A stretch of DNA of 64,000 nucleotides from Bacteroidales bacterium. GTDB lineage: Bacteria; Bacteroidota; Bacteroidia; Bacteroidales; UBA932. The translations under genes and the position numbers were made by a program. The notes below the pieces were generated by a model that had not been told where the DNA came from, did no database searches, and was given only the letters and a program-made list of their open reading frames with translations. The stretch is from the NCBI GenBank assembly GCA_016286385.1, contig JAEESO010000002.1, positions 185,346 to 249,345 of the forward strand, read 5' to 3'. Within the stretch, counting starts at the first letter, position 1; each line of letters begins with the position of its first letter. This document shows, one piece after another, positions 1 to 64,000 of the stretch.

Positions 1-1180
1 GGACAGCAATAAATGGATTATCGGCACGCTTATCCTCTTCATAATCGTAGGTGTAGCCCTTAGCCCTCGCGTGAAGTTTGACTCAGACCTCCGTAATCTG
101 GATTACGATGATCCCGCCCTCACGGAAAGCCAGGACCTCTACAATGCAAAGAATGCGGACGGTTATTCCCACCAGTACTTCGCCGCTTATGCCGATAACC
201 TTGACGATGCCCTGGAATACAACAAGGGAATGTTCAAGACCCTTGATTCCCTCAAAGAAGCGGGTGTGGCCAAATCCTGGTCCACTGTCACAGGCCTTCT
301 CTTCCACTCTACCAAGGACCAGGAAGAAAGGATAGCCGCCTGGAACGCCTTCTGGACAAGGGGCAAGGTGGCCAAATTGAAGAGGGATCTCAGGGAATCC
401 GGCGTGAAGCACGGCCTCCCTGGAGATATGTTCGACACATTCACCTCCCTTCTGGAAGCCAAATACGAACCCGGAAATCTCTTTGAATCCGGAATCATTC
501 CGCCGGGCCTTATGTCCAACTACATTGAGCGCCAGGAAAGTGGCCGATATATGGTGTTCACGGACGTCTCATATCCCGAGCCTGTGAGGGACGTCGTGTG
601 GGGGACCCTTGCAAAATGCCCCAACGTGATAGTTCTGGAGCCCTTCTTCTATTGCCGTGACATGGTGGAGATCGTTCACGACGACTTCAATACCACCGTA
701 TGGATATCCTCCCTGTTTGTGCTCATAGTGCTCCTTATCAGCTTCAGGAACCTCTGGATTGCGCTCATCGCGTTCTTCCCCATGTTCATAAGCTGGTTCG
801 TGATGCAGGGCTTCATGTCCATATTCGGTCTTGAGTTCAACCTCATAAACATCGTTATCGCAACGTTTATCTACGGTATCGGCGTAGATTACAGCATATT
901 TGTGATGGAGGGCCTTCTGAAGGAAGCGCGTACGGGCCAGCGGGATATGCTGGAATTCCACAAGGTGGCCATCTTCTACAGTGCAGCCGTTCTGGTGATA
1001 GTGGTGACATCCCTTATCTTTGCAAAACACCCCTCAATCCATTCAATCGGCATTATTACTCTCATCGGTATGGCCTCCACCATACTGATTACATACTCCC
1101 TGCAGCCCTGGGCCTTCCGCCTCCTTTGCAAGGTGCCCGCCCTCAGGCGCAGGTTCAGAATACCTGACGAGGAAAAATGA
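1..1180 (+). CDS. MMPL/RND-type lipid exporter, 3' part only
   Basis: The frame is open from base 2 with no start in the window, so about the last 390 residues are seen. A first hydrophobic helix (WIIGTLILFIIVGVALS) is followed by a soluble stretch of about 190 residues and then five membrane segments ending in a basic tail. The motif GVDYSIF and this layout match the second half of MMPL/RND exporters. It is a paralogue of the exporter at 11010-13709 (shared ATFI(Y/F)G and FAKHP blocks) but has no fused acyltransferase. Its stop overlaps the next start (ATGA), so it is co-translated with the fatty-acid kinase genes. The substrate is unknown; a fatty acid or lipid is inferred from the neighbours. 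Confidence 0.8.
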   Translation, partial: DSNKWIIGTLILFIIVGVALSPRVKFDSDLRNLDYDDPALTESQDLYNAKNADGYSHQYFAAYADNLDDALEYNKGMFKTLDSLKEAGVAKSWSTVTGLLFHSTKDQEERIAAWNAFWTRGKVAKLKRDLRESGVKHGLPGDMFDTFTSLLEAKYEPGNLFESGIIPPGLMSNYIERQESGRYMVFTDVSYPEPVRDVVWGTLAKCPNVIVLEPFFYCRDMVEIVHDDFNTTVWISSLFVLIVLLISFRNLWIALIAFFPMFISWFVMQGFMSIFGLEFNLINIVIATFIYGIGVDYSIFVMEGLLKEARTGQRDMLEFHKVAIFYSAAVLVIVVTSLIFAKHPSIHSIGIITLIGMASTILITYSLQPWAFRLLCKVPALRRRFRIPDEEK

Positions 1181-2775
1181 TACTTGACGCAGAAACCTAC
1201 CTAAACCTTATACGCGGCGGTGCCGCCCGTCTGTCGGAAAACCGCCAAACCATCAATGACCTCAATGTCTTCCCTATCCCTGATGGGGATACGGGAGACA
1301 ATATGCTTATGACTATGGAGGCCGGAACTTCCGCCACCGGTGCCACAATTGGAGAGATGGCAAAGGCTGTATCGGCCGGGATGCTACTTGGCGCACGCGG
1401 AAATTCGGGCGTTATCCTCTCCCGAATATTCGCCGGCATATCCAAAGGCCTGGACGGGCTTAAAAAGGCCGATATAAAGGAGTTTACCTCTGCAATGCGC
1501 TCCGGTGTCAAAGAGGCTTATACTGCCGTTTCCCAGCCCGTAGAGGGCACCATCCTCACCGTGATGAGAGAGGGTGTTGATGCTGCAGAAGGATCCTCCA
1601 CCCTTGAAGAATTCCTGGACCTCTGGATTGCCGGAATGGACCTCAGCCTCCAGCACACTCCGGAACTTCTTGACGTCCTCAAGAAGGCAGGAGTTGTGGA
1701 CAGCGGCGGCGCGGGCCTTCTTTGCATAGGTGAAGGTATGAGGGCCGCCCTTAAGGGTGAGATTGTTTTTGAGAACATTCCTTCCTCCCAGGGTGTTCCT
1801 GCCGCAAAGGTGGATTTCAATGCCTTTACTGAGGACAGCGTCCTTGAGTTTGGCTACTGCACGGAGTTTCTCCTCAGGCTCCAGCGCTCCAAAGTGGACC
1901 TTGACACTTTTGACGAATCTGTTATCCATGACTGGCTGGCTGCTCAGGGAGATTCCCTGGTGTTTTTCCGTGACGGCAGCATCATAAAGGTACACGTCCA
2001 CACAAAGGACCCCGGAGCTATCCTTTCAAAGTGCCGTGAGTGGGGCGAATTCCTTACCATAAAGGTTGAGAATATGACACTCCAGCACCACGAGAACCAT
2101 ATGGACGAGCGTTTCAAGCGCACCCGTAAGGCTCTTGGAATTGTTACCGTAGCGGCCGGTAAGGGCCTCACGGACAGTTTCAGGGAAATGGGGGCCGATT
2201 CCGTGATAGAGGGCGGCCAGACTATGAATCCTTCCGTGGAGCGTTTCCTGGAGGCCTTTGACTCCGTGGATGCAGAAACCATATTTGTATTCCCAAATAA
2301 CTCCAATATCATCCTAACGGCAAATCAGGCAAGTACCCTATATGAGAAGTCTAATATTGTGGTAATCCCTACCAAGACTATCTCTGAAGGCTATTATGCC
2401 CTTGCAAACCTTGACCCGGAACTTCCTTTGGAAGACCTTAAGTCCACCCTTGAAGGGGCTGCGGCATCGGTTACCACCGGAATGATATCAAGGGCCATCC
2501 GTGATACGGAGATAGCCAAAACCGGAGACTATGTGGGCTTCAGCGGAAAAGAACTTCTCACAGGCTCCCCTTCCCGCCCTGATGCCCTCAAGGAACTTGC
2601 GGCAAAACTAAATGCCGGACAGGCCGATATCTTCATCATCTTCAAGGGCGAAGATGTTCCCATGGATGAAGCGGAAGCTCTTAAATCGGCCTTTGAAAAA
2701 GAGTATCCCGCCACCGAAGTCATCCTTCTTGAAGGCGGCCAACCTGTATATGATTATATATTACTGATATGCTAA
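1177..2775 (+). CDS. fakA: Fatty acid kinase ATP-binding subunit (DAK2/YloV, FakA-like)
   Basis: 532 residues. The N-terminal DAK2/DhaL domain (about 1-200) shows the Mg-ATP signature PDGDTGDNM near residue 36 and GARGNSGVILS near 72. The rest matches the FakA middle and C-terminal region. In Firmicutes, FakA phosphorylates a fatty acid held by FakB to give acyl-phosphate. Directly downstream lie a DegV/FakB protein and plsX, which strongly supports that role over dihydroxyacetone kinase. The start overlaps the previous stop by ATGA, and the end overlaps fakB by 7 nt. The protein is cytosolic. Assignment of the family is firm; the substrate is inferred from context. Confidence 0.85.
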   Translation: MILDAETYLNLIRGGAARLSENRQTINDLNVFPIPDGDTGDNMLMTMEAGTSATGATIGEMAKAVSAGMLLGARGNSGVILSRIFAGISKGLDGLKKADIKEFTSAMRSGVKEAYTAVSQPVEGTILTVMREGVDAAEGSSTLEEFLDLWIAGMDLSLQHTPELLDVLKKAGVVDSGGAGLLCIGEGMRAALKGEIVFENIPSSQGVPAAKVDFNAFTEDSVLEFGYCTEFLLRLQRSKVDLDTFDESVIHDWLAAQGDSLVFFRDGSIIKVHVHTKDPGAILSKCREWGEFLTIKVENMTLQHHENHMDERFKRTRKALGIVTVAAGKGLTDSFREMGADSVIEGGQTMNPSVERFLEAFDSVDAETIFVFPNNSNIILTANQASTLYEKSNIVVIPTKTISEGYYALANLDPELPLEDLKSTLEGAAASVTTGMISRAIRDTEIAKTGDYVGFSGKELLTGSPSRPDALKELAAKLNAGQADIFIIFKGEDVPMDEAEALKSAFEKEYPATEVILLEGGQPVYDYILLIC

Positions 2776-3635
2776 AACTTTACACCGACACCGACACCGA
2801 TTTCTATCCGTCGATAGCGGAAGAATACGGTTACAAGCTCATCTCCATGCCCTACAGCATTGAGGCTAAGACCACTTATCCTTACGTGGATTTTGAGACT
2901 TTTGACGCTCACGCCTTCTATGATACGCTGAGAGGCGGAGTCCTCCCTACCACCAGCGCCATCTCCAAGGAGCAGTACATGAACTACTTCATAAAGGATT
3001 TCATTGAAGGTAACGATATCCTCTATGTGCATTTCTCAAGGGCCATGACCAACACCTTCGACGCCATGGACCAGGCCATAGCAGAACTCAAGGAGAAGTA
3101 TCCCAAGGCCCGTTTTGAGGAAATTGACACCAAGGGCATCACCACCATTTCCTATGCAATAGTGCGTGAGGTCGGTGACCTTGTGAAAGCCGGAAAAACC
3201 CTTGATGAGATCCTTGAGTGGGCAAAGACTGAGGTTGACAAGTTTGCTATGTACTTCTTTGCCGATGACCTTAAGTTCTTCCGCCGCAGCGGCCGCGTAA
3301 GCGGTCTTGCCGCCACTATGGGCACCCTTATAGGCGTCCGTCCCCTCATCCATATGAGCCAGGAAGGCAAGATGGTGTCCGTGGGCACTGCCAAGGGCCG
3401 TAACAACGCTATGGTTTACCTTGTGAACAAGGTTGGAGAGATTGGAGACGAGATTGACAAGCACCGCATCTGCATCGGCCATACCGACTCCCCCGAAATC
3501 GCAAGGCAGGTTGGCGCTATGATCACTGAAAAGTATGGTCCCCAGGATATTGTATACGTTGATGTGAATCCCACCGCCGGCAGCCACTGCGGCCCCAACG
3601 GCGTAGGAGTTTGTTTCCACGCCATACATAGATAG
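2769..3635 (+). CDS. fakB: DegV-family fatty-acid-binding protein (FakB-like)
   Basis: 288 residues, the usual DegV length. The N-terminal YTDTDTDFYPS, the PTTSAISKEQY segment and the FRRSGRVSGLAA stretch fit the two-domain DegV fold that buries a fatty acid. It starts within the last codons of fakA, typical of translational coupling of partners. FakB presents the acyl chain to FakA for phosphorylation, and the product acyl-phosphate is the substrate of PlsX, encoded two genes on. No second fakB paralogue is seen in the window. The chain-length preference cannot be read from sequence. Confidence 0.85.
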   Translation: MLKLYTDTDTDFYPSIAEEYGYKLISMPYSIEAKTTYPYVDFETFDAHAFYDTLRGGVLPTTSAISKEQYMNYFIKDFIEGNDILYVHFSRAMTNTFDAMDQAIAELKEKYPKARFEEIDTKGITTISYAIVREVGDLVKAGKTLDEILEWAKTEVDKFAMYFFADDLKFFRRSGRVSGLAATMGTLIGVRPLIHMSQEGKMVSVGTAKGRNNAMVYLVNKVGEIGDEIDKHRICIGHTDSPEIARQVGAMITEKYGPQDIVYVDVNPTAGSHCGPNGVGVCFHAIHR

Positions 3636-3638
3636 ACT

Positions 3639-4766
3639 ATGATTACCGTTGAAGAAGTAAAGACCGGGAAGCAGCGCAGGGAATTCCTGAGCTTCCCCCT
3701 GGACCTTTATAAGGGCAATCCGTACTACATCCCGCCCATGTACATGGACGAGAAAAAGATTTTCCGCAAGGATTACGTTTATAACTCAAGCTGCGACTCC
3801 GTTTTTTTCAATGCCTACAAGGACGGAAAGATGGCAGGGCGCATCCAGGGCATAATCCAAAGGGACGCCAATGCCAAGAACGGGGAGAAGCGCGCGCGCT
3901 TCACCCGTATTGAGGCAATTGACGACGCAGAAGTCTTCAAGGCCCTCTTTGAAAAGGCCGAAGGATGGGCTCGGGAGAAAGGTATGGATACAATCCAGGG
4001 ACCCATCGGCTACTCCGACCTTGAGAAGGAAGGCCTCCTCATTGAAGGCTTTGATGTTCCCGGCACCTTTGTGACCACATATAACCTCCCCTATTACCAG
4101 AAGCACATAGAGGCCCTGGGGTTCAAGAAAGAGGTAGATTACACTGGTTCTTTCCTTTATGGTCCGGAATCTGAAGAAACGCTTCAGGAAATGGAGCAGC
4201 TTGTGAACTTCATCTTCAAGCGCTACAAACTCCATTTTGGGGAGTCAAGGAATGGGGCCGATTTCATGCGTAAGTATGCCGACGGCATCTTCAACCTCAT
4301 GGATATGTCCTATGAAGGCCTCTATGGGACCGTGCCTTTTACCGAGGGCATGCGTAAGCTCATGCTTGATAACTTCGGCCTTGTGATAGACCCCAAGTAT
4401 TCCGCCATCATTCTTGACGAGAATGACAAACCCGTCTGCTTCGGCCTTGCCATTCCTTCCCTCAACAGGGCATTCCAGGGCACCAGGGGTCATATCACCC
4501 CCGGAGTTGCCGTCCGTTTCCTCAAGTGCAAACTCCAACCGGACTGCCTGAATCTCTGCATCATCGGCGCAGATCCCGAATACCTGAACCGTGGTGTATC
4601 GGCCGCCCTTTCCCTTGCTATAATGAAGATGCTCAAGGACTCCCCTACGTTGAAGTATGCCGATACCTGCATCAACCTGGAAGACAACTACGCCATCCAG
4701 AACCAGTGGAAGCGCTTCAAACGTGAAGTCCCCAAACGTTACCGTGCTTACGTGAAACCCCTATGA
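3639..4766 (+). CDS. GNAT-like acyltransferase of unknown substrate
   Basis: 375 residues. The N-terminal half (GRIQGIIQRDAN, then IQGPIGYSDLEKEGLLIEGF) and the C-terminal half (ADPEYLNRGVSAALSLAIM, resembling an acyl-CoA pyrophosphate loop) look like two GNAT-type folds, as in a widespread uncharacterised family of large N-acetyltransferase-like proteins. It lies 3 nt after fakB and its last codons overlap plsX (ATGA), so it is part of the fatty-acid activation operon. A role in acyl transfer to or from the activated chain is possible but unproven. No catalytic residue can be assigned with confidence. Confidence 0.55.
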   Translation: MITVEEVKTGKQRREFLSFPLDLYKGNPYYIPPMYMDEKKIFRKDYVYNSSCDSVFFNAYKDGKMAGRIQGIIQRDANAKNGEKRARFTRIEAIDDAEVFKALFEKAEGWAREKGMDTIQGPIGYSDLEKEGLLIEGFDVPGTFVTTYNLPYYQKHIEALGFKKEVDYTGSFLYGPESEETLQEMEQLVNFIFKRYKLHFGESRNGADFMRKYADGIFNLMDMSYEGLYGTVPFTEGMRKLMLDNFGLVIDPKYSAIILDENDKPVCFGLAIPSLNRAFQGTRGHITPGVAVRFLKCKLQPDCLNLCIIGADPEYLNRGVSAALSLAIMKMLKDSPTLKYADTCINLEDNYAIQNQWKRFKREVPKRYRAYVKPL

Positions 4767-5782
4767 TTAAGATCCTTATAGACTGCTTTGGCGGAGACCA
4801 TTGCCCTCAGGCACCCGTAGAAGGCGCCCTGGCAGCACTTGCCAAGAATCCGGAACTCTACGTGATGCTCTGTGGAGATGAGGCCATCCTTCAGAAGGAG
4901 CTTCAGGGAAAGACCTATGACTCTTCCCGCGTAGAGATTATCCATGCCCCCGAGGTCATTGGCTGCGACGAAAAACCCACTGATGTGGTTCGTCTCAAGC
5001 GCAATTCCTCCATGATGAAGGCCATCATCCTTCTGAGGGACCGCGACGATATATCGGCCATGGTTTCCACAGGATCTACCGGAGCCCTAGTAACCGGCGT
5101 CCTGGTTCGCCTTGGCCGCATTCCTGGCGTTATCCGCCCCGCCTTCTGCCCCATCCTCCCCACTATGGACGGAGGCATTGTGGGCATCTGCGACAGCGGC
5201 GCCAACGTGGAGGTGACTCCCGCCCACCTCAGGCAGTTTGCAATAATGGCGTCCCTCTATATGGAAAACGTGTACGGCGTTGAAAAACCCCGCGTAGCGC
5301 TCCTGAATGTAGGGAAAGAGGCCGAGAAAGGCGACGATACCCGTCAGGAAGCCTATAAACTCCTTCAGGAGACGGAAGGCGTAAACTTTGTGGGCAATAT
5401 GGAAAGCCGTGACCTTCTTTCCGGAAACTACAATGTTGTTGTGGCCGATGGTTTTTCAGGGAACGTCCTTGTGAAAACAACGGAAGGCACAGCCCTGGAG
5501 CTTCTGAAAAAACTGAAGAAGGAGATTTTCAGCCGCACTATATACAAGATGGGAGCGCTCCTTATGAAGCAGATGTTTACGGACATGAAGGAGTTCATGA
5601 ACTACCAGAACTACGGCGGAAGCGTCCTCCTGGGAACCTCCAAGGTTGTTGTGAAAGGTCACGGCTCATCAAAGGCCATAGCCGTTGAAAAATGCATTGA
5701 ACAGGCCTACAGGATGGAGGTAAGTAAGCTCTCGGCTAAGATTGAGGCCGAAATATCAAAATACGATCATTACGAAGAATAA
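4763..5782 (+). CDS. plsX: Phosphate acyltransferase PlsX
   Basis: 339 residues, normal for PlsX. The opening IDCFGGDHCPQAPVEGAL, the STGSTGALVTG loop, PTMDGG, and the GFSGNVLVKTTEG segment are PlsX signatures. PlsX interconverts acyl-ACP and acyl-phosphate, feeding PlsY and phospholipid synthesis, and here it can take acyl-phosphate from the FakA/FakB pair. An ACP gene follows after 10 nt. In many bacteria plsX sits next to fabH; here an ACP and fatty-acid kinase replace that arrangement, pointing to salvage of exogenous or recycled fatty acids. Confidence 0.92.
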   Translation: MIKILIDCFGGDHCPQAPVEGALAALAKNPELYVMLCGDEAILQKELQGKTYDSSRVEIIHAPEVIGCDEKPTDVVRLKRNSSMMKAIILLRDRDDISAMVSTGSTGALVTGVLVRLGRIPGVIRPAFCPILPTMDGGIVGICDSGANVEVTPAHLRQFAIMASLYMENVYGVEKPRVALLNVGKEAEKGDDTRQEAYKLLQETEGVNFVGNMESRDLLSGNYNVVVADGFSGNVLVKTTEGTALELLKKLKKEIFSRTIYKMGALLMKQMFTDMKEFMNYQNYGGSVLLGTSKVVVKGHGSSKAIAVEKCIEQAYRMEVSKLSAKIEAEISKYDHYEE

Positions 5783-5792
5783 TACAACTACT

Positions 5793-6029
5793 ATGTTTGA
5801 TAAAGTACAGGCAATCCTTGCAAAGCAGCTGAGGCTGGACCCTTCCAAGATTACTCCCCAGTCACTTATCAAGAAAGACCTTGGGGCCGATTCCCTTGAT
5901 ATCCTCCAGCTCCTCATGAGAATCGAGGACCAGTACGGAATTGTGATTCCGGACCAGGCCCTCGCAAAATTCGAGACTGTTGCTGACGTTGTTGCTTACC
6001 TTGAGCAGCAGGACGTAAAGATTGACTAA
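5793..6029 (+). CDS. Acyl carrier protein
   Basis: 78 residues from ATG 5793 (MFDKVQAILAKQ). The ORF track start at 5742 would overlap plsX and add a non-ACP N terminus, so it was not used. The phosphopantetheine serine lies in LGADSLDILQL near residue 37, with the usual acidic helix after it. It directly follows plsX and is the likely acyl acceptor or donor for it. It differs clearly from the two ACPs of the aryl-polyene-like cluster. Its stop overlaps by a few bases the stop of the convergent gene on the other strand. Confidence 0.88.
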   Translation: MFDKVQAILAKQLRLDPSKITPQSLIKKDLGADSLDILQLLMRIEDQYGIVIPDQALAKFETVADVVAYLEQQDVKID

Positions 6030-7681
6030 CCGCCGATAAATTCTCGGAGCAACGAAGTTGCCGGAATTTCCTTATCCGGAACGGGTGTGAAGTAATGGAT
6101 GAACTTCAGGAGGCGGTGGCTCTCACTGTACTCCGGACAGTTCTGGGGAACACTACGCAGAATGGGCTCTGCGTGGTTTTTCATTACTGCAAACTCAATG
6201 AGATAGGCACTGTTGAACATTACATCGGCCATCTCCTGATAGGGATAGATCCACTTTTCCTCAGCATCCAGTACGTTCTGCCAGTTGGAGATTGATTCCC
6301 TGGCGGTGAAGGCGCCCTTGTTGTAATCACGGACAATACGTCTCAGAAGACGGTTGTCGCTGGTGGGAATGGCGTTGTGGTCGTCCAGGTTGGTGCCTGT
6401 GAGGGTGTTGATGAAAATCCTGAACTTGGATTCTTCCGGAATGTCTGATGTAAGGGCTGGATTAAGGGCGTGGATGCCTTCAATGAGGAGGATACTCCCC
6501 TGCTCCAGTTTCAGGACCTTTCCGTTGTATTCGCGAAGACCCGTCACAAAGTTGTATTCCGGGACGTTTACCTCCTCACCGTTGATAAGGGCCATGATAT
6601 GGCTCTCCATGAGGGCGTGGTCCACGGTATCAAAATTATCGAAGTCATAGGAACCGTCCGGGAACTTGGGGGTGTCCACGCGGTTCACAAAATAGTCGTC
6701 CGTAGAAATTGAGATGGGCTTGAGGCCGCAGGCCTTGAGCTGGATTGAGAGCCTCTTGCAGAAAGTGGTTTTGCCGGAAGATGAAGGGCCGGTGATAAGG
6801 ACCACTTTCAGAGGGGTTTCGCCGCGGTTACGGCGCTCTATTTCCTCTGCTATCTTCACTATCTTCTTTTCCTGGAGGGCTTCCGCTATCTGGATAAGTT
6901 CGCTGGCGTGGCCGTTCAGAAATGCCTGATTGACGTCTCCTACGGTATTGAGGCCCATTATTATGTTCCAGCGCAGAGCTTCCTGGAAGATTTCGTAGGT
7001 TTTGGGCTGATCGATGAAATCGGCCACCTTTGTGGGATCCTCCTTTGAAGGCCCAAGAAGCACAAGACCGTCCTTGTATGGCTTGATATCCCACACGGTA
7101 AGATATCCGGTGCTGGGGACAAGCTTGCCGTAATAATAGTCCGAGGTTTCTCCAAGGGTGTAATAGTCCGTATAGGCCTCACCGCTTGTCTCAAGGAGCT
7201 TCACCTTGTCCATGTAGCCGCTCTTGCGGAATTCCTTGATGGCTTTGTCGGTCTGGACGTCGTAGCGGTGGAAGGGCATGTCTTTCTCTACCAGCTCCTT
7301 CATCCTTGCCTCTACGGCCGATATCTCCTCCATGGTGATCTCCGAATTATCGGCCTTTCTCAGATGGATGAATATTCCGTGGCCGATAGGATGCTCCATA
7401 TACAGCTTGATATCCGGGAAAAGGTCTACGGCAGCCTTGTACAGTAAAAAAGCAAGCGAGCGGCAATACACTCTCATTCCGCTCGCTTCACGGACGTCCA
7501 TGAATTCTACGTCCTTATTTTGGTAAACCTTGAATTTCAGGCCCTGTGATACGTTGTTCACCTTTGCAGACACTGCAGGATAAGGCAGGTTGGGGTTGAA
7601 CTCAGAGAGCATTTGGGCAAGTGAGGTGCCCTCCGGAAAACGCTTGGACTCTTTGGTGTTTTTGCAATATACCTGTACCAT
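6026..7681 (-). CDS. TGS-domain uridine kinase-like protein
   Basis: 551 residues. An N-terminal TGS-like domain (about 1-60) and a region like the second domain of threonyl-tRNA synthetase are followed by a phosphoribulokinase/uridine kinase domain with the P-loop GPSSSGKT at 298-305, STDDYF, and IEGIHALNP. This domain order is a known uncharacterised nucleoside-kinase-like family in Bacteroidota. Uridine or cytidine phosphorylation is plausible, and the N-terminal part may bind RNA or a nucleotide. It converges on the ACP gene with a 4-nt stop overlap. A -7 box (TACCTTTG at 7706-7713, minus strand) lies 24 nt before its ATG. Confidence 0.75.
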   Translation of the reverse strand: MVQVYCKNTKESKRFPEGTSLAQMLSEFNPNLPYPAVSAKVNNVSQGLKFKVYQNKDVEFMDVREASGMRVYCRSLAFLLYKAAVDLFPDIKLYMEHPIGHGIFIHLRKADNSEITMEEISAVEARMKELVEKDMPFHRYDVQTDKAIKEFRKSGYMDKVKLLETSGEAYTDYYTLGETSDYYYGKLVPSTGYLTVWDIKPYKDGLVLLGPSKEDPTKVADFIDQPKTYEIFQEALRWNIIMGLNTVGDVNQAFLNGHASELIQIAEALQEKKIVKIAEEIERRNRGETPLKVVLITGPSSSGKTTFCKRLSIQLKACGLKPISISTDDYFVNRVDTPKFPDGSYDFDNFDTVDHALMESHIMALINGEEVNVPEYNFVTGLREYNGKVLKLEQGSILLIEGIHALNPALTSDIPEESKFRIFINTLTGTNLDDHNAIPTSDNRLLRRIVRDYNKGAFTARESISNWQNVLDAEEKWIYPYQEMADVMFNSAYLIEFAVMKNHAEPILRSVPQNCPEYSESHRLLKFIHYFTPVPDKEIPATSLLREFIGG

Positions 7682-7705
7682 ATCTTTGGGCTGAAATTAA
7701 TGGGG

Positions 7706-7713
7706 CAAAGGTA
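7706..7713 (-). promoter_or_regulatory. Bacteroidota -7 box for the TGS/uridine kinase gene
   Basis: Minus strand TACCTTTG matches TAnnTTTG. It lies in the 49-nt gap between the 7731 gene stop and the ATG at 7681, so the kinase gene is probably transcribed separately from the upstream acyltransferase operon. Confidence 0.5.
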
Positions 7714-7730
7714 CTAAAACTGAGCCTAAA

Positions 7731-8831
7731 TTACAATAGCGGACCGGCGTAAATTTTAAGTAAAATGTCTTTGAGTTCCAGCGGATAATCCCGGGAAATA
7801 TCGGAAATATATTTCTTGAAGGCCTTCAGCTCCGCATCAGTGTATGAATGGGAGCGCTTGCCGTCAAGGATATCCTTGGCTATGTAATTTGTGGGCCACA
7901 GGCGGTATGCATCCTTTATGCGGCTGTCAATGAGGGCCGCCACTTCCCTGTTGAAGGCCGATGAACTGAGTCCCCGGAGAGCTTCAAGCTCTTCCTTTCT
8001 TATGGGCTCCGTCACCGCCAGGTGCACCCTTCCCTTTTTCTGGGTGATGCCCGTCAGGATGGAATTCAGGTCCTCTCCCGGCTTTTTCACATACGGCTGG
8101 CCGGAGGATTTGGCGTAGAGCTCCAGGGCCTTCAGAAGGTCACAGGGCTCCCATTCGTAAGATATGGCAAGGGGGCAGATATTAAGGCTTGCAAGGGCCT
8201 CTACCTTGTCCTGACCGCCTCCAAGGCCGAACATCTTGATGATGCCCTGGTCCGTGGAATCAAGTCCGTCCTTTGTGCGTCCGTTTCTCTGGGCTATCCA
8301 CACGCTCTCATGTTTTTCGCGGATAGCGTAGTGCATGTACTCGGAGACATAGCGGGACTTCAGGAGGAAATCCCGTGGAGATGTAACCGTAGTGGGCCTT
8401 TCGATGCGGAACATCTTGTTGCTTTTCCCGGTATCAATGACCAGCTGCCCCTGCATTAGATTTGCTCCGAAAGTAATTTCAGAAGTGCGCCTGCCTGCAT
8501 CCAGGAGGAGAACCTGGAGGAATGCCGCGTCCAGCATAATGTCCCTGTGGTTTGACACAAAAAGGTAATCAGTGCCTGGGTCCAGCCTTTCCATCCCCTC
8601 CACTGAAAGACCATCCGTGGTCTTGTCCACAACGGAGTAGATGGCTTTGTACATGAACCTTCTCTGGAACTCTTCAGTTGTGCGGCAGCTTCCGATAATA
8701 CCGGCAATCTCGTGGATGGGCTTTTCCGGGAAAAGGAAATCACATACCAGCGGGAAATATTTGTCGGAGACTATCCTCTGCATTGCTGCAGGGATTTCAG
8801 AGTCATTGTATGGCCGGATGTCATCAAACAT
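7731..8831 (-). CDS. Lysophospholipid/glycerol-type acyltransferase
   Basis: 366 residues. The segment LFVSNHRDIMLDAAFL (about residue 110) is the acyltransferase block I of a PlsB/PlsC-related family found in Bacteroidota, although the spacing from His to the second Asp is one longer than the usual HX4D. FRIERPTTVTS and the IAQRNGRTKDGLD region correspond to later acyltransferase blocks. It is the last gene of the run ligase-acyltransferase, with a 8-nt overlap with the ligase. Transfer of an acyl group made by the aryl-polyene-like cluster, or simply of a fatty acid, onto a glycerol lipid is inferred. Confidence 0.65.
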   Translation of the reverse strand: MFDDIRPYNDSEIPAAMQRIVSDKYFPLVCDFLFPEKPIHEIAGIIGSCRTTEEFQRRFMYKAIYSVVDKTTDGLSVEGMERLDPGTDYLFVSNHRDIMLDAAFLQVLLLDAGRRTSEITFGANLMQGQLVIDTGKSNKMFRIERPTTVTSPRDFLLKSRYVSEYMHYAIREKHESVWIAQRNGRTKDGLDSTDQGIIKMFGLGGGQDKVEALASLNICPLAISYEWEPCDLLKALELYAKSSGQPYVKKPGEDLNSILTGITQKKGRVHLAVTEPIRKEELEALRGLSSSAFNREVAALIDSRIKDAYRLWPTNYIAKDILDGKRSHSYTDAELKAFKKYISDISRDYPLELKDILLKIYAGPLL

Positions 8832-10125
8832 GTTTGGCTCTCCTGTCTATGAATTTAACGGGTTTACGGGACTTTGCGGGATAATTGATGGCGTGAATCT
8901 CCGGAACAGGCTGGATCTCTATGCGCGGAGCAACCCTTACCCTTGAGCGGAAACGGTCCTTGAGGTCCTTTACGCAATCAAATTCAGGCTCATACTTGAG
9001 GCCGATCTTCACAAGGACATCGTCAGTTCCGGCATCTGAATCCAGGACCTCTATGACGTAGTTCTCCACGTAAGGGGTGTTGTCCAGGACGTCGTTGAGT
9101 GCCGGAGGGTAAAGCGTTGTGCCCTTGAGCTTGATCATATTGTTTTTTCGGCCCACTATTGGCGTGAGGCGGAAACTATTGCGTCCGCATTTGCAGGGCT
9201 GGGTTATCTTTGCAGCAATATCTCCGGTGCGGAACCGCAGGAGCGGCATGCCTTCTACACCAAGGGTAGTAATAACAATCTCCCCCACTTGTCCGTCCGG
9301 TACCGGCATATTGTCAGGGCCGATAATCTCCACAATCACCAGCTCCGGATGCACATGACCTCCGCAGGCGTACGGGCATTCTGAGAACGTTGCGCCCATC
9401 TCCGTGGAAGAGTATGTGGCGTAGAGTTCCACGTCCCATTTTTCCTTGATCCGGCGGCCAAGGAGATTGAGGGATAAATCCTGTTCCCTAAGGCCCTCGC
9501 CTATGCCGATGATACGCTTGATGGATGAGTTCTTGTAATCGATGCCATGGTCCTCGGCCCACTGGATAAGGCGCAGGATAAAGGAGGGCACGCACATTAT
9601 GGTGTCCGGTTTCAGGCGCTGGATTGTGTCCCACTGGAGTTCCGGAATGCCGTTACCAACGCGGATGACGCCCGCGCCCAGTTCCCTGATGCCAAGGAAA
9701 TAGGCAAGGCCGGCCATGAAACGCTTATCCAGCGTAACCATGAGCTGCACTATGCTCCCGGGGCTTACACCTGCGCAGGAAAAACTCTTTTTCTCATTGA
9801 ATGCAAGCCTCTGGAGATCCTTTTCCGTGCACCCGAATGTGACGGGATCTCCCATAGTGCCGGATGTGGTTATATAGTCAATCACCTTCTCCCTGGGAAC
9901 GCAGAGGAATTCGTCGTTGAACAGCTGAAGGTCCTTTTTCTCTGTGAAAGGAATCTTCTGAAGGTCCTCTATGGTTTTGATGCGGTCAATCTCTATATGG
10001 CACTTCTGAAACATCCTGCGGTAATACTTGGAATTGGCCTGCAGGTATTCCAGGGCCTCTTTGAGCAGCCCTTCCTGGAAGGATTTTATCTCTTCCGCGC
10101 TTTTGAATTCTATGTCCTGCTTCAT
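8824..10125 (-). CDS. AMP-dependent ligase, phenylacetate-CoA ligase type
   Basis: 433 residues, matching the PaaK-type adenylating enzymes. Visible motifs are TTSGTMGDPVTFG (AMP/phosphate loop, near 100), YATYSSTEMGATF, and FRTGDIAAKI, followed by the small C-terminal domain (VGRKNNMIKLKGTTLYP). Such ligases activate an aromatic starter acid in aryl-polyene and flexirubin pathways. Its strand, its overlap with the downstream acyltransferase, and the exporter two genes upstream place it in that cluster. Whether the starter is loaded on CoA or directly on one of the ACPs cannot be seen. Confidence 0.8.
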   Translation of the reverse strand: MKQDIEFKSAEEIKSFQEGLLKEALEYLQANSKYYRRMFQKCHIEIDRIKTIEDLQKIPFTEKKDLQLFNDEFLCVPREKVIDYITTSGTMGDPVTFGCTEKDLQRLAFNEKKSFSCAGVSPGSIVQLMVTLDKRFMAGLAYFLGIRELGAGVIRVGNGIPELQWDTIQRLKPDTIMCVPSFILRLIQWAEDHGIDYKNSSIKRIIGIGEGLREQDLSLNLLGRRIKEKWDVELYATYSSTEMGATFSECPYACGGHVHPELVIVEIIGPDNMPVPDGQVGEIVITTLGVEGMPLLRFRTGDIAAKITQPCKCGRNSFRLTPIVGRKNNMIKLKGTTLYPPALNDVLDNTPYVENYVIEVLDSDAGTDDVLVKIGLKYEPEFDCVKDLKDRFRSRVRVAPRIEIQPVPEIHAINYPAKSRKPVKFIDRRAKHV

Positions 10126-10128
10126 CCT

Positions 10129-10995
10129 TTAGAAAGACATGTTGTGGAGCCAGGAGATGAATTCCTGGAACCAGTTCTGGGTTTCTTCTGTGTACTTTTC
10201 CGGGTTCACTCCAAAGCCGTGACCGCCTTCAGCGTACTGGATATAGTGGTGAGGCACGTGTTTAGAGCTTAAGGCCGAGTCAAGCAGTACGGAGTTGTGG
10301 TAATCCACTACTTCGTCGTCCTGGCAGTTAAGGATGAATACCGGGGGCATATCGGCCCTGGCATTCAGCTCCACTGACAGGGATTCACGGAGGTCCTTCT
10401 TGCCGGTATAGCGTTCTCCAAGGAGGCCCAGGCGGGAACGCTTGTGCACGTAGCGGTCATCACTCATAGTGACAACCGGATAGATGGCTGCGGCAAAATC
10501 CGGACGCAGAGAAACGGCGGGTTTAAGCTTGTACTTCTCCAGGTAATTGGTATCAAAGAACTCCGCACTCATCATCGCAAGGTGGCCGCCGGCGCTGAAA
10601 CCAATCACGCCAAGGGGGCAGCTGTAGCGGGTTCTCACAATCTGTATGGCCCTCTGGAGGTCACAGATCATGTCAGGATGGCGGTGGCCCCTGAGGACGC
10701 TGCGGTACTTGGACACAAACTCAAGCTTACCTGCAACGCGGTAACGGAGTACGTAGGCTACATAGCCTTCCTTTGCAAGGGCCTCTGCAACCATTGCGCC
10801 TTCACTTTTCTGGTCCAGCCAGTGGTAACTACCGCCGGGGCACACGATGATGGCCGCGATGGGCTTCCCTTCCGGAAGGTATTCCGTGAGGGTTACCTGC
10901 TTTGCCGCGCAGGACGTACCGTCCCAAATCTTAATCTGTGCTTCTGCAATTATGGGAAGAAGCACTGCTGCAAGAATCAGTATATATCTTTTCAT
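10129..10995 (-). CDS. Secreted alpha/beta hydrolase (acetylxylan/lipase-type esterase)
   Basis: 288 residues from the ATG at 10995, chosen because it begins a clear signal peptide (MKRYILILAAVLLPIIAEAQ); the longer ORF start at 11025 adds ten residues before it and runs into the upstream gene. The oxyanion region CPGGSYHWLD and the nucleophile elbow GVIGFSAGGHLA (Ser near 140) define an esterase of the BD-FAE/Axe kind, with Asp and His near DDEVVDYHNS and EGGHGFG. It sits between the exporter and the AMP ligase, so it may trim or release an ester-linked product in the periplasm. Carbohydrate esterase activity is the alternative. Confidence 0.75.
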   Translation of the reverse strand: MKRYILILAAVLLPIIAEAQIKIWDGTSCAAKQVTLTEYLPEGKPIAAIIVCPGGSYHWLDQKSEGAMVAEALAKEGYVAYVLRYRVAGKLEFVSKYRSVLRGHRHPDMICDLQRAIQIVRTRYSCPLGVIGFSAGGHLAMMSAEFFDTNYLEKYKLKPAVSLRPDFAAAIYPVVTMSDDRYVHKRSRLGLLGERYTGKKDLRESLSVELNARADMPPVFILNCQDDEVVDYHNSVLLDSALSSKHVPHHYIQYAEGGHGFGVNPEKYTEETQNWFQEFISWLHNMSF

Positions 10996-11009
10996 ACCCG
11001 AATATATTA

Positions 11010-13709
11010 TCATTTTTTGTACCAATCTTGGTAAAAATGCCTCATTTGCCGTGTAAAAGCCCGTATTTCAGCGTCTGCCGGTACTCTGAGACGCTGCCCT
11101 ACCTCCATTGAAAGATGCCCCTTCCTGAGGAAGAAATCGTGCTTTGGAAGAACGTCGGTAAAGCCTTTTATACAAAGGGGAAGAACGTCTATTCCAAGCT
11201 CCTGGGCTGTAAGGAAGGCTCCGCGGTGGAAGCGAAGGATCTCACCGTCCAGGCTGCGGGTGCCTTCAGGGAATATCACAATGGAGTATCCCCTTTCAAC
11301 CAGGTTCCTTACGTGCTCTGCATTGCCAAAGTGGCCGTTTGAAGCCGGATAGAATTCCGCTTTCCTCAGGATATACCTGTAAAGCGGGAAGTTCCATACC
11401 CATTCATTGGTGGTGAATGCCAGTTTGGGATTCAGGGCCATGATGGCAAGGACGTCAAGGTGGCTCTGGTGGTTGCACACATAAATCGCAGGCTTTGAGA
11501 AATCCTCTCCATGAGGGTTAATGAGCCTGTATCTTGCGCCTGGAACAGTGTAAATGGCTGCCTTGGAGATGGCCTGGATAACTTTATGGAAGCGGAGTCT
11601 CTTTTTCTCGGAGTCAGGGCCGATAAGGAAGAATAGGTTTGCCCAGATTATGAGCCCGCCCATCACAATGCCGTACAGGAGGCATATCCACAGGGTTTTG
11701 AGGATGGAGCCGATGGTGACAGGGCTCCGGCGCGGCTGTCCTTTCTTGGTGGTAGCCCAGCGGTAAAGGACCGGCGGAATATAGCAGGCCATGACAACCA
11801 CTGTAATCATTCCGATCACCGTCACAAGCCCAAGGGAACGCATTGCAGGGTGCTTTGCGAATGCCAGCACACCTATGCCGATAAACATTATGAGGGCGCT
11901 GAGGATAACCGCATTCTTAAAGGAATGGAGGATCTTATTTCCCGTTTTGCGCTCATACACCAGGCCTTCCGTGATAAAGATGGTGTAGTCGTCGCCCATG
12001 CCAAAGATGAACGTTGCCAGGATAATGTTCACTATGTTGAAGCTGAGGCCGCTGAGCCCCATGATCCCTTCAATCCAAATCCAGCTTATGGCAAGCGGCA
12101 GGAATGCCACAACTGCCAGCGAGAAACTCTTGAAGCTGAGGATAAGGAACAGGAAAACAATAATGGAACACACAAGGCCGATGGTGTCGAAATCCTCATT
12201 CAGGGCCTCTACAAGGCTGGTTTTGGGCTGCGAAGTAGCTGCTTTGTCCAGGGAATCAAAGAACGGCTGGAAAGCGTGGGCTGTGAATCCGTGCCTTAGG
12301 CCGGCGGCTATGAGGGTATCGGAAAGTGCGGGATAATTATCGGCCAGGTATTTCCACCCGTCCTGCCCGGCTGTTCCGTCCTGCCCGGCCTGACCGGGCA
12401 TCTCACTTAGCCCTTCCAGCACCGCAAAACCCTTCTCCTGCTCCTCCGTCATATAATTGATATTGTGAAGATTGGTATCAAATCCAACCTTACGGGACTG
12501 GAATGCAAAGAATACGGTTGCAGCAAGGAAGGCGCAGAAAATAATCCTGCGGGTTTTCTTTGACGGATTGAAGTTCCTGTCAAGGTCCAGTTTGAGAGTG
12601 TTTCTGGGACCTTTTGCCTCCGGGATGAATACCGGCAGGAAAAAGAGCACGAAGACTATGGTCCCAAGAAGCATCATTGCCCCTATGAATCCAAAGTCCC
12701 TGAGGGCGGGAGCCTTAAGAAGAAGAAGGCCCAGGAATGCGCCTACTGTTGTAATATTGCCAGTAAGAAGTGGTTCTACCTGCTGTGCCAGAGCTTCCCT
12801 CTTGTCCGGTTCATACTTGAGGTGATCCACATAATGCAGAGGATAGTTCACGGCAATTCCTATAACCGTGCACCCTATTCCAAGGATTATTATGGATATG
12901 CTTGGCCGGAAAAGGGCAATTATTCCAAGGGCGAATACAGCGCCAAATGCTATGGAAATAAGTATCCACAGTACATCCTGGAAGCGCTTGTAACTGAACC
13001 AGAGCACTACGCAGATAAGTAGCGCGGCAATTGCAAGGGCAAGGAATGAATCCTTCTTGATGCGGCTTGAGTTCTCCACAGCAACCTCGGGGCCACCTGT
13101 AGAGTAGATATGCACGGAAGGATACTCTGCCTGAATGGCGGCCTTGACGGTGTTCAGACTGTCAATAAGTGCAGCATTTCGGGAGCTCTCGCTGCCTCCA
13201 TAGGGAGAGTCAAAGAAGATGATGCCAGTTTCACCGTCCTGGGTGAAAAGATAACCGTCTTCAATCCTGACCTTTGGCGCTGAGGAATTAAGCCTCAGGG
13301 GATCCTGCCTTACATAATTGGAAAGGAAGGGATTAGGAGACATCAGAAGGGTTTTGTCCTCTTCAAGCACCTTGTCAATGTATCCGGGAACGGAGAGAAG
13401 GGAATCAATCCTTGCCGGGTCAGGATTGACCGAAAACATATCGGTATCGGCCCCTGGCATATCCCAGGCAAGGTCAAAGGCGTACATTGCTTCCAGTTTC
13501 TCATCAAGGGAGCCGCCCTCAAAGAGCACTGCCATTTTCTCCTGCCCCTTAACCTCCTCACGCTGGGGAAGGAAGTCAGTGATATCCTCATTGAAGGTGA
13601 GCCTGGATGCACTGAGGGCGCAAAAACCAACCACTATACCTAATATGAGTGCCGCCAGTCCTTTATGCGAGGACAGGAAGTCATAGATATTGAGGATAAA
13701 GCCTTTCAT
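11010..13709 (-). CDS. MMPL exporter fused to a PlsC acyltransferase
   Basis: 899 residues. Two RND/MMPL halves: helix 1 near residue 20, a periplasmic domain, five helices to about 370, then helix 7, a second periplasmic domain, and GMGDDYTIFITEG within the second helix bundle. After about residue 670 a PlsC domain follows with NHQSHLD and FPEGTRS, the complete acyltransferase pair of motifs. The order exporter then cytosolic acyltransferase suggests acylation of a lipid at the point of export. In aryl-polyene and flexirubin clusters MMPL exporters move the pigment lipid. A short in-frame 18-bp repeat lies in the second periplasmic domain (see repeat at 12358). The start is close behind a -7 box. 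Confidence 0.85.
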   Translation of the reverse strand: MKGFILNIYDFLSSHKGLAALILGIVVGFCALSASRLTFNEDITDFLPQREEVKGQEKMAVLFEGGSLDEKLEAMYAFDLAWDMPGADTDMFSVNPDPARIDSLLSVPGYIDKVLEEDKTLLMSPNPFLSNYVRQDPLRLNSSAPKVRIEDGYLFTQDGETGIIFFDSPYGGSESSRNAALIDSLNTVKAAIQAEYPSVHIYSTGGPEVAVENSSRIKKDSFLALAIAALLICVVLWFSYKRFQDVLWILISIAFGAVFALGIIALFRPSISIIILGIGCTVIGIAVNYPLHYVDHLKYEPDKREALAQQVEPLLTGNITTVGAFLGLLLLKAPALRDFGFIGAMMLLGTIVFVLFFLPVFIPEAKGPRNTLKLDLDRNFNPSKKTRRIIFCAFLAATVFFAFQSRKVGFDTNLHNINYMTEEQEKGFAVLEGLSEMPGQAGQDGTAGQDGWKYLADNYPALSDTLIAAGLRHGFTAHAFQPFFDSLDKAATSQPKTSLVEALNEDFDTIGLVCSIIVFLFLILSFKSFSLAVVAFLPLAISWIWIEGIMGLSGLSFNIVNIILATFIFGMGDDYTIFITEGLVYERKTGNKILHSFKNAVILSALIMFIGIGVLAFAKHPAMRSLGLVTVIGMITVVVMACYIPPVLYRWATTKKGQPRRSPVTIGSILKTLWICLLYGIVMGGLIIWANLFFLIGPDSEKKRLRFHKVIQAISKAAIYTVPGARYRLINPHGEDFSKPAIYVCNHQSHLDVLAIMALNPKLAFTTNEWVWNFPLYRYILRKAEFYPASNGHFGNAEHVRNLVERGYSIVIFPEGTRSLDGEILRFHRGAFLTAQELGIDVLPLCIKGFTDVLPKHDFFLRKGHLSMEVGQRLRVPADAEIRAFTRQMRHFYQDWYKK
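12358..12401 (-). repeat. In-frame 18-bp tandem repeat in the exporter gene
   Basis: The plus strand shows CCGTCCTGCCCGGC twice, 18 bp apart, followed by a related inverted copy (GCCCGGcctgaCCGGGC). In the protein this gives GQAGQDGTAGQDG, a Gly-rich insertion in the second periplasmic domain near residue 445. The paralogue at 1-1180 shows no such motif. Repeat number could change by slippage without breaking the frame. Confidence 0.7.
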
Positions 13710-13720
13710 TCCTTATCTTA

Positions 13721-13728
13721 CAAAGATA
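13721..13728 (-). promoter_or_regulatory. -7 box for the exporter operon
   Basis: Minus strand TATCTTTG fits TAnnTTTG and lies only 11 nt before the exporter ATG at 13709, so the transcript would have a leader of a few bases or none. It is back to back with the plus-strand box at 13741. Confidence 0.6.
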
Positions 13729-13740
13729 ATAAAAAAAGAC

Positions 13741-13748
13741 TAACTTTG
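13741..13748 (+). promoter_or_regulatory. -7 box for the 13754 hydrolase gene
   Basis: TAACTTTG lies 5 nt before the ATG at 13754. Given the usual distance from this box to the first transcribed base, the mRNA would be leaderless. Together with the box at 13721 it forms a compact divergent promoter. Confidence 0.6.
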
Positions 13749-13753
13749 TATGA

Positions 13754-14431
13754 ATGCACATCACTGAACAGCATATTGGGGGAAAGATATGCCGATTCTT
13801 TGAATCGGAGGCTCCGTCATGCATCCTTATTCAGCCATCGGCCAGGCATGAAACCGCAACACTTCAAAGAGAGGCTGAATGTATTGCCGCGCTCTCTGGA
13901 ATACCCTTTGTACTTGTTGCCTTTGATGTGGATAACTGGATGGTGGACCTTATGCCATGGCCCGATAATAATATCTCACGTGAAGAAGATGCCGGAAAAA
14001 AGGGCCAGGTCACGCTTGAATATGTTCTGTTGACTCTGCTTCCCACCCTCCGGGAAACGTACGGTCCCCTACCTATCATCATAGGCGGGTATTCACTTGG
14101 AGGGCTTTTTGCGCTCTGGGCTTCATCTCAGACGGATTCTTTTGCGGCAGTCGCCGCTGCTTCACCTTCAGTCTGGATCAAGGACTGGGTTCCATATGCC
14201 CTGGAACACCCCACAATGGCAAACTCAGTTTATCTTAGCCTTGGGAATGAGGAGGAGCATGTGAAAAACCGTGCCATAAAAAAGGTTGGAGACTGCATCC
14301 GTAAGGAGTATGAGATTCTTGCGCATACCATTGGTTTAGACCATTGTACCCTTGTATGGGAAGAAGGAAATCACTTCACTGACAACGAGGGCCGCGTTGC
14401 CCGTGCTTTTGCCTGGTGCCTGAAAAGATAA
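13754..14431 (+). CDS. Alpha/beta hydrolase, esterase-like
   Basis: 225 residues without a signal peptide. The nucleophile elbow is GGYSLGGLFA (Ser near 115), with candidate His in EGNHFTDNEG near the C terminus; this fits the IroE/Fes-like or feruloyl-esterase-like hydrolases of about 200-250 residues. It is the only plus-strand gene within the aryl-polyene-like cluster and is transcribed from its own promoter, convergent with the glycosyltransferase gene. It may not belong to the pathway. The substrate is not predictable. Confidence 0.65.
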   Translation: MHITEQHIGGKICRFFESEAPSCILIQPSARHETATLQREAECIAALSGIPFVLVAFDVDNWMVDLMPWPDNNISREEDAGKKGQVTLEYVLLTLLPTLRETYGPLPIIIGGYSLGGLFALWASSQTDSFAAVAAASPSVWIKDWVPYALEHPTMANSVYLSLGNEEEHVKNRAIKKVGDCIRKEYEILAHTIGLDHCTLVWEEGNHFTDNEGRVARAFAWCLKR

Positions 14432-14487
14432 AGTGCTGGTGATGTGCCGGGAATAGCCCAAAACGTGTGAATCGTTGCCCTTATGGC

Positions 14488-14546
14488 TGGACCAGGTCCA
14501 ATTGAGTAGTGAACCAGGTCCAATTGAGTGGTGGACCAGGTCCAGT
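14488..14546. repeat. 22-bp tandem repeat containing TGGACC-A-GGTCCA palindromes
   Basis: Two 22-bp units and a partial third (start points 14488, 14510, 14532) carry TG(G/A)ACCAGGTCCA, a 13-bp inverted repeat, followed by ATTGAGT(A/G)G. They fill the gap between two convergent genes, so they could act in transcription termination or be operator-like. The same gap starts with AAGTGCTGGTGATGTG (14431-14446), which is also the seed of the 52-bp array at 50673. Confidence 0.75.
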
Positions 14547-14553
14547 GTAGAGA

Positions 14554-15282
14554 TTAGGTGAAGAGTTTTCGGAGGAGTATGCGGGGCCAGCCGTAGAGGA
14601 GGGCAAGGGGAAGGCCGATAATATTCACGATGGTGATACGCATGAAGTCCTGGAACGGACGGAAGTGGGTAACGCGGTCCTTGGGGTAATTTACACGGAC
14701 CTGGACGGGAACCAGTGACAGGCCTTTCCAGGCGCTGAAAAGAAGGAGTGAAAGCTCTGCTTCATAACGGTTTCCAACCACCTTCAGAGAGGGTAAATCA
14801 CGCAGTGGATATAGCCTGAATCCGGTTTGGGTGTCCATAAGACGGATACCGGTATAAGCGGTGAACCAGAAGTTAGAGAAGCGGTTGGCAAATGAGCCGC
14901 CGGCATTGGCTCCGCGGGTGGTCCTGGATCCAACAACAAGGGTTCTCTCCCCCTTCGCTTCAAGAAGAAGCGGAATGTCCTCAGGGTAATGTTGAGCATC
15001 CGAGTCAATGGTTACGGCATAAGTGTACCCCTTCTCCTGGGCCCATCTGAAGGCGGTTTTTAGGGCTGCGCCCTTGCCTAAATTATGGGGATGTGTAAGG
15101 ACTGTGACAGGAGATTGCCGGTCGGGGCCGTCAATGACGGAATCAAGCACGTCCCTGGTGCCATCCGTGCAGCCATCTTCTACCACAATAACGGGAAGGC
15201 CCAGGGCGAGGGTGCGCTCCAGCACCTCCCGAAGGGTGCCAGCATTGTTATAAGTGGGTATGACGACTACGGTATCTGTCAT
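14554..15282 (-). CDS. Family 2 glycosyltransferase (dolichol-phosphate-mannose-synthase-like)
   Basis: 242 residues. The GT-A fold signature is clear: VVIPTYNNAGTLREVL at the N terminus, VVEDGCTDGT, TIDSDAQHYPED (metal-binding DxD-like), and a QTGFRLYP acceptor loop near 165. One hydrophobic stretch near the C terminus (ITIVNIIGLPLALLYG) suggests membrane attachment. GT2 enzymes of this type are regular members of aryl-polyene and flexirubin clusters. It overlaps the hotdog gene by 4 nt and is the last gene of the minus-strand operon that begins at 22498. Confidence 0.85.
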   Translation of the reverse strand: MTDTVVVIPTYNNAGTLREVLERTLALGLPVIVVEDGCTDGTRDVLDSVIDGPDRQSPVTVLTHPHNLGKGAALKTAFRWAQEKGYTYAVTIDSDAQHYPEDIPLLLEAKGERTLVVGSRTTRGANAGGSFANRFSNFWFTAYTGIRLMDTQTGFRLYPLRDLPSLKVVGNRYEAELSLLLFSAWKGLSLVPVQVRVNYPKDRVTHFRPFQDFMRITIVNIIGLPLALLYGWPRILLRKLFT

Positions 15283-15599
15283 ACGGAAAGCGACATTCTG
15301 GCGTGCTGCGTACCGTCTATGGAAAGGATGCTCACACTAACGGCATTGTCATCTTTGAACTCCCATTCAAAACGAACCTCCGTACCGTCTCCGGGAAGAA
15401 CCGGAGCCACAAACTTTATTTCCCTGGCACTTACAAGTTTTTTGCCCATGAGTTCAAGGGCTATCTGCAGAAGTGTTACTCCGGGAGTTATGGGGTACTC
15501 CGGGAAATGTGCCTTATAGATGGGGCTCTCAGGGAGAAGACGCACCATGGCGCTGTCCTCCTCCTTTGAAACCACCGTATATAATACTCCTTCAAGCAT
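15279..15599 (-). CDS. Hotdog-fold 3-hydroxyacyl-ACP dehydratase (FabZ/ApeI-like)
   Basis: 106 residues. HFPEYPITPGVTLLQIALEL is the FabZ-type active-site segment: His, then the Pro-Gly turn leading into the hot-dog helix with a Glu. It would remove water from 3-hydroxyacyl-ACP to build the conjugated polyene. The gene abuts the LolA-like gene and overlaps the glycosyltransferase by 4 nt. It is shorter than FabZ, as are the dehydratase subunits of aryl-polyene clusters, which can pair with a second hotdog protein (19871-20296 here). Confidence 0.78.
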   Translation of the reverse strand: MLEGVLYTVVSKEEDSAMVRLLPESPIYKAHFPEYPITPGVTLLQIALELMGKKLVSAREIKFVAPVLPGDGTEVRFEWEFKDDNAVSVSILSIDGTQHARMSLSV

Positions 15600-16025
15600 T
15601 TACTTTACGTCTTTGAAATCTATCCTTGTCCAGCCGTCATCCGTGCCTTCAAGAAAAACACTCTGGACTTTGCTTGATACGGGATCAAGAGTTAGCGTTA
15701 TTCGGCGGAACATCTGCCGTAAATCCCTCCTGAGAGGTTCCAGAATAATTGTTCCCTCCCCTTCTTCCTTAACTTTGAAATCCTTTTCCGTGGGCATACG
15801 GAAGCGGGATCGGGGGGAATCATCGGCCCCAAATTCCGTGACGGACTGAACAGGCTCCTTAACCTCCCAGCGAAGGTATGACGGTTCCTTCAGGACAACG
15901 GTTCCGCTGCTCTGGAGGTCTTCCGTGAGAAGCGGGCTGTGCCTTACCTGCGTCCAGCTGGCCTCAAAGGATGCCGGCGGGACAAGGTCCAGGAATAGGC
16001 TCAGTATGATGGATACAAGAAACAT
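15600..16025 (-). CDS. LolA-like periplasmic lipid carrier
   Basis: 141 residues from ATG 16025, which overlaps the stop of the DMT gene (TAATG); the upstream ORF start is inside that gene. A hydrophobic leader (MFLVSIILSLFLDLVPPASF) is followed by a beta-rich domain including LQSSGTVVLKEPSYLRWEV, typical of LolA-fold proteins. Such carriers recur in aryl-polyene clusters and probably shuttle the pigment lipid across the periplasm to the outer membrane after MMPL export. Confidence 0.75.
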   Translation of the reverse strand: MFLVSIILSLFLDLVPPASFEASWTQVRHSPLLTEDLQSSGTVVLKEPSYLRWEVKEPVQSVTEFGADDSPRSRFRMPTEKDFKVKEEGEGTIILEPLRRDLRQMFRRITLTLDPVSSKVQSVFLEGTDDGWTRIDFKDVK

Positions 16026-16381
16026 TACTTGGCTATGAGGAAACAGCCACCAAGGATAAGGAAAACGCCCACCCACTGCTGCCATTCAACGGTTTCCTTG
16101 AAGAAAATGATGGAAACGAACATGGCAAACAGGAAACTAAGGGATGTGAGCGGATACACCTGGTGGAAGGGATAGTTCCTTACCATGTAAACCCATTCCA
16201 CCATCATTGCGATAGCGCAGATGCCGGAAAGGGCCAGAGTCCAGTTAAGGAATATACCGTCACGGAAAAAGGCCCAGCTCCAGCTGAAGGAGGGCATTTT
16301 GTCACTGGCAACCTTGAACAGTGACTGGCATGTGCACATCAGGATAGCCTGCGTGACGGCAAGAAAAATCAGTCTGAACAT
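16025..16381 (-). CDS. Small DMT/EamA-type membrane protein
   Basis: 118 residues with four hydrophobic helices; helix 3 and 4 regions are VYPLTSLSFLFAMFVSIIFF and the C-terminal WVGVFLILGGCFLIA, as in ArnE/EmrE-like half transporters. It probably works as a dimer or multimer in the inner membrane and could flip a lipid intermediate. It sits between the ketosynthase-like gene (overlap 13 nt) and the LolA-like gene (overlap 1 nt), a position that fits a role in moving the product. Confidence 0.7.
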   Translation of the reverse strand: MFRLIFLAVTQAILMCTCQSLFKVASDKMPSFSWSWAFFRDGIFLNWTLALSGICAIAMMVEWVYMVRNYPFHQVYPLTSLSFLFAMFVSIIFFKETVEWQQWVGVFLILGGCFLIAK

Positions 16382-16887
16382 AAAACTATTGCTATGGCCC
16401 TCTCAAAACCTGGCAGTCCGGAAGCGTCCATTTTCTCCGTACGCTCGTCGTACCAGCCAACAAGGGCGGTGTCAATATCTCCCAGGCCGATCTGCATCAC
16501 GGCGTCTTCGAGGGCGCTGAGAAGGGACCTCCCGGGGTGTGAATAAGTTGCATTGTAGCCATGGCAGCCAAGCTTTATGGCAACCACCGAGCCAATGGTA
16601 TTGTGAGTGGAATTCATGAAATGTACGGGCCTCATTGCGGCATCTTCTATGCCAAGGATCCCGTTTAGGAAGAATTCCGAGTTTTCCATGCAGCCATAAT
16701 CCGTAGCCGTGATAATGGCATCAGGACACTTGATCTGTGCCTTCTCAAGAGCCTTTACAGAGCACCAGAGAGCCCTTTTGAGGAGCCTTCCCATACGGCG
16801 TGCCTCCATGGGAGGGATAACCTCCTTGAAGTCAGGGTCTTCCTTCCCAAGGGATACTATGGAGAGTATTTTTACATTACGCATCAT
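16369..16887 (-). CDS. Truncated ketosynthase-like protein (chain-length-factor type)
   Basis: 172 residues from ATG 16887; a longer ORF start would run further into the ketosynthase gene. NSTHNTIGSVVAIKLGCHGYNATYS resembles the thiolase-fold segment around the ketosynthase nucleophile, but the position is TYSHPGRSLL with no active-site Cys. The ketosynthase C-terminal His motifs are also absent. It is therefore not a condensing enzyme by itself. Similar small proteins accompany ketosynthases in flexirubin/aryl-polyene clusters, and a partner or chain-length role is inferred. Confidence 0.65.
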   Translation of the reverse strand: MMRNVKILSIVSLGKEDPDFKEVIPPMEARRMGRLLKRALWCSVKALEKAQIKCPDAIITATDYGCMENSEFFLNGILGIEDAAMRPVHFMNSTHNTIGSVVAIKLGCHGYNATYSHPGRSLLSALEDAVMQIGLGDIDTALVGWYDERTEKMDASGLPGFERAIAIVLCSD

Positions 16888-18097
16888 AGGCCGACAGGAT
16901 AATAGAAGAATCATTGCCGCCAAAGCCGAAGGCATTGCATAGGATGTGCCTAAGCTCTTTCTGGAGAGGTTCAGTCTGGGGCACTATGCAGGAGGGATCC
17001 GGCGTGCTCCAGTTAAGTTGCTGTGGCACAAAACCATTCTCAAGGGCAAGCAAGCAGAACACAGCCTTAATGGAGCCTGATGCGCTTGTGGTATGCCCAG
17101 TAAAGGATTTTGTGGAAGAAACCGGAGGGAGACTCTCCCCGAAGATACGCCTGATTGCAGCACTTTCAGAGGCATCATTGTTGGGCGTTCCGGTGCCATG
17201 CGCATTGACATAATCTATGGCCGATACATCAAGTCCAGCCATTTCAAGCGCCTTTCTCATAGCAAGGAAAGCACCCTCCCCGTCAGGAGAAGAAGCAGTC
17301 TGGTGGAAAGCGTCGCAGGCATTTCCCCAGCCGCTTAGAACCGCAATGGGCTTTACTCCACGCCGGAGCGCACTTTCCTCCGTTTCCAGCACAAGATAGG
17401 CCGCTCCCTCGCCAAGATTAAGGCCAGCCCTTGTGGCGTCAAACGGCCTGCAGGGCTCCTTATCCAGGATCATGAGGGAATTAAAGCCATGGAAATGATA
17501 GGCGGAAAGACTTTCGCTGCCGCCACACACCACGCACTGGAACTTACCGCTGCGGATAAGATTTGCCCCGTAAATGATGGCATTTGTGGCCGATGAACAG
17601 GCTGTGGAAAGCGTTGTGGCAAACTTTGCCCCGCCAAGGAACTCCACTGCCAGATCCGTTGACGCGCCGCAGCTATGAAGCGCCGACACCCTTGGATAAA
17701 TCCTCTCCGTAATATCCATTCCCCCAACAGTAGTCCCTCCTATGACTGGGATATCCGCAAGGGAGAGGCTTTCTGGAGTTTTTTTCACGGAAGAAAGCCT
17801 GTTACTCCCGGGAGTCTCTATGAAAGCCTGAGATAGCGCTTCCTGGAGCGCCAGGATGGACATAAGGGTGGTCCTGGGCCAGTTGGAGGCCATGGAAAGC
17901 GGAACGCCGGCAAGGGCCGCCATCTCCTCGTTGGAGAGCGGAACCTCCCCTACCGGAAGCCCTTCAGGGCCGCCTTTGAGGTACTTTACAGGAGCTATGC
18001 CGCTGCGGCAGGAGCGCAGCGCCTGAAGGCTCACGGCCTTGCCGCAGCCAAGGGCGCTTACAACGCCGGCGCCGGTTATGACAAGCCTTCCTGCCAC
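16877..18097 (-). CDS. Beta-ketoacyl-ACP synthase, complete (FabF type)
   Basis: 406 residues. The full catalytic triad is visible: Cys in LSTACSSATNAI, His in NAHGTGTPNNDASE, and His in FTGHTTSASGSIKAVF, plus the FGFGGNDSSIIL C-terminal loop. It condenses malonyl-ACP with the growing chain. It abuts an ACP gene (stop and start adjacent) and overlaps the truncated ketosynthase-like gene. Together with the second ketosynthase at 18843 it provides elongation for the aryl-polyene-like pathway. Confidence 0.9.
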   Translation of the reverse strand: MAGRLVITGAGVVSALGCGKAVSLQALRSCRSGIAPVKYLKGGPEGLPVGEVPLSNEEMAALAGVPLSMASNWPRTTLMSILALQEALSQAFIETPGSNRLSSVKKTPESLSLADIPVIGGTTVGGMDITERIYPRVSALHSCGASTDLAVEFLGGAKFATTLSTACSSATNAIIYGANLIRSGKFQCVVCGGSESLSAYHFHGFNSLMILDKEPCRPFDATRAGLNLGEGAAYLVLETEESALRRGVKPIAVLSGWGNACDAFHQTASSPDGEGAFLAMRKALEMAGLDVSAIDYVNAHGTGTPNNDASESAAIRRIFGESLPPVSSTKSFTGHTTSASGSIKAVFCLLALENGFVPQQLNWSTPDPSCIVPQTEPLQKELRHILCNAFGFGGNDSSIILSAYDA

Positions 18098-18358
18098 CTA
18101 CTTAGTCCTGTTATCGGCAATATACTGCGCCATAACGGCTACGCTGCGGAAAACCTCCTTGCCTTTTGAAGGGGAATCCAGACGGATACCGTAATTCTTT
18201 TCCATGAGCACTATGAGCTCAAGGACGTCAATTGAATCAAGGCCAAGGCCGTCGTCTCCGAAGAGAGGGGCATCATTGTCTATATCCTCCGGAGTCATGC
18301 CGTCCAGATTCAGTGAATCAATAATCTTGAGCTTGAGCTCTGTAATCAAATTTTCCAT
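18098..18358 (-). CDS. Acyl carrier protein of the aryl-polyene-like cluster
   Basis: 86 residues. GLGLDSIDVLELIVLMEKNYG holds the phosphopantetheine Ser near residue 42. The sequence is more like the ApeE/ApeF type carriers than the housekeeping ACP. It lies directly upstream of the complete ketosynthase. Confidence 0.88.
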   Translation of the reverse strand: MENLITELKLKIIDSLNLDGMTPEDIDNDAPLFGDDGLGLDSIDVLELIVLMEKNYGIRLDSPSKGKEVFRSVAVMAQYIADNRTK

Positions 18359-18363
18359 ATTTC

Positions 18364-18846
18364 TTATTTAGTTCCTATCCATGCCATGGCCGTCCACTCA
18401 GAGTCTGAGGGGCAGTCTATCCAGGCCACAATGGCGTCACGGGTTATCCTGTCCTGAAACGCCTGGCGCACAATGGCGTCAATGAGCGGCCGGTCATATT
18501 TCTCCAAAACGTATGCCGATGTCTCTCCCTCATATTTATTCCTTATGGAAATCTCTCCGGCAACAATGTTTGGAAGCGTATATACAAAGAGCGCCGGGGA
18601 CGGAAAATCCTCCATGCTCTTTGCGTAATTGAGGTCATTTGCAAGGCAGCCGTTACGGCTGAAAACAAGCACTGCGCGGTCCTCGCGGGGGGTGAATCGG
18701 GCCGGCTCATCCTTAACCAGCATCTCCGTAAGAAGGAAGCCCAGCTTAGAGAGGGTGTCCATCTTGAAGAATTTGGGATAATTACCCACCAGCTCCCTGT
18801 AGAGAGCGGTAAGGCTGGCGCCGGAAGGGATGCTCACTGCTTTCAT
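18364..18846 (-). CDS. Ketosynthase N-domain-like protein, non-catalytic
   Basis: 160 residues. ALFVYTLPNIVAGEISIRNKYEGET resembles the ketosynthase region in which the nucleophile sits (usually followed by a Cys loop), but no Cys or the HGT/GH motifs are present. Small proteins of this kind are repeated members of flexirubin-type clusters and are annotated as 3-oxoacyl synthase-like. A scaffolding or heterodimer role is inferred. It overlaps the next ketosynthase by 4 nt (ATGA-type coupling) and is followed by an ACP gene. Confidence 0.6.
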   Translation of the reverse strand: MKAVSIPSGASLTALYRELVGNYPKFFKMDTLSKLGFLLTEMLVKDEPARFTPREDRAVLVFSRNGCLANDLNYAKSMEDFPSPALFVYTLPNIVAGEISIRNKYEGETSAYVLEKYDRPLIDAIVRQAFQDRITRDAIVAWIDCPSDSEWTAMAWIGTK

Positions 18847-19871
18847 AGGGCACCTCCTTTTCTGAAGACCATGGCTCCGTTAACTCCCCCAAAGCCGGAA
18901 AGGAGCTTGATAAAGAGTTTCCCTTTTGCGGGCCTTTCCTGAGCTGATATATTAACGGGGTATGTGACTCCCATCTCATGGAAACCCTTGGTGGGGAGGA
19001 CAATCCCCTTGTCAAATGCGGCCATGGAGACAATTGCCTCAAGTATTCCGGCAGCGCCAAGGGTGTGGCCGAAAACGCCTTTGAGGGCATTTATGGGCAC
19101 ATCCGAAAGCCCGGCGCGGTGAAGCGCGATGGATTCCATTTCATCGTTGTAAGGCGTTGCAGTGCCGTGGACGCTGATAAAGGCGATATCCTCCTTATCA
19201 ATGCCGTCCATCACGTAGCGGAGGCATTTGTAGGAGCCTTCTCCGGTGCGTGACGGGCCTGAGATGTGATTGGCGTCGTTGCGTATAACGCCGTCAGATA
19301 TTTCCCAGGGGCCTTCCTTGGCCGATAATACAATAGCTGCAGCGGCTTCTCCAAGATTAAGCCCCTGGCGGTCTTTGTCAAACGGCCTGCAGGGCTCCGG
19401 AGAGAGGGCTTTAAGGCACTCAAAACCGCTGTGGATAAAGTGTGAATGGACCTCTGCGCCAACAACTACCACATTATCATACTCCCCGCTCCTGATCATC
19501 CTTATGCCCTGAAGGAGGGCTGCAATGCCGGAAATGCATGCGTTGGAAACCACGATGGGAGAGGTTTTTATGCCGATTGCATCTGCAATATTGCGGGCGC
19601 TGGCGGCAAGGGAGATATCGGCCTTGCCGATATGCTCTACATTTCCTTTTGTGGTGGAAAGGACAAGGCCGGTGCGGGGCGTTAAATCAATGCCCTGAAT
19701 AGCCTTTCTGGCAGCCTCTATGGCTATGGTTTCAAAGAATGACGCGCCAGGGAAGCCGCTTTTGTTAAACAAGCGGCGGCTTCGGCCCTCACGCGCCGCT
19801 TCAAACACCTCCTCTAAGGTGTTCCCAAGCGGGGTTACAAGCCCTTCTCCTATGCAATAAACCTTTGTCAC
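18843..19871 (-). CDS. Beta-ketoacyl-ACP synthase, complete
   Basis: 342 residues, short for this family because the N-terminal region is compact. Catalytic residues are present: Cys in VVSNACISGIAAL, His in SVHGTATPYNDE, His in GVFGHTLGAAGILE. The final LSGFGGVNGAMVF loop is standard. It is probably the initiation or second elongation ketosynthase of the pathway. It overlaps its neighbours on both sides by 1 to 4 nt. Confidence 0.88.
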   Translation of the reverse strand: MTKVYCIGEGLVTPLGNTLEEVFEAAREGRSRRLFNKSGFPGASFFETIAIEAARKAIQGIDLTPRTGLVLSTTKGNVEHIGKADISLAASARNIADAIGIKTSPIVVSNACISGIAALLQGIRMIRSGEYDNVVVVGAEVHSHFIHSGFECLKALSPEPCRPFDKDRQGLNLGEAAAAIVLSAKEGPWEISDGVIRNDANHISGPSRTGEGSYKCLRYVMDGIDKEDIAFISVHGTATPYNDEMESIALHRAGLSDVPINALKGVFGHTLGAAGILEAIVSMAAFDKGIVLPTKGFHEMGVTYPVNISAQERPAKGKLFIKLLSGFGGVNGAMVFRKGGAL

Positions 19872-20296
19872 TAAGATGCCTGCGCTGATTTTAATGATGC
19901 CTTGGCAATGAGTTCTTCCCCTACCCTAACCTCAATATCCGTCATTGAAACATTGAAGAAGTCCTGCACCAGGTGCACGGTGGTGGTGAGCTCCTCTCCC
20001 TTTTTGGGAAGCCTTGTGATAGAGTATTTCTTTACCTGGCCGATATAACCGATGGATACCGGGAGATTCAGCACGAAGCGCTGGCGATACCCGGAGCGGG
20101 CGGCGCTTGCCTGGGCCATATGCTCCAGGAGCCCTGCCGCGCTTAGCTCTTCCCCATCCATAAGCATATGTCCGGAGCCAACGGTAAGGTGCACCACTGT
20201 GACTTCCTCCGTGTATGACAGGAGTCTGTCCACAAAGCGGAAAGGCGGCTGCTGGGGCAGCAGCAGATCCATGTCTATATCTTCAAAAGGCTTCAT
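19871..20296 (-). CDS. Hotdog-fold protein, aryl-polyene dehydratase partner
   Basis: 141 residues. FRFVDRLLSYTEEVTVVHLTV and GLLEHMAQASAARSGY match ApeP/FabA-like hotdog proteins. The helix Glu is kept (LLEHMAQ), but the HFPxxPG element seen in the 15279 protein is replaced by GSGHMLMDGEELSAAG, so catalysis may be shared: two unlike hotdog proteins forming one dehydratase. It lies between the ketosynthase and LpxL-like genes in a continuous operon. Confidence 0.7.
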   Translation of the reverse strand: MKPFEDIDMDLLLPQQPPFRFVDRLLSYTEEVTVVHLTVGSGHMLMDGEELSAAGLLEHMAQASAARSGYRQRFVLNLPVSIGYIGQVKKYSITRLPKKGEELTTTVHLVQDFFNVSMTDIEVRVGEELIAKASLKSAQAS

Positions 20297-21160
20297 CTAT
20301 GCCCAAAAATCGTAAAAATTGTACCATTGGTCCGGCCACCGCCTTACCACGGATTCCACTTCCTTTGCAAATGCCTGCGCAAGTTCTTTGATGTTTCCTC
20401 CATCCACTGGTTGGAGGATTACCTTATAACTCTTCATGCCAGTCTTGATGCAGAAGACAGCCAGCGCGCTCACTTCCCTGGAATGAACAAGGGTGAAAGG
20501 CCCAGCTGGGAAGGAAGCATCGGCCCCAAGAAAACTGCATCTGACGGCCTTGGAAGAGCCAAAGACGCGGTCTGCGGGAAGAGACGCAACCTCACCTTGC
20601 GCAAGCGCATTGTTGAGCTTGAAAAGGTGGGACATGTCATCGCTTACCGGGACCATCGTAACGTTGCAGTCCTCAAACATGCGCTCCCTGTTGGCCATCA
20701 CGGTGGCGGTTTCTCCGGCGTACACAAGCACGTTCATGTGCTTGGGGCTCAGGAGCGTGTAACCGGCCATCTCGTAGTTGCCGATATGTGAACTGAGGAT
20801 TACAAAGCCGTCCTTACCGCTGCAGTAAAGCTGGTAAAGACCGCTGTCCTCACGCTCCACATTGAACTTCTTGCCGGCATAAGCGGCAAACCTGTCAAGC
20901 ACCACCATGCCCATATTGAACATATTAAGGTATACGTGGAAGGCGCTTCCAAAGCGGCCGTAGCCCATCCTCTTGCGGAAGAAACGCCAGGATGCGAGGC
21001 GTCCCTTGCCGTCAAACAGGATGTAGAAAGGGATTACAAGGGCCATTACGCCGTACAGGAGCCATAATGGCAGTATGCGGTACAGCCTGATGAGAGCTCT
21101 CTGCATCCAGGGCGTACCGTCTGTCTTTCCCGTCCAGGCGCTATGCTCCGTATTAGGCAA
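20297..21160 (-). CDS. LpxL/HtrB-family lipid acyltransferase
   Basis: 287 residues. One N-terminal membrane helix (ILPLWLLYGVMALVIPFYILF) and the family motif ILSSHIGNYEMAGY (HX4E near residue 125), followed by the PADRVFGSSKAVRCSFLGADASF segment, identify the lipid A acyltransferase family. In aryl-polyene clusters the homologue (ApeD type) transfers acyl groups to build the membrane anchor. It overlaps the ACP gene by 8 nt. It is not likely to be the housekeeping LpxL because of its operon. Confidence 0.82.
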   Translation of the reverse strand: MPNTEHSAWTGKTDGTPWMQRALIRLYRILPLWLLYGVMALVIPFYILFDGKGRLASWRFFRKRMGYGRFGSAFHVYLNMFNMGMVVLDRFAAYAGKKFNVEREDSGLYQLYCSGKDGFVILSSHIGNYEMAGYTLLSPKHMNVLVYAGETATVMANRERMFEDCNVTMVPVSDDMSHLFKLNNALAQGEVASLPADRVFGSSKAVRCSFLGADASFPAGPFTLVHSREVSALAVFCIKTGMKSYKVILQPVDGGNIKELAQAFAKEVESVVRRWPDQWYNFYDFWA

Positions 21161-21395
21161 CGTGATCCTGAATGAACTTAGTGAACTGGTCCAGGGTGAT
21201 GAGCTCCTTGAAATCCTCGGGCTTCATCTTATATCCAAACTGGTCTTCCACCAGTACAACTACGTCCACTACTTCCAGGGAGTCAATCCCAAGGTCTTCC
21301 TTGAGGCGTGCGCCGCCTTCAATCTTCTCTTCTTCAATTTCAAGGTCTTCCACAAGGAAGTTTTTAACCTTCTCATTAATCTCTTCGATACTCAT
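21153..21395 (-). CDS. Second acyl carrier protein of the cluster
   Basis: 80 residues with DLGIDSLEVVDVVVLVEDQFG; the Ser near residue 37 carries phosphopantetheine. It overlaps the LpxL-like gene and lies 2 nt after the methyltransferase stop. Being next to the acyltransferase, it may carry the acyl donor. Confidence 0.9.
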   Translation of the reverse strand: MSIEEINEKVKNFLVEDLEIEEEKIEGGARLKEDLGIDSLEVVDVVVLVEDQFGYKMKPEDFKELITLDQFTKFIQDHVA

Positions 21396-21397
21396 AA

Positions 21398-22498
21398 CTA
21401 CTGTTTGTTTAAGGTTTTACATACAAGAATGCTGTGTCCCTGTCCAAGCCCGTCATGGATGGCTTCAACCTCAAGGCCTGCTTCACGCACAAGACGTATC
21501 ATATCGTCCGAGTGGTACATCTTTGAGTTGCCGTTTGCCATAGCCGTGAAATAGAGGCTGGTCATAGTAAGGCAGAAGGATGCAGGCTCATATTTCTGGC
21601 GGTCCCAGAAGGTTTCCATTACAAGGAGCCTTGCCCCCGGCTTCATAATCTTCCTTGCGCGGCTCAGGATAGAGACAATCTCATCCTCTGCAAAGCAGTC
21701 CAGGAACTGACTCATCCAGATAATGTCCGGATTGACGTCCGTGGGGAATTCATTACTCCTGTCAAGAAGATTCATGGGCCTGGCATCTATCCTTTCCTCC
21801 CCGGGCATCCCGGCTACTGCCTTTCTCATGAGGGCTATCTGCTGTGGAAGGTCCACTATGGTAACCTTCACGTCCTCATTATATGCCACTGCGCGCTGGG
21901 CAAAGCGGCCGGTATTGCCTCCTACGTCCATTATCTTCAGTGGCTTGAATGAGAAGATTAATTCCAGGGCCTGCAGGAAAGAATGGTCTGAGTAGAAGTG
22001 ATCAAAACCAAACCAGCTCTTCTGAACCTGCGGAGGCAGTGATGACAGGCCCTCATATATTGTGGGCCAGGGACCAAAGTGGTCAAGACCTGCCGGGCGG
22101 CCTTCCTTCAGGGCTTCCTCAAGGTGGAAGAAGCCTTCATAATTCACATCGTGATTGAAGTCAATGTTTACGCGTGTGGAAGGGTCTGTAAGGAGGAACC
22201 ATCCGGTTTTGGTGATACTGTACCTGTCAGTTGCAGTGTCAATAATAACCGTGCCGATAGAAAGGGATGCTTCAAGGAGAACCTTGGCAGCATACATGCT
22301 TATGCCGGCCTTCCCTGCCACCTCTTCAAGAGTTAAAGGATTGTCCCTCAGGGCCTCCAGAATGCCAAACTTCAGCATAAGGCGGCTTGCCTGGAATACT
22401 ATGGGACCAAATGCGATGAACTGGGCGAGCCTTTGGGCATCGCGGGCAGGAAGGTTATCTTTGGTGTAAGCCTTCTCTATGTTGGGAAACAGATTCAT
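21398..22498 (-). CDS. SAM-dependent O-methyltransferase
   Basis: 366 residues. An N-terminal winged-helix dimerisation domain (LMLKFGILEALRDNPLTLEEVAGKAGI) is followed by a Rossmann methyltransferase domain with IMDVGGNTGRFAQRAV (motif I, about residue 190) and DIIWMSQFLDCF. This is the plant/bacterial O-methyltransferase class, regularly found in aryl-polyene and flexirubin clusters, where it methylates the aryl head group. It is the first gene of the minus-strand operon that runs to 14554, and has a -7 box 17 nt upstream. Confidence 0.82.
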   Translation of the reverse strand: MNLFPNIEKAYTKDNLPARDAQRLAQFIAFGPIVFQASRLMLKFGILEALRDNPLTLEEVAGKAGISMYAAKVLLEASLSIGTVIIDTATDRYSITKTGWFLLTDPSTRVNIDFNHDVNYEGFFHLEEALKEGRPAGLDHFGPWPTIYEGLSSLPPQVQKSWFGFDHFYSDHSFLQALELIFSFKPLKIMDVGGNTGRFAQRAVAYNEDVKVTIVDLPQQIALMRKAVAGMPGEERIDARPMNLLDRSNEFPTDVNPDIIWMSQFLDCFAEDEIVSILSRARKIMKPGARLLVMETFWDRQKYEPASFCLTMTSLYFTAMANGNSKMYHSDDMIRLVREAGLEVEAIHDGLGQGHSILVCKTLNKQ

Positions 22499-22515
22499 TC
22501 TTTATTTAAAGTTTG

Positions 22516-22523
22516 CAAATTTA
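22516..22523 (-). promoter_or_regulatory. -7 box for the aryl-polyene-like operon
   Basis: Minus strand TAAATTTG matches TAnnTTTG, 17 nt before the methyltransferase ATG. It is divergent to the boxes serving the 22585 gene. Confidence 0.6.
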
Positions 22524-22537
22524 CTGAAAAAATTGCG

Positions 22538-22553
22538 TAAATTTGTACGTTTG
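22538..22553 (+). promoter_or_regulatory. Two adjacent -7 boxes for the deoxyhypusine-synthase-like gene
   Basis: TAAATTTG (22538-22545) is followed directly by TACGTTTG (22546-22553). Either could serve as the -7 element, 31-39 nt before the ATG at 22585. Confidence 0.55.
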
Positions 22554-22584
22554 AAAACGAAAGAACTTAAAAACAACAAATAAA

Positions 22585-23553
22585 ATGGAAAAGGGTCCTA
22601 TTTCACAGTTTATTACCCACAATTACCGTCACTTCAATTCCGCAGCGCTGGTAGACGCAGCAAAGGCTTATGAAGACCTCCTGAACAAGGGTGGCAAGAT
22701 GTTTCTGGCTATGGCAGGTGCCATGTCCACCGCAGAACTGGGCCTTACTCTTGCAGAGATGATCCGTCAGGACAAGATTGCATTTGTATGCTGCAGCGCC
22801 AACAACCTTGAAGAGGATATCATGAACCTTGTGGCACACAGCCATTATTACAGGGTTCCCGGTTATCGTGACCTCACTCCCCAGCAGGAGCAGGAACTCC
22901 TTGACAACCACTACAACCGCGTTACAGACACCTGTATCCCGGAAGAAGAGGCTTTCCGCCGTCTGGAGAAGCACCTTGTAGAGGTTTGGGACAAGGCAAA
23001 GGCAGAAGGCAAGCGTTACCTCCCCTATGAGTTCATCTATCAGATGATCAGAAGTGGCGTCCTTGAGCAGTACTATGAGATTGATCCCAAGGACAGCTGG
23101 GTTGTTGCAGCTTGTGAGAAGAATATCCCCATCATCTGCCCCGCTTGGGAAGACTGCACCACCGGTAACATCTTCACCGCCCATGTAATTCGCGGTGAGT
23201 ATGATCCCCACATGGTCATCCAGGGCGTGGAAGTAATGATGTTCCTTGTAGACTGGTACAAGAAGAACGCTCCCGGAGTTGGCTTCTTCCAGATTGGCGG
23301 CGGCACCGCCGGTGACTTCCCCATCTGCTGCGTTCCCATGATGGAGCAGGATCTTGGATGGGAGGGCACTCCCCTCTGGGCATATTTCTGCCAGATCTCA
23401 GACTCCACCACCAGCTACGGTTCATATTCAGGCGCTGTCCCCAATGAGAAGATCACCTGGGGCAAGCTTGCTCCTGATACACCAAGGTTTATCGTAGAAA
23501 GCGATGCAACAATCGTAGCACCTCTTATCTTCGCTTACGTCCTTGGCTGGTAA
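22585..23553 (+). CDS. Deoxyhypusine-synthase-like protein
   Basis: 322 residues. MFLAMAGAMSTAELGLTLAEMI, the FVCCSANNLEEDI segment, GGGTAGDFPIC, and TWGKLAPDTPRFIVESDAT match deoxyhypusine synthase; the Lys in TWGKL corresponds to the eukaryotic catalytic Lys that carries the aminobutyl group. Bacteria lack the hypusinated eIF5A substrate, so such homologues more likely make homospermidine or a related polyamine, or modify an unknown target. It has its own promoter and overlaps a small regulator gene by 11 nt. Confidence 0.85.
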   Translation: MEKGPISQFITHNYRHFNSAALVDAAKAYEDLLNKGGKMFLAMAGAMSTAELGLTLAEMIRQDKIAFVCCSANNLEEDIMNLVAHSHYYRVPGYRDLTPQQEQELLDNHYNRVTDTCIPEEEAFRRLEKHLVEVWDKAKAEGKRYLPYEFIYQMIRSGVLEQYYEIDPKDSWVVAACEKNIPIICPAWEDCTTGNIFTAHVIRGEYDPHMVIQGVEVMMFLVDWYKKNAPGVGFFQIGGGTAGDFPICCVPMMEQDLGWEGTPLWAYFCQISDSTTSYGSYSGAVPNEKITWGKLAPDTPRFIVESDATIVAPLIFAYVLGW

Positions 23554-24001
23554 GAAGAATATCATCTCTAAAGTGAAGGGCCTGTTCCGTAAAAAGGAGC
23601 AGGCTGCTTCTTCCTATCCTGACGGACGCGTGTCTCCAATGGCCAGGCCGATATCGGCCTCAGAAGCACGTGAAGTGGGCGTTCTGGTTCAGCAGTGGGT
23701 CAGGGCAAAAGGCTATCGCCTTCCGCATCGTACTCTTCAGGAGGCTGCAGATAATATTGGCACTTCTTCCGTAAAGCTGCACCGCTACTGCATCAACTCC
23801 CTGGGGATGGATTTCCGCGCCTGGCGCACTTCCCTCAGGATTGAAGATGCAAAGAGACTGCTCATAGAAGAGCCGGAAATGTCGTCATCCCAGATTGCCC
23901 GTATGGTTGGTGTCCAGGACCGCAGCAATTTCTTCCGTCAATTTACGGAAATCACCGGTTTATCACCGGACAAATGGCGCCAGAAGCACGCTAAAAAGTA
24001 A
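23543..24001 (+). CDS. Small AraC-type HTH regulator
   Basis: 152 residues. The C-terminal 100 residues form the double helix-turn-helix of AraC regulators (LRIEDAKRLLIEEPEMSSSQIARMVG and DRSNFFRQFTEITGLSPDKWR). The track start is TTG at 23543, inside the end of the upstream gene; ATG at 23639 is an alternative that would leave the DNA-binding domain intact. There is no sensor domain, so it may need a partner or constitutively bind. Co-transcription with the deoxyhypusine-synthase-like gene is likely. The composite palindrome GGCCGATATCGGCC lies in its coding sequence at 23646. Confidence 0.75.
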   Translation: MAGKKNIISKVKGLFRKKEQAASSYPDGRVSPMARPISASEAREVGVLVQQWVRAKGYRLPHRTLQEAADNIGTSSVKLHRYCINSLGMDFRAWRTSLRIEDAKRLLIEEPEMSSSQIARMVGVQDRSNFFRQFTEITGLSPDKWRQKHAKK

Positions 24002-24009
24002 TAATTTGT

Positions 24010-24540
24010 TTATCCTAGCGGATAGAACAGTCCTTCATAGCGGCTGTGCCAACTGCGGTCATAGTGCTTGCGGATGGTGCGGGCGCTTGCAAAGGCATTG
24101 AAATTGGCCCAGGATTCAAGGAACAATACGGCAAAGTCCGTGCGCTGATGAAGCGTAAGGGCAAAAAGCGTATAGACTGCCACAATATAGACACAGGCAC
24201 GCTCACGGTCATCGGCCTGAGGAGTAGCGGGCGTTGTGAGGGTAAGGCGCTGGCTCTGGGCAAAGGATACATCGGCAATGGCATCGGCCAGGCGGGCTTC
24301 ATCTGAAGGCGCGTAAAACTGGGCCGCATAGCGCTCTGAGGCATATTGGGGGGCCGATACTTCCTTTTCCAGCGAAGGTATGGGATCCGGGAGACGGGAC
24401 TGGAAATACCGGCCGAAATCCGCCTTCCCCCGCAGGAACTCAAGGGCAAGCACGCAATAGTCCCTGACGGAGGCTTCAACCACCATGGAATAAGGGGCTT
24501 TTTCATCAATTGCGGCTAGTATTTCTTTTACAGTTTTCAT
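24010..24540 (-). CDS. Unknown cytosolic protein, 176 residues
   Basis: I do not recognise the family. The start is ATG 24540 (MKTVKEILAAIDEK); the longer ORF start at 24768 would read through the divergent promoter region and into the neighbour. The protein has no signal peptide or long hydrophobic segment, is mixed helix by eye, and is rich in Tyr and Ala (YASERYAAQFYAP). It converges on the AraC-type gene and is divergent from the 2-hydroxyacid dehydrogenase gene. Confidence 0.6.
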   Translation of the reverse strand: MKTVKEILAAIDEKAPYSMVVEASVRDYCVLALEFLRGKADFGRYFQSRLPDPIPSLEKEVSAPQYASERYAAQFYAPSDEARLADAIADVSFAQSQRLTLTTPATPQADDRERACVYIVAVYTLFALTLHQRTDFAVLFLESWANFNAFASARTIRKHYDRSWHSRYEGLFYPLG

Positions 24541-24570
24541 TTTCAAGACGTAAATATACAAAAATTTGCG

Positions 24571-24578
24571 TAAGTTTG
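24571..24578 (+). promoter_or_regulatory. -7 box for the 2-hydroxyacid dehydrogenase gene
   Basis: TAAGTTTG fits TAnnTTTG and lies 26 nt before the ATG at 24605. Confidence 0.55.
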
Positions 24579-24604
24579 CATACATTTCTAAAATACGGCC
24601 GGTT

Positions 24605-25537
24605 ATGAAAATTGTATTTCTGGATGCAATAACAATGGGAGATGCCTCCCTGGATGAGATGGCTTCGCTTGGAGAGCTTACTGTATACCCAAGTTCAACT
24701 GCTGAGGAGGCCCGTGAAAGAGTCAGGGATGCAGATGTAGCGTGCCTTAATAAGGTAATTGTAGACAAGGCTTTCCTTTATGCCGCTCCTAAATTGAAGC
24801 TAATATGTGAAGCCGGAACCGGCATAAATAATATTGATGTGGGGCTTTGTGAGCAGCGCGGCGTACTGGTTAAGAATGTTGCCGGTTATTCCACTGATTC
24901 CGTAGCCCAGACGGCCTGGATGCACATTTTGAATCTATCCGGCCGCGCGTTCCATTACAATGAGTTTGTCCGCAGCGGGCAGTACAGCAAAAATGTGGTG
25001 CATGTAGACTATCGCCATCCTTTCACGGAAATAGCCGGAAAGACACTTGGGATCATAGGAATGGGATCTATCGGCCAGAAGGTTGCCGCAATTGGCAAAG
25101 CCTTTGGGATGAATGTCATATATTATTCAACATCAGGCACTTCCCACTGCAAGGACTATCCTTCAGTCTCACTTGATGAGTTGCTGGAGAAGGCCGATGT
25201 TATCTCCATCCACGCACCCTATAATGAGCGCACGGCGGGGCTTATCGGCCTAGAAGAGTTCAGGAAGATGAAGCGCACGGCATACCTTGTCAATACCGGC
25301 CGCGGCGGCATTGCCGTGGAGGAAGATCTTGCAAAGGCCCTTGACGAAGGCCTCATTGCCGGAGCCGGCATAGACGTATACGTTCGTGAACCCATCCCGG
25401 AGGATCATCCGTTCCTCCGTATGCAGCACCCGGAGCGCCTGATCCTTACTCCGCACATCGCGTGGTACTCTCACGAAGCCAGGGCAAGGCTGGCACATGA
25501 AATGGCAGAGAATATTAGAAGTTGCGCGTGGGACTAA
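24605..25537 (+). CDS. D-isomer-specific 2-hydroxyacid dehydrogenase
   Basis: 310 residues from ATG 24605 (MKIVFLDAITMGD); the ORF start at 24566 lies upstream of the -7 box and was not used. The NAD-binding loop GIIGMGSIGQKVA (about 148), the catalytic Arg/Glu/His set in NTGRGGIAVEEDL and LTPHIAWYSHEA, and the overall length fit the family (glycerate, hydroxypyruvate or D-lactate dehydrogenases). The exact 2-oxo acid cannot be read from the sequence. It is followed by a strong hairpin. Confidence 0.85.
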   Translation: MKIVFLDAITMGDASLDEMASLGELTVYPSSTAEEARERVRDADVACLNKVIVDKAFLYAAPKLKLICEAGTGINNIDVGLCEQRGVLVKNVAGYSTDSVAQTAWMHILNLSGRAFHYNEFVRSGQYSKNVVHVDYRHPFTEIAGKTLGIIGMGSIGQKVAAIGKAFGMNVIYYSTSGTSHCKDYPSVSLDELLEKADVISIHAPYNERTAGLIGLEEFRKMKRTAYLVNTGRGGIAVEEDLAKALDEGLIAGAGIDVYVREPIPEDHPFLRMQHPERLILTPHIAWYSHEARARLAHEMAENIRSCAWD

Positions 25538-25556
25538 CTTGTTGAGTGTGAATTAT

Positions 25557-25602
25557 TTATGCAAAAACGTCTAGGAGTTTTTTCCTAGACGTTTTTGCAT
25601 AA
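25557..25602. terminator. 46-nt perfect hairpin between convergent genes (palindrome family B)
   Basis: Arms of 20 nt pair perfectly around a 6-nt loop. Each arm has an A or T run outside a GC-containing core (CGTCTAGGA / TCCTAGACG), so on either strand the core hairpin is followed by TTTTT: a bidirectional intrinsic terminator for the 2-hydroxyacid dehydrogenase and icd genes. The same 46-nt palindrome, diverged in the loop half, lies within the citC/G coding sequence at 29534-29579. Confidence 0.85.
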
Positions 25603-25636
25603 CACGCTGTAAATCAGGCGTTTGTTTCCACGGCAC

Positions 25637-26854
25637 CTATGCCCCAAGGCGGGCTTCAAGGCGTTTTCTGATTTCCTGAAGGAACTGCAGTGAGGTAAGG
25701 CCCTTGGGGGTGATACCCTCTGAGAGGTTCACAAGGTCCTTGGTCTCAAGGCCTTCGTTCAGGGTGTCAAAGCAGGCCTGTTCCAGCTGGTTGGCGTAAT
25801 TGATAAGTTCCGGAAGATTATCCATCTCTCCCCTCTTGCGGAAAGCGCCGCTCCAGGCAAAGATTGTTGCCATGGGGTTGGTGGAAGTCTCTTCTCCCTT
25901 CAGATATTTGTAGTAGTGACGGGTAACGGTGCCGTGAGCGGCCTCGTACTCGTACTTGCCGTCCGGGCTCACAAGGACTGAAGTCATCATGGCCAGGGAA
26001 CCGAATGCGGTGGAGACCATGTCACTCATGACATCTCCGTCGTAGTTCTTGCAGGCCCAGATGAATCCGCCTTCTGAACGCATCACACGCGCAACGGCGT
26101 CATCGATGAGGGTGTAGAAATACTCAATTCCGGCGGCCTCGAACTTCTCCTTGTACTCTTTCTCATAGATTTCCTCGAAGATAGCCTTGAACCTTCCGTC
26201 ATACTTCTTGGAGATGGTGTCCTTGGTAGCGAACCACAGGTTCTCCTTCACGTCAAGGGCATACTTGAAGCAGGAGTGGGCAAAGCTGGCAATGGATTTA
26301 TCCGTGTTGTGCATACCCTCAATGACGCCGGGGCCTGCAAACTCGTGGATAACTTCCTCAATTCTCTGACCGGAAGCGCCTTCAAACACAAGTTTTGCAA
26401 CGCCGGGTTCAGTGGTCTGGATCTCAACATCGCGGTAAACGTCGCCGTAGGCGTGACGGGCAATGGTGATGGGCTTTTTCCAGAACTTCACTGCGGGGTG
26501 GATTGAAGGGATGGTGATAGGTGTGCGGAACACGGTGCCGTCAAGCATTGCACGGATGGTGCCGTTGGGGCTCTTCCACATCTGGTGAAGGTTGTATTCG
26601 CTCATCCTCTGGACGTTGGGCGTGATGGTGGCGCATTTTACTGCAACGCCAAGGCGCTTTGTTGCGTTGGCAGAGTCAATTGTAACCTGGTCGGAGGTCT
26701 TGTCACGGTACGGGAGACCAAGGTCGTAGTACTCTGTCTTAAGGTCAACGAAGGGAAGGATGAGCTCATCCTTGATCATTTTCCAAAGGATTCTTGTCAT
26801 CTCGTCGCCGTCCATTTCGACGAGCGGAGTTGTCATTTTAATCTTTTTTTCCAT
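25637..26854 (-). CDS. icd: NADP-dependent isocitrate dehydrogenase (eukaryotic type)
   Basis: 405 residues of the eukaryote-like homodimeric class, with [15 protein letters not shown] at the start, [20 protein letters not shown] (substrate Ser/Asn loop), and the metal-site block [16 protein letters not shown]. It converts isocitrate to 2-oxoglutarate and CO2, and can run reductively. It is the last gene of the operon that carries aconitase and citrate lyase, so it connects the citrate pool to 2-oxoglutarate and glutamate. The gap to aconitase is 6 nt. Confidence 0.93.
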
Positions 26855-26860
26855 AGTATT

Positions 26861-29098
26861 TTATATGCGGTTTTTGTAGTAATTCATAAGGCAGCCGTCG
26901 GCAAGGATTTCCCTTTCTTCGGGCGTGAGGTTCTCAAAGTGAAGGAGGATGGGGATGCATCGGCCATTCTTTGTAATGACGCGTGCTTCGGCCTGCTCTT
27001 CGCCTCCAAGGATGGCCTTGCGGATTCCGGGAACAAACACGTAATCCCCCGTCTCATATTCAAAGGGAGTGTCCTTGTCAATTGTGAAAGGAACGATTCC
27101 CCAGTTGATGCAGTTGGAGCGGTAACGCTTTGTGGCGTACTCGTAGCAGATGTTGGCGTCTCCGCCAAGGACCTTCTGGCAGGAAGCGGCCTGCTCACGG
27201 GCACTGCCGTCTCCGGGCTTGTTTGCAAATACGCAGGAACCAAGAGAGGTATTCTCGGCCGATGCTCCTGCTACCATGAGGGCCCTGCGGAGGTCTTCGC
27301 TCACAACGCCGGCGCGGCGGTTACGGTCATCGGCCTGGATGCGCTTGCTGATACCCACATATTCAGGGACGCGGCGGCTCAGGGCAAACTCGCTGAGCTT
27401 AAGAGGATTGGAGCGGTAACTTGAAGTTTCACCTGAAGGGATTAGCTCGTCCGTTGTGGTCACAGGATCGTGGATAACGGCGGCAAGTTCCAGCATCATG
27501 TTCTCCTGCATTGCGGGCATTGCGGGCCAGTCCTTGATATTGGGTCCGTAGCGGAGCTCGGTTTCCGGGAGAGCGTGGCCAAATCCGTTGTAGATGCGCT
27601 TCTCATAGATGCGGCCGTCGAAGCTGTAGGGCTTGTGGTCGTCATTATATTCAATATCCGTAGCAGCGGTGATTACTCCGCCGTTTGCTGCGGTTGCGGC
27701 AATGCTTCTGGCATCCATGAGCGCCACCATTGAAATCTGGCCCTGACCGGGTTTGGAGCCCTCTCTGTTGGGGAAATTGCGGGTGGTGTGACGGATGGAG
27801 AGACCGTTGTTTGAAGGGACGTCGCCGGCACCGAAGCAAGGACCGCAGAAGGCAGGCTTGATAACTACGCCGGCCTCAAGGAGTTCCTCTGCAATGTGGT
27901 TACGAGTGGTGGCAAGATACACGGGAGTGCTCTGGGGATAGGCGCTCATGGTGAAGTAATCATTGCCGATAGACTTACCGCGGAGGATAGTTGCAGCCTC
28001 ACTCAGGTTATCATAAGTGCCGCCGGAGCAGCCTGCAATGATGCCTTGATCGGCCCACACCTTACCGTCACGGATTTTACTCATAAGGTCAGGATGCACC
28101 TTGTCTCCAAAACGCTTTACGGTGTCTTCCTCGATGGCCTTCAGGACCTTCTCAGGGTTCTCCTGCAGCTCATGGATGGAAACGGCGTTGGAGGGATGAT
28201 AAGGAAGTGCAATCATGCTCTCCTGGGTGCTGAGGTCTATTGTTACCATGGAATCGTAGTATGCAACGGCGCCTGGTTTCAGTTCCTTGTAAGCCTCCGG
28301 ACGGCCGTGCATCTCAAAGTAATTCTTCACCTCATCGTCAGTGATCCAGATGGAGCTGAGGCAGGTGGTCTCGGTGGTCATCACATCAATTCCGTTACGG
28401 AAATCGATGGGCAGTTCATTCACGCCGGGGCCGGCAAATTCCAGCACCTTGTTCTTCACGAAACCGCTCTCAAACACGGCCTTAACAAGGGAGATTGCAA
28501 CATCGTGAGGGCCGATACCCCTTCTGGGCTTACCCTCCAGCCACACAAGGACAACCTCAGGGGCATTGATGTCCCAGGTGTTCTTAAGGAGCTGTTTCAC
28601 AAGCTCCCCGCCGCCTTCACCTACGCCCATATTGCCAAGGGAACCGTAGCGGGTGTGGGAGTCGGATCCAAGGATCATATTGCCGCAAGCCGTAAGGGCT
28701 TCACGTGCATACTGGTGGATAACCGCCTGGTTTGCAGGAACATAGATGCCACCATATTTCTTTGCGGCACTTAGGCCAAACACGTGGTCGTCCTCGTTGA
28801 TAGTTCCGCCCACTGCGCACAGGGAGTTGTGGCAGTTGGTCATTGCATACGGCAGGGGGAATTCCTTAAGGCCGCTTGCACGTGCAGTCTGGATAATGCC
28901 CACGTACGTGATGTCATGGGACACCATGGCGTCAAAGCGGATGTGCAGTTTGTCACCTTTGGATCCGTTCACGTCATGTGCACGGAGAATCTGATAAGCG
29001 ATAGTGTTCTCACGGGCCTCGTCTTTGCTTAAGGGCGCGGTCTCACTCAAAGTTTTTCCGTCAAGGAGATATACTCCGTTAGGGTTCAGTGTTATCAT
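26861..29098 (-). CDS. acn: Aconitate hydratase
   Basis: 745 residues, the length of the Bacteroidota aconitase class. Iron-sulfur ligand motifs are visible: DSHTRYGSLG, IAGCSGGTYDN, and KPAFCGPCFGAG (the CxxC pair). SSYRSNPLKLSEF may be part of the substrate pocket. It interconverts citrate and isocitrate between citrate lyase and Icd. The ATG overlaps the stop of the citC/G fusion (ATGA). Confidence 0.93.
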   Translation of the reverse strand: MITLNPNGVYLLDGKTLSETAPLSKDEARENTIAYQILRAHDVNGSKGDKLHIRFDAMVSHDITYVGIIQTARASGLKEFPLPYAMTNCHNSLCAVGGTINEDDHVFGLSAAKKYGGIYVPANQAVIHQYAREALTACGNMILGSDSHTRYGSLGNMGVGEGGGELVKQLLKNTWDINAPEVVLVWLEGKPRRGIGPHDVAISLVKAVFESGFVKNKVLEFAGPGVNELPIDFRNGIDVMTTETTCLSSIWITDDEVKNYFEMHGRPEAYKELKPGAVAYYDSMVTIDLSTQESMIALPYHPSNAVSIHELQENPEKVLKAIEEDTVKRFGDKVHPDLMSKIRDGKVWADQGIIAGCSGGTYDNLSEAATILRGKSIGNDYFTMSAYPQSTPVYLATTRNHIAEELLEAGVVIKPAFCGPCFGAGDVPSNNGLSIRHTTRNFPNREGSKPGQGQISMVALMDARSIAATAANGGVITAATDIEYNDDHKPYSFDGRIYEKRIYNGFGHALPETELRYGPNIKDWPAMPAMQENMMLELAAVIHDPVTTTDELIPSGETSSYRSNPLKLSEFALSRRVPEYVGISKRIQADDRNRRAGVVSEDLRRALMVAGASAENTSLGSCVFANKPGDGSAREQAASCQKVLGGDANICYEYATKRYRSNCINWGIVPFTIDKDTPFEYETGDYVFVPGIRKAILGGEEQAEARVITKNGRCIPILLHFENLTPEEREILADGCLMNYYKNRI

Positions 29099-30909
29099 AT
29101 AATAGAATCAAAAAATATTGTCAATGCAAGCATATCCGCCGCCCCACCCGGAGAAATCCCCTCCTGGGCATAGCGGATACACATATCTTTCAGGGCATCT
29201 GCGAGCGATGAGCTGGCGTTGGCCGGAGAAAATTGGTTTTTCGGGCACCGTCCCGAAAAATAATTTTCTTCGGCCGATGGCTGAGCAGATGCCAGAAGGG
29301 CTGCTGCTTCACGTTTCACATCTTGAGCCCGGTCATAGCCAACACGCTTAATGACGCAGGTGTCGTCCAGCGTGGACATAATCCGGAGCAGAGTCATCTG
29401 CAGGGCGTCCTGCTCCGCCTCTCTGTAAAACGGCAGCCAGTCCGTGAAAAGGTCACTGTAGCCGTCAAGCGCCATAGCACGGGCATCTTTGACACCTTTG
29501 CGCCGTGGAGCTATATTGTTGTTTATCAATTGATTATCAAAAATCGTCTGGGCTATTTCAGGCAGACGTTTTTGCATAAGCTCCTGAATATCAATCTGTT
29601 GCCTCCACGCCTCTGCAGCATTAAGAGCAATTCCAAGGCAGAAAATGGCCCCGCGGTGGGTGTTCACCCCGCACGTTGCAGAAAGCATAGCCTTCTCCGC
29701 CTCAATTCCAAGTTCTCGGAGTTCATCCGGGCCTGAAGCCATGGCCATCCTGGACCAGAACGGCCTCAGGGCCTTAATTCCCCTGAGCATAGTGTCATAG
29801 TCCATGTCCTTGTGCGCTCCGGGACCGTCCGGACCCACCAGGCCAGGCTTCATAGGAGTATTCAGTTCCAGAAGAAGAGCCCTTTCCGCCAACGCCGCCA
29901 GAAGATACGGATGCGTTGTGACCGGGCACAGTGCCGCGGCCGATGCATAGTCCCCCGCCTCGATTGCTGCCCGGACCCGTGAGGCCGATATGGCATTCAA
30001 TCGTGGAATGACCACAGCGTTATGCATGAGGGCATTGTACCGGGCTGTGAGAGGGTCCAGGGGTTCGGAACCCACAAAGCGCACGGTGGCACCAAGAGCC
30101 GGCATGATGTGCCTCTCAAAGAGGTCAATGTCCAGGGTCATCTGCGTCTCAGCTGCATCAGAGAGGTCCTTCAGGAAATACGTAGGGAACGTTGCTGCCG
30201 AAATACAATAGTCTGACCCCTCCAGCACCGTGATACGGGCATCTGCGTGCGCTCTTATCATTGCAAGGCGCTCTGAGTACGGGAAGGCGGAGGCGTCTTC
30301 CTTTACGGGGATCACGAAGAGGCGGTCTACCTGCTCCAGGGCCTTCTCAATGAGGTATTTGTGCCCCAGGGTAAAGGGATTGGCGTTCATTACAATGACG
30401 CCGCATTTGCGTGCGTCGGGCTTGCGTTGGCAGTGGAAAATTGGTTTTTCGGGCACCGTCCCGAAAAATAATTTTTCACTGCCGGAGGCATGGCAAATGC
30501 CGTAGAGGTACTCACAGTACTTCTCCAGGCCCCGGCCATTCTCCATGAGGATAGCCTTGGGTGCACTGGCCAGTACCTTGAACCCAATGCTTTCAAAAAT
30601 CTCCTGATTCTCAGGCTTAGTGAACACCTTGAGATTCAGGATGCCCTTAGCAGCTGCTTCGGAGACAATCCGGGACAGTAGAGGCAGCATAAAGCCTTCT
30701 GAACGGGCAGAAGGGGCCACGGCAACGCACTTTATGATATCGGCCTTGATCCCGGCGCCGGCAAGGATGGAGCCGTCCGGGGACGTGAAGGCATAATAAT
30801 GGTCCAGTTCTTCCATACGGAGGCCGCTTTCCCGGAGGAAAGTTTCCACCTGTTTACGGAAGAAAGGAACGCTTAGAGGCAGTTCCTGTATGAGACCATT
30901 TTCCTGCAT
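29095..30909 (-). CDS. citCG: Fused citrate lyase ligase (CitC) and triphosphoribosyl-dephospho-CoA synthase (CitG)
   Basis: 604 residues. The CitC half has an acetyltransferase-like N domain (1-140) and a nucleotidyltransferase domain starting VIVMNANPFTLGHKYLIE; it acetylates the lyase prosthetic group. The CitG half begins about residue 335, with the GLVGPDGPGAHKDMDYD loop and SPGGAADMLALTIF at the C terminus, and makes the prosthetic-group precursor. Three extra segments disturb linkers: residues about 142-161 and 545-564 are encoded by two copies of a 59-nt palindrome, and about 444-459 by a 46-nt palindrome. They leave the frame intact. It abuts DUF4954 and overlaps acn. Confidence 0.9.
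   Translation of the reverse strand: MQENGLIQELPLSVPFFRKQVETFLRESGLRMEELDHYYAFTSPDGSILAGAGIKADIIKCVAVAPSARSEGFMLPLLSRIVSEAAAKGILNLKVFTKPENQEIFESIGFKVLASAPKAILMENGRGLEKYCEYLYGICHASGSEKLFFGTVPEKPIFHCQRKPDARKCGVIVMNANPFTLGHKYLIEKALEQVDRLFVIPVKEDASAFPYSERLAMIRAHADARITVLEGSDYCISAATFPTYFLKDLSDAAETQMTLDIDLFERHIMPALGATVRFVGSEPLDPLTARYNALMHNAVVIPRLNAISASRVRAAIEAGDYASAAALCPVTTHPYLLAALAERALLLELNTPMKPGLVGPDGPGAHKDMDYDTMLRGIKALRPFWSRMAMASGPDELRELGIEAEKAMLSATCGVNTHRGAIFCLGIALNAAEAWRQQIDIQELMQKRLPEIAQTIFDNQLINNNIAPRRKGVKDARAMALDGYSDLFTDWLPFYREAEQDALQMTLLRIMSTLDDTCVIKRVGYDRAQDVKREAAALLASAQPSAEENYFSGRCPKNQFSPANASSSLADALKDMCIRYAQEGISPGGAADMLALTIFFDSII
29219..29277. repeat. Palindrome family A, copy 1, inside the citC/G gene
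   Basis: Left arm 29219-29245, loop CACCGT, right arm 29252-29277. The inner stem TTTTTCGGG/CCCGAAAAA and an adjacent AAAATT/AATTTT pair around a GG-versus-A bulge. Outer arm is TTGGCCGGAG here. It is read in the protein as NYFSGRCPKNQF, in a linker near the CitG C terminus. A 40-nt core is identical to copy 2. Confidence 0.9.
29534..29579. repeat. Palindrome family B, coding copy, inside the citC/G gene
   Basis: On the minus strand it begins TTATGCAAAAACGTCTGCCT and ends with a near-complementary arm, 46 nt in all, the same length as the intergenic copy at 25557. Sixteen bases (AGACGTTTTTGCATAA, plus strand) are identical in the two. In the protein it gives LMQKRLPEIAQTIFD within the CitG part. 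Confidence 0.75.
30427..30485. repeat. Palindrome family A, copy 2, inside the citC/G gene
   Basis: Left arm 30427-30453, loop CACCGT, right arm 30460-30485. The inner stem and bulge equal copy 1, but the outer arm reads TTGGCAGTGG and pairs with its own changed partner. It is read in another frame than copy 1, giving KLFFGTVPEKPIF, in the linker between the two CitC domains. Confidence 0.9.
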
Positions 30910-32892
30910 CTATCTCTTAAGGCGTTCAATCAGTTCATTTCCAAGGGCTTCCTTCACCTTGATATGCTCAAGGACGGCGGTGACGAAGGAATTGGACTCG
31001 AAGTCGCCGCGGACCTCGGAGAAGTCACGCTCCTTGATCTCTCGGTCGCCATCGGCCCCGAAACCGGTCATTGAGGCAAGGTTGAATTCCTTGCGGGCGT
31101 CCTCGTAGAGCTCCCTGTCAAGGCCGATAACCGCCGATTTCCAGCGCTCCACTATGTCTATCACCTGTGCAGCCGTAATGCTTTCAAGCGGGTATCCGAA
31201 GAACTCCTCGTACTTGTCATAGGCCCAGGTCCACTCTGCGTCGTAGTACCAGGCGTGGAGGTTCTGGAAGGCGTCGAAAAGGCTCTGTAGAGTCATCTCT
31301 CCCCTCTCCACACGCTCTATGATATCCTTGATGGCATCCCTGGGGGCAATGAGGCCGCTAAGATCGGCCCAAATTCCCTGGCCGATTGGACAGGTGGGCT
31401 TCAGGGCCTCCTGGATTTCCTTGTCAGAAGCACCTGCAGGCAGCTTTTCCAGCCTCTTGATAATGGAGTTCCCAAGGAACTTTGTGATGGCAACCTGATA
31501 ATAGCGGATGCCGTTCCGGAGGGATGAGTTGCGGATTTTGGTGCTGTGGTAGGAATATATGTCGGACAGTTCACCGGAAGAGTACTGAAGGTTGTTAAGG
31601 AGTTTTATGCCCTTGAACATCTTCTGGATGGTGTAGGGGCTCAGGAGGTTGTAATTGATGCAGTCCAGGCGGTCAGGGTCCTTGCGGCTGTCACGCTTTG
31701 GCCATTTCTGGGCGTCGCGGACCGTACCTACGCTGCGGAGATTCACTCCGGGCACCAGATACGTGGTGTTCTGCTGTTCTATGAGGTATGAGAACGGCAG
31801 ATGGGATGTGTCTGAGTGGGTTACGTGGCGGCCCATCACAAGGGAGAAGGCGCCTACGCGGGAAGGCCAGAGGATGTAAGAATCTGAGGCTGTCTTGGCG
31901 CCGCGCTCCAGGATACCCTGGTGGATGGGGCCAAGCTTATACATATGGTTACTCTGGTTGGAGCCGCTGCCTGCGTTCATGAATGAGAACATACCGGCAA
32001 TCAGGAGCGTGCTCTTGTGGTGGGTAACCGTGAAGGGCCCCGCGAAGATGGCGCAGGCCTCGCCGTTCTCTCCCTGGCAGTTGCTGAAAAACAGGGAATC
32101 CGAGGCGCTGTAGCCATGTCCAAGATGGCATGCCTGTCCCACGAAACAACGCTCCAGGGTGGTGTTATCGGCCACATGGGAACCGCTGCAGATGATGAAA
32201 TCATCGGCAATAACCCCGTGCGCAATGGTAACAGGAGCATACTTGTTGGAATGCACAGTACCGTTGCGGAGACGGCTGGCGCCGCTTATGACCGCGTAGT
32301 CCCCTATCCTCACGCCGTTGATGTGGCGGGTGTTGCGGATGGAGACGTAATCACCTATGCGTCCCCTCTCAGATACCTGGGAGGCAGCATACTCCTCAAT
32401 CATGTCGTTGATCTTCTTGATGAGGACCGGCCTGTGGCGGTACATGGCAAGGACATAGGCTATCTGGGCGCTCATGCGGTCGTAGATCTTTACCTCGCGG
32501 CCGCCGGTCTCATTGAGGACAGACACCTCCACGCCATTGCCAAAAGCGCTGGGATCCTCATTCAGAAGAAGGTCTACGTTCTCAATGTATGTATGAGAGC
32601 CGATATCATAATTGGCAACGTAATTGGTGACATTCTCAATAAGGGAGTCGTCCCCCACGGTAACATTGTGGAGGGTGCATTCCCTGAGGCCGGAGTGCTT
32701 CCTGATGCCTCCGGGGAGGGTGAAGACCTCTGTGAAAGTGCCAAATTTCACTGTTCCTGAAAATCGGACTCCACGTACATAATTTAGGGACTGAGGGTCC
32801 GTGCAATAGACAGTGCCCCAGTCTTCAGCGCGGCATCCGCGGCTCACAAGAAGGTCTATCTGTTCCTGCGTAAGTTTTTTGTGTTCACTCAT
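30910..32892 (-). CDS. DUF4954 family protein, left-handed beta-helix
   Basis: 660 residues. The first half has hexapeptide-like turns (GDYVSIRNTRHINGVRIGDYAVISGASRLRNG, then CFVGQACHLGHGYSASDSLFF) that predict a long left-handed beta-helix like nucleotidyl- or acyltransferases; the C-terminal part is helical. This matches DUF4954, a Bacteroidota-centred family with no assigned function. It overlaps citX by 8 nt and abuts citC/G, so it is co-translated with lyase maturation genes; an associated role in the same pathway is inferred only from position. Confidence 0.75.
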   Translation of the reverse strand: MSEHKKLTQEQIDLLVSRGCRAEDWGTVYCTDPQSLNYVRGVRFSGTVKFGTFTEVFTLPGGIRKHSGLRECTLHNVTVGDDSLIENVTNYVANYDIGSHTYIENVDLLLNEDPSAFGNGVEVSVLNETGGREVKIYDRMSAQIAYVLAMYRHRPVLIKKINDMIEEYAASQVSERGRIGDYVSIRNTRHINGVRIGDYAVISGASRLRNGTVHSNKYAPVTIAHGVIADDFIICSGSHVADNTTLERCFVGQACHLGHGYSASDSLFFSNCQGENGEACAIFAGPFTVTHHKSTLLIAGMFSFMNAGSGSNQSNHMYKLGPIHQGILERGAKTASDSYILWPSRVGAFSLVMGRHVTHSDTSHLPFSYLIEQQNTTYLVPGVNLRSVGTVRDAQKWPKRDSRKDPDRLDCINYNLLSPYTIQKMFKGIKLLNNLQYSSGELSDIYSYHSTKIRNSSLRNGIRYYQVAITKFLGNSIIKRLEKLPAGASDKEIQEALKPTCPIGQGIWADLSGLIAPRDAIKDIIERVERGEMTLQSLFDAFQNLHAWYYDAEWTWAYDKYEEFFGYPLESITAAQVIDIVERWKSAVIGLDRELYEDARKEFNLASMTGFGADGDREIKERDFSEVRGDFESNSFVTAVLEHIKVKEALGNELIERLKR

Positions 32893-33373
32893 AACTACTG
32901 ACTAACTGTTTAATTTTTACCATAAGCTCATCCTGAGTATGGCTTCCCGCCCTCATACAGTACCGGGCAGGCTTTTCACAAATGAGGCACCGCCTTTCCG
33001 CAAGGCCGATATCGGCCCTCCCGATGGGCCCTTCCGGGCCTATCACGTCAAGGTCCATCAATCGGCCCAGAGGATGGGTGTCCTCCAGTTCTGCCGCTGC
33101 TCTTTTCACTTCCAGCGGCTGCCCGTCAATTACAAAAAAGCCCTCAAAACCGGTTTCAAGGTCATTTGTTTCCTGGAAAACAGGATTGAAGCGCTTCTTT
33201 ATGGCCTCCACCCCTGCGCGGGCAATCTTTAGGGATAAGGCATTTCTCTTTTCAGGCCCTGGAAGTTGCACCGTAAGGCATAAAAGTGCCCGTCCGGGGA
33301 ACTGAGAAAGCAGTTCTCCCTGACGACGGGCCCTTCTGTCACGGCTATCCAGGAGTTCCTGAAGTGTTATCAC
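32885..33373 (-). CDS. citX: Holo-citrate lyase synthase CitX
   Basis: 162 residues starting at GTG 33373, which overlaps the citF stop (TAGTG). The DSRDRRARRQGELL opening, HPLGRLMDLDV and RRCLICEKPARYCMRAGSH are CitX signatures. It transfers the triphosphoribosyl-dephospho-CoA group made by CitG onto the serine of CitD. In enterobacteria citX and citG can be one fused gene; here CitG is fused to CitC and CitX stands alone. Confidence 0.88.
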   Translation of the reverse strand: MITLQELLDSRDRRARRQGELLSQFPGRALLCLTVQLPGPEKRNALSLKIARAGVEAIKKRFNPVFQETNDLETGFEGFFVIDGQPLEVKRAAAELEDTHPLGRLMDLDVIGPEGPIGRADIGLAERRCLICEKPARYCMRAGSHTQDELMVKIKQLVSSYE

Positions 33374-34779
33374 TACTTGATGTTATAGATCTTGTCCAGC
33401 ACGGAGCCGTCACGGTTCATGACTACGCCAACAACCTTGTCCCCGAAAGGAAGAGGATCAGGCGTGCCGATAATTGAAGACGCCTTTGCAGCAAGGTCCT
33501 TAATATCTACCACCTTGAGGCCGGCTTCCTTAAGCTTTTCTGCAATCTCCGGGCGGGCGGGATTCACGGCTATGCCGTACTCCGTTACCACTACGTCCAC
33601 GCTCTTTCCGGGAGTGATGAGGGTGGTAACCTTTGGCACCACGCAAGGTATGCGGCCGCGAAGAAGCGGGCATACGATTATGCTGAGGGCGCTGTCGGCG
33701 GCGGTATCCTGATGGCCGCCAATGGCGCCGCGGATAATGCCGTCACTGCCCACAAGCACGTTCACGTTGAACTGGGTGTCAACCTCCAGGGCGCTCAGGA
33801 TTACGATATCCAGGGCGTGGGTGGCGCTTCCAAGATGTTCTCCGGAAGCATATTCCACGGCCGATACTTCCTGGTGCAGAGGGTCATTGTGGATGGACTC
33901 CGCCGCAACCTTGTCAAAGGACTGGACGTCTATGAGCTTGCCGATAAGGCCTTCCTCATGGAGCTTCACCATATGGGCGGTGATTCCGCCAAGGGCAAAG
34001 CTGGCCTTGATTCCGCGTGCGATCATTTCCTCACGGATATACTTCACGGCAGCTAGGGAAGCACCGCCGGTACCGGTCTGAATGCTGAAGCCATCCTTGA
34101 AGTAACCAGAGTTAATTATCACTTTAGCAGCCTGTTTGGCAAGGAGAATATCACGGGGATTCTTGGAATCTCGGATTGCTCCGGAAGAAATCTTGGAGCT
34201 GTCTCCAACGCTTTCCACAACCACCACTGATTCTACGTCTGCGGCAGAAATGGACTGAGGCATATTGGGATATTCCACAAGGTCATCGGTGAGCACAACC
34301 ACGTGCTTTGCGTAGCGGGCGTCCGGAAGGGCATAGCCCAGGGAGCCGCAGACGCTTTTCTCTCCGTGTCCGGTTGCATTGCCAAGTTCATCGGCCGATG
34401 AAGCGCCAAGGAAAGCCACATCAATCCTCAGCTCCCCTTTTGCGATTGCGCTGCCGCGGCCTCCGTGAGAGCGGAATACAACAGGCTCCGGGAGGAGGCC
34501 GTGGGAGATGGCATCGGCCAGTTCTCCCCTGAGTCCGGAAGTGGAGATTCCGGTGATAACGCCGTTTTTGATATGCTCAATAAGAGGCTTATGGACATCT
34601 GAGAGGCTGGAAGCTGCCAGTTTGAGGTCCTTGAACCCCATCTGGGCAAGCTTATCCACAACCATGTTCACAACCTTGTCTCCGCCACGGAAATGGTGGT
34701 GGAAAGAGATGGTCTGACCATCCTTGAGGCCGCTCCGGCGGATGGCCTCTTCAAGGGATACTACCTTTGAATTTCTCAT
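33373..34779 (-). CDS. citF: Citrate lyase alpha subunit (citrate:acyl-ACP transferase)
   Basis: 468 residues. SFHHHFRGGD at the N terminus and TGTGGASLAAVKYI plus GAIGGHQDTAADSALSII match CitF, the subunit that exchanges the acetyl group on CitD for citrate. It is a little shorter than the enterobacterial protein, mainly at the N terminus. It overlaps citE by ATGA and citX at its stop. Confidence 0.92.
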   Translation of the reverse strand: MRNSKVVSLEEAIRRSGLKDGQTISFHHHFRGGDKVVNMVVDKLAQMGFKDLKLAASSLSDVHKPLIEHIKNGVITGISTSGLRGELADAISHGLLPEPVVFRSHGGRGSAIAKGELRIDVAFLGASSADELGNATGHGEKSVCGSLGYALPDARYAKHVVVLTDDLVEYPNMPQSISAADVESVVVVESVGDSSKISSGAIRDSKNPRDILLAKQAAKVIINSGYFKDGFSIQTGTGGASLAAVKYIREEMIARGIKASFALGGITAHMVKLHEEGLIGKLIDVQSFDKVAAESIHNDPLHQEVSAVEYASGEHLGSATHALDIVILSALEVDTQFNVNVLVGSDGIIRGAIGGHQDTAADSALSIIVCPLLRGRIPCVVPKVTTLITPGKSVDVVVTEYGIAVNPARPEIAEKLKEAGLKVVDIKDLAAKASSIIGTPDPLPFGDKVVGVVMNRDGSVLDKIYNIK

Positions 34780-35666
34780 AGCACTTCCTCCTCAGAAATA
34801 ACACCGGCAGCGACGGCCAGGGCAATTGTACGCTCTGCCCTCAGGACCACCGGACGGTCTACCATCTTGCCGTTCACGGCAATTACACCGGAACCCTTTG
34901 CCTGAGCCTCCTTGATGGCGGCAACAACGGCGCGGGCCTTGTTGATCTCCTTCTCAGTGGGCGTGAACACCTCATTCACAACCTCAATCTGGCGGGGATT
35001 GATGATGGATTTCCCGTCAAAGCCAAGGGTTTTGATAAGCTCAACCTCCTTACGGAAGGTTTCCATGTCGTCCAGATTGGAGTACACAGTGTCAAAACAG
35101 GCAATGCCTGCGGCACGTGCGGCAACAACTATCTGCTCACGGGCAAGGAGAAGCTCAGCGCCGCCGGAAGTGCGGTTGGTCTTGAGGTTTGCGCTGTAGT
35201 CCTCTGCGCCAAGGGCGATGCCCATCATGCGCTTTGAGGCCGTTGCAATGGCATATGCGTTCACAATACCAAGGGCGCTTTCAATGGCGGCCATGATCTG
35301 GGTGCGGCCAACGGCGCCAATCTCTTCCTCCACCTTGAGGATTTCGGCCTCAAGTTCACGGACTTCATCGGCAGTCTCCGTCTTGGGCATACGTATTACG
35401 TCCACACCAGCCTTTACCACTGCCTCTACGTCCTTTTTGCCGTAGGGAGTGTTAAGAGGATTAATGCGGACAACCATTTCCGTGGTGCCGTAATCTATGG
35501 ATTTGAGGGCATTGTGCACCAGAAGGCGCGCAGCGTCTTTCTCTGCCATAGTCACGGAGTCTTCAAGGTCCAGCATAATGCTGTCGGGGCCGTAGATATG
35601 GGCATCGGCCATCATTCCGGGATTATTGCCCGGAACGAACATCATTGTTCTCCTCAGTCTTTCCAT
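34776..35666 (-). CDS. citE: Citrate lyase beta subunit (citryl-ACP lyase)
   Basis: 296 residues. RRTMMFVPGNNPGMM, DSIMLDLEDSV and the GRTQIMAAIESALGIVNA segment are the HpcH/HpaI-fold CitE signatures; the acidic residues of LEDSV bind Mg. It splits citryl-CitD into acetyl-CitD and oxaloacetate. The start is within the last codons of citD (13-nt overlap), as usual in cit operons. Confidence 0.93.
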   Translation of the reverse strand: MERLRRTMMFVPGNNPGMMADAHIYGPDSIMLDLEDSVTMAEKDAARLLVHNALKSIDYGTTEMVVRINPLNTPYGKKDVEAVVKAGVDVIRMPKTETADEVRELEAEILKVEEEIGAVGRTQIMAAIESALGIVNAYAIATASKRMMGIALGAEDYSANLKTNRTSGGAELLLAREQIVVAARAAGIACFDTVYSNLDDMETFRKEVELIKTLGFDGKSIINPRQIEVVNEVFTPTEKEINKARAVVAAIKEAQAKGSGVIAVNGKMVDRPVVLRAERTIALAVAAGVISEEEVL

Positions 35667-35923
35667 ACGTCCTTTCCTGTTGCACGTACCGCCGCTGCGG
35701 TGACGCGGGCCCTTATGGTGCAGTCAAGTGCACCCTTGTCTATGGCGTCCACATGGGCGTCCTTAATTCCAAGGCCTTCAAGGGTCTCTGAAATCAGAGC
35801 CCTTATCTGCCTTCCGAACTGCGCCTCCACGGAGCTCTGCAGCTGAACTTCCAGCCCCTTTCCAGGGCCGATTTTTACCATAATATCTCCGGACTCCAAC
35901 GTTCCGGCTATTGCTTCTTTCAT
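35654..35923 (-). CDS. citD: Citrate lyase acyl carrier protein
   Basis: 89 residues. AIAGTLESGDIMVKIGPG near the N terminus contains the Ser (residue about 11) that bears the phosphoribosyl-dephospho-CoA group; the QFGRQIRALI segment is also typical. It lies first among the citDEF genes and overlaps DUF4301 by 4 nt. Confidence 0.92.
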   Translation of the reverse strand: MKEAIAGTLESGDIMVKIGPGKGLEVQLQSSVEAQFGRQIRALISETLEGLGIKDAHVDAIDKGALDCTIRARVTAAAVRATGKDVWKD

Positions 35924-37410
35924 GCTTGATGTGCGGGTCTAAGTAAATCCAGTACTACTTTTACGGGGTTGAATGTTTCTACGGGAACTTCCACAAAGAG
36001 GGTGTTCCAGTCGCTCATGGAGCCGTTCCATAGGCCAGGAAGTTCCAGGGCCTTGAGTTCACGGCCTTCGAAGCTCTTGGAGCTGATGAATCCTGCCTGA
36101 GGGTCCACGTGCTCAAGGAGGTTGAACTTCCCTCCCTTATAATCCCTGAGGCAGCACACAAGGTCTACGGGGTTGAAGTGAGTGGCGTGTGACATTGCGG
36201 CCATGGCACCTGCATCCTCCTTGTTGATCTGGACGCTTTCCAGGATCTGGAGGCTGGTGCAGCCGTCCTTGCCGGCGATGATGTAGGGGCCGCCGCCGGG
36301 TTCACCCTCGTTCTTTACCATGCCGCATACGCGGATGGGGCGGTTGAGCTTTTCACGGAGCATCTGGATTCTGTCGGCCTCACCATGGGCAAGGGGCATC
36401 TGAATGCAGAGTTCCTTGTCAAGGAAGTTCTCTATCTCATTGCAAAGCTGCACTGAAGGGTCTGCGTCCAGTTTACGGAGGTAGTCAAATACCTTGTCCC
36501 TTAACTGGAGAGCGACGCCCATGAGCACCTGCTTGTACTCTGCGGTGACGGGCAGGAGCTTCTCATGTGCAACATTGTCTATGTTCTTTATGCTTACAAG
36601 TTCATCCTCTACCTTATTTAGGTTGTAGATAAGGGCGCCGTGACCGGCAGGGCGGAAAAGGAGGGATCCATCGGCCTTACGGAAAGGCTTGTTCTCCATA
36701 TCCACGGCAAGGGTGTCTGTGGCCTTGTCCTGGAAGGTGAAATGGATGTTGTACTTTACGCCGTAGCGCTTCTCATAGGCCGATTTTACCTCTCCGATAG
36801 CCTGCTCGAACAGAGCCTGGTGCTCCGGAGAGATAGTGACGGTAAGGTTGCAGGTGCCGTCTGCGTTACGCATGTATTCCTGGGCTTCCACAAGGTGCTC
36901 TGCGATTGCGGTGCGAACTTCCTGAGGATAGCGGTGGAACTTGAGGACGCCCTTTGGCTTGCTGCCGTAGGCAAGGCCTTCTTCCTTGAGGAGGGCCTTC
37001 AGGGCCTTGAGCCTGTATTCCTTTGTATCGGCCGGCTCCCCAAAGAGTTCAGGTGTGTAGAAGGCGAAATCCTTGATTTTGGCAGCCAGCTTGTAACCGG
37101 GGGCGTCTGAAGGGAGATCCTCCCCTGCCTCAAGCTTTGCAAGGCCGCTGAACTGGTCCTTGAACATACGGGAGGCTGCACCGGAGGCGGGAACGAATTT
37201 GCTCTTGCCTTTTATATCGGCCTTTTTGTAGTACCCCACGGCCTTGGCTACTGCATCTTTGTCAAGCACCTTGATGCCGCGCTCGGGGGTTGCGGGGCCA
37301 ACGATCTTCATCCAGGGAAAACCTGTCTTGAAATGCTCAATCTGATCTTTGACGCCTGCAACGGTGGCGCCGCGTTCCTCAATCTGGAGGATGTCTTTCT
37401 GGTTTAGCAT
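35920..37410 (-). CDS. DUF4301 family protein
   Basis: 496 residues from ATG 37410 (MLNQKDILQIEERG), chosen because it follows the pdxB stop by 4 nt; the longer ORF start is inside pdxB. The sequence matches DUF4301, a Bacteroidota family of unknown function, with possible nucleotide-binding features (KFVPASGAASRMFKDQ, RPAGHGALIYNLN) like sugar nucleotidyltransferases. It is embedded between pdxB and citD, with overlaps, so it is under the same control as citrate lyase. Confidence 0.75.
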   Translation of the reverse strand: MLNQKDILQIEERGATVAGVKDQIEHFKTGFPWMKIVGPATPERGIKVLDKDAVAKAVGYYKKADIKGKSKFVPASGAASRMFKDQFSGLAKLEAGEDLPSDAPGYKLAAKIKDFAFYTPELFGEPADTKEYRLKALKALLKEEGLAYGSKPKGVLKFHRYPQEVRTAIAEHLVEAQEYMRNADGTCNLTVTISPEHQALFEQAIGEVKSAYEKRYGVKYNIHFTFQDKATDTLAVDMENKPFRKADGSLLFRPAGHGALIYNLNKVEDELVSIKNIDNVAHEKLLPVTAEYKQVLMGVALQLRDKVFDYLRKLDADPSVQLCNEIENFLDKELCIQMPLAHGEADRIQMLREKLNRPIRVCGMVKNEGEPGGGPYIIAGKDGCTSLQILESVQINKEDAGAMAAMSHATHFNPVDLVCCLRDYKGGKFNLLEHVDPQAGFISSKSFEGRELKALELPGLWNGSMSDWNTLFVEVPVETFNPVKVVLDLLRPAHQA

Positions 37411-37414
37411 AGTG

Positions 37415-38449
37415 TTATGGTTCAAAATAAAATTCTCTTCTGTAGTTATACTCGCTGCGGAGTTTCTCAAAGTTGGACGGGTTTACGCGGAAAAGGAAAT
37501 CGTCCGTGAAGATGGGATAATTGTACTGCACGGCCGCTGCAATCTCTCCCTGTGTTTTGCCTTTCACGTTTATGACCTTGGGCATGAGGGCATCTTCCAT
37601 AGCGGGGCTGAAGAATTCCAGGTCCTTGAAACCAAAGTGTCTTGCAATTGCCTGTACGGCCATTGCGGTACCGTTTTGCTTGCCCTGATAGGAGTAGCCG
37701 GCAATGTGGGGCGTTGCTATGTCGCAGGCGTCTATGAGGATCTGGCTCACATTGGGCTCATTGCACCAGGTGTCAAGGACAAGGGCGCCAAGCTTGGGAC
37801 GGGCCCTCAGGAGGGCCGCCTCATCCACCACTTCCCCGCGGGAGGCGTTTATGAAAATGGTGCCGGGGCGCATCTTCTCAAAGAAGGCGTCATTGCACAT
37901 ACCCTGGGTGGTGTTGTCCAGGGGAACATGAATGGAAATGATTGTGGCCTCACTGAGGAGGGTGTCAATGTCCACAAAGCCTTCCTCCCCTTCCAGGGCT
38001 GCCCTTGGAGGGTCATTGAGAAGGACTTTGAGGCCGAGGGTCCGGGCCATATGCTCTACCTTCCTGCCCACATTTCCTACGCCCACTATGCCCAGGACTG
38101 CGTCTTCCATCTTGATGGCGCGCCTGGAAGTGACGGCGTACATTGCGGAAAAGATGTAGTTGGCAACGGCGCCGGCATTGCAGCCTTCGGCGTTACGGAC
38201 CTCGATTCCGTTCTCATGGCACCACTGGAGGTCTATGTGATCAGTGCCGATAGTGGCGCTTGCAATCATTTTGACCTTTGTGCCGCTGAGTGTTTCCTCA
38301 CAGCAACGGGTGCGGGTGCGGATGACGATAGCGTCGGCATCCATCATTGCCTCACGATTAATGGACCTGCCGTCCATATAGACTACTTCCGCATAGGGTT
38401 CCAGGACCCCTTTCAGGAACGGTATATTGGTATCTGCAACAATTTTCAT
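37415..38449 (-). CDS. pdxB: Erythronate-4-phosphate dehydrogenase
   Basis: 344 residues from ATG 38449 (MKIVADTNIPFLKGVLEPY). The opening, the TRTRCCEETLSG and ATIGTDHIDLQWC segments, the GVGNVGRKVEHMA dinucleotide loop and the C-terminal PdxB domain (FYFEP end) are all present. It oxidises 4-phosphoerythronate in vitamin B6 synthesis. The E. coli enzyme is known to use 2-oxo acids such as 2-oxoglutarate as electron acceptors, which might explain its place at the head of an operon that handles 2-oxoglutarate and oxaloacetate (inference). Confidence 0.9.
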   Translation of the reverse strand: MKIVADTNIPFLKGVLEPYAEVVYMDGRSINREAMMDADAIVIRTRTRCCEETLSGTKVKMIASATIGTDHIDLQWCHENGIEVRNAEGCNAGAVANYIFSAMYAVTSRRAIKMEDAVLGIVGVGNVGRKVEHMARTLGLKVLLNDPPRAALEGEEGFVDIDTLLSEATIISIHVPLDNTTQGMCNDAFFEKMRPGTIFINASRGEVVDEAALLRARPKLGALVLDTWCNEPNVSQILIDACDIATPHIAGYSYQGKQNGTAMAVQAIARHFGFKDLEFFSPAMEDALMPKVINVKGKTQGEIAAAVQYNYPIFTDDFLFRVNPSNFEKLRSEYNYRREFYFEP

Positions 38450-38458
38450 AATAGCATA

Positions 38459-38466
38459 CAAATATA
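38459..38466 (-). promoter_or_regulatory. -7 box for the pdxB-cit-acn-icd operon
   Basis: Minus strand TATATTTG matches TAnnTTTG, 9 nt before the pdxB ATG, so the leader is nearly absent. The same GATTATATTTGTA context precedes the 46930 gene. Confidence 0.6.
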
Positions 38467-38557
38467 ATCATATTTGTTGGGATAAACAATTGCCTCTGCA
38501 TACTCGTGTTACAATGAAAAAAACGGCAAAAGTTTTTGCTAATTCAAAAAATTGCAT

Positions 38558-38565
38558 TACATTTG
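38558..38565 (+). promoter_or_regulatory. -7 box for tRNA-Ala
   Basis: TACATTTG lies 19 nt before the tRNA, with TTTTTG about 20 nt further upstream as a -33-like element. Confidence 0.6.
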
Positions 38566-38584
38566 CAATCCCAAAAGGAAAAAC

Positions 38585-38657
38585 GGGGTATTAGCTCAGT
38601 TGGTAGAGCGTTTGAATGGCATTCAAAAGGTCAGGAGTTCGATTCTCCTATGCTCCA
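38585..38657 (+). tRNA. tRNA-Ala (anticodon GGC)
   Basis: A complete 73-nt cloverleaf: acceptor GGGGTAT/ATGCTCC, D arm GCTC-GAGC, anticodon arm TTTGA-ATGGCAT-TCAAA with anticodon GGC, and T arm AGGAG-TTCGATT-CTCCT. The acceptor has the G3:U70 pair that identifies alanine tRNAs. The CCA end is not encoded. GCC is a much used Ala codon in this window. Confidence 0.97.
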
Positions 38658-38660
38658 CAA

Positions 38661-38690
38661 AAGGTCGCTGAAAAGCGGCCTTATTTCGTT
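38661..38690 (+). terminator. Hairpin terminator after tRNA-Ala
   Basis: AAGGTCGCT-GAAA-AGCGGCCTT forms a 9-bp stem with a GNRA loop and one G:U pair, followed by ATTTCGTT. It ends just at the stop of the convergent 38681 gene. Confidence 0.7.
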
Positions 38691-38953
38691 AATGTGGCGG
38701 CCTCACCTATCCAACTCTCCATCATAAGCACTGCCTTTGTCAGGTCATCCTGGAAGGTGGAGTGCTCGTGTAGAAAGGCCGGATTTCCCTGTGAGAGTTC
38801 GTTGAATAGATCCTTGGACATGGAGTTTGCGTAGTCCGCTATGGTGTCCTCAATATGATCCATCTCACGTTCGGAAGTGGAATGTTCATAGACTTTCAGC
38901 TTCTGGTGGAAGAAGGCGTAGGCCTGCTCTATGGTGTTCTTATCGGCCTTCAT
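38681..38953 (-). CDS. Small acidic helical protein, unknown
   Basis: 90 residues from ATG 38953 (MKADKNTIEQAYAFFHQKL). The start three codons upstream lies within the DUF4250 stop region and is less likely. The sequence is helical, charged and without a signal; EREMDHIEDTIADYANSMS suggests amphipathic helices. I do not recognise a family. It overlaps the DUF4250 gene by 4 nt, so the two are probably co-translated. Confidence 0.65.
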   Translation of the reverse strand: MKADKNTIEQAYAFFHQKLKVYEHSTSEREMDHIEDTIADYANSMSKDLFNELSQGNPAFLHEHSTFQDDLTKAVLMMESWIGEAATLTK

Positions 38954-39135
38954 TTCACGCAATTAAGATGTTCCTGATAGGCATAGCCCTGGCTGGCCAG
39001 CAGCCGGTCCATCTCCTCGCGCTCCACGTTGAAGCAGTAGCAGATCTGGTCCAGGTTGTCGAAGATCTGGTCCCTCAGAAGGAAGTTGATGGTGGAGACC
39101 AGCATGGGGATGTCACTGAGAGGAAGGTGGTCCAT
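38950..39135 (-). CDS. DUF4250 domain protein
   Basis: 61 residues. LPLSDIPMLVSTINFLLRDQIFDNLDQICYCFNVEREEMDRLLASQGYAYQ-like layout fits DUF4250: a Leu-rich helix, an RDQ turn, then a Cys-containing helical segment ending in GYAYQEHLN. Function unknown. It lies between a BNR-repeat gene and the acidic 90-residue gene on the same strand. Confidence 0.75.
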   Translation of the reverse strand: MDHLPLSDIPMLVSTINFLLRDQIFDNLDQICYCFNVEREEMDRLLASQGYAYQEHLNCVK

Positions 39136-39141
39136 TAGCGT

Positions 39142-39492
39142 TTACCTCCGCCTTATCCAGGATAATCCCTCGTTGGTGGAATAGTACAGGTGACCGTCAT
39201 TTGTCTGGGCCAGCAGTTCCCTGCCGGCATCCTGAATGGCAATGAAGGTCTTGGCCTGGGAAGTTGTATTTTTGGATATCCAGCTGAGTCCCTTGTTAGA
39301 GGAATAGTACACGCCTTTATCTGTAATGGCTACAATCTTCCCGTTATAAGGAACCAGGTCACGGAACGTGCCGCAACTGCTGCCTGAATAGCGGGATATC
39401 CAGGAGAGGCCGCGGTTTGTGGAGTATTCAATGCGGTTATTGGCCGGGTTGATCCTTATAAGTTCGTTGTTGAAAGTTATGAGCTGTGGCAT
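39142..39492 (-). CDS. Small BNR-repeat-like beta protein
   Basis: 116 residues with three near repeats: YSTNRGLSWISR, YSSNKGLSWISK and YSTNEGLSWIRR, spaced about 37 residues. These are the Asp-box/BNR-type turns of beta-propeller blades (S-x-N-x-G-x-x-W). Three blades are too few for a closed propeller, so it may oligomerise. No signal peptide is visible, which is unusual for sialidase-like repeats. Function unknown. Confidence 0.7.
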   Translation of the reverse strand: MPQLITFNNELIRINPANNRIEYSTNRGLSWISRYSGSSCGTFRDLVPYNGKIVAITDKGVYYSSNKGLSWISKNTTSQAKTFIAIQDAGRELLAQTNDGHLYYSTNEGLSWIRRR

Positions 39493-39518
39493 AACGGTAT
39501 TTGAGTATTGGTTTTCTA

Positions 39519-40886
39519 TTATTGAGCTTTAATATGCCTTTCAATGACCTTGCTTCCTTCCACAACCTCGAAGCAGTCAGTCCCGTCCTCCAACTGCTGC
39601 CGATGGAAGCGGTATGAAGGATGGTCCTTGACGGCTTTCTTTGCGGCGGCAAGAGCCTGCTCCCCATCCGGGTAGCGGAAGGCCAGCGTGTCGTCCTTAT
39701 GCGGCGCGGCCTTCCGCTCGTACGCCAGCATTCTGGCATCCTCATATCGCGCACGGTCCTCGTCAAACTGGCGGTCCCATTCGCGGTAGTACTCCATTCT
39801 GGGGTCCTCGAACAGGGACATCTGGACGGCCGATTCGTGCGTCAGGCGCGAAACTCCAAGGCCAACCTGCCGGATGGGCGTAACGCCGTCCCAGATCTCC
39901 GGAAGCATCTTGCGGGCGGCATTCAGGATGATGGCAGTGACATCTGACGGCTGCTCAAGGGTGGTCTGCTTCTGAGCCACCGTGAAGTCTTTGTACTTGA
40001 CGAACATAGACACGCAGGAAGTGCGGAAATCGTCCCGGCGTATGCGGTGTGCCACGATGCATGCCACGTTGAAAAGGGCCCTGTCGATATCCTTGGGATT
40101 CACCAGATCCGTCTGGAACGTACGCTCGGCGCTGTAACTCTTGGCCTCGGCAATCTCAGTCTCAACAGGGGAATCGTCCCGCCCGTTGGCGTTCTCGTGC
40201 AACTGCACGGCGAACTTCTGACCCACCAGCCGGGTCAGAGAGCCCATGCCGATTGCCGCCAGTTGGCCGATGGTCCTGATTCCATACGCCACCAGCCGCT
40301 CCTCCGTCTTCTTCCCTACCCACAGGAGGTCCCTCACTGGCAGAGGCCACATTTTGGAGGGAACATCATCGGCCCAAAGCGTATGCACCTTGTCCGGCTT
40401 CTCGAAGTCCGAGGCCATCTTCGCAAGGAGTTTATTTGAGCCGATGCCGACATTCACCGTGAAGCCCAGCGTGTTCCTGATCTGGTCCTTCAGTTTCGTT
40501 GCCACAGCCACGGCATTTTCCGGCGTGCAGCGAAGGCTCATATCGATGAAACACTCATCAATTGAGAACTGCTGCAGGATGGGAGAATAGCTTCGGCAAA
40601 TGCCGATAAAACCCTCCGAGCACTGCTTGTACCACTCCCAGTCCCCTCTCATAATTATAAGGTCAGGACACTTTCTGAGCGCCATTGAGACCGGCTCCGG
40701 GACACGTATTCCCAGTTTCTTGGCGGGGATGGAGGCGGCAGTTACTATGCTACGCCGGTCATTTGGGTCACCGGACACAACCGACGGAACAAGCCTGATA
40801 TCCGGCTTGCCTTCCCTCACCAGCTTGGCTCCCAGCCAACTGACAAAGGCGCTGTTCACGTCGATATGAAAGATGATGCGTGGCAC
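39519..40886 (-). CDS. dinB: DNA polymerase IV / Y-family polymerase
   Basis: 455 residues starting at GTG 40886; an in-frame TAA lies directly before it, so no upstream start is possible. HIDVNSAFVSWLGA, SIDECFIDMS (catalytic Asp-Glu) and the VNVGIGSNKLLAKMASDF helix-hairpin region are Y-family signatures. A C-terminal tail of about 100 residues follows the little-finger domain. Translesion synthesis is the expected role. A 16-bp near-palindrome (TACGGAA-AA-TTCCGTA) sits 15 nt upstream and could be its damage-response operator. Confidence 0.88.
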   Translation of the reverse strand: MPRIIFHIDVNSAFVSWLGAKLVREGKPDIRLVPSVVSGDPNDRRSIVTAASIPAKKLGIRVPEPVSMALRKCPDLIIMRGDWEWYKQCSEGFIGICRSYSPILQQFSIDECFIDMSLRCTPENAVAVATKLKDQIRNTLGFTVNVGIGSNKLLAKMASDFEKPDKVHTLWADDVPSKMWPLPVRDLLWVGKKTEERLVAYGIRTIGQLAAIGMGSLTRLVGQKFAVQLHENANGRDDSPVETEIAEAKSYSAERTFQTDLVNPKDIDRALFNVACIVAHRIRRDDFRTSCVSMFVKYKDFTVAQKQTTLEQPSDVTAIILNAARKMLPEIWDGVTPIRQVGLGVSRLTHESAVQMSLFEDPRMEYYREWDRQFDEDRARYEDARMLAYERKAAPHKDDTLAFRYPDGEQALAAAKKAVKDHPSYRFHRQQLEDGTDCFEVVEGSKVIERHIKAQ

Positions 40887-40900
40887 TTATGCTACGAAGT

Positions 40901-40916
40901 TACGGAAAATTCCGTA
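40901..40916. promoter_or_regulatory. Candidate operator upstream of dinB
   Basis: TACGGAA and TTCCGTA are 7-nt inverted arms around AA. On the minus strand a -7-like sequence TAACTTCG overlaps its edge, 15 nt before the GTG. The geometry is that of a repressor site over the promoter. No LexA consensus is claimed. Confidence 0.45.
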
Positions 40917-40956
40917 TTAATTTGAGCTTGCGCAGCGGTTTGGCTCAACCTGGCTT

Positions 40957-40964
40957 TAGCTTTG
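40957..40964 (+). promoter_or_regulatory. -7 box for the small membrane protein gene
   Basis: TAGCTTTG matches TAnnTTTG and lies 22 nt before ATG 40987. Confidence 0.45.
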
Positions 40965-40986
40965 CAGAAGTTAAATGAATTGAGCC

Positions 40987-41100
40987 ATGTTAGAGATTGT
41001 CATTTCCGTTGCTATTTATGTCGGAGCTCTGGTGCTCCTGGTGAAAGGTGCTTTTACCTTCTGCAATAACAGCCATGAGAACGTTGTCACTGAGCCGTAG
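40987..41100 (+). CDS. 37-residue single-helix membrane protein
   Basis: This short frame is below the ORF track limit. It encodes MLEIVISVAIYVGALVLLVKG followed by a short polar tail with a Cys (FCNNSHE) and ends in TAG at 41098. One hydrophobic helix of about 20 residues spans the membrane. It has its own -7 box. It is too short for family assignment; evidence for expression is lacking. It ends 46 nt before the 41147 gene and may be co-transcribed with it. Confidence 0.45.
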   Translation: MLEIVISVAIYVGALVLLVKGAFTFCNNSHENVVTEP

Positions 41101-41146
41101 GTTTTCTGCGGCTTTTCCGGGAATTCTTCGTACCTTCGTCTGCAAT

Positions 41147-41554
41147 ATGAGAACATATAGTGGAATAGAGCGTCCGGAGTTCACGCCGGAGCGTATCACA
41201 GGGCTTAAGTCCGATGAAATATTCGTGTTCGGCTCCAACCTTGCAGGCATGCATGGCGGTGGCGCGGCATATGTTGCCTTCAGGCAGTTTGGCGCCGTGA
41301 TGGGATGCGGCGTGGGGCTGCGGGGGCAGAGCTATGCCATACCCACAATGCAGGGCGGCGTAGAGACCATCAAGCCCTATGTGGATGATTTTATCGCCTT
41401 TGCCAGGGAGCACCCGGAACTCTTTTTCTATGTCACCCGCATCGGCTGCGGCATCGCCGGCTTCCGGGACAAAGAGATAGCCCCGCTGTTCAGTGAGGCC
41501 GTGGGTCTTGACAATGTTTGTCTTCCGGAGAGTTTCGTAAAGGCGCTTAATTAG
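41147..41554 (+). CDS. A1S_2505-like phage-type protein (macrodomain-like)
   Basis: 135 residues from ATG 41147 (MRTYSGIERPEFTPERI); the earlier ORF start overlaps the small membrane gene. SDEIFVFGSNLAGMHGGGAAYVAF and YVTRIGCGIAGFRDKEIAPLF are signatures of a small family often found in phage genomes and bacterial chromosomes, which resembles ADP-ribose-binding macrodomains (GSNLAGMHGGG as the phosphate loop). The biochemical role is unknown. It is followed after 26 nt by the HIRAN gene. Confidence 0.65.
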   Translation: MRTYSGIERPEFTPERITGLKSDEIFVFGSNLAGMHGGGAAYVAFRQFGAVMGCGVGLRGQSYAIPTMQGGVETIKPYVDDFIAFAREHPELFFYVTRIGCGIAGFRDKEIAPLFSEAVGLDNVCLPESFVKALN

Positions 41555-41580
41555 TCGTTAAAAATGACTATATTAGCGGT

Positions 41581-42390
41581 ATGTTTTACGCTATTCTTGG
41601 AATCATAGTTGCCGTGGCGTTGTTCCTGATATTCTGGGACGACCACGACCGTTCGTACAATAAAGCCGAAAAAGGGCAGAAAAAGCCACAGCAGAATCAT
41701 TATCAGAAGGAAGCCCCCAAGGCGCATTTCAGTTCCGTTCCTCCCAAGACGGAACCAAAGAAGGAACAGCCAAAGGCAGAGAAGAAACCTTCCTCAGGGC
41801 AATCGCTCAAGGACCAGATTCTCGGCGAGATAGAGGCTGCAATAGGTGATGCAAAGAAAGGTGCCGATGAACCGCTGAAACTCTTTGGTGAAGTGATGGG
41901 AATGGCCAGGGATGTAGTGAAAAACGCCATCAAGGAGGCACAGGACGGGTGGAATTCAGTGCCGTCCCAGCCAGACGTGGTGGATGAGCAGTTCCCTGAA
42001 GAAGAGGAGATGGATCTTCAGTTCCTTGATACCATAGACTACTCCGATGACCTTGAAGAGAATACGGAAACCTTCGACATCACAGGTCTCAGATACCACT
42101 GTACGGTGTATGACTGCGGCAGGGTTGTAGGCATAGTTAAACCGGAACCGTCCAATGTGCATGATGCCCGGGCGCAGGCCGTAATCCGTAGTGACGGCAA
42201 ACTGCTTGGCTATATCCCCCGCACGCAGCTGGACTGGTACGAGGACTTCAATGAGCAGAACCTCCCCTGCCCCTTCGTGGGCCAGATTGAGCTTGACCGG
42301 TCATCGGCCAGTCTCATTGCTGAAATAAAGGTCATCATACCCACCAGCCGGGAGTACGTTGAGAAGGAAATTGAAAATGGACTGGAATAA
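41581..42390 (+). CDS. Membrane-anchored HIRAN-domain protein
   Basis: 269 residues. One N-terminal helix (FYAILGIIVAVALFLIFW) is followed by a Lys/Pro/Gln-rich linker (30-75), a helical segment, an acidic patch (DEQFPEEEEMD), and a C-terminal domain TGLRYHCTVYDCGRVVGIVKPEPSNVHDARAQAVI...LGYIPR that fits HIRAN. HIRAN domains bind DNA ends or stalled forks when attached to helicases or nucleases; a membrane-tethered one is unusual. It shares a direction with YqeY and the acetyltransferase downstream. Confidence 0.65.
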   Translation: MFYAILGIIVAVALFLIFWDDHDRSYNKAEKGQKKPQQNHYQKEAPKAHFSSVPPKTEPKKEQPKAEKKPSSGQSLKDQILGEIEAAIGDAKKGADEPLKLFGEVMGMARDVVKNAIKEAQDGWNSVPSQPDVVDEQFPEEEEMDLQFLDTIDYSDDLEENTETFDITGLRYHCTVYDCGRVVGIVKPEPSNVHDARAQAVIRSDGKLLGYIPRTQLDWYEDFNEQNLPCPFVGQIELDRSSASLIAEIKVIIPTSREYVEKEIENGLE

Positions 42391-42405
42391 ATTATTACAC
42401 GCAAT

Positions 42406-42855
42406 ATGACACTCGAACAACAGATTCAGGAAGACATCAAGGCCGCAATGAAGGCCAAGGATACTGTGGCCATGAACGCCACCCGCGCCATCAAGGGAGA
42501 GATCCTGCTCTTCAAAACCTCTGAGGGCGGCTCCAAGGAAGTCACGGATGCAGATATCCAGAAAATGATCCAGAAGCTTGTGAAGCAGCGCAAGGAAGCC
42601 GCGGAACAGTTTGTAGCCGCCGGCCGTCAGGAACTGGCCGACAACGAACTTTCCGAAGCCTCCGTAATGGAGAAATACCTGCCCAAACAGCTCTCTGAGG
42701 CCGAAGTAGAAGCAAAAGTCAGGGAAATCATCGCGGCAGTTGGCGCCACGTCCATCAAGGATATGGGCAAGGTAATGGGCGCAGCCAACAAGGCCCTTGC
42801 CGGCCAGTCCGATGGCCGCACAATCTCCACCATCGTCAAGAAACTCCTGTCCTAG
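42406..42855 (+). CDS. yqeY: GatB/YqeY domain protein
   Basis: 149 residues. LEQQIQEDIKAAMKAKDTVAMNATRAIKGEI, AAGRQELADNELSEASVMEKYLP and DMGKVMGAANKALAGQSDGRTIS are YqeY signatures. The family resembles the tRNA-binding tail of GatB and may bind tRNA, but its function is not established. It is followed 12 nt later by the acetyltransferase gene. Confidence 0.9.
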   Translation: MTLEQQIQEDIKAAMKAKDTVAMNATRAIKGEILLFKTSEGGSKEVTDADIQKMIQKLVKQRKEAAEQFVAAGRQELADNELSEASVMEKYLPKQLSEAEVEAKVREIIAAVGATSIKDMGKVMGAANKALAGQSDGRTISTIVKKLLS

Positions 42856-42867
42856 CGTGGGGGTATT

Positions 42868-43425
42868 ATGACAGAAAAAGAACTGATGCAATCCGGACTT
42901 CCCTACTCGGCTGTGGATCTGCAGCTGCTGAGGGAACTGAACGCCACAAAGGATGTGATTCATAGATACAACTCCCTGCCGCCTTCCAATCAGGAGGAAC
43001 TTCGTGCCATACTGAAGGACCTGCTGGGGCATATAGGAGATGATAACATCTGCATCAACCAGCCGTTCTACTGCGACTACGGAAAGCAGATCAGCGTTGG
43101 CAAAAGATTCTTTGCAAACTTCAATTTCACGGTATTGGATGAGGCCGCTGTGACAATCGGGGACGACTGTTTTATCGGCCCCAATGTGAGTATCTATACG
43201 GCTTGCCACAGTACGGACCCTGAAGAGCGCAACAGCCGGCGGGAATGGGCCGAGCCCGTAACAATTGGTAACAGCGTCTGGATTGGCGGAAGCGTGACCA
43301 TCCTTCCCGGGGTGACCATAGGTGACAATACCACAATTGGTGCAGGCTCAGTTGTTACCAGGGACATCCCTGCAAACGTTGTTGCGGCCGGAAATCCCTG
43401 CAGGGTTATCAGAAAACTTAAATAG
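42868..43425 (+). CDS. Maltose/galactoside O-acetyltransferase-like protein
   Basis: 185 residues. An N-terminal helical cap is followed by a left-handed beta-helix (FANFNFTVLDEAAVTIGDDCFIGPNVSIYTACHSTDP) with the catalytic His in ACHSTD and GNSVWIGGSVTILPGVTIGDNTTIGAGSVVT turns, as in Maa/LacA. It O-acetylates a sugar hydroxyl with acetyl-CoA; the acceptor is unknown. It converges with the 43418 hydrolase, overlapping by 8 nt. Confidence 0.88.
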   Translation: MTEKELMQSGLPYSAVDLQLLRELNATKDVIHRYNSLPPSNQEELRAILKDLLGHIGDDNICINQPFYCDYGKQISVGKRFFANFNFTVLDEAAVTIGDDCFIGPNVSIYTACHSTDPEERNSRREWAEPVTIGNSVWIGGSVTILPGVTIGDNTTIGAGSVVTRDIPANVVAAGNPCRVIRKLK

Positions 43426-44263
43426 CGCCAAGGCACTCTCTGAAGAATTCCACCACCTCTAAAACCACCTGGCTGCGGCGGCGGGTTATGGTGTGGTTCT
43501 CTCCGTCAATGAGTTTCAGCGTGGCATTGTCTCCGTAGGTTTCCTTGTAGCGCTCGCTGCACCATAGAGGGACAATGCCGTCCCTTGTGCCGTGAAGGAT
43601 GAGAACATCTCCGTCATAGGCCGATGCAGTCCCGAAAATATCCAGTTCCTGGGTACTGAGGAGGTACTCCCGCCCCAGTTTGTACATCCCCCAGCAGCGG
43701 ATGAACTCCGGCGGGTCCTTGGGATCGAAGCGGGCATTGAAGAACTTCCCTCCCTGGCAGGCTTCCTTGATTACAGATCCGGGGGCAAGAAGGACCAGGG
43801 CATCCGGCTCATCATGGGCCACGGCAAGGCGGCCGGCTGTCATAGAGGCAACCACGCCGCCCTGAGAATGACCCAGAAAGCCTATTTCACTCACATAAGG
43901 AAGGGATTTTGCGTACTCATAGATGGCCATTGCATCGGTAATCTCCTTCTCTATTGTCATATACTGCTTCTTCCCCTCGCTCTTTCCGTGGCCGCCAAAA
44001 TCAAAGCGGATGGAGGCAATCCCGGCCTTTGCAAGCCCCTTTGCCAGCGTGGGCATGGGGTTGTAGTCCTTGCTGGAGAAGATGCCGTGCATGAGGATTA
44101 CTATGGGGCATTTGTCAGTTTCAGGATTGAGCCCTTCCGGGACTGTGACCGTATAGGAGATACCTCCCTGGGGGCCGCGGATGTCGAATTCCTTTGCTTC
44201 AAGGGTAAACAGAGAAGCAAAGCTCAGAAGCAGCGCAAATAGCCAGCCGTACAGTGTTTTCAT
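43418..44263 (-). CDS. Secreted alpha/beta hydrolase
   Basis: 281 residues from ATG 44263 (MKTLYGWLFALLLSFASLFTLEA), which begins a signal peptide; the longer ORF start is inside the upstream gene. HGIFSSKDYNPMPTLA, GHSQGGVVASM (nucleophile Ser about 135) and GTRDGIVPLW plus NHTITRRRSQV supply the triad. This is the family of peptidase S9/lipase-like hydrolases with unknown substrates. The ATG overlaps the stop of the next hydrolase, so the two are co-translated. Confidence 0.78.
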   Translation of the reverse strand: MKTLYGWLFALLLSFASLFTLEAKEFDIRGPQGGISYTVTVPEGLNPETDKCPIVILMHGIFSSKDYNPMPTLAKGLAKAGIASIRFDFGGHGKSEGKKQYMTIEKEITDAMAIYEYAKSLPYVSEIGFLGHSQGGVVASMTAGRLAVAHDEPDALVLLAPGSVIKEACQGGKFFNARFDPKDPPEFIRCWGMYKLGREYLLSTQELDIFGTASAYDGDVLILHGTRDGIVPLWCSERYKETYGDNATLKLIDGENHTITRRRSQVVLEVVEFFRECLGAI

Positions 44264-45165
44264 TATGCCAGGTATGAGAGGATATCGGCCCAAACCTCAG
44301 CGTGTGCGGTCTCGTTATGGATTTCATGCCTGAGGCCGGGGTAAACCTTCAGCGATACATTCTCATAGCCACGGTCCTTCATGGCCTGGACGGCGTTCTG
44401 AAGGGCTTTGTCGTTTACGCGGCAGGGGTCATCGGCCCCGGAGATGAAATGAACGGGAAGGCTGGAGCGGAGGGTTTTCCAGTCTGTTGAGTAGCAGTCC
44501 TTCATAAGGAGAAGAAGGTTCAGGAAGCCGTCGGCGGTGAACACAAACTGACACAGGGGATCTGCGTGGTAGGCCTTGAGGATATCAGGGTCTGAGCACA
44601 CCCAGGCGGCGGGCCAGCCCTCCTTCTCAAACGGCTTGTTGTAGGCGCCAAATGACATTTTCTGAAGGATCGAGGGCCTGAAACGCCATCCTTTTATACG
44701 GCCTATAACCTTTGCCAGAAGGATGCCCGCACCCTTTGCGGGATTGTCGGACGGGCAGCCGCACACAATTAGGCTGTCTATGAGGCTGTCATAGCGCTTG
44801 GCGTATGAGCGCACCACCATGGATCCCATACTGTGCCCAAAGAGAGTGAGCGGGATTCCCGGCCACTTCTTCTTTGCCCAGAGAGTCACTTCCCTGGTGT
44901 CATCCACCATGGCCAGCCAGCCGCCTTTACCCATAAAACCAAGGTCTTCAGGGGATTTCACGGAAGCGCCGTGGCCCCTGTGGTCATGGCACACAACGGC
45001 ATAACCGTTCTGGCACAGGTACTCCATGAGCGGAATATACCTTTCCTTGTGCTCGCACATTCCGTGTGCAATCTGGACAATGCCCTTTGGGGCTTCTGCG
45101 GGCTCTGAATAGATGAGTGAGAGTTTTAGCCCGTCTACCGGGGAAATGATTGTGTCTGAGTTCAT
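44263..45165 (-). CDS. Monoacylglycerol-lipase-like alpha/beta hydrolase
   Basis: 300 residues, cytosolic. VQIAHGMCEHKERYIPLMEYL, GHSMGSMVVRSYAKRYDSLID (nucleophile Ser near 118), SGADDPCRVN and GLRHEIHNE are typical of the serine aminopeptidase S33 / lysophospholipase group that includes monoacylglycerol lipase. It is followed directly by a secreted hydrolase of another type. Confidence 0.8.
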   Translation of the reverse strand: MNSDTIISPVDGLKLSLIYSEPAEAPKGIVQIAHGMCEHKERYIPLMEYLCQNGYAVVCHDHRGHGASVKSPEDLGFMGKGGWLAMVDDTREVTLWAKKKWPGIPLTLFGHSMGSMVVRSYAKRYDSLIDSLIVCGCPSDNPAKGAGILLAKVIGRIKGWRFRPSILQKMSFGAYNKPFEKEGWPAAWVCSDPDILKAYHADPLCQFVFTADGFLNLLLLMKDCYSTDWKTLRSSLPVHFISGADDPCRVNDKALQNAVQAMKDRGYENVSLKVYPGLRHEIHNETAHAEVWADILSYLA

Positions 45166-45194
45166 ATATCTAAACAGTAAATCTTTTGTAAAGG

Positions 45195-46073
45195 TTATTT
45201 CAGGTATCTGGCTTTGAGAATTTCCCTGTCCTCGTGGGTAACTCCAAGGACATTCTCAAGGTATGAATCAATGGAGCCGTACTCAGCGTCAATACGGTCC
45301 AGGGCCTTCACAAAATTGTCCGTGTTGCAGCCAAGGAAGGCTTTCACAACACCAATCTCCTCCTCCTTGCCGCCAAGGCGTTCAACGCGGCGGGAGTACT
45401 TACGTACATCGGCCTCATATACGCGGTTGGTGGCGTCGAAATCGGCCACGATTGTCTCACGGTCTGCGCCAAGAGCCGCCAGCAGAAGGGCCGATGCCAC
45501 TCCTGTGCGGTCCTTCCCCTGCGTGCAGTGGTAGAGGACGGCACCGTTTTCCGTTGTGATGACGTGGCGGAAAAACTTTGCAAACTGCCTCTGGCAATCG
45601 GGGTCGAAAAACAGCGTGGGATACATCTCCCTTGCCACGGCCTTGGCTTTGTCGTTGAAAGCCAAGAAAACAATTATCTTCTTTATATCGAACTTTTTTC
45701 CGCGTTTGACCTTTTTCATCTCCTCTTCAGAAGCCTGGGCCGAAGCATTGCCGCTGGCATCTATGGGAAGGACGATATTATCGGCCCCGGGAACCTTAAG
45801 GTCCTCCTTTCCGCGTTTTTCCTCAATCTTCCGGAAATCGACAATCTTCGCGACAGGGAGAGATTCAAGATATGCTATGTCATCTTCTGAGGCCTCGGCA
45901 AGATGCGCGGCCCTGATCAGGACGCTGTCACGGACAACTCTTCCGTCCTGTACTGTGTAGCCGCCCAGGTCACGGGCGTTAACTATACTTCTGACCGGAA
46001 GGAACTGCTGGGCGTATGCCGATAAAGAGATTGTCATAGCTGATAATAAAAGGGCTATACGTGATTTTCTCAT
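45195..46073 (-). CDS. Secreted tyrosine/lipid phosphatase (Y_phosphatase3)
   Basis: 292 residues with a signal peptide (MRKSRIALLLSAMTISLSAYAQ). SIVNARDLGGY at the start and the signature loop HCTQGKDRTGVASALLLAALG (Cys near 180, Arg +6) identify the PTP superfamily, class similar to Mycobacterium PtpB and other broad lipid and protein phosphatases. It would act in the periplasm. It overlaps the APH-like gene by 4 nt. Confidence 0.82.
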   Translation of the reverse strand: MRKSRIALLLSAMTISLSAYAQQFLPVRSIVNARDLGGYTVQDGRVVRDSVLIRAAHLAEASEDDIAYLESLPVAKIVDFRKIEEKRGKEDLKVPGADNIVLPIDASGNASAQASEEEMKKVKRGKKFDIKKIIVFLAFNDKAKAVAREMYPTLFFDPDCQRQFAKFFRHVITTENGAVLYHCTQGKDRTGVASALLLAALGADRETIVADFDATNRVYEADVRKYSRRVERLGGKEEEIGVVKAFLGCNTDNFVKALDRIDAEYGSIDSYLENVLGVTHEDREILKARYLK

Positions 46074-46930
46074 TTGTAATACTGCTTAATGATACGATGC
46101 GCAATTATGCCGAAAAATAAATTCTCCACAAATGTGGGGCGGCTGAAATTAACGCGGACAACAAGGTCCAGAAGAGCATATTTGCCAGCAAGGGCGTCAA
46201 ATTCCATACGCCTATCCTTCCCGGCATAATCATCGGCAAAAGCATCCCAGAAACGGTGCAACTGCTCTTCATTCATGTGGAATATCTCCTGTACCTGCTT
46301 CATGGGGGCATACACTTTACAAATCTGGAAAAGATGGCCGATATCGAACATGGGGTCTCCGTGGGCAAAACGGTCAAGGTCTATCCAGTAGTATTTTCCG
46401 TCAGATGCTATCAGGTTGCCGGACTGGAAGTCTCCGTGAACGCAGCCTTCATTTTCCTTGATTGTGGCGGCAAAGGCACGCACCATTTGCCTGCTCTTGC
46501 AGGAGAGGAACTTGACCTTGTCTATGACACTCAAAAGCTGCTCTTTACGGCTTGGAAAACGGTCCTTGGGACAAGGCGTGGAGAAGAGTTTCTTACCTTC
46601 TGCAGACAGCACCCGGGCCATTTCTTCAATACGGGAAGGATCATCGTGGCATATCCGGGACAGGGATTGCTTGTTCTTTACGCGCTCAGAGATGGTGCCG
46701 TAGTAATCCCCCACCTTCACAATCTCCAGCATCCTGGGCGTAAGAAGCCCTACACTTTCTACGGCTTTAGACACATTGTACTCATGCTCTATGACGGGAA
46801 GCTTATTCATCCTGGGTTTGTTCACCTTCAGGATTACATCGGGCTCCTGGGGATTCTCATACGTGGAGCCGTTTCCGCCTTCTCCAACTTTGGTCCAGGC
46901 AGCAAGGTCTATCTGTTTCATCTCTTCCAT
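46070..46930 (-). CDS. Aminoglycoside-phosphotransferase-like kinase (TIGR02172 type)
   Basis: 286 residues. The Gly-rich loop GEGGNGSTYENP, VHGDFQSGN (catalytic Asp near 195) and WIDLDRFAHGDPMFDIG match the APH/choline-kinase fold, in particular a subfamily without a known substrate. Antibiotic resistance should not be inferred. ATG 46921 is an alternative start. It is 4-nt coupled with the phosphatase gene that follows. A -7 box lies 21 nt upstream. Confidence 0.7.
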   Translation of the reverse strand: MEEMKQIDLAAWTKVGEGGNGSTYENPQEPDVILKVNKPRMNKLPVIEHEYNVSKAVESVGLLTPRMLEIVKVGDYYGTISERVKNKQSLSRICHDDPSRIEEMARVLSAEGKKLFSTPCPKDRFPSRKEQLLSVIDKVKFLSCKSRQMVRAFAATIKENEGCVHGDFQSGNLIASDGKYYWIDLDRFAHGDPMFDIGHLFQICKVYAPMKQVQEIFHMNEEQLHRFWDAFADDYAGKDRRMEFDALAGKYALLDLVVRVNFSRPTFVENLFFGIIAHRIIKQYYK

Positions 46931-46951
46931 CTTAAGAACTGATTAGTTTTA

Positions 46952-46959
46952 CAAATATA
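46952..46959 (-). promoter_or_regulatory. -7 box for the APH-like kinase and phosphatase genes
   Basis: Minus strand TATATTTG matches TAnnTTTG, 21 nt before ATG 46930, in the context GATTATATTTGTA shared with the pdxB promoter. Confidence 0.55.
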
Positions 46960-46973
46960 ATCATTTTAGGTGG

Positions 46974-48983
46974 TTAAAACGGCACCACCAATTTAAAGGT
47001 GACGTTCCGGCCAATATTGAATATGCCGATGTCCTTCAGGCGGCTAAGGTGCGGGGCGTAGACGGTGTCCGTGAGATTGGAGCCAATCACGTAAATGGAG
47101 AAACGTGTCTTTCCCGCAATCACCACATCCGTTCCGGCCGATGCTCCAAGAAGGAGGTACCCGGGCGTTGCTGTCTCCGTGCCATCCTTGGCGTAGAAGT
47201 GGTTCTGGGGCATATTCCAGTCAAGATTAAGGGACAGGAAAGCATTGTTGAAGACATGCTGGCCGTGGGTAATCTCCCACTTGATCTCAGAAAAAAGGCG
47301 CGGTGCCGGTATAAGCGGCAGGAAGTCTCCGGAAGCCTCACGGGCATAGACGTAGGAGAATGCGCTGCTAAGATGCAGCTGATGGATGGGGTGGACGTCT
47401 ATCCCCACTTCACCGCCCGCAAGGTGGGCAAGGCCGCTGCGGAAGGCATAAACCGGGAGGCCTTCATCGGAGACGGCTCCGTTTCTTGCCGCAAAGATGT
47501 AATTGTCCACGCGGCTTGCAAAAAGGGCCGCCTGGACGGATACATAATTGGAAGTGAAATCCACTCCCAGATCACCCTGGAGGCTGTATTCCGGCTTAAG
47601 GTCCCTGTTTCCAACCTCAAAGCGGAAGGTCCCTTCATGCTCACCGTTTGAGCCAAGTTCCGAAAGATTGGGAGCGCGGAACCCGCGGGCCACATTTGCT
47701 CTCAGAGTGAAGTGTTCCCCAAGCTGTCGCACCGCTCCAAGGCTGGCGCTGATGCCGGGAAAAGTGCGGCTGAAATCCTCAAACCTGCCTTCAAGGGCTT
47801 CGCTGTGGAGAGAGCGGATATCGGCCCGCAGGCCACCGGAAAGGGTCCATTCCCCAAGGGTTTTTGAGGCGGTTGCAAAGATGCCGGCGTCAAAGAGGCT
47901 GTATGCGGGAATGAGGTATTCGTCGCCAAGGTTGCTGCTCCTCTGCCCCATTCCAGCTACGCCAAATGCGGTTTTCCAGCCTTCCCAGAGGCTCCCCTGC
48001 CAGCGGATGTCGTAGTTCAGGGTGTTAAGTTTGAAGTCAAGGCCGGGCTCTGATGCACTCTCCTCAAACTCCTGACGGCGGTTCTGCTGCCAGCCAAGGA
48101 GCACCTTGAGGTTTCCTGGGCCAAGATGGATGGTGTTATCCAGCACTGCCTTGTAATGGCGCACCTGCTGGAAGGGAAGAGTGGGCATATAGCCATAGTT
48201 GTCGCCCTCCCCTTCTATCATTCCGGGGGTGAGGTGGAAGTAGGAGAAACGCAGCCTGGAGTATCCCCATCGGCCATTTTTACCTATTAAGGCCGATGCC
48301 GCCCGCTGCCGGAACCCGGAATTTGCCACGGGGCCGTTGGAGGCGTTGGAGTAGGCGCGGGCGTATTTGTCGGAGAATCGGCCCCCGATAATCCAGCCCT
48401 TCACATTACCGTCTGCGGCAAGGGAATAGGCTGCAAGGCCGTTATTGGTCTGGTACTCCGCCTCTGCGCTTCCGCCAAACTCTCCCGGGCCGCGCACGGG
48501 CTCCGGGTGGAAGATGATGATGCCGGCAAGGGCGTCGGAGCCGTACATCAGGGATGCCGGGCCCTTCAGGATTTCAACGGAATGGACGCCGGCGCCGTCC
48601 ACTTCAATGCCGTGCTCGTCGCCCCACTGCTGGCCCTCCTGGCGGATGCCGTCACTCACAACCACAACGCGGTTGTAGCCCATTCCGCGGATCACGGGTT
48701 TGGAAATTCCGCCGCCAGTTGTGATTTCACTGATGCCGGGTTCCCTTGATATTATGTTTATTATGTTACCGCCGGAAGATGCCTTTAATTCCGACGGACG
48801 GATTACGGAAACCGGCGCGCTCATTTCCTTCATCTTTGCCTCCCCTGCAAGGCCGGTAACTACTATTTCCTTGAGCTCCAGGTGTTTAAAGAATACATCC
48901 GTGGAGTCCTGATGGCTCTCCTGAGCCGCCGCTGCTACACAAAAAGGGAGCAGCGACAATGCAATAATTGTCTTCATTTTCAT
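46974..48983 (-). CDS. TonB-dependent outer-membrane receptor
   Basis: 669 residues, small for Bacteroidota, without the carboxypeptidase-like N domain. Signal peptide MKMKTIIALSLLPFCVAAAA, a TonB-box-like LKEIVVTG, plug domain with RGMGYNRVVVVSDGIRQEGQQWGDEHG and a 22-strand-type barrel ending in KLVVPF. The plug resembles heme/metal receptors such as ZnuD and HutA. The neighbours (His/Cys-rich small protein, Cu/Zn-type permease with HMA domain) point to a metal ligand. Strand segments show His pairs near HPIHQLHLS that could bind metal. Confidence 0.8.
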   Translation of the reverse strand: MKMKTIIALSLLPFCVAAAAQESHQDSTDVFFKHLELKEIVVTGLAGEAKMKEMSAPVSVIRPSELKASSGGNIINIISREPGISEITTGGGISKPVIRGMGYNRVVVVSDGIRQEGQQWGDEHGIEVDGAGVHSVEILKGPASLMYGSDALAGIIIFHPEPVRGPGEFGGSAEAEYQTNNGLAAYSLAADGNVKGWIIGGRFSDKYARAYSNASNGPVANSGFRQRAASALIGKNGRWGYSRLRFSYFHLTPGMIEGEGDNYGYMPTLPFQQVRHYKAVLDNTIHLGPGNLKVLLGWQQNRRQEFEESASEPGLDFKLNTLNYDIRWQGSLWEGWKTAFGVAGMGQRSSNLGDEYLIPAYSLFDAGIFATASKTLGEWTLSGGLRADIRSLHSEALEGRFEDFSRTFPGISASLGAVRQLGEHFTLRANVARGFRAPNLSELGSNGEHEGTFRFEVGNRDLKPEYSLQGDLGVDFTSNYVSVQAALFASRVDNYIFAARNGAVSDEGLPVYAFRSGLAHLAGGEVGIDVHPIHQLHLSSAFSYVYAREASGDFLPLIPAPRLFSEIKWEITHGQHVFNNAFLSLNLDWNMPQNHFYAKDGTETATPGYLLLGASAGTDVVIAGKTRFSIYVIGSNLTDTVYAPHLSRLKDIGIFNIGRNVTFKLVVPF

Positions 48984-49010
48984 TCTGATTCAGTTTTTAA
49001 GGATTAATAA

Positions 49011-49361
49011 CTAGATACAGAATGAAACGGGCGGGGCACGGGGGGATGAAGGGTTATGGACTGGAGATGCGGCGTCTTTGGGAGAATCTTCCGGAGACGG
49101 CGCGGAAACGGCAGCATTGAAGCATACCGTGATGCCTTCCGAGGGCACATACTGCTGCCCCAGGAGTTGGCATATAAGGCATTCATCGGTGCCGGCGCCG
49201 GGGTTCAGATGGCCCTGGTGCGGCTGATGCTGGGCGCAGGAATGACAGTTTGCGTCTTCCTGCAGAAGCGGCGTGTGATGATGATGAAAAGGCGCAATCA
49301 GAACCGCCGGCAGGATTACTGCCAGCATAAGAAGGGCCGATATGCGCTTTTTCAGTAGCAC
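49011..49361 (-). CDS. His/Cys-rich small exported protein
   Basis: 116 residues. An N-terminal helix (ISALLMLAVILPAVLIAPF) is followed by HHHHTPLLQEDANCHSCAQHQPHQGHL and DECLICQLLGQ: seven or more His and two CxxC pairs, an arrangement that should bind metal in the periplasm. Similar short proteins occur upstream of TonB receptors in Bacteroidota metal loci. It lies 3 nt from the permease and 27 nt from the receptor gene, so it is in one operon with both. Confidence 0.7.
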   Translation of the reverse strand: MLLKKRISALLMLAVILPAVLIAPFHHHHTPLLQEDANCHSCAQHQPHQGHLNPGAGTDECLICQLLGQQYVPSEGITVCFNAAVSAPSPEDSPKDAASPVHNPSSPRAPPVSFCI

Positions 49362-49363
49362 GT

Positions 49364-50578
49364 CTATCCTTTGAAGGTGTATCCGGCCTTTTCTACGGCG
49401 GCGCGGATGTCTTCCGCTTTTGCGGGGCCTTTGATGGTAAGGCTTTTTCTGGAGGCACTGGCCTTGGCTTCCTCCACGCCGGGAACATCCTCCACGGCGC
49501 GGCAGACGGCGGCCTCGCAGTGGCTGCAGTGCATCCCTTCAACTGTATAGACAGCGGTATCAGGGTCCTGAGCCTTAGCTTTAAAGCGTTCAAAAAGTTT
49601 CATAGTAAGAGCAAAGATAATAAGAATTGTGAGAACGGCCGCGCAAATTAGTTTGAAAGTGCCGGGAAAAGCCTCCGCGGCGCAGCAGGAAGCTATTCCC
49701 GCAGCTTCCGGAACTTTGAGGCCGATAGCATTGATGACAAGCCCGAAGCCAATGGAGAACGCCACTATTGTGCCAAGGTAAATCCACGTAAAACGGCTTC
49801 CAAGGGCCTTACGGACCACAAGGATTGACGCCAGGTTTACCGCCGGTCCCGCCATAAGCATTACCAGCGCGGCACCCGGAGAGAGGCCTTTCATCATAAG
49901 CGCCGCCGCCACAGGTATACTTCCAGTGGAGCATATGTACATAGGGACGGCTACTACCAGAATCACAAGCATCTGAAGGAGAGGCTCACTGCCAAACTGC
50001 AGGAAAAACTGGTCCGGGATAGCCACCTGTATGAGTGCGGCAACAAGAAGACCAATTGCAAGGCGGCCTCCAATGTCCTGGATCATCTCAAAGTATGAAT
50101 ACTTCAGGACCCTCCAGATGCGGTTCCCGGATTCTACCTTGCAGGAATCATTTTGTTCAGATGTGGCTTCTTCATTCCCTGCCAGCCTGTTTACTAGAAT
50201 GCCGCCGCAGACACCTGTCACCAGAGCCGCCACCGGACGCACAATGGCAAAGCCCAGTCCTAGCAGCGAAAACGTTGCCAGGATGGAGTCTATCCCCGTT
50301 TGGGGCGTTGCAATGAGAAACGACGCCACGGCACCTTTGGAAGCGTTTTCCCTCCTAAGGCCTATTGCAGTGGGGATAACCCCACAGGAGCATAGCGGCA
50401 GCGGAACCCCCAGAAGCGCGGCCCAGAGAACCGCCCACTTATTGTCCCTTGAAAGGTATTTCCTATAGAATCCCTTTGGCACAAAAACGTGCAGGATACC
50501 CGCTATCAGAAAACCAAGAAGCAGGTACGGGCTCATCTCTGAGACCACTTTCAAAAGGGACATCAAAAACTCTCTCAT
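49364..50578 (-). CDS. SO_0444-type Cu/Zn efflux permease with C-terminal HMA domain
   Basis: 404 residues. Two sets of about four helices flank a soluble linker; LPLCSCGVIPTAIGLRRENASKGAVASFLIATPQTGIDSI is the hallmark of this permease family (Cys pair in the first helix region). The last 70 residues are a heavy-metal-associated domain (EGMHCSHCEAAVCRAV). The family exports copper or zinc in Bacteroidota. It is the first gene of the metal operon; a -7 box is 21 nt upstream. Confidence 0.82.
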   Translation of the reverse strand: MREFLMSLLKVVSEMSPYLLLGFLIAGILHVFVPKGFYRKYLSRDNKWAVLWAALLGVPLPLCSCGVIPTAIGLRRENASKGAVASFLIATPQTGIDSILATFSLLGLGFAIVRPVAALVTGVCGGILVNRLAGNEEATSEQNDSCKVESGNRIWRVLKYSYFEMIQDIGGRLAIGLLVAALIQVAIPDQFFLQFGSEPLLQMLVILVVAVPMYICSTGSIPVAAALMMKGLSPGAALVMLMAGPAVNLASILVVRKALGSRFTWIYLGTIVAFSIGFGLVINAIGLKVPEAAGIASCCAAEAFPGTFKLICAAVLTILIIFALTMKLFERFKAKAQDPDTAVYTVEGMHCSHCEAAVCRAVEDVPGVEEAKASASRKSLTIKGPAKAEDIRAAVEKAGYTFKG

Positions 50579-50599
50579 CTCTCAATTCATTTTGCAGTG

Positions 50600-50607
50600 C
50601 AAATTTA
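50600..50607 (-). promoter_or_regulatory. -7 box for the metal operon
   Basis: Minus strand TAAATTTG matches TAnnTTTG, 21 nt before ATG 50578. No clear operator for a metal sensor is seen next to it. Confidence 0.5.
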
Positions 50608-50672
50608 GCAAATAAAACTGTATGGCAGTATCCCCATTGTTAGTGATTGTGGCTCTTCCCTTTTTGTTCTGT

Positions 50673-50984
50673 AAGTGCTGGTGATGTGACTTATTCTGGC
50701 ACATCTCCCGCAGAAATGGGCCAAAAGTGCCGGTGATGTGACTTTTTCTGGCACACCACCCGCAGAAATGGGGCAAAAGTGCTGGTGATGTGACTTTTTC
50801 TGGCACACCACCCGCAGAAATGGGGCAAAAGTGCTGGTGATGTGACTTTTTCTGGCACACCACCCGCATAAATGGGGCAAAAGTGCCGGTGATGTGACTA
50901 TTTTGGGCACACCACCCGCATAAATGGGGCAAAAGTGCCGGTGATGTGACTTTTTCTGGCACATCTCCTGCAGAAATGGGGCAA
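50673..50984. repeat. Tandem array of six 52-bp repeats
   Basis: Six units start exactly every 52 bp at 50673, 50725, 50777, 50829, 50881 and 50933. The unit begins AAGTGC(T/C)GGTGATGTGAC and ends GCAGAAATGGGGCAA. Units 2-4 differ by one or two bases, outer units by more. Since 52 is not a multiple of 3 the reading frame changes from unit to unit, so the overlapping minus-strand ORFs of the track are not genes. There are no spacers, so this is not a CRISPR array. With 50579-50672, which shows nothing else than the promoter, this fills the gap upstream of the metal operon. Confidence 0.95.
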
Positions 50985-51165
50985 GGAAGCAGTGCCGATG
51001 CCCCCTGGAACCATAATCTCCGTTCCCGCAGAAGTAAAGCACTGGCACGGCGCTGCCGCAGACTCCTGGTTCCAGCACATCACCTACCATAAGGATGTGC
51101 AGGAAGGCGCCTCCAATGAGTGGCTGGAGCCTGTCAATGACAGCATTTACAACTCACTGAAATAG
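50983..51165 (+). pseudogene. 3' remnant of a cupin-domain gene
   Basis: The frame KEAVPMPPGTIISVPAEVKHWHG, ending in NEWLEPVNDSIYNSLK and TAG, is the last 60 residues of a cupin protein of the carboxymuconolactone decarboxylase/cupin kind (the HWHG metal site and the NEW-EPV tail). The 5' part is missing: the 52-bp array abuts the remnant directly. No start or promoter is evident, so it is probably dead. Confidence 0.7.
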
Positions 51166-51169
51166 AAAG

Positions 51170-51207
51170 TGCGGTTAGTGGTCCATACTACTGGACCCCT
51201 AACCGCA
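51170..51207. repeat. Imperfect hairpin TGCGGTTAG...CTAACCGCA
   Basis: TGCGGTTAG and GGTCCA pair with TGGACC and CTAACCGCA across one mismatch, loop TACTAC. A 34-nt degenerate second copy starting GTTAG and ending ACCCCTAACCGCA lies 53 bp further on, up to the stop of the 51267 gene. It may terminate transcription of that convergent gene and of the remnant. Confidence 0.7.
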
Positions 51208-51266
51208 AAAACACCCCTTTTTCGCTGTTAGGCTGCACATATTTTGTACCCCTAACCGCACCGGGA

Positions 51267-51731
51267 CTATTCCTGAACCGGAACTTCGGTTTCAGAAGAG
51301 AGGATGTACACGGATTTCTGACCGTTTTCACGGGCAAACTTCATGGCGCCCTCAAGGTCTTCCTCCGGGAACAGTTTTACGCTCTCGTAGTAGTAGTTTC
51401 CGGATTCCTTGTCCTTCCAGCCGCCAACATAGCCGTCATGGGAATAGGCGTGCGCGGTGACATTGTAAATATCACGGTTGCCTCTCATTCCCCTTGTCTC
51501 TGCATACGCTACGGCAATGCCAGCTTTGGGCTCTTCCATAGTGTGAATATCCATTGTGAAGCCCTCAGGATGGCTCCGGCCCATGGAAAGGATGCGGTTA
51601 CGGACGGTGGAGGGAGTGCGCACCACATTAGTGCTTGAAGTGCTTTCAGTGGTCTTGGAAGCTGTACCGCAGGAAGTTACAACCGGTGCGGCAATAAGAA
51701 GCGCCGCTATAAGAACGTAAAGTTTTCTCAT
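51267..51731 (-). CDS. Lipoprotein of unknown function
   Basis: 154 residues. The leader MRKLYVLIAALLIAAPVVTSC ends in a lipobox with Cys 21. A Ser/Thr-rich linker follows, then a compact domain (ILSMGRSHPEGFTMDIH...YETVKLFPEEDLEGAM-like) whose family I do not recognise. It has a -7 box (minus strand TAACTTTG at 51753-51760) 21 nt upstream and is divergent from the DUF362 gene. Confidence 0.7.
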   Translation of the reverse strand: MRKLYVLIAALLIAAPVVTSCGTASKTTESTSSTNVVRTPSTVRNRILSMGRSHPEGFTMDIHTMEEPKAGIAVAYAETRGMRGNRDIYNVTAHAYSHDGYVGGWKDKESGNYYYESVKLFPEEDLEGAMKFARENGQKSVYILSSETEVPVQE

Positions 51732-51752
51732 ATGGACAAAGGTTCAGTTTTT

Positions 51753-51760
51753 CAAAGTTA
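51753..51760 (-). promoter_or_regulatory. -7 box for the 51267 lipoprotein gene
   Basis: Minus strand TAACTTTG matches TAnnTTTG, 21 nt before ATG 51731. Confidence 0.55.
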
Positions 51761-51800
51761 CGCAAAAAATCCTTATCTTTAAGCCGATAAACATAAGAAT

Positions 51801-52850
51801 ATGAAAAGACTCCCTATCCTTGCAGCAGCAGCCATCATCCTTGCAGCCTGCGGAACCACCAACAATTCCGGCGTTAAGGACGGAAACAAGTATGTCCCCT
51901 ATGACCAGCGTGACGGAGAAGAGGCTGTGGTGTATTTCACCCGTAACCTGTCTCCGGAAGGCCTCCTAGCCGCCTATGAGAAAGTAAGCGGAGAGATTAC
52001 CGGAAAGGTGGGCGTAAAACTCCACACCGGAGAGCAGAACGGTCCTAACATCATTCCCCGTGAATGGGTGAAGGCCCTCATTGAGAAGGACCTCCCAGAT
52101 GCCACAATCATAGAGACCAATACCTACTATAAAGGAGACCGCTATACCACGGAGCTGCACCGCAAAACCCTTGAGGTGAACGGCTGGACATTCTGCCCTG
52201 TGGATATCATAGATGAGGATGACACCCTCACCCTTCCCGTAAAGGACGGAAAGTGGTTCCGGAAAATGGCTGTGGGAAGCCACCTTGTGAACTATGACTC
52301 AATGGTAGCCCTCACCCACTTCAAGGGTCACACCCAGGGCGGATTTGGCGGCTCCAACAAGAATATCGGCATAGGTTGTGCCGATGGCCGCGTGGGCAAA
52401 GCCTGGATCCATACCACTCCCGGTCAGCCCAATCAGTGGGACATTGCTGAGGAAGAGTTCATGGAGCGTATGACAGAGAGCACCAAGGCCACCATAGACC
52501 ACTTTGGGAAGCATGTCACCTACGTGAACGTGATGCGCAACATGTCCGTCTCCTGCGACTGCGAAGGCACGGCCGCGGCCCCCGTGGTAACCCCCAACGT
52601 TGGAATCCTCTCCTCCACGGATATCCTTGCCGTGGACCAGGCCTGCGTGGACATTGTATATGCAATGACCGCCGAAGAACACCATGATCTTGTGGAGCGT
52701 ATAGAAACGCGTCATGGCCTCCGCCAGCTTTCATACATGAAAGAACTGGGCATGGGCCATGACAAGTACATTCTCATAGACCTTGACAACGGCGGAAAGA
52801 AAATCACCGCCGCCGATGCCGCCAAGGACCTTAAACCGTTTGTGAAATAG
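51801..52850 (+). CDS. DUF362 lipoprotein
   Basis: 349 residues. The lipobox leader MKRLPILAAAAIILAAC ends at Cys 17. The rest is a DUF362 domain: VGVKLHTGEQNGPNIIPREWVKAL, THFKGHTQGGFGGSNKNIGIG, and DQACVDIVYAMTA. DUF362 proteins often carry ferredoxin-type clusters; here a SCDCEG motif is present but no CxxCxxC set, so electron transfer cannot be claimed. It converges with the 52852 gene. Confidence 0.78.
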   Translation: MKRLPILAAAAIILAACGTTNNSGVKDGNKYVPYDQRDGEEAVVYFTRNLSPEGLLAAYEKVSGEITGKVGVKLHTGEQNGPNIIPREWVKALIEKDLPDATIIETNTYYKGDRYTTELHRKTLEVNGWTFCPVDIIDEDDTLTLPVKDGKWFRKMAVGSHLVNYDSMVALTHFKGHTQGGFGGSNKNIGIGCADGRVGKAWIHTTPGQPNQWDIAEEEFMERMTESTKATIDHFGKHVTYVNVMRNMSVSCDCEGTAAAPVVTPNVGILSSTDILAVDQACVDIVYAMTAEEHHDLVERIETRHGLRQLSYMKELGMGHDKYILIDLDNGGKKITAADAAKDLKPFVK

Positions 52851-52851
52851 C

Positions 52852-53313
52852 CTAGGAGGCTCTTACAAGAGTGTCCGGGAAGTTCTCCCTGGCTTTCTCC
52901 AACCCCTCTTCCATCAGCCTCAGAAGGTTCTTTATGCCTTCTCCGGCGCTGTTGATGAGGCTGTCCACATCAATTCCCATATCCTTCCCCTCGCTGTCCT
53001 TGGGGATCCACTTCACGGTGATGTAATCCCCGGTGGAGGTATCAAAGATCTGATATGTGCCGATATGACCGGTACGGCGGAATTCGTATCGGCCTATCTG
53101 GTGATGATTGTGGCTCTGCTTTGGGGAAACGACGGCCTCGAAGGTCATATCGGCCTCATTGTCATAATGGATGGCAAAGAGCTCCCCCGTTGCAGTGTCA
53201 AACTTGAGGGAATAGCCGGGATACCAGGTTTTGATGTTCTTGAAGCGGCCCACCTGAGCAAAGAGAGGCAGCGCAAGAAGAACTGCCAGAACAATTAAAA
53301 CAATTCTTTTCAT
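52852..53313 (-). CDS. Secreted protein of unknown function
   Basis: 153 residues with a signal peptide (MKRIVLIVLAVLLALPLFAQ). The following domain is beta-rich (VGRFKNIKTWYPGYSLKFDTATGELFAIHYD...GRYEFRRTGHIGTYQIFDTSTGDYITVKW), with two similar blocks ending FDT-TGE/FDTSTGDY, suggesting a small repeat fold. No family is recognised. It lies 20 nt from the PEP-synthase-like gene on the same strand and may be its operon partner. Confidence 0.6.
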   Translation of the reverse strand: MKRIVLIVLAVLLALPLFAQVGRFKNIKTWYPGYSLKFDTATGELFAIHYDNEADMTFEAVVSPKQSHNHHQIGRYEFRRTGHIGTYQIFDTSTGDYITVKWIPKDSEGKDMGIDVDSLINSAGEGIKNLLRLMEEGLEKARENFPDTLVRAS

Positions 53314-53333
53314 ACTCCCTTTTCCCGCAATTA

Positions 53334-55673
53334 TCAGGCCACTTTGGTGATGCGGCCACGGCTGGCATCCATCACAATGTGGTCACCGTTTTTGAGGACC
53401 TTTGTAGCGCCCTTAACGTTTACAATGGTTGGAAGGCCGTACTCACGCGCCACAACCGCGCCGTGGGACAGCGAGGAGCCTATCTCCGTGACAAGGCCGC
53501 TGACAATTGAATAATACGGCGTCCAGCCAATATCAGTGAAACGGGCAACCATAATCTCACCTTTCTGCAGGTCATTGGCGTCCTGGGCGCAGTTCACAAT
53601 GCGGACAATTCCCTCGCACCGGCCATTTGAAACAGGAACGCCGGAAATTTCACCTTCACCTGGTTCAACGTCAAAGACATCGGCAACAGGCTTGCCGATA
53701 TAGGTGTCGTCAAATGAAAGCCCTTCCTGGATGGCATTGGCCTTCCTGCGGCGCACAGCAACAGGTACCAGGGATGCTTCTCCGCCAATCAAGCGGCCAA
53801 TTTCATCATGTGTAAAGAAGTAAATGAGATCTGCATCCGGAAGCAGCCCGGCGGCAACCAGAAGCGCTGCAAGACGTGCATACTGAGTCTTGAAAAGGTC
53901 TATGATTTCAATGAGCCTGGACTTTGTGTATTCCCTGTCCACAACGGCCTGACGGGCCTTTTTTGCATAGATTATGCTGGCTGCCTTAAGAAGCGGATTC
54001 CTCACAAAACTGAACTTCCGCCTGTAATCAATCCGCTCCTCCTTCTCAGTGAGATTCATGGGAGAGCCGATAATACTTGAGAGGTAGTTCATAAGAGGAA
54101 TCTCATCCTCCCGCCAGGGCTTGTTCCTGAGTTCCGCCTCCTTGATGCAGCGGTGCCCGTGCACGCGGAGGAAATCCTGGTACTTCTCACTCACGGAAGG
54201 GTGCTTCCCTATGAATGATAGAAGTTCATCGGCCTTCAAAGATGCCGCACGGGGCTCTATGGACTTTATCTCGCGGGCAAGCTCCTGCAGGCGCTTAAGG
54301 ATATCGGCACTTTCAATTCCGGGGATGTTGCTGAGGAGCCCCGACAGGAAGGACTGATACTCGCTCTTATCCGGGAAGTACTTGTCCAGCATCATATAGA
54401 GCGTACTTGTGGCGCTCCCGGAATAGGCCGATGAAGCGTAGTGGTAGATAAGGCTCTCGTCCAGGAGGGCAAGGTTCCTGTCTATGCTGGCGTATAGATC
54501 GGCATAACTCTCCCCTTCAAACGAAATCCTTGGGATGAGCCTGTCAAGCTTTCCCATGGCGGCATGCCCTGAGAAGACGTATTTAAGGAACTTCACGGAA
54601 TTGATAACGCGCACAACGCCATTGGAATATGGTGCGGTCACCGGCGGGTAATCGTGATACTCTCCCATGATTGAGAGATTCATTGACTGAGGATTTGCAA
54701 TGCCAACTTTAGCGTGCATGGCATAAAGCAGGTTCATGTCAAAGAAAAGGTGCCCGGAAATGGAGGAAATGAGCCTCAGAGGGGTCTCTTCATTGGCATC
54801 TTTGTACACGCCCGCCAGCGCCAGCATATATCGCATGCCGTAGTCTATGGCCTTGGCAGATGTAGATAGCGTAAGCGGAGTCACCGCCCCCGGCATCATC
54901 TCCCCTACGTTTCTTTTGGTGAATAGGTGGCCGGAGATGTCGTCGTCCCTGTCAAATTCCTCGATGTCAATGATTTCCGTGGTGATGGGGCGCATCTGGA
55001 GCAGGTAGAGTTTTCCACCCGCGATGGCCCATTCAAGGTCCATATCGGCATTGAAACTGGCCCTGATCTTCTTGCCTGTTTCATAAAGGAGCCGGACCTC
55101 TTCCTCAGAAAGGAGGTCGTCAGAGATAGCCCTGTAGTACTTCCTTGAAATCTCATATCTATGGGCCGATACCTTCCCCGAAACAAGGTTCTCCCCCTGC
55201 CCGGAGACGGCCTCAATGAGGATTGCGGAGCCGTTGGAAGGGCTGGCGGTGAAAAGGACACCTGCCTTTTCGCTGTCAATCATCTGCTGAACCACAACGT
55301 TCATCCGGCCCTTCTCAAGGTCAAAATGCTTTGCGTAATCCTTAACGCGGGCGGCATTAAGGGACGCCACGCATTTCTGAACGCTTTCTATGAGGTGGGC
55401 GCGGTCTACAAAGAGGTAGGTTTCATACTGACCGGCGTTTGATGCGGCGCCCTGGTCCTCGTTGGAGGCGGAGGAACGGACAGACACCTTGGCGGTGCCA
55501 AGGGAGTCAAATGCCGTGAGGATGGCTTCCTCATCCAGTTTGTCTATATCTGTAATTACAAATCCGGCGGGAACGGTGTATCCGTGCCTTGAAAGTTCAT
55601 CAAGACCTTTTGCTTTCCCTCCTACCTCACTGTATAGTTTTTCAGGTAATTCTCCCAGGTTATATATCTTCAT
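53334..55673 (-). CDS. PEP-synthase/PPDK-type phosphotransferase
   Basis: 779 residues. The N-terminal ATP-grasp PPDK domain shows VSVRSSASNEDQGAASNAGQYETYLFV and LDLEWAIAGGKLYLLQMRPI; a long middle region follows; the C-terminal phosphohistidine domain has SSLSHGAVVAREYGLPTIVN. There is no PEP-binding TIM barrel of the classical enzyme, so it resembles rifampin phosphotransferase and related PPDK-like enzymes that transfer phosphate to other acceptors. The acceptor is unknown. It overlaps by 4 nt the gene 55670-56686, its probable partner. Confidence 0.78.
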   Translation of the reverse strand: MKIYNLGELPEKLYSEVGGKAKGLDELSRHGYTVPAGFVITDIDKLDEEAILTAFDSLGTAKVSVRSSASNEDQGAASNAGQYETYLFVDRAHLIESVQKCVASLNAARVKDYAKHFDLEKGRMNVVVQQMIDSEKAGVLFTASPSNGSAILIEAVSGQGENLVSGKVSAHRYEISRKYYRAISDDLLSEEEVRLLYETGKKIRASFNADMDLEWAIAGGKLYLLQMRPITTEIIDIEEFDRDDDISGHLFTKRNVGEMMPGAVTPLTLSTSAKAIDYGMRYMLALAGVYKDANEETPLRLISSISGHLFFDMNLLYAMHAKVGIANPQSMNLSIMGEYHDYPPVTAPYSNGVVRVINSVKFLKYVFSGHAAMGKLDRLIPRISFEGESYADLYASIDRNLALLDESLIYHYASSAYSGSATSTLYMMLDKYFPDKSEYQSFLSGLLSNIPGIESADILKRLQELAREIKSIEPRAASLKADELLSFIGKHPSVSEKYQDFLRVHGHRCIKEAELRNKPWREDEIPLMNYLSSIIGSPMNLTEKEERIDYRRKFSFVRNPLLKAASIIYAKKARQAVVDREYTKSRLIEIIDLFKTQYARLAALLVAAGLLPDADLIYFFTHDEIGRLIGGEASLVPVAVRRRKANAIQEGLSFDDTYIGKPVADVFDVEPGEGEISGVPVSNGRCEGIVRIVNCAQDANDLQKGEIMVARFTDIGWTPYYSIVSGLVTEIGSSLSHGAVVAREYGLPTIVNVKGATKVLKNGDHIVMDASRGRITKVA

Positions 55674-56686
55674 CTTCTTATCTCTCCCAGATTTCTCTTG
55701 TTAAAGAAACGGCTGCTGTCACTGTTAAAGCCTATTTCAAGTATGCCTCGGCAGGTTTTTCCATCTATTGTGAACTCTGCTATATTCTCAATGAGAATGT
55801 ACTGCCCGTCCTGAAAATGGTAGGTTACTCCGTCAAGCCTTGTGGCCTTCACGGGGATAGTTCTGCCACTGTCCAGAATCACATTGAAAGACAGCTCTGA
55901 CGGTACTTCTCCCTTTCCAACCTCATTCAGATCAAGATCGGCCTGCATCATATAGTGCATTCCGGAAGCGTCACGGTAGTTTCCAACTTCCAGGGCACTT
56001 ATCACGGGATAAGACACCAGGGAGTAATTGAACTGTGTTTTTGACGAAACCGCCATCAGCCACAGGTGATTGTTCATATAGTTCCAGTCACGCTTTCCAA
56101 AGGAATGGTCCCGTACGCACGGCAGTTCATAGGGTGTTTTAGCACCATTGAGTGTAAACTCCCCTTTCAGAATGCCCTCCTGCTCATAGTGGCACTGGCC
56201 GCTTATATTCTGAAGCTCCGTAAAAAGATCCTTACTCCACTTCTCGTTGGCAATGCCTGTTGCCATTCTCACGGCCGGCATATTGCTGGTGAAATCAATG
56301 GGGTGGTGCTTTGGAATGAAGGTGCCGGAGAAATCCACCTCATCCTTCTCATTCAGGATTCCCTTATAGGAAATGGTCCAGTTCTTACCATCCCTTGAAA
56401 CTATAATGGGAGACTCCCCTGCCGGATAAATCTCCACGGGAAGGGAATACATCTTACCGCCCAGAAACAGCGCAAACCAGGTTTCGTCCATGTTCACACG
56501 CTTGCCAAGGCGTGCATAGAATGACAGTCCCTCACTGTGGGCTGAGAAGTAATAGGAATTATTTATAAGAGGGTCTGTGACGCCCTCCAGTGAAAAATTC
56601 TCTGCGTAGTCAAAATCAAAGGGCTTCTCTTTGTTCCGTTTCTCCAGGCCCCTTTGAATGATTCCACGTTTAAGTTTAAAAAACAT
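55670..56686 (-). CDS. Lipocalin/CrtC-like protein paired with the PPDK-type enzyme
   Basis: 338 residues. The beta-rich sequence with CVRDHSFGKRDWNYMNNHLWLMAVSS near residue 195 fits the AttH/CrtC hydroxyneurosporene-synthase-like beta-barrel family, which act on hydrophobic small molecules. It has no signal peptide. The ATG/stop overlap with the PPDK-type gene suggests a fixed partnership, perhaps phosphorylation and binding of the same lipid-like compound. A -7 box (TATCTTTG, minus strand, 56722-56729) is 35 nt upstream. Confidence 0.55.
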   Translation of the reverse strand: MFFKLKRGIIQRGLEKRNKEKPFDFDYAENFSLEGVTDPLINNSYYFSAHSEGLSFYARLGKRVNMDETWFALFLGGKMYSLPVEIYPAGESPIIVSRDGKNWTISYKGILNEKDEVDFSGTFIPKHHPIDFTSNMPAVRMATGIANEKWSKDLFTELQNISGQCHYEQEGILKGEFTLNGAKTPYELPCVRDHSFGKRDWNYMNNHLWLMAVSSKTQFNYSLVSYPVISALEVGNYRDASGMHYMMQADLDLNEVGKGEVPSELSFNVILDSGRTIPVKATRLDGVTYHFQDGQYILIENIAEFTIDGKTCRGILEIGFNSDSSRFFNKRNLGEIRR

Positions 56687-56721
56687 CAGGTTCAGGGTTT
56701 AGTCTTTCGTCAATTAAGATG

Positions 56722-56748
56722 CAAAGATAGTAAAAAGTATTAACTTTG
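56722..56748. promoter_or_regulatory. Divergent -7 boxes (55670 gene and LMW-PTP)
   Basis: Minus strand TATCTTTG at 56722-56729 serves the 56686 gene; plus strand TAACTTTG at 56741-56748 is 9 nt before the ATG at 56758, so that transcript has almost no leader. Confidence 0.6.
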
Positions 56749-56757
56749 CATCCACTT

Positions 56758-57198
56758 ATGAAAGTCCTGTTTGTCTGCCACGGCAACATCTGCCGGAGCC
56801 CGATGGCCGAATTCATCCTGAAGGCCCTTGTGAAAGCAAGGGGCCTGGAGGGCCTCTATTTCATTGAGTCCGCAGCCGTGTCCACAGAGGAGATTGGGAA
56901 CCCCATCTATCCCCCGGCAAAGCGCTGTCTCACCCAGCACGGAGTGTGGTTTGACCCCGGTAAACGCGCCCGCCAGGTCTCCAGGGAAGACTACAACCGC
57001 TTTGACCGTATCATCTGTATGGACGGCTCCAACCTCCGCCTCATAAGGCGCATCATACCCAATGATCCGGAGGGTAAGATACACCTCATGATGTCCTACA
57101 CGGGTGTAGGCCGTGACGTAGCAGACCCCTGGTACACCGGAGACTTCGAAGAGACCTTCCAGGACCTTCTGGAAGGCTGCGAGGCAATGCTTGCTTAG
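56758..57198 (+). CDS. Low-molecular-weight protein-tyrosine phosphatase
   Basis: 146 residues from ATG 56758; the ORF track start 12 nt earlier would overlap the promoter. VLFVCHGNICRSPMAEFIL is the active-site loop (C-x5-R-S), and the general-acid Asp is in VADPWYTGDFEETF. It dephosphorylates Tyr-phosphorylated proteins such as exopolysaccharide kinases, or acts as arsenate-reductase-like enzyme. It is a single-gene unit, followed by a large hairpin. Confidence 0.92.
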   Translation: MKVLFVCHGNICRSPMAEFILKALVKARGLEGLYFIESAAVSTEEIGNPIYPPAKRCLTQHGVWFDPGKRARQVSREDYNRFDRIICMDGSNLRLIRRIIPNDPEGKIHLMMSYTGVGRDVADPWYTGDFEETFQDLLEGCEAMLA

Positions 57199-57204
57199 CG
57201 GCGT

Positions 57205-57312
57205 CCTGGCCAGTAACTAATTGTCCTTCAATAGATTACGTAAAATCGGGTGCACTTGCAGGTGCACCCGACTGTTGGCAAATTGCTGAGTGTCAACGAG
57301 TTAGCGGCCAGG
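57205..57312. repeat. 108-bp imperfect palindrome between convergent genes
   Basis: The outer arms CCTGGCC-GTAACT and AGTTAGCGGCCAGG pair, and the centre TCGGGTGCAC-TTGCAG-GTGCACCCGA is a perfect 10-bp stem; the zone between is partly complementary. It occupies the entire gap and would terminate both neighbours. Its size and long arms also fit a miniature inverted-repeat element. Confidence 0.65.
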
Positions 57313-57981
57313 CTACTCCGTAAACTTCTTGCCGGCGTTCCAGGCGCCGCCAACAACCTCGCCTATGGCGCGGTAGCACATTCCGGCGGCGTCAAACACA
57401 ATGGGCTGGAGTTTGGCAAGGTCTATCTTACCGTCTGTGAGGATGCTTTCAGAGGCGCTCTGGTTCACAACCTCCCCTACCAGGATTCCGTCTCCCCAGC
57501 TAACCACCTTGCATTCAAGCGTGAGAGGGTACTCATTGATGATGGGAGCGTCAACATTGGGGCTGGGCGTTACCGTAAAGCCAACCCTGGCCACCTTGTC
57601 CGGCACTTTGTAGCCGCTCACAAGGCCAAAGTAGTCAGACTCCGCCACTGTACGTACGTCGGCAAACGAAACAGTGAATGCGCCTGTGAGTTCAAGGTTT
57701 TCAGTGGTCTTGTGCTTGGAGAGGGACACCACAATCTTCTTGTAGTCGTACTGTCCTGCCCAGGCGGCCATCATAACGTCAGGGTTATGGTCTTTGTCCC
57801 AGGTTGCAATCATAACGCAGGGCTGGGGCGTTGTAACAAGGGCGTGGTCCGGGCCAAAATTCTTGCGGCCGGAAACCTCCTTGAGGGGTTCTGAGTTTTT
57901 CATATCAGTGTTATTTTGATTTTTGCATCCAAAAGGCAGTAGAAGGCCGATAAGGCCAAGAATGATAACGATCTTTTTCAT
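57313..57981 (-). CDS. Lipoprotein with flavin-reductase-like (split-barrel) domain
   Basis: 222 residues from ATG 57981, chosen because it begins a lipoprotein signal (MKKIVIILGLIGLLLPFGC, lipobox Cys 19); the long ORF start is not credible. The domain reads PQPCVMIATWDKDHNPDVMMAAWAGQYDYKKIVVSLSKHKTTENLELTGAF-like, the FMN-binding split barrel of flavin reductase-like proteins, with the loop ADVRTVAESDYFGLVSG. A cell-envelope location is unusual for this family. FMN or heme binding is inferred. Confidence 0.75.
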   Translation of the reverse strand: MKKIVIILGLIGLLLPFGCKNQNNTDMKNSEPLKEVSGRKNFGPDHALVTTPQPCVMIATWDKDHNPDVMMAAWAGQYDYKKIVVSLSKHKTTENLELTGAFTVSFADVRTVAESDYFGLVSGYKVPDKVARVGFTVTPSPNVDAPIINEYPLTLECKVVSWGDGILVGEVVNQSASESILTDGKIDLAKLQPIVFDAAGMCYRAIGEVVGGAWNAGKKFTE

Positions 57982-57991
57982 AAAAACAAAA

Positions 57992-58360
57992 CTACTGTAT
58001 TTGCTTTCCAAACGGGAAAATGCTGCCAAGGGCCATCTTGAAATGCTGGAGGCCGAACGGAATTCCCACAATTGTGACGCAGAAGATAAGCCCGAACACA
58101 AGGTGCAGGGCTGCAATCTCCCACCATCCAAGAAGGATCCATATAAGGTTCATCACAGTGGAGAGGCACCCGGGTTCATTGGGCCCGTCAACAAGTTCGT
58201 GACCAAACGGCCACAGGGAATACGTTCCAAGCTTAAACAACTGAATGCCAAAGGGAATGCCCACTATGGTGATACACATTAAAAGCCCCACCATATAGTA
58301 GATGAAGGCAATGATTATTCCGCCAAGAAGCAGCCAGAAGATATTTCCAAGGAATTTCAT
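57992..58360 (-). CDS. yccF: YccF family inner-membrane protein
   Basis: 122 residues from ATG 58360 (MKFLGNIFWLLLGG). The duplicated motif TIVGIPFGIQLFKLGTYSLWPFG and TIVGIPFGLQHFKMALGSIFPFG, each after two helices, is diagnostic of YccF. Four helices in total. Function unknown, sometimes near transporters. It lies 11 nt after the flavin-reductase-like gene's upstream region and on the same strand as Dtd, and the three may be co-transcribed. Confidence 0.85.
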   Translation of the reverse strand: MKFLGNIFWLLLGGIIIAFIYYMVGLLMCITIVGIPFGIQLFKLGTYSLWPFGHELVDGPNEPGCLSTVMNLIWILLGWWEIAALHLVFGLIFCVTIVGIPFGLQHFKMALGSIFPFGKQIQ

Positions 58361-58378
58361 ACTACTAACAATTACCAA

Positions 58379-58828
58379 TTATCTGTTCTTTGAATCCATA
58401 CAAATTGTCACGGGGCCGTCGTTCACAAGCGCCACTTTCATATCGGCCCCAAACTCCCCTGTCCCAACGGGTTTGCCGATAGCCCCAGACATTGCGGCGC
58501 AGAACTTCTCATACATAGGCACGGCAAGTTCATGCCCCGCTGCCTCTATATATGACGGCCGATTCCCCTTTTTTGTTAAAGCCATCAGCGTAAACTGGCT
58601 CACAACAATGATGTCTCCGCCCGTTTCCACCACGCTCCGGTTCATAACACCCTCCTCATCCGGGAAAATCCGCAGCGCCGCCGCCTTCTTCACAAGGTAG
58701 TCTATGTCCTCCTGAGAGTCCTCGTGCCCCACCCCAAGAAGAATCAGAAGCCCCGGGCCGATTGCACTCTTCACCTTCCCCTCAATTGTCACCGACGCCG
58801 ACGCCACCCGCTGAATCACTGCACGCAT
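58379..58828 (-). CDS. dtd: D-aminoacyl-tRNA deacylase
   Basis: 149 residues. [43 protein letters not shown] (SQFTL motif) and [20 protein letters not shown] (GP cis-Pro region with NDGPVT near the end) are Dtd signatures. It hydrolyses D-aminoacyl-tRNA esters. The gene is 18 nt upstream of YccF and 12 nt downstream of the HTH gene, so one operon is likely. Confidence 0.93.
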
Positions 58829-58840
58829 AGTTTCAAAAGT

Positions 58841-59047
58841 TTATATCATCAGTCTTATCCTGCCCTCGGACTTTACGAAAGTCTCCGGGTGGGACATAAT
58901 AACGGCGTACACCTGCTTGTCAGTCACCGGCTGCCCGTCCCTGCGGACACAAAGGCCCCTGGCATTGATTTCCCGGGCAATCTGCTCCGTCCGCATCCCG
59001 TACCCGGAACTTGCCAGGAGGTACACTATGGCTTCTTCAATTTTCAT
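58841..59047 (-). CDS. Small HARE-HTH-like winged-helix protein
   Basis: 68 residues. EEAIVYLLASSGYGMRTEQIAREINARGLCVRRDG then YAVIMSHPETFVKSEGRIRLM fits the HB1/ASXL/restriction-endonuclease (HARE) winged helix: helix, conserved Gly, two more helices, then a beta-wing. It may bind DNA or RNA polymerase. It is the first gene before dtd; a GGCCGAT word lies 3 nt upstream of its ATG, in the non-coding leader. Confidence 0.7.
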   Translation of the reverse strand: MKIEEAIVYLLASSGYGMRTEQIAREINARGLCVRRDGQPVTDKQVYAVIMSHPETFVKSEGRIRLMI

Positions 59048-59277
59048 AGGCCGATAAACATTTCCGTCTCAAAGTTACGTATTATTTGGTAAACTCCGCA
59101 CATCCCCTCCCTTGTAATGCCGATTGGGTGGAGCCCAAATCGCTGGCACTCAATAACTTACAGAATCTTCTGGTATTATTTCTTCTCCCAAATGATTCCA
59201 TAAACGCCTGTGTAACAATAACTTACCCCCCCCCCGTTTGCGGCATAGAAATAGAAAAACCATCCTGGTAGTGACAT
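59048..59277. other. Gap with a C10 tract and a terminator-like hairpin
   Basis: No gene is seen. CGATTGGG-TGGAG-CCCAAATCG (59121-59142) forms a hairpin, and a run of ten C bases lies about 59226-59235. Short minus-strand ORFs extending into the IS are not credible. The IS element starts at the right edge. Confidence 0.6.
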
Positions 59278-59317
59278 GACCCCCGAAAGTTAGACAAAAA
59301 ACTTTCGGGGTTTTGTT

Positions 59318-59848
59318 ATGCGCAAAAAACACACTTATGAAGACCGCCTCAAGTATATGAAGTTGCTTGAGGATGGTTATTCCGTCAAACACATCGCCAC
59401 TCGTTATGGTATATCCCACCATCTGCTAAATGTATTGTGGGGAAAGTATCAACAGGATGGGCCGTCAGGATTGATTAAAAAGCAAAACATTCGTTCTGAC
59501 GGATCGTATCGGGAGATGGTTCTGCGGGATATTGAGAACAATTGTTTAACTTTGTGCGAGGCGGCAATCAAGTACAACGTAAGCGTTGACCGGATAATGT
59601 TCTGGAGGCGAATGGCGAGGGAATCTGGTTATGATGCCTTGTATGAGACTAAGCGTAGAGGCCGCCCACCAAAGGATATGGGAAGGCCCAAGAAAAAGAA
59701 ACCAGAGGAGATGACGGAACTGGAGCGGCTCAGATATGAGAATGAGCGGCTCCGGGCCGAGAATGCTCTGTTAAAAAAAGTGAGGGCCTTAGTCGAAGAA
59801 AGGGAAGCCCGTCTGCGCGAGATTGGGCGGAAGCCATCGAAGGACTAA
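59318..59848 (+). CDS. IS3-family transposase OrfA
   Basis: 176 residues. The N-terminal helix-turn-helix (LEDGYSVKHIATRYGISHHLLNVL) recognises the IS ends; a second HTH-like segment follows, and the C-terminal ERLRYENERLRAENALLKKVRALVEE is a leucine-zipper for oligomerisation. The A7 run at 59773-59779 (TTAAAAAAAG) lies in this zipper and would let ribosomes shift -1 into the orfB frame, which is open from there to its stop. Confidence 0.9.
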   Translation: MRKKHTYEDRLKYMKLLEDGYSVKHIATRYGISHHLLNVLWGKYQQDGPSGLIKKQNIRSDGSYREMVLRDIENNCLTLCEAAIKYNVSVDRIMFWRRMARESGYDALYETKRRGRPPKDMGRPKKKKPEEMTELERLRYENERLRAENALLKKVRALVEEREARLREIGRKPSKD

Positions 59849-59889
59849 GGCCGGAACATGACCTTGACCTCCTTCTGGAGCTCAAGGGG

Positions 59890-60678
59890 ATGGCTCGTTC
59901 AACGTTCTATTATCACACCAAGCGACTCGGACAGCCCGATGGCTATGAAGCCGTCAGGAAGCGTATCCGTGCGATATACGACAAGCATCATGGCCGATAT
60001 GGATACCGGCGCATCACGGCACAGCTACGCAATGAAGGCTTGGAGATCAATCACAAGACCGTGCAGAAACTGATGGGGCAGATGTCACTGAAAGCCAAAC
60101 GGAAGAAGCAGCACTATCGCTCATATAAGGGAGAGCTGGGAAAGATTGCCCCTAATGTGCTTGACAGGGACTTCAAAGCCATGGCGCCGAATCAGAAATG
60201 GACCACCGATGTCACCCAGGTAAAGATAAAGGACAGAAAGTTATACTTGTCACCGATCCTGGATATGTTCAACGGTGAAGTAGTATCCTACGTAATCTCC
60301 ACCAGCCCGGATCTAAAGATGGTCCTGACGATGCTGGACAAGGCCTTCAAGAAAAGGGATATACAAGGCAATCTGATCTTTCATTCGGATCAAGGCTGGC
60401 ATTATCAGCATAAACGATATCAGAAAGCCTTGGAAGACAGGCATATAACACAGAGCATGTCACGAAAGGGCAACTGTCTGGACAACGCCATGATGGAGAA
60501 CTTCTTTGGCCTGATGAAGAATGAATTGCTATATTTGCAGGAGTGGGACTCTATCGACCAGTTCAAAAAAGCTCTCCGGACATATATCCGGTACTACAAC
60601 AACGATAGAATCAAACTGAGGCTAAAAGGAAAGAGCCCGGTGCAATACCGAGCTCTGTTCCAATCTAAGGCCTCGTAA
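59890..60678 (+). CDS. IS3-family transposase OrfB (DDE integrase)
   Basis: 262 residues from ATG 59890, but the frame is open without a stop back past the A7 run at 59773, so the product is more probably an OrfAB fusion. The DDE residues are visible: TTDVTQVK (Asp), FHSDQGWHY (Asp), and MENFFGLMKNELLY (Glu). The MARSTFYYHTKRL start is typical of the IS150 group. No frameshift or stop damages it. Confidence 0.9.
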   Translation: MARSTFYYHTKRLGQPDGYEAVRKRIRAIYDKHHGRYGYRRITAQLRNEGLEINHKTVQKLMGQMSLKAKRKKQHYRSYKGELGKIAPNVLDRDFKAMAPNQKWTTDVTQVKIKDRKLYLSPILDMFNGEVVSYVISTSPDLKMVLTMLDKAFKKRDIQGNLIFHSDQGWHYQHKRYQKALEDRHITQSMSRKGNCLDNAMMENFFGLMKNELLYLQEWDSIDQFKKALRTYIRYYNNDRIKLRLKGKSPVQYRALFQSKAS

Positions 60679-60759
60679 CTAATGTTAAACCGTCCAACTT
60701 TTGGGGGTCACATCAGACAGAGCGGGTTTTTTCTTTTGAGACAACGGGTACCCCTACCT

Positions 60760-60845
60760 GGGTTTCAGGAATTCCTCCGGGGTGTTGCGGTAGACGTTGC
60801 CGTAGAAGGCGTCGTTGTACAGGCCGGCTGAATCCCAGTTTGAGA
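60760..60845 (-). pseudogene. Short C-terminal gene remnant
   Basis: On the minus strand the frame FFSNWDSAGLYNDAFYGNVY then RNTPEEFLKPR and TAG is coding-like, but it is preceded directly by an in-frame TGA and has no start, so it looks like the last 31 codons of a lost gene. I do not recognise the parent family. The remaining bases of the gap between the IS and mntP (60710-60868) show only a T-rich stretch (GGGTTTTTTCTTTT) that could be an old terminator. Confidence 0.35.
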
Positions 60846-60868
60846 AGAAGAATCAAGAGGAAAAACGT

Positions 60869-61438
60869 TTATTGTAGTGTATGTTCTATAAGTATTTTAA
60901 TGCCGATTCCTATGAGGATAAGGCCTCCGAATATTTCCGGCTTGACCTTCCGGGTGACAACGTCCCCGAAGCGCACTCCAAGGGCAAAGCCAATGAGACT
61001 CATCACAAATGAGGCGGCGCCTATAAGGGCAAGCGGAGTCCATAACTGAGACACCTCATTATATCCCGTGCACGCGAATGAAATACCAATAGCAAGGGCA
61101 TCTATACTGGTTGCCACGGCAAGGAGAAGCTGGGATTTAAGCCCGTAAGGGTCAATGGTTTTGTCTTCCTCTTTCTTGAAGGCATCGGCAATCATTTCTA
61201 TGCCGATAAAAGCTAGCAGACCAAACGCAATCCAGTGGTCTACCGCCTCCAGATATGCCGAGAAACGGCTTGTAAGGAGCCAGCCGATAAAGGGCATGAG
61301 CGCCTGAAAAAGCCCAAAGAGAAAAGCCAGGCGCATCATCAGCCCGGCTTTGTATTTCCCTGTAATGACCCCGCAGACAACAGAGACTGTGAAACAGTCC
61401 ATGGCCAGTGCAAGGGCCAGTAAAATCAGTTCTAACAT
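60869..61438 (-). CDS. mntP: Manganese efflux pump MntP
   Basis: 189 residues with six helices. MLELILLALALAMDCFTVSVVCG and the paired AVATSIDALAIGISFA carry the conserved Asp residues (AMD and SID) of MntP. It exports Mn2+ through the inner membrane. No yybP-ykoY riboswitch is seen upstream, since it directly follows the Na/Pi symporter gene without a gap, indicating co-transcription. Confidence 0.92.
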   Translation of the reverse strand: MLELILLALALAMDCFTVSVVCGVITGKYKAGLMMRLAFLFGLFQALMPFIGWLLTSRFSAYLEAVDHWIAFGLLAFIGIEMIADAFKKEEDKTIDPYGLKSQLLLAVATSIDALAIGISFACTGYNEVSQLWTPLALIGAASFVMSLIGFALGVRFGDVVTRKVKPEIFGGLILIGIGIKILIEHTLQ

Positions 61439-63133
61439 TTATGCTTCTGGTGCATTTTTGGTGGGAGAAGGTCCAAGCCTGGATTCTGCCACATTTATGA
61501 TGTAGTCACCGGTTTGTTCGCACTCCCCTATGAGGTCACTGAAGATATTGCCTTCGTCGTAGCTGTAGGCGCCGTGGTCAAGCTTTTCAACGTTCATCTG
61601 TTTGAGACGGTTGCGGCAGGCGTTGATATTTTTTTCGGCCTCCATGCAGTAATCAATGCTTATATCCTCCTTGTGGCCGCCCAGGGCAAGGTTCATGCGG
61701 TTGAGAGCAGTGTCAATGAGGGAGAACATTTCCTGCACGCCGGCTTCCAGTTGATTGTTGAAGGTGATCTTCTGGTCACGCTTACGCTTGAGGATACGGG
61801 CAAGGTTGAAGTTGCTGTCGCCAAGGGATTCAAGCTCACTGATGGAACGGAGCATGCCGCGGATCTTGGCCTTGGTCTCATCTGAAAGGTGGGCGTCTCC
61901 TACCTCTCCAAGGTATTTGCCAATCTCGTTCTCCATCTGGTCACTCATCTCCTCTCCCTTCTTGATGCGCTCAAACAGGGCGTCGAAGGCTTTTTCATCG
62001 GCCGTAACATAAAGCTCCTTCACAAGGCCGAACATACGCTGCATCTTCTCTCCAAACACTGCAATCTCCTTCTGGGCCTGGAAAACGGAAAGTTCCGGAG
62101 TTTTCATGATACCGCTGCGGATATACTGAAGGCGGAATTCGTCTTCTTCGTCGGTCTTCTTGGGCTTGATGATAAGGCACACAAACTTTTCAATCTGGGG
62201 AATGAACCAGATGAGAACAGCCGTATTGATGACGTTGAAGCAGGTATGGAAGGTTGCAAGGGCAAAGGAAAGCTGCGTTGCGTTCTGTTCCGCTGCGGTA
62301 GGATCCATTCCAACAATGCTGCAGACCATCCTCACAAACGGGAAGAAGAATATGAGCACCCAGATAACGCCGAAGACGTTGAACAGAAGGTGCGCCATAG
62401 CCGTGCGGCGTGCCTGCGTATTTGCGCTCATTGCCGCCAGGTTTGCGGTAACGGTGGTGCCGATATTCTCACCCATAACCAGCGCAATACCCTGATAGAT
62501 GGTGATGGCTCCGGTGGCGCAGAGAACCATTGTGATGGCCATGAGGGCGGCGGAACTCTGGACCATTGCGGTAAGGATGGTGCCTATGAGAAGGAACAGC
62601 AGGATAGTGCCGTAATTGGTCTGGAAGCTTGCAAAGAAGTCCACCACGGCGGGTTTACTGGCAAGGTCCATCTCCACGCCGGTGGCTTTGAGCATGCCAA
62701 GGGCAAAGAGGAGGAAAGACAGTCCGAAGAGGAAATCTCCAATATACCTGTGCTTACCCAGCTGGATTAGGATGATACCCACAACAAAGGCCGGCCATAC
62801 AATGTTTGTGACATTGAATGAGAAACCGGCCGACATGATCCATGCGCTCAGCGTGGTACCTATATTGGCACCCATGATCACGGAAATTGCCTGGCTCAGG
62901 GTAAGGAGAGCGGCATTCACGAAGGAAACCGTCATAACGGTGGTTGCGGCCGATGACTGTACGGCTACGGTCACAAGGGCACCTGTGGCAACGCCGGAGA
63001 AACGGTTTTTGGTCATGGAGCCAAGCAGGTGGCGGAGCTGGGGACCTGCCATTTTCTGGAGGGCCTCACTCATCACCTTCATGCCGAATATGAGAAGGGC
63101 GATTGAGCCCAACAGCTTCAGTACGATAAGCAT
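61439..63133 (-). CDS. Na/Pi cotransporter with PhoU-like C domain
   Basis: 564 residues from ATG 63133 (MLIVLKLLGSIALLIFGMKVMSEAL); the longer ORF start passes through the promoter region and was rejected. The two inverted repeats with QSSAATTVMTVSFVNAALLTL and QSSAALMAITMVLCATGAI are the NptA/Na-Pi family signatures. After about residue 350 comes a PhoU-like helical domain (MKTPELSVFQAQKEI... GEEMSDQMENEIGKYL). It imports phosphate with Na, or senses it. The mntP gene follows directly. Confidence 0.9.
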   Translation of the reverse strand: MLIVLKLLGSIALLIFGMKVMSEALQKMAGPQLRHLLGSMTKNRFSGVATGALVTVAVQSSAATTVMTVSFVNAALLTLSQAISVIMGANIGTTLSAWIMSAGFSFNVTNIVWPAFVVGIILIQLGKHRYIGDFLFGLSFLLFALGMLKATGVEMDLASKPAVVDFFASFQTNYGTILLFLLIGTILTAMVQSSAALMAITMVLCATGAITIYQGIALVMGENIGTTVTANLAAMSANTQARRTAMAHLLFNVFGVIWVLIFFFPFVRMVCSIVGMDPTAAEQNATQLSFALATFHTCFNVINTAVLIWFIPQIEKFVCLIIKPKKTDEEDEFRLQYIRSGIMKTPELSVFQAQKEIAVFGEKMQRMFGLVKELYVTADEKAFDALFERIKKGEEMSDQMENEIGKYLGEVGDAHLSDETKAKIRGMLRSISELESLGDSNFNLARILKRKRDQKITFNNQLEAGVQEMFSLIDTALNRMNLALGGHKEDISIDYCMEAEKNINACRNRLKQMNVEKLDHGAYSYDEGNIFSDLIGECEQTGDYIINVAESRLGPSPTKNAPEA

Positions 63134-63224
63134 ATGGTTAAGGTTAGGGTTTATCCTTACAAATATACCATTTTTCAGGGAAACATCCTTATTTTTTTGT
63201 ACCTTAGCGCGTAAGATTTTTGCC

Positions 63225-63533
63225 ATGCATCCCAAATTCATATTGGTATCAGAACCTCAGAGCCCTCTTACAGGAACTTTTGTGTATGGAATGGTATTCC
63301 AGCACAAGGACCTTGTGAAGGGCTATGTGAAGGTACATGGAGGCGGCTGGTACAATAAGGACGATGCCGCCAAAACAATGACTCTTTACGGCAGTTCAGG
63401 AGACTACGGAGCCCCCAGGCTTTCCTTCCTTAACAGGATTCCGGAAGAGCTCAGGGGCTACAGGTTCTTCTACTCCCCCATCTGGGGCCTTCCCGGCAAT
63501 GAACTTGACCTCACTGATGTAGAATGGATATAA
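63225..63533 (+). CDS. Unknown 102-residue protein
   Basis: Starts at ATG 63225 (MHPKFILVSEPQSPLTGTFVYG); the long ORF in the track begins antisense to the symporter and is a shadow. No signal or membrane helix. The sequence is rich in Gly, Tyr and Phe (VKVHGGGWYNKD, GDYGAPRLSFLNRIP) and looks like a compact beta protein. I do not recognise it. A promoter-like TACCTTAG lies about 20 nt upstream. It ends next to the rRNA operon terminator, convergent with it. Confidence 0.6.
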   Translation: MHPKFILVSEPQSPLTGTFVYGMVFQHKDLVKGYVKVHGGGWYNKDDAAKTMTLYGSSGDYGAPRLSFLNRIPEELRGYRFFYSPIWGLPGNELDLTDVEWI

Positions 63534-63536
63534 CGA

Positions 63537-63568
63537 AGAAGCCCCGGTCGATTACTCGATCGGGGCTT
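63537..63568 (-). terminator. Terminator of the rRNA operon
   Basis: GAAGCCCCG(G/A)TCG and its complement form a 13-bp stem with a G:U pair and a 6-nt loop, between 5S and the convergent 63225 gene. It is usable in both directions, with a T-run on the minus strand just before it. Confidence 0.75.
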
Positions 63569-63575
63569 CCAAAAA

Positions 63576-63685
<110 letters not shown>

Positions 63686-63763
63686 AATATGTTACTTGAG
63701 AGAATATTTCAAGGAAACATCCGATAGATTTCGCTTCAATCGGCAGTTATCTTTCTATAAGAG

Positions 63764-64000
<237 letters not shown>

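Follow-up and report, generated by a model that had tools for sequence, protein, structure and literature searches.

A rumen member of the Bacteroidales carries a tightly packed operon that resembles an aryl-polyene pigment locus, and neither a ketoreductase nor an aromatic ammonia-lyase lies in the blocks that flank it in the window, which is the whole 64,000-nt stretch of DNA that was analysed. The first-pass annotation had left two readings side by side, namely that the product may differ from known aryl polyenes, or that genes at other loci supply the steps not seen here. Our results indicate that the operon, together with a second block at 7.7-13.7 kb, very probably forms the core of an aryl-polyene pathway of the flexirubin type, with the first, reducing and initiating steps encoded elsewhere in the genome. 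This reading draws on gene content, family membership, synteny, the recurrence in near-identical genomes of the genes that lie in trans, and cognate fusions of ketosynthases (KS) with chain length factors (CLF).

Gene content of the operon

The operon comprises 13 minus-strand genes (14554-22498) that are separated by gaps of no more than 5 bp or overlap. The gene list, order, strand and tight packing given previously were correct, but not the count of twelve. Table 1 follows the order of the operon from 22498 to 14554, then that of the second block (7731-13709). Gene order is kept in dozens of Bacteroidales genomes, and the layout of the operon is therefore not due to chance. A scan with Bacteroidetes promoter patterns found no match upstream of the operon. 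FlxJ and FlxY score above the cut-offs of the NCBIfam flexirubin equivalogs.

The two hotdog proteins were read against the catalytic residues of FabZ. Hotdog A retains the Glu (E58) and has no catalytic His, while hotdog B retains the His (H31) of the HFPxxPxxPGV motif and has Gln at the position of the catalytic Glu. From these residues, we infer a composite active site contributed by both subunits, which correspond to the ApeP-like (hotdog A) and ApeI-like (hotdog B) dehydratases of aryl-polyene (APE) synthases.

Table 1. Features of the operon, the second block and the loci on other contigs. Positions are those of the window unless a contig is named.
Feature	Position	Strand	Basis
Deoxyhypusine-synthase-like gene, upstream of the methyltransferase	22585..23553
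FlxJ-family SAM methyltransferase (probable aryl-ring methylation)	21398..22498	-	NCBIfam NF053543 575.7 bits, cut-off 560
Acyl carrier protein 1 (ACP1)	21153..21395	-	PF00550 40.8 bits
LpxL-type acyltransferase	20297..21160	-	PF03279 54.1 bits
Hotdog A, ApeP/FabZ-like dehydratase subunit	19871..20296	-	Profile: FabZ E 2.3e-9; ApeP 6qsr_B E 5.9e-5
KS1, compact ketosynthase, Cys-His-His	18843..19871	-	Best PDB match ApeO 6qsp_A
KSs1, predicted single-thiolase-domain CLF-like partner of KS1, without catalytic Cys	18364..18846	-	AF2 and Foldseek; KS1 fusions
Acyl carrier protein 2 (ACP2)	18098..18358	-	PF00550; NF006617 77.4 bits, cut-off 70
KS2, FabF-like ketosynthase, Cys-His-His	16877..18097	-	PF00109 and PF02801
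KSs2, predicted ApeC-type half-size CLF, KS2 partner	16369..16935 (true start probably near 16884)	-	ApeC profile matches; KS2 fusions
DMT/ArnE-ArnF-like half transporter	16025..16381	-	PF00892 38 bits; ArnF NF002816 40.2 bits, under cut-off
LolA-like periplasmic carrier, flexirubin LolA2-type	15600..16085	-	PF03548 25.6 bits; NF053544 (LolA2_flexi) 46.4 bits, below cut-off 125
Hotdog B, ApeI-like dehydratase subunit	15279..15599	-	Profile: ApeI 6qsr_A E 1.7e-10
GT2 glycosyltransferase	14554..15282	-	PF00535 86.8 bits
MMPL-type exporter fused to phospholipid/glycerol-type acyltransferase	11010..13709	-	PF03176 and PF01553; syntenic in relatives
Alpha/beta-hydrolase (esterase)	10129..11025	-	PF20434; syntenic in L068, L072, L074
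FlxY acyl-CoA ligase (4-coumarate-CoA ligase)	8824..10125	-	NCBIfam NF053551 692 bits, cut-off 520
Acyltransferase-like protein	7731..8831	-	PF01553 22.1 bits, just under cut-off; syntenic
FlxA equivalog, tyrosine ammonia-lyase (TAL)	C49:2688-4208		NF053541 829.4 bits, cut-off 700
KS3, ApeR-like ketosynthase	C59:34028-35239		PDB relatives (see text)
FlxB equivalog, SDR ketoreductase (KR)	C59:36185-36901		NF053542 381.7 bits, cut-off 340

A lyase, a ketoreductase and a third ketosynthase at other loci

The host genome is a draft assembly of 2.64 Mb in 78 contigs, 97% complete and with an estimated contamination of 5.62%. A genome-wide search of the kind that the first-pass annotation had suggested found both an aromatic ammonia-lyase and a ketoreductase, on contigs C49 and C59, respectively (Table 1). 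The earlier statement that neither is present thus applies to the window alone; the genome as a whole has both. Only four proteins passed the flexirubin family cut-offs: FlxA, FlxB, FlxJ and FlxY. On C59, a gene for a CrtD-like FAD oxidoreductase (FADox) sits between KR and KS3. KS3 is 63% identical to the ketosynthase adjoining KR in a relative (G101), and its PDB relatives are FabB-type ketosynthases including PpApeR (4ewg) and AbApeR (7f27), as is found for the second ketosynthase of APE synthases.

Other candidates for the ketoreductase, namely SDRs close to two FabH-like genes on C20 and SDRs on C11, C50 and C53, were discarded because the ortholog of the cluster KRs is the SDR on C59. 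The KR comparison was bimodal: full-length members, the C59 SDR among them with at least 280 bits, showed 58-73% identity (280-370 bits), versus no more than 43% identity and 176 bits for the remaining full-length SDRs. The C49 lyase is a second aromatic ammonia-lyase; the other, on C22, lies in a histidine-utilisation locus and falls in the lower of two lyase groups, and was rejected as the pathway lyase. Sequence is not a safe guide to the substrate that an ammonia-lyase accepts (PMC3992019). With FlxA, FlxB and KS3 on C49 and C59, the pathway is therefore complete but split across three loci.

The contamination estimate would allow C49 and C59 to be foreign, with the organism itself lacking lyase, KR and KS3. 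Two separately assembled, near-identical metagenome-assembled genomes, RUG784 (L083) and RGIG7961 (L084), in which the methyltransferase is 100% and 96% identical, respectively, bear on this point. Both contain TAL at 97-98% and KR at 99-100% identity, a recurrence which argues that these genes are not contaminants. TAL and KR were also present at 78-85% identity in the congeners G185 and G153, the KS3-FADox-KR genes form a separate block in RGIG7961 and in G185, and C49 and C59 agree with the window in GC and tetranucleotide composition. A contaminant origin of the two contigs was rejected on the recurrence and the matching composition, and we give it almost no credence.

The genes at these loci are found inside the cluster in relatives, in agreement with the earlier suggestion that missing steps come from elsewhere. 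The congener G164 (L068 and L069) has, in an ORF map without KSs1, the single run KR-TAL-FADox-KS3-AT-FlxY-est-MMPL-AT-GT2-hotdogB-LolA-DMT-KSs2-KS2-ACP2-KS1-hotdogA-LpxL-ACP1-MT. Both this cluster and L034 of G101 contain the same genes in largely the same order as the host, with TAL, KR and KS3 internal rather than at other loci. In five further loci (L085, L086, L087, L090 and L154), KS3-FADox-KR lies divergently, directly upstream of the methyltransferase, the position held in the window by the deoxyhypusine-synthase-like gene. The contiguous run and these upstream blocks suggest that the ancestral layout was probably contiguous.

A strong FlxJ (at least 494 bits) was found in 20 of 149 genomes of the order, and a cluster-type KR in 19 of these 20 (one KR is truncated at a contig end). 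Among 80 FlxJ loci, mostly from gut and rumen Bacteroidales, the fetched stretch included KS3 in 57, KR in 51 and TAL in only 15. This low count for TAL, the lack of both genes in the blocks flanking the operon here, and two well-assembled genomes (G025 and G055) in which FlxJ and KR occur without a TAL-type lyase would fit an operon that truly lacks a ketoreductase or an aromatic starter pathway and makes a non-aryl or unreduced product. We consider such a product highly improbable, however, since FlxA- and FlxB-type genes above the equivalog cut-offs are present in the same genome and in near-identical ones, and since FlxY, encoded at 8.8 kb, is specific for 4-coumarate in Chitinophaga pinensis (PMC3992019).

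Ketosynthases and their predicted chain-length-factor partners

The annotation of two complete ketosynthases was upheld, as was that of two small proteins that share the KS fold but lack the catalytic Cys. The Cys-His-His set is C112/H235/H269 in KS1, and KS2 has the motifs TACSSA, HGTGTP and GHTTSASG; the fold was assigned by Pfam and PDB profiles for KSs2, and by structure prediction only for KSs1. PDB relatives of KS2 include the KS-CLF complexes 6kxd, 7f28 and 6qsp and a two-chain KS entry, 9s5h. The first PDB match of the KSs2 profile was ApeC of Acinetobacter baumannii (7f28_A, E 2.7e-11), and ApeC of Xenorhabdus doucetiae (6qsp_B, E 2.9e-7) was among its best matches. In A. baumannii, ApeC is a CLF with one thiolase domain, and ApeO:ApeC is a KS-CLF pair (PMC8358021).

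KSs1 had no match in Pfam, NCBIfam, or PDB sequence and profile searches, and the assignment of its fold therefore relies on an AF2 model, which was built from 13 sequences (pLDDT 86, pTM 0.81). The sole PDB profile match of KSs1 under E 1e-3 was a designed protein. In Foldseek searches with the model, the ApeC chains 7f28_A/C and 6qsp_B ranked ahead of any full ketosynthase, with TM-scores of approximately 0.6 at 15-20% identity. Alignment of the KSs1 family to the KSs2 family was weak (hhalign probability 67%, E 5e-5).

Natural fusions in relatives connect each small protein with one ketosynthase. Although a few genomes may be included twice, 81 fusion ORFs were found, 40 of KS1 with KSs1 and 41 of KS2 with KSs2, and none of the 81 was crossed (KS1 with KSs2, or KS2 with KSs1). 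KS1, KS2 and KS3 each formed their own group in a tree, with low support (0.305) for the KS2 group. The cognate-only fusions and the tree support two KS-CLF pairs. Thus, sequence and modelled fold identify the two Cys-less proteins as predicted ApeC-type CLF subunits, one per ketosynthase, in predicted complexes that resemble the KS plus ApeC-type CLF heterodimer of APE synthases. KSs2 has 188 aa here versus 309-366 in many relatives, so that the half-size form probably arose within its own lineage through loss of the C-terminal half. Fetched DarB-positive, flavobacterial-type clusters also hold KSs1 and KSs2; both are therefore normal members of flexirubin-type clusters.

Probable product class and proposed pathway

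The flexirubin cluster (flxA-flxY) of C. pinensis and Flavobacterium johnsoniae has FlxA, FlxB, FlxJ and FlxY equivalogs in common with the host genome, as well as five ketosynthase-type proteins, two dehydratases, an acyltransferase, LolA, a glycosyltransferase and an exporter (PMC3992019). The DarB-carrying genomes that were searched have a gene order similar to that of the host operon. In contrast to these clusters, the host has no DarB, has TAL, KR and KS3 elsewhere, and has a half-size KSs2 and smaller accessory proteins. The equivalogs and gene order could point to a true flexirubin, a polyene ester of dialkylresorcinol. However, the reported lack of DarB was confirmed genome-wide (best score 32.9 bits versus a cut-off of 450), and DarB was above the cut-off in none of the seven other Bacteroidales tested (0/8 with the host), versus 10 of 10 flavobacterial-type genomes or clusters used as positive controls. 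A true flexirubin is thus very unlikely, and the expected product is therefore an aryl polyene that resembles flexirubins but carries no dialkylresorcinol. Nothing was found to support a product outside the flexirubin/aryl-polyene class, the first of the two earlier readings.

The APE clusters of Escherichia coli, X. doucetiae and A. baumannii, compared through PDB and profile matches only, share with the host a KS with an ApeC-type CLF, an ApeR-like KS, ApeI- and ApeP-like dehydratases, two ACPs, a FabG-type KR and a CoA ligase. The host differs in having two predicted KS-CLF pairs instead of one and a tyrosine ammonia-lyase.

Every enzymatic step and the product class are proposed by analogy with studied relatives: the scheme is modelled on FlxA and FlxY of C. 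pinensis, both of which were assayed (PMC3992019), and on aryl-polyene synthases (PMC8253772, PMC8358021). FlxA would deaminate tyrosine to 4-coumarate, and FlxY would form 4-coumaroyl-CoA, followed by loading onto ACP. Malonyl units would be added by the FabB/ApeR-like KS and the pairs KS1-KSs1 and KS2-KSs2, with each keto group reduced by FlxB and water removed by hotdog A and hotdog B, acting as a two-subunit dehydratase like ApeP:ApeI. Without enoyl reduction, a conjugated polyene would result, the aryl ring of which would be methylated by FlxJ. The LpxL-type and other acyltransferases, GT2, the half-transporter, the LolA-like carrier and the MMPL exporter may attach the product and carry it to the outer membrane, and without DarB the polyene would not be esterified to dialkylresorcinol.

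This is an ordinary, known pigment pathway in an unusual, rearranged layout, and the architecture with two KS-CLF pairs is the modestly new part of the finding. A literature search covering open-licence papers found none that gives flexirubin clusters two chain length factors. The published description of the C. pinensis cluster names FlxC, I, L, N and O only as putative ketosynthases (PMC3992019); judging from gene order, they probably correspond to KS3, KS1, KSs1, KS2 and KSs2, respectively. The cognate fusions provide a testable subunit assignment for these five proteins of flexirubin clusters. A pigment cluster that seems incomplete can be complete over three loci, and cluster-based genome mining can therefore misjudge these pathways. 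We consider it somewhat more likely than not that synthases of the flexirubin type work with two distinct KS-CLF pairs and an ApeR-like KS, perhaps with a division of labor between initiation and elongation or between early and late elongation, whereas the proteobacterial aryl-polyene synthases studied so far have a single pair. On this view, KSs1 would represent an undescribed CLF family, and the second thiolase domain of a CLF would be in the course of loss in this genus.

Complementary hotdog proteins and a half-size ketosynthase-type protein

The two hotdog proteins of the operon complement each other at the FabZ-type active site: hotdog A (ApeP/FabZ-like) retains the glutamate and hotdog B (ApeI-like) the histidine. 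This division suggests an obligate heterodimer. The ApeC-type protein KSs2 is half-size in the source genus (176-264 aa in several congeners). Many other Bacteroidales and flavobacterial-type genomes encode a KSs2 of 309-366 aa. In the source genus the protein has apparently lost its second thiolase domain.

Features discussed (window positions unless a locus is named)
Feature	Locus	Coordinates
Uridine-kinase-like gene		6026-7681
Hotdog B		15279-15599
KSs2		16369-16935
Hotdog A		19871-20296
Deoxyhypusine-synthase-like gene (PF01916)		22585-23553
CrtD-like FAD oxidoreductase gene	L022 (G000:C59)	5236-6189
SDR and two FabH-like ketosynthase genes	L019 (G000:C20)	9421-12378

Genes beside the operon and on other contigs

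The deoxyhypusine-synthase-like gene, divergent from the operon, occupies the position held in congeners by the ApeR-like ketosynthase, FAD oxidoreductase and FlxB-type ketoreductase genes. In the source genome, the CrtD-like oxidoreductase encoded between this ketosynthase and ketoreductase has just 317 aa; its relatives, present in many clusters, usually have about 500 aa. The consecutive SDR and FabH-like genes lie within a polysaccharide-type locus and are outside the flexirubin-type pathway. The uridine-kinase-like protein (551 aa) weakly matches threonyl-tRNA synthetase at its N-terminus.

Polyene starter in two relatives

Two well-assembled relatives, G025 (L040) and G055 (L039), carry the methyltransferase FlxJ and the ketoreductase without a TAL-type (tyrosine ammonia-) lyase. 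In these two, the starter unit of the polyene may be supplied by a different route.

Follow-up and report, generated by a model that had tools for sequence, protein, structure and literature searches.

A family of palindromic elements of about 100 nucleotides that probably invades genes in one genus of gut and rumen Bacteroidales

The fused citC-citG gene of a Bacteroidales bacterium, located in the window analyzed here (a stretch of 64,000 nucleotides), carries two copies of one palindrome within its coding sequence, raising the question of how the same hairpin came to be translated at two places in a single protein. The initial annotation had described two palindromes with an identical core of ~40 nt (AAAATTATTTTTCGGGACGGTGCCCGAAAAACCAATTTT in the coding orientation), a common loop and bulge, and outer arms that each pair with their own partner, all of which was verified. 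Its size of 59 nt was correct for the palindromes but not for the whole element: when the four copies that the searches located in the window's own genome (two in citCG, the others in a gene on contig C6 that encodes a HAD-domain fusion) were aligned, a 3' tail (CC..CRCAANGCCNACGC) proved to be conserved and an inverted repeat was found in the outermost position, giving an element of ~100 nt (Table 1). The usual form of this repeat is GGCATCTGC/GCAGATGCC, from which the GGCATTTGC/GCAAATGC arms of the CitC copy depart on both sides. When folded as single-stranded DNA, the window copies reached z-scores of -5.1 and -4.0, with none of the shuffles folding equally well, and a covariance model of the family matched the window at these two loci only (E ~1e-27). 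The asymmetric A/CC bulge and the unpaired 3' tail are conserved across the family. A covariance-model search of Rfam with the element returned no match up to E = 1. An intrinsic terminator was considered and rejected, as in both orientations the run of T lies ahead of the stem and the run of A behind it, the wrong order for that function.

Table 1. Positions of the host gene, the two elements and a decayed remnant in the window
Feature	Position	Strand	Details
Fused citC-citG gene	29095-30909	minus	604 codons / 604 aa; hosts both elements
Copy 1, whole element, CitG part	29194-29293	minus	100 nt; outer arms GGCATCTGC / GCAGATGCC; insertion relative to homologues
Copy 1, imperfect hairpin	29221-29275	minus	Stem, A/CC bulge, 6-nt loop; folding and covariance model
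Copy 1, conserved 3' tail	29203-29220	minus	AACGCCAGCTCATCGCTC
Copy 2, whole element, CitC linker	30403-30501	minus	99 nt; outer arms GGCATTTGC / GCAAATGC; insertion relative to homologues
Copy 2, imperfect hairpin	30429-30483	minus	Folding and covariance model
Copy 2, conserved 3' tail	30411-30428	minus	AACGCAAGCCCGACGCAC
Decayed remnant, third CitC copy	30236-30254	minus	GCACGCAGATGCC; peptide AHADA

Both segments were added to a protein that exists without them. The citC-citG product contains CitG and Citrate_ly_lig domains (Pfam), and homologues of it are present in 44 of the 151 genomes of the same genus; those without the segments align uninterruptedly across both sites and leave the clean gaps that the initial annotation had anticipated. 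An AlphaFold model of the window protein (22 sequences) had a mean pLDDT of 85, with values below 50 at the N terminus and at residues 144-161, 461-468, and 552-562. The stretches at 144-161 and 552-562 are the two inserts, which are thus predicted to form disordered loops. Both had been placed in linkers between domains, which proved right for the CitC insert but not for the CitG insert (encoding ASAQPSAEENYFSGRCPKNQFSPANASSSLADA), whose position is a helix-helix turn inside the CitG domain. Searching solved structures by sequence gave no match for the window protein, while a fold search returned mainly nucleotidyltransferase folds and one triphosphoribosyl-dephospho-CoA synthase.

Other repeats occur in the same gene. 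A second, shorter palindrome (AAAACGTCTG...CAGACGATTTT) lies within CitG at 29540-29573 on the minus strand (residues ~440-470); the arms of homologues differ at the same place yet still pair, and among the loci examined this type was seen in CitG genes only. Further dispersed repeats are translated in the CitCG linkers of L190/L125 (G165), L171, and L183 (GTCATTCTGAGCGAAGCGAAGAATC, read CHSERSEES, and GTCATGCCCGGC..GCCGGGCATC), and the CitCG gene has therefore collected several repeat families.

Comparison with other genomes, all of them metagenome assemblies, places the two copies in a larger family. When one genome per GTDB species was scanned for the exact pattern, 116 contig stretches matched, and the matches listed were all from uncultured Bacteroidales or Bacteroidia assemblies except for a 3.4-kb contig labeled Clostridia (L082). 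Given the Bacteroidales or Bacteroidia origin of the other listed matches, this label is probably a binning error. From related Bacteroidales assemblies 147 distinct copies were collected, 40 of which were used to build the covariance model. This model matched 28 of the 151 genomes of the window's genus, with up to 48 matches in one genome and on both strands, so that the core, as the search proposed in the initial annotation had been meant to establish, occurs in many places and genes and is not a local duplication. Among 393 genomes of the order screened with the model, the window's own genome alone gave a convincing match. Two weak matches from other genera of the order proved to be AT-rich hairpins that lacked the features of the family and were set aside, as was a weak match in the same genus that was likewise unlike the family. 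The range of the family is a single genus of Bacteroidales from gut and rumen, with no credible find elsewhere in the order; no other genus was found to carry the element, so the refuting case named in the initial annotation, the same peptide segments in other genera without the palindrome, did not arise. A phage origin was not supported, since the exact pattern was absent from 2.9 million viral contigs.

Beyond the hairpin, the copies differ most in their outer arms. Exact outer inverted repeats of at least 8 nt were found outside the hairpin in 42% of copies, compared to 4.3% for 5' and 3' parts taken from different copies. The copies include 47 different exact outer arms (at least 8 nt); the terminal inverted repeats are not constant, and the arms are often private to each copy. 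In the lineage of the window, the arm GGCATCTGC recurs in many genes and therefore travels with the element there. The element in this lineage (L052, L125, L058, L078, L142) is also often preceded by a REP-like hairpin, GTCATGCCCGGCCCCGACCGGGCATCT; the right half of this hairpin overlaps the outer arm of the element, which suggests composite units.

Such an architecture invites comparison with REP sequences, and the element could be of REP type, moved in trans by a RAYT (a Y1 HUH transposase) that would recognize the asymmetric hairpin as its single-strand substrate. Bulged, strand-asymmetric hairpins are what RAYT-type enzymes read. RAYT genes are present in 110 of the 151 genomes of the genus, several copies lie within ~250 bp of one, and a single RAYT (L099) has three copies around it. 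However, only 3 of 30 RAYT-centered loci from element-rich genomes contain a copy, and a classical REP-RAYT pair is therefore not supported here. The RAYTs that do adjoin copies belong to several subfamilies, the one on contig C6 has its own, different short repeats after it, and the alignment consensus has no conserved GTAG or CGTC tag such as this route would lead one to expect. We consider mobilization by RAYTs unlikely, although it is the strongest of the alternatives. No cognate transposase or parent insertion sequence was identified among the RAYT genes and element neighborhoods surveyed. On contig C6 (L001, positions 400-600), the repeats after the RAYT gene are short, arranged in tandem and contain GTGACGGAAAATGTCAC hairpins, and they lie immediately upstream of the HAD fusion gene with two elements; these are probably that RAYT's own REP family.

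The initial annotation had also claimed that paired changes preserve the stem, and this was borne out across the family. Standard pairs occupy 91.8% of pair cells in the family alignment, and two-sided changes affect 14 of the 23 pairs, amounting to 99 cells compared to 27 +/- 4 in column shuffles and 13-23 in controls with slid arms. The inner stem occurs as CGGG/CCCG, CGCAAG/CTTTGCG, TGGAAG/CTTTCCA, and other variants. Two-sided changes are also seen where copies occupy a fixed orthologous site (the CitG stem has two between the window and L090, the intergenic site of L083 and L085 has two, and the SpoU site four), and pairing has therefore been maintained after insertion. Some changes at fixed sites are one-sided and break pairs (e.g., in L058, or in L125 compared to L052). 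Two-sided changes may result from templated copying of one arm onto the other instead of selection on the hairpin. Strong predicted folding together with two-sided changes would also be expected of conserved RNA regulators or processing sites, such as an RNase III site or a determinant of mRNA stability, for which spread would be incidental. Yet the element is found in only 28 of the 151 genomes of the genus and at sites that differ between species, its hairpin is deleted in close relatives, Rfam holds no match, and copies occur in both orientations relative to genes. An RNA function as the reason for the family is thus improbable.

Invasion of coding genes by a dispersed palindrome, proposed in the initial annotation by analogy with Rickettsia palindromic elements (RPE), was found at many sites and in many unrelated genes. 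Hosts confirmed by Pfam are citrate lyase ligase/CitG, CitX, a MutY-like HhH-GPD/NUDIX protein, RnpA, UDP-glucose dehydrogenase, GDP-mannose dehydratase, RmlD, riboflavin kinase/FAD synthetase (RibF), ketoacyl synthase, a SpoU methyltransferase, an HI0933-like protein, and an NTP-transferase/HAD fusion; many more copies lie outside recognizable genes. In these genes the element breaks up protein similarity that is otherwise unbroken, yet leaves the ORF open; in-frame insertion lengthens essential and metabolic proteins without breaking them. Among the copies in Pfam-confirmed genes, 26 of 30 have the same orientation and frame, one of six readings (ENYFSGRCPKNQF), which encodes (E)NYFSGRxPKNQF or, in fuller form, ENYFSGRxPKNQFSSAxATPTHA. 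For the slightly more conservative count of 26 of 31, a binomial test against five equally used open frames gave p of about 4e-14, with the caveat that some copies are not independent of each other. A TAA stop normally interrupts one reverse frame, and the three gene copies read in this frame all have a TAT variant, present in 5 of the 147 copies overall, with pairing kept. Frames with a stop cannot be recognized as coding, so the frame bias is partly one of ascertainment, and the replacement by TAT is partly forced. In RUG478 (L052), the reading frames before and after the element at the second CitC insertion seem mismatched, which suggests a frameshifted gene or an assembly error.

The recurrence of the ENYFSGRCPKNQF peptide in unrelated proteins, with its bias in frame and orientation, might indicate selection on the peptide itself, as a functional linker module passed from protein to protein. 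This is very improbable, because the CitC copy of the window and others are read differently, many copies lie outside recognizable genes, close relatives lose the segment, and the segments are predicted to be disordered. The two window copies are indeed read in different frames, as first described, with that of the CitC copy being the exception in the family. Nevertheless, the accompanying claim that the hairpin and not the peptide is kept was too strong, given that copies in genes strongly favor a single hydrophilic frame and that the deletions seen among relatives preserve the frame.

Several sites preserve the element in successive states. At the site of copy 2 in CitC, 36 nt are missing from the hairpin tip in RUG722 (L120) and 57 nt are missing in G165 (L190, on the contig that also gave L125 of RUG11406), in both cases in frame; G165 also lacks 57 nt, again in frame, at the CitG site of copy 1. 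A third CitC site has the full element in L090 and L125, the tail alone in L120, and the remnant of Table 1 in the window, while a fourth is occupied in L052 and L125 and empty in the window. A local gene duplication or an assembly artifact could have been suspected, as both copies lie in a single gene and the genome is metagenome-assembled, with its contamination estimated at 5.6%, but this is refuted by independent assemblies from several studies that share orthologous occupied sites and show empty ones.

The inverted repeats can be compared with empty alleles at two well-resolved sites, one of which (SpoU) concerns another repeat family. Empty alleles of RmlD read ...LRLAAC... and have no inverted repeat, whereas in the occupied RmlD gene of L109 the LRLAAS codons (GGCTTGCTGC) still look native and their reverse complement, GCAGCAAGCC, lies at the insert's far end. 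In the SpoU gene of L284 (G165), which contains a different palindromic insert, the left arm GGCGGATGAGGG matches the empty allele of the window's own genome (L286), and the right arm CCCTCATCCGCC is an inverted copy of it. No direct target duplications were apparent in occupied/empty pairs, in which the insert boundaries have diverged. The SpoU/TrmH gene (L273-L302; e.g., L284, L286, L274-L279, L299, L301) is an insertion hotspot in the loop that joins its substrate-binding domain to its SpoU domain, where unrelated palindromic inserts are found in different species with the frame kept, several having private outer arms of ~20 nt.

Taken together, we propose that these sequences very probably constitute a new family of dispersed palindromes of ~100 nt, which are non-autonomous and invade genes. 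The term mobile rests on their distribution, since no movement was observed, no transposase is tied to the family, and no direct target duplications were seen. New copies would enter single-stranded DNA, most likely at replication forks. Spread by single-stranded template switching is a tentative suggestion whose chances we put slightly below even. Most insertions in genes would be purged, and survivors would be those that lie in flexible loops and are read in the single orientation and frame yielding a peptide that is hydrophilic and disordered; for the host enzyme they are probably close to neutral. The arms could be kept matched either by template switching between them or by selection, and template switching could also copy host flank into the opposite arm. 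We speculate, with more reserve than for template switching itself, that spread produces an inverted rather than a direct copy of host flank by fold-back or template switch, so that the outer arm of every copy is written from the host gene and the element becomes self-complementary with ends of its own, and that several unrelated repeat families in the genus do likewise. Slippage across the hairpin would then remove the element in frame and leave short scars. As a whole, the combination of a family, gene invasion, tolerance, arm copying, and decay is likely to be the best explanation of the data.

The open-access library searched contained no report of such elements in Bacteroidales, and papers outside it could exist. 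The closest known systems are the RPE and the Wolbachia palindromic elements, which are ~100-150 bp long and occur between and inside genes, in frame in unrelated conserved proteins (PMC10969869, PMC3767692, PMC2229807). Like RPE, the element is a palindrome of ~100 nt forming an imperfect hairpin, inserted in frame in unrelated genes and encoding a recurrent peptide (one reading in 26 of 30), but its host belongs to the Bacteroidales (Bacteroidota) and not the Rickettsiales. The asymmetric A/CC bulge, the unpaired 3' tail, the copy-private outer arms, and a visible series of in-frame decay are further features set against RPE. The family works like RPE and yet is separate, a distinction drawn from taxon and described features. 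REP sequences are defined as palindromes of 20-40 bp with a GTAG/CGTC tag that bracket a RAYT gene (PMC3733652). The element resembles them as a short, imperfect, dispersed palindrome in a genus with RAYTs; in contrast, it is ~100 nt long, tagless, and frequent in coding genes, and the RAYTs are generally unbracketed (one is bracketed). Bacterial MITEs (Correia/NEMIS, ERIC, RUP), some of which carry ORFs that fuse in frame (PMC2229807), are likewise small non-autonomous palindromes with terminal inverted repeats, but the terminal repeats of the element vary between copies, direct target duplication was unseen, and a parent insertion sequence was not found. With archaeal palindromic repeats (a 2005 study, as cited in PMC2229807), the element shares coding potential outside the Rickettsiales, as far as that citation describes them, although their host is archaeal. 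Palindromes that invade proteins are known mainly from Rickettsia and Wolbachia, which are obligately intracellular and have shrinking genomes; an abundant family in gut Bacteroidales means that neither an intracellular lifestyle nor that clade is required. Occupied, deleted, scarred, and empty alleles in sister species allow insertion, tolerance, and decay to be ordered and tested, and the private outer arms provide a handle on how such elements move.
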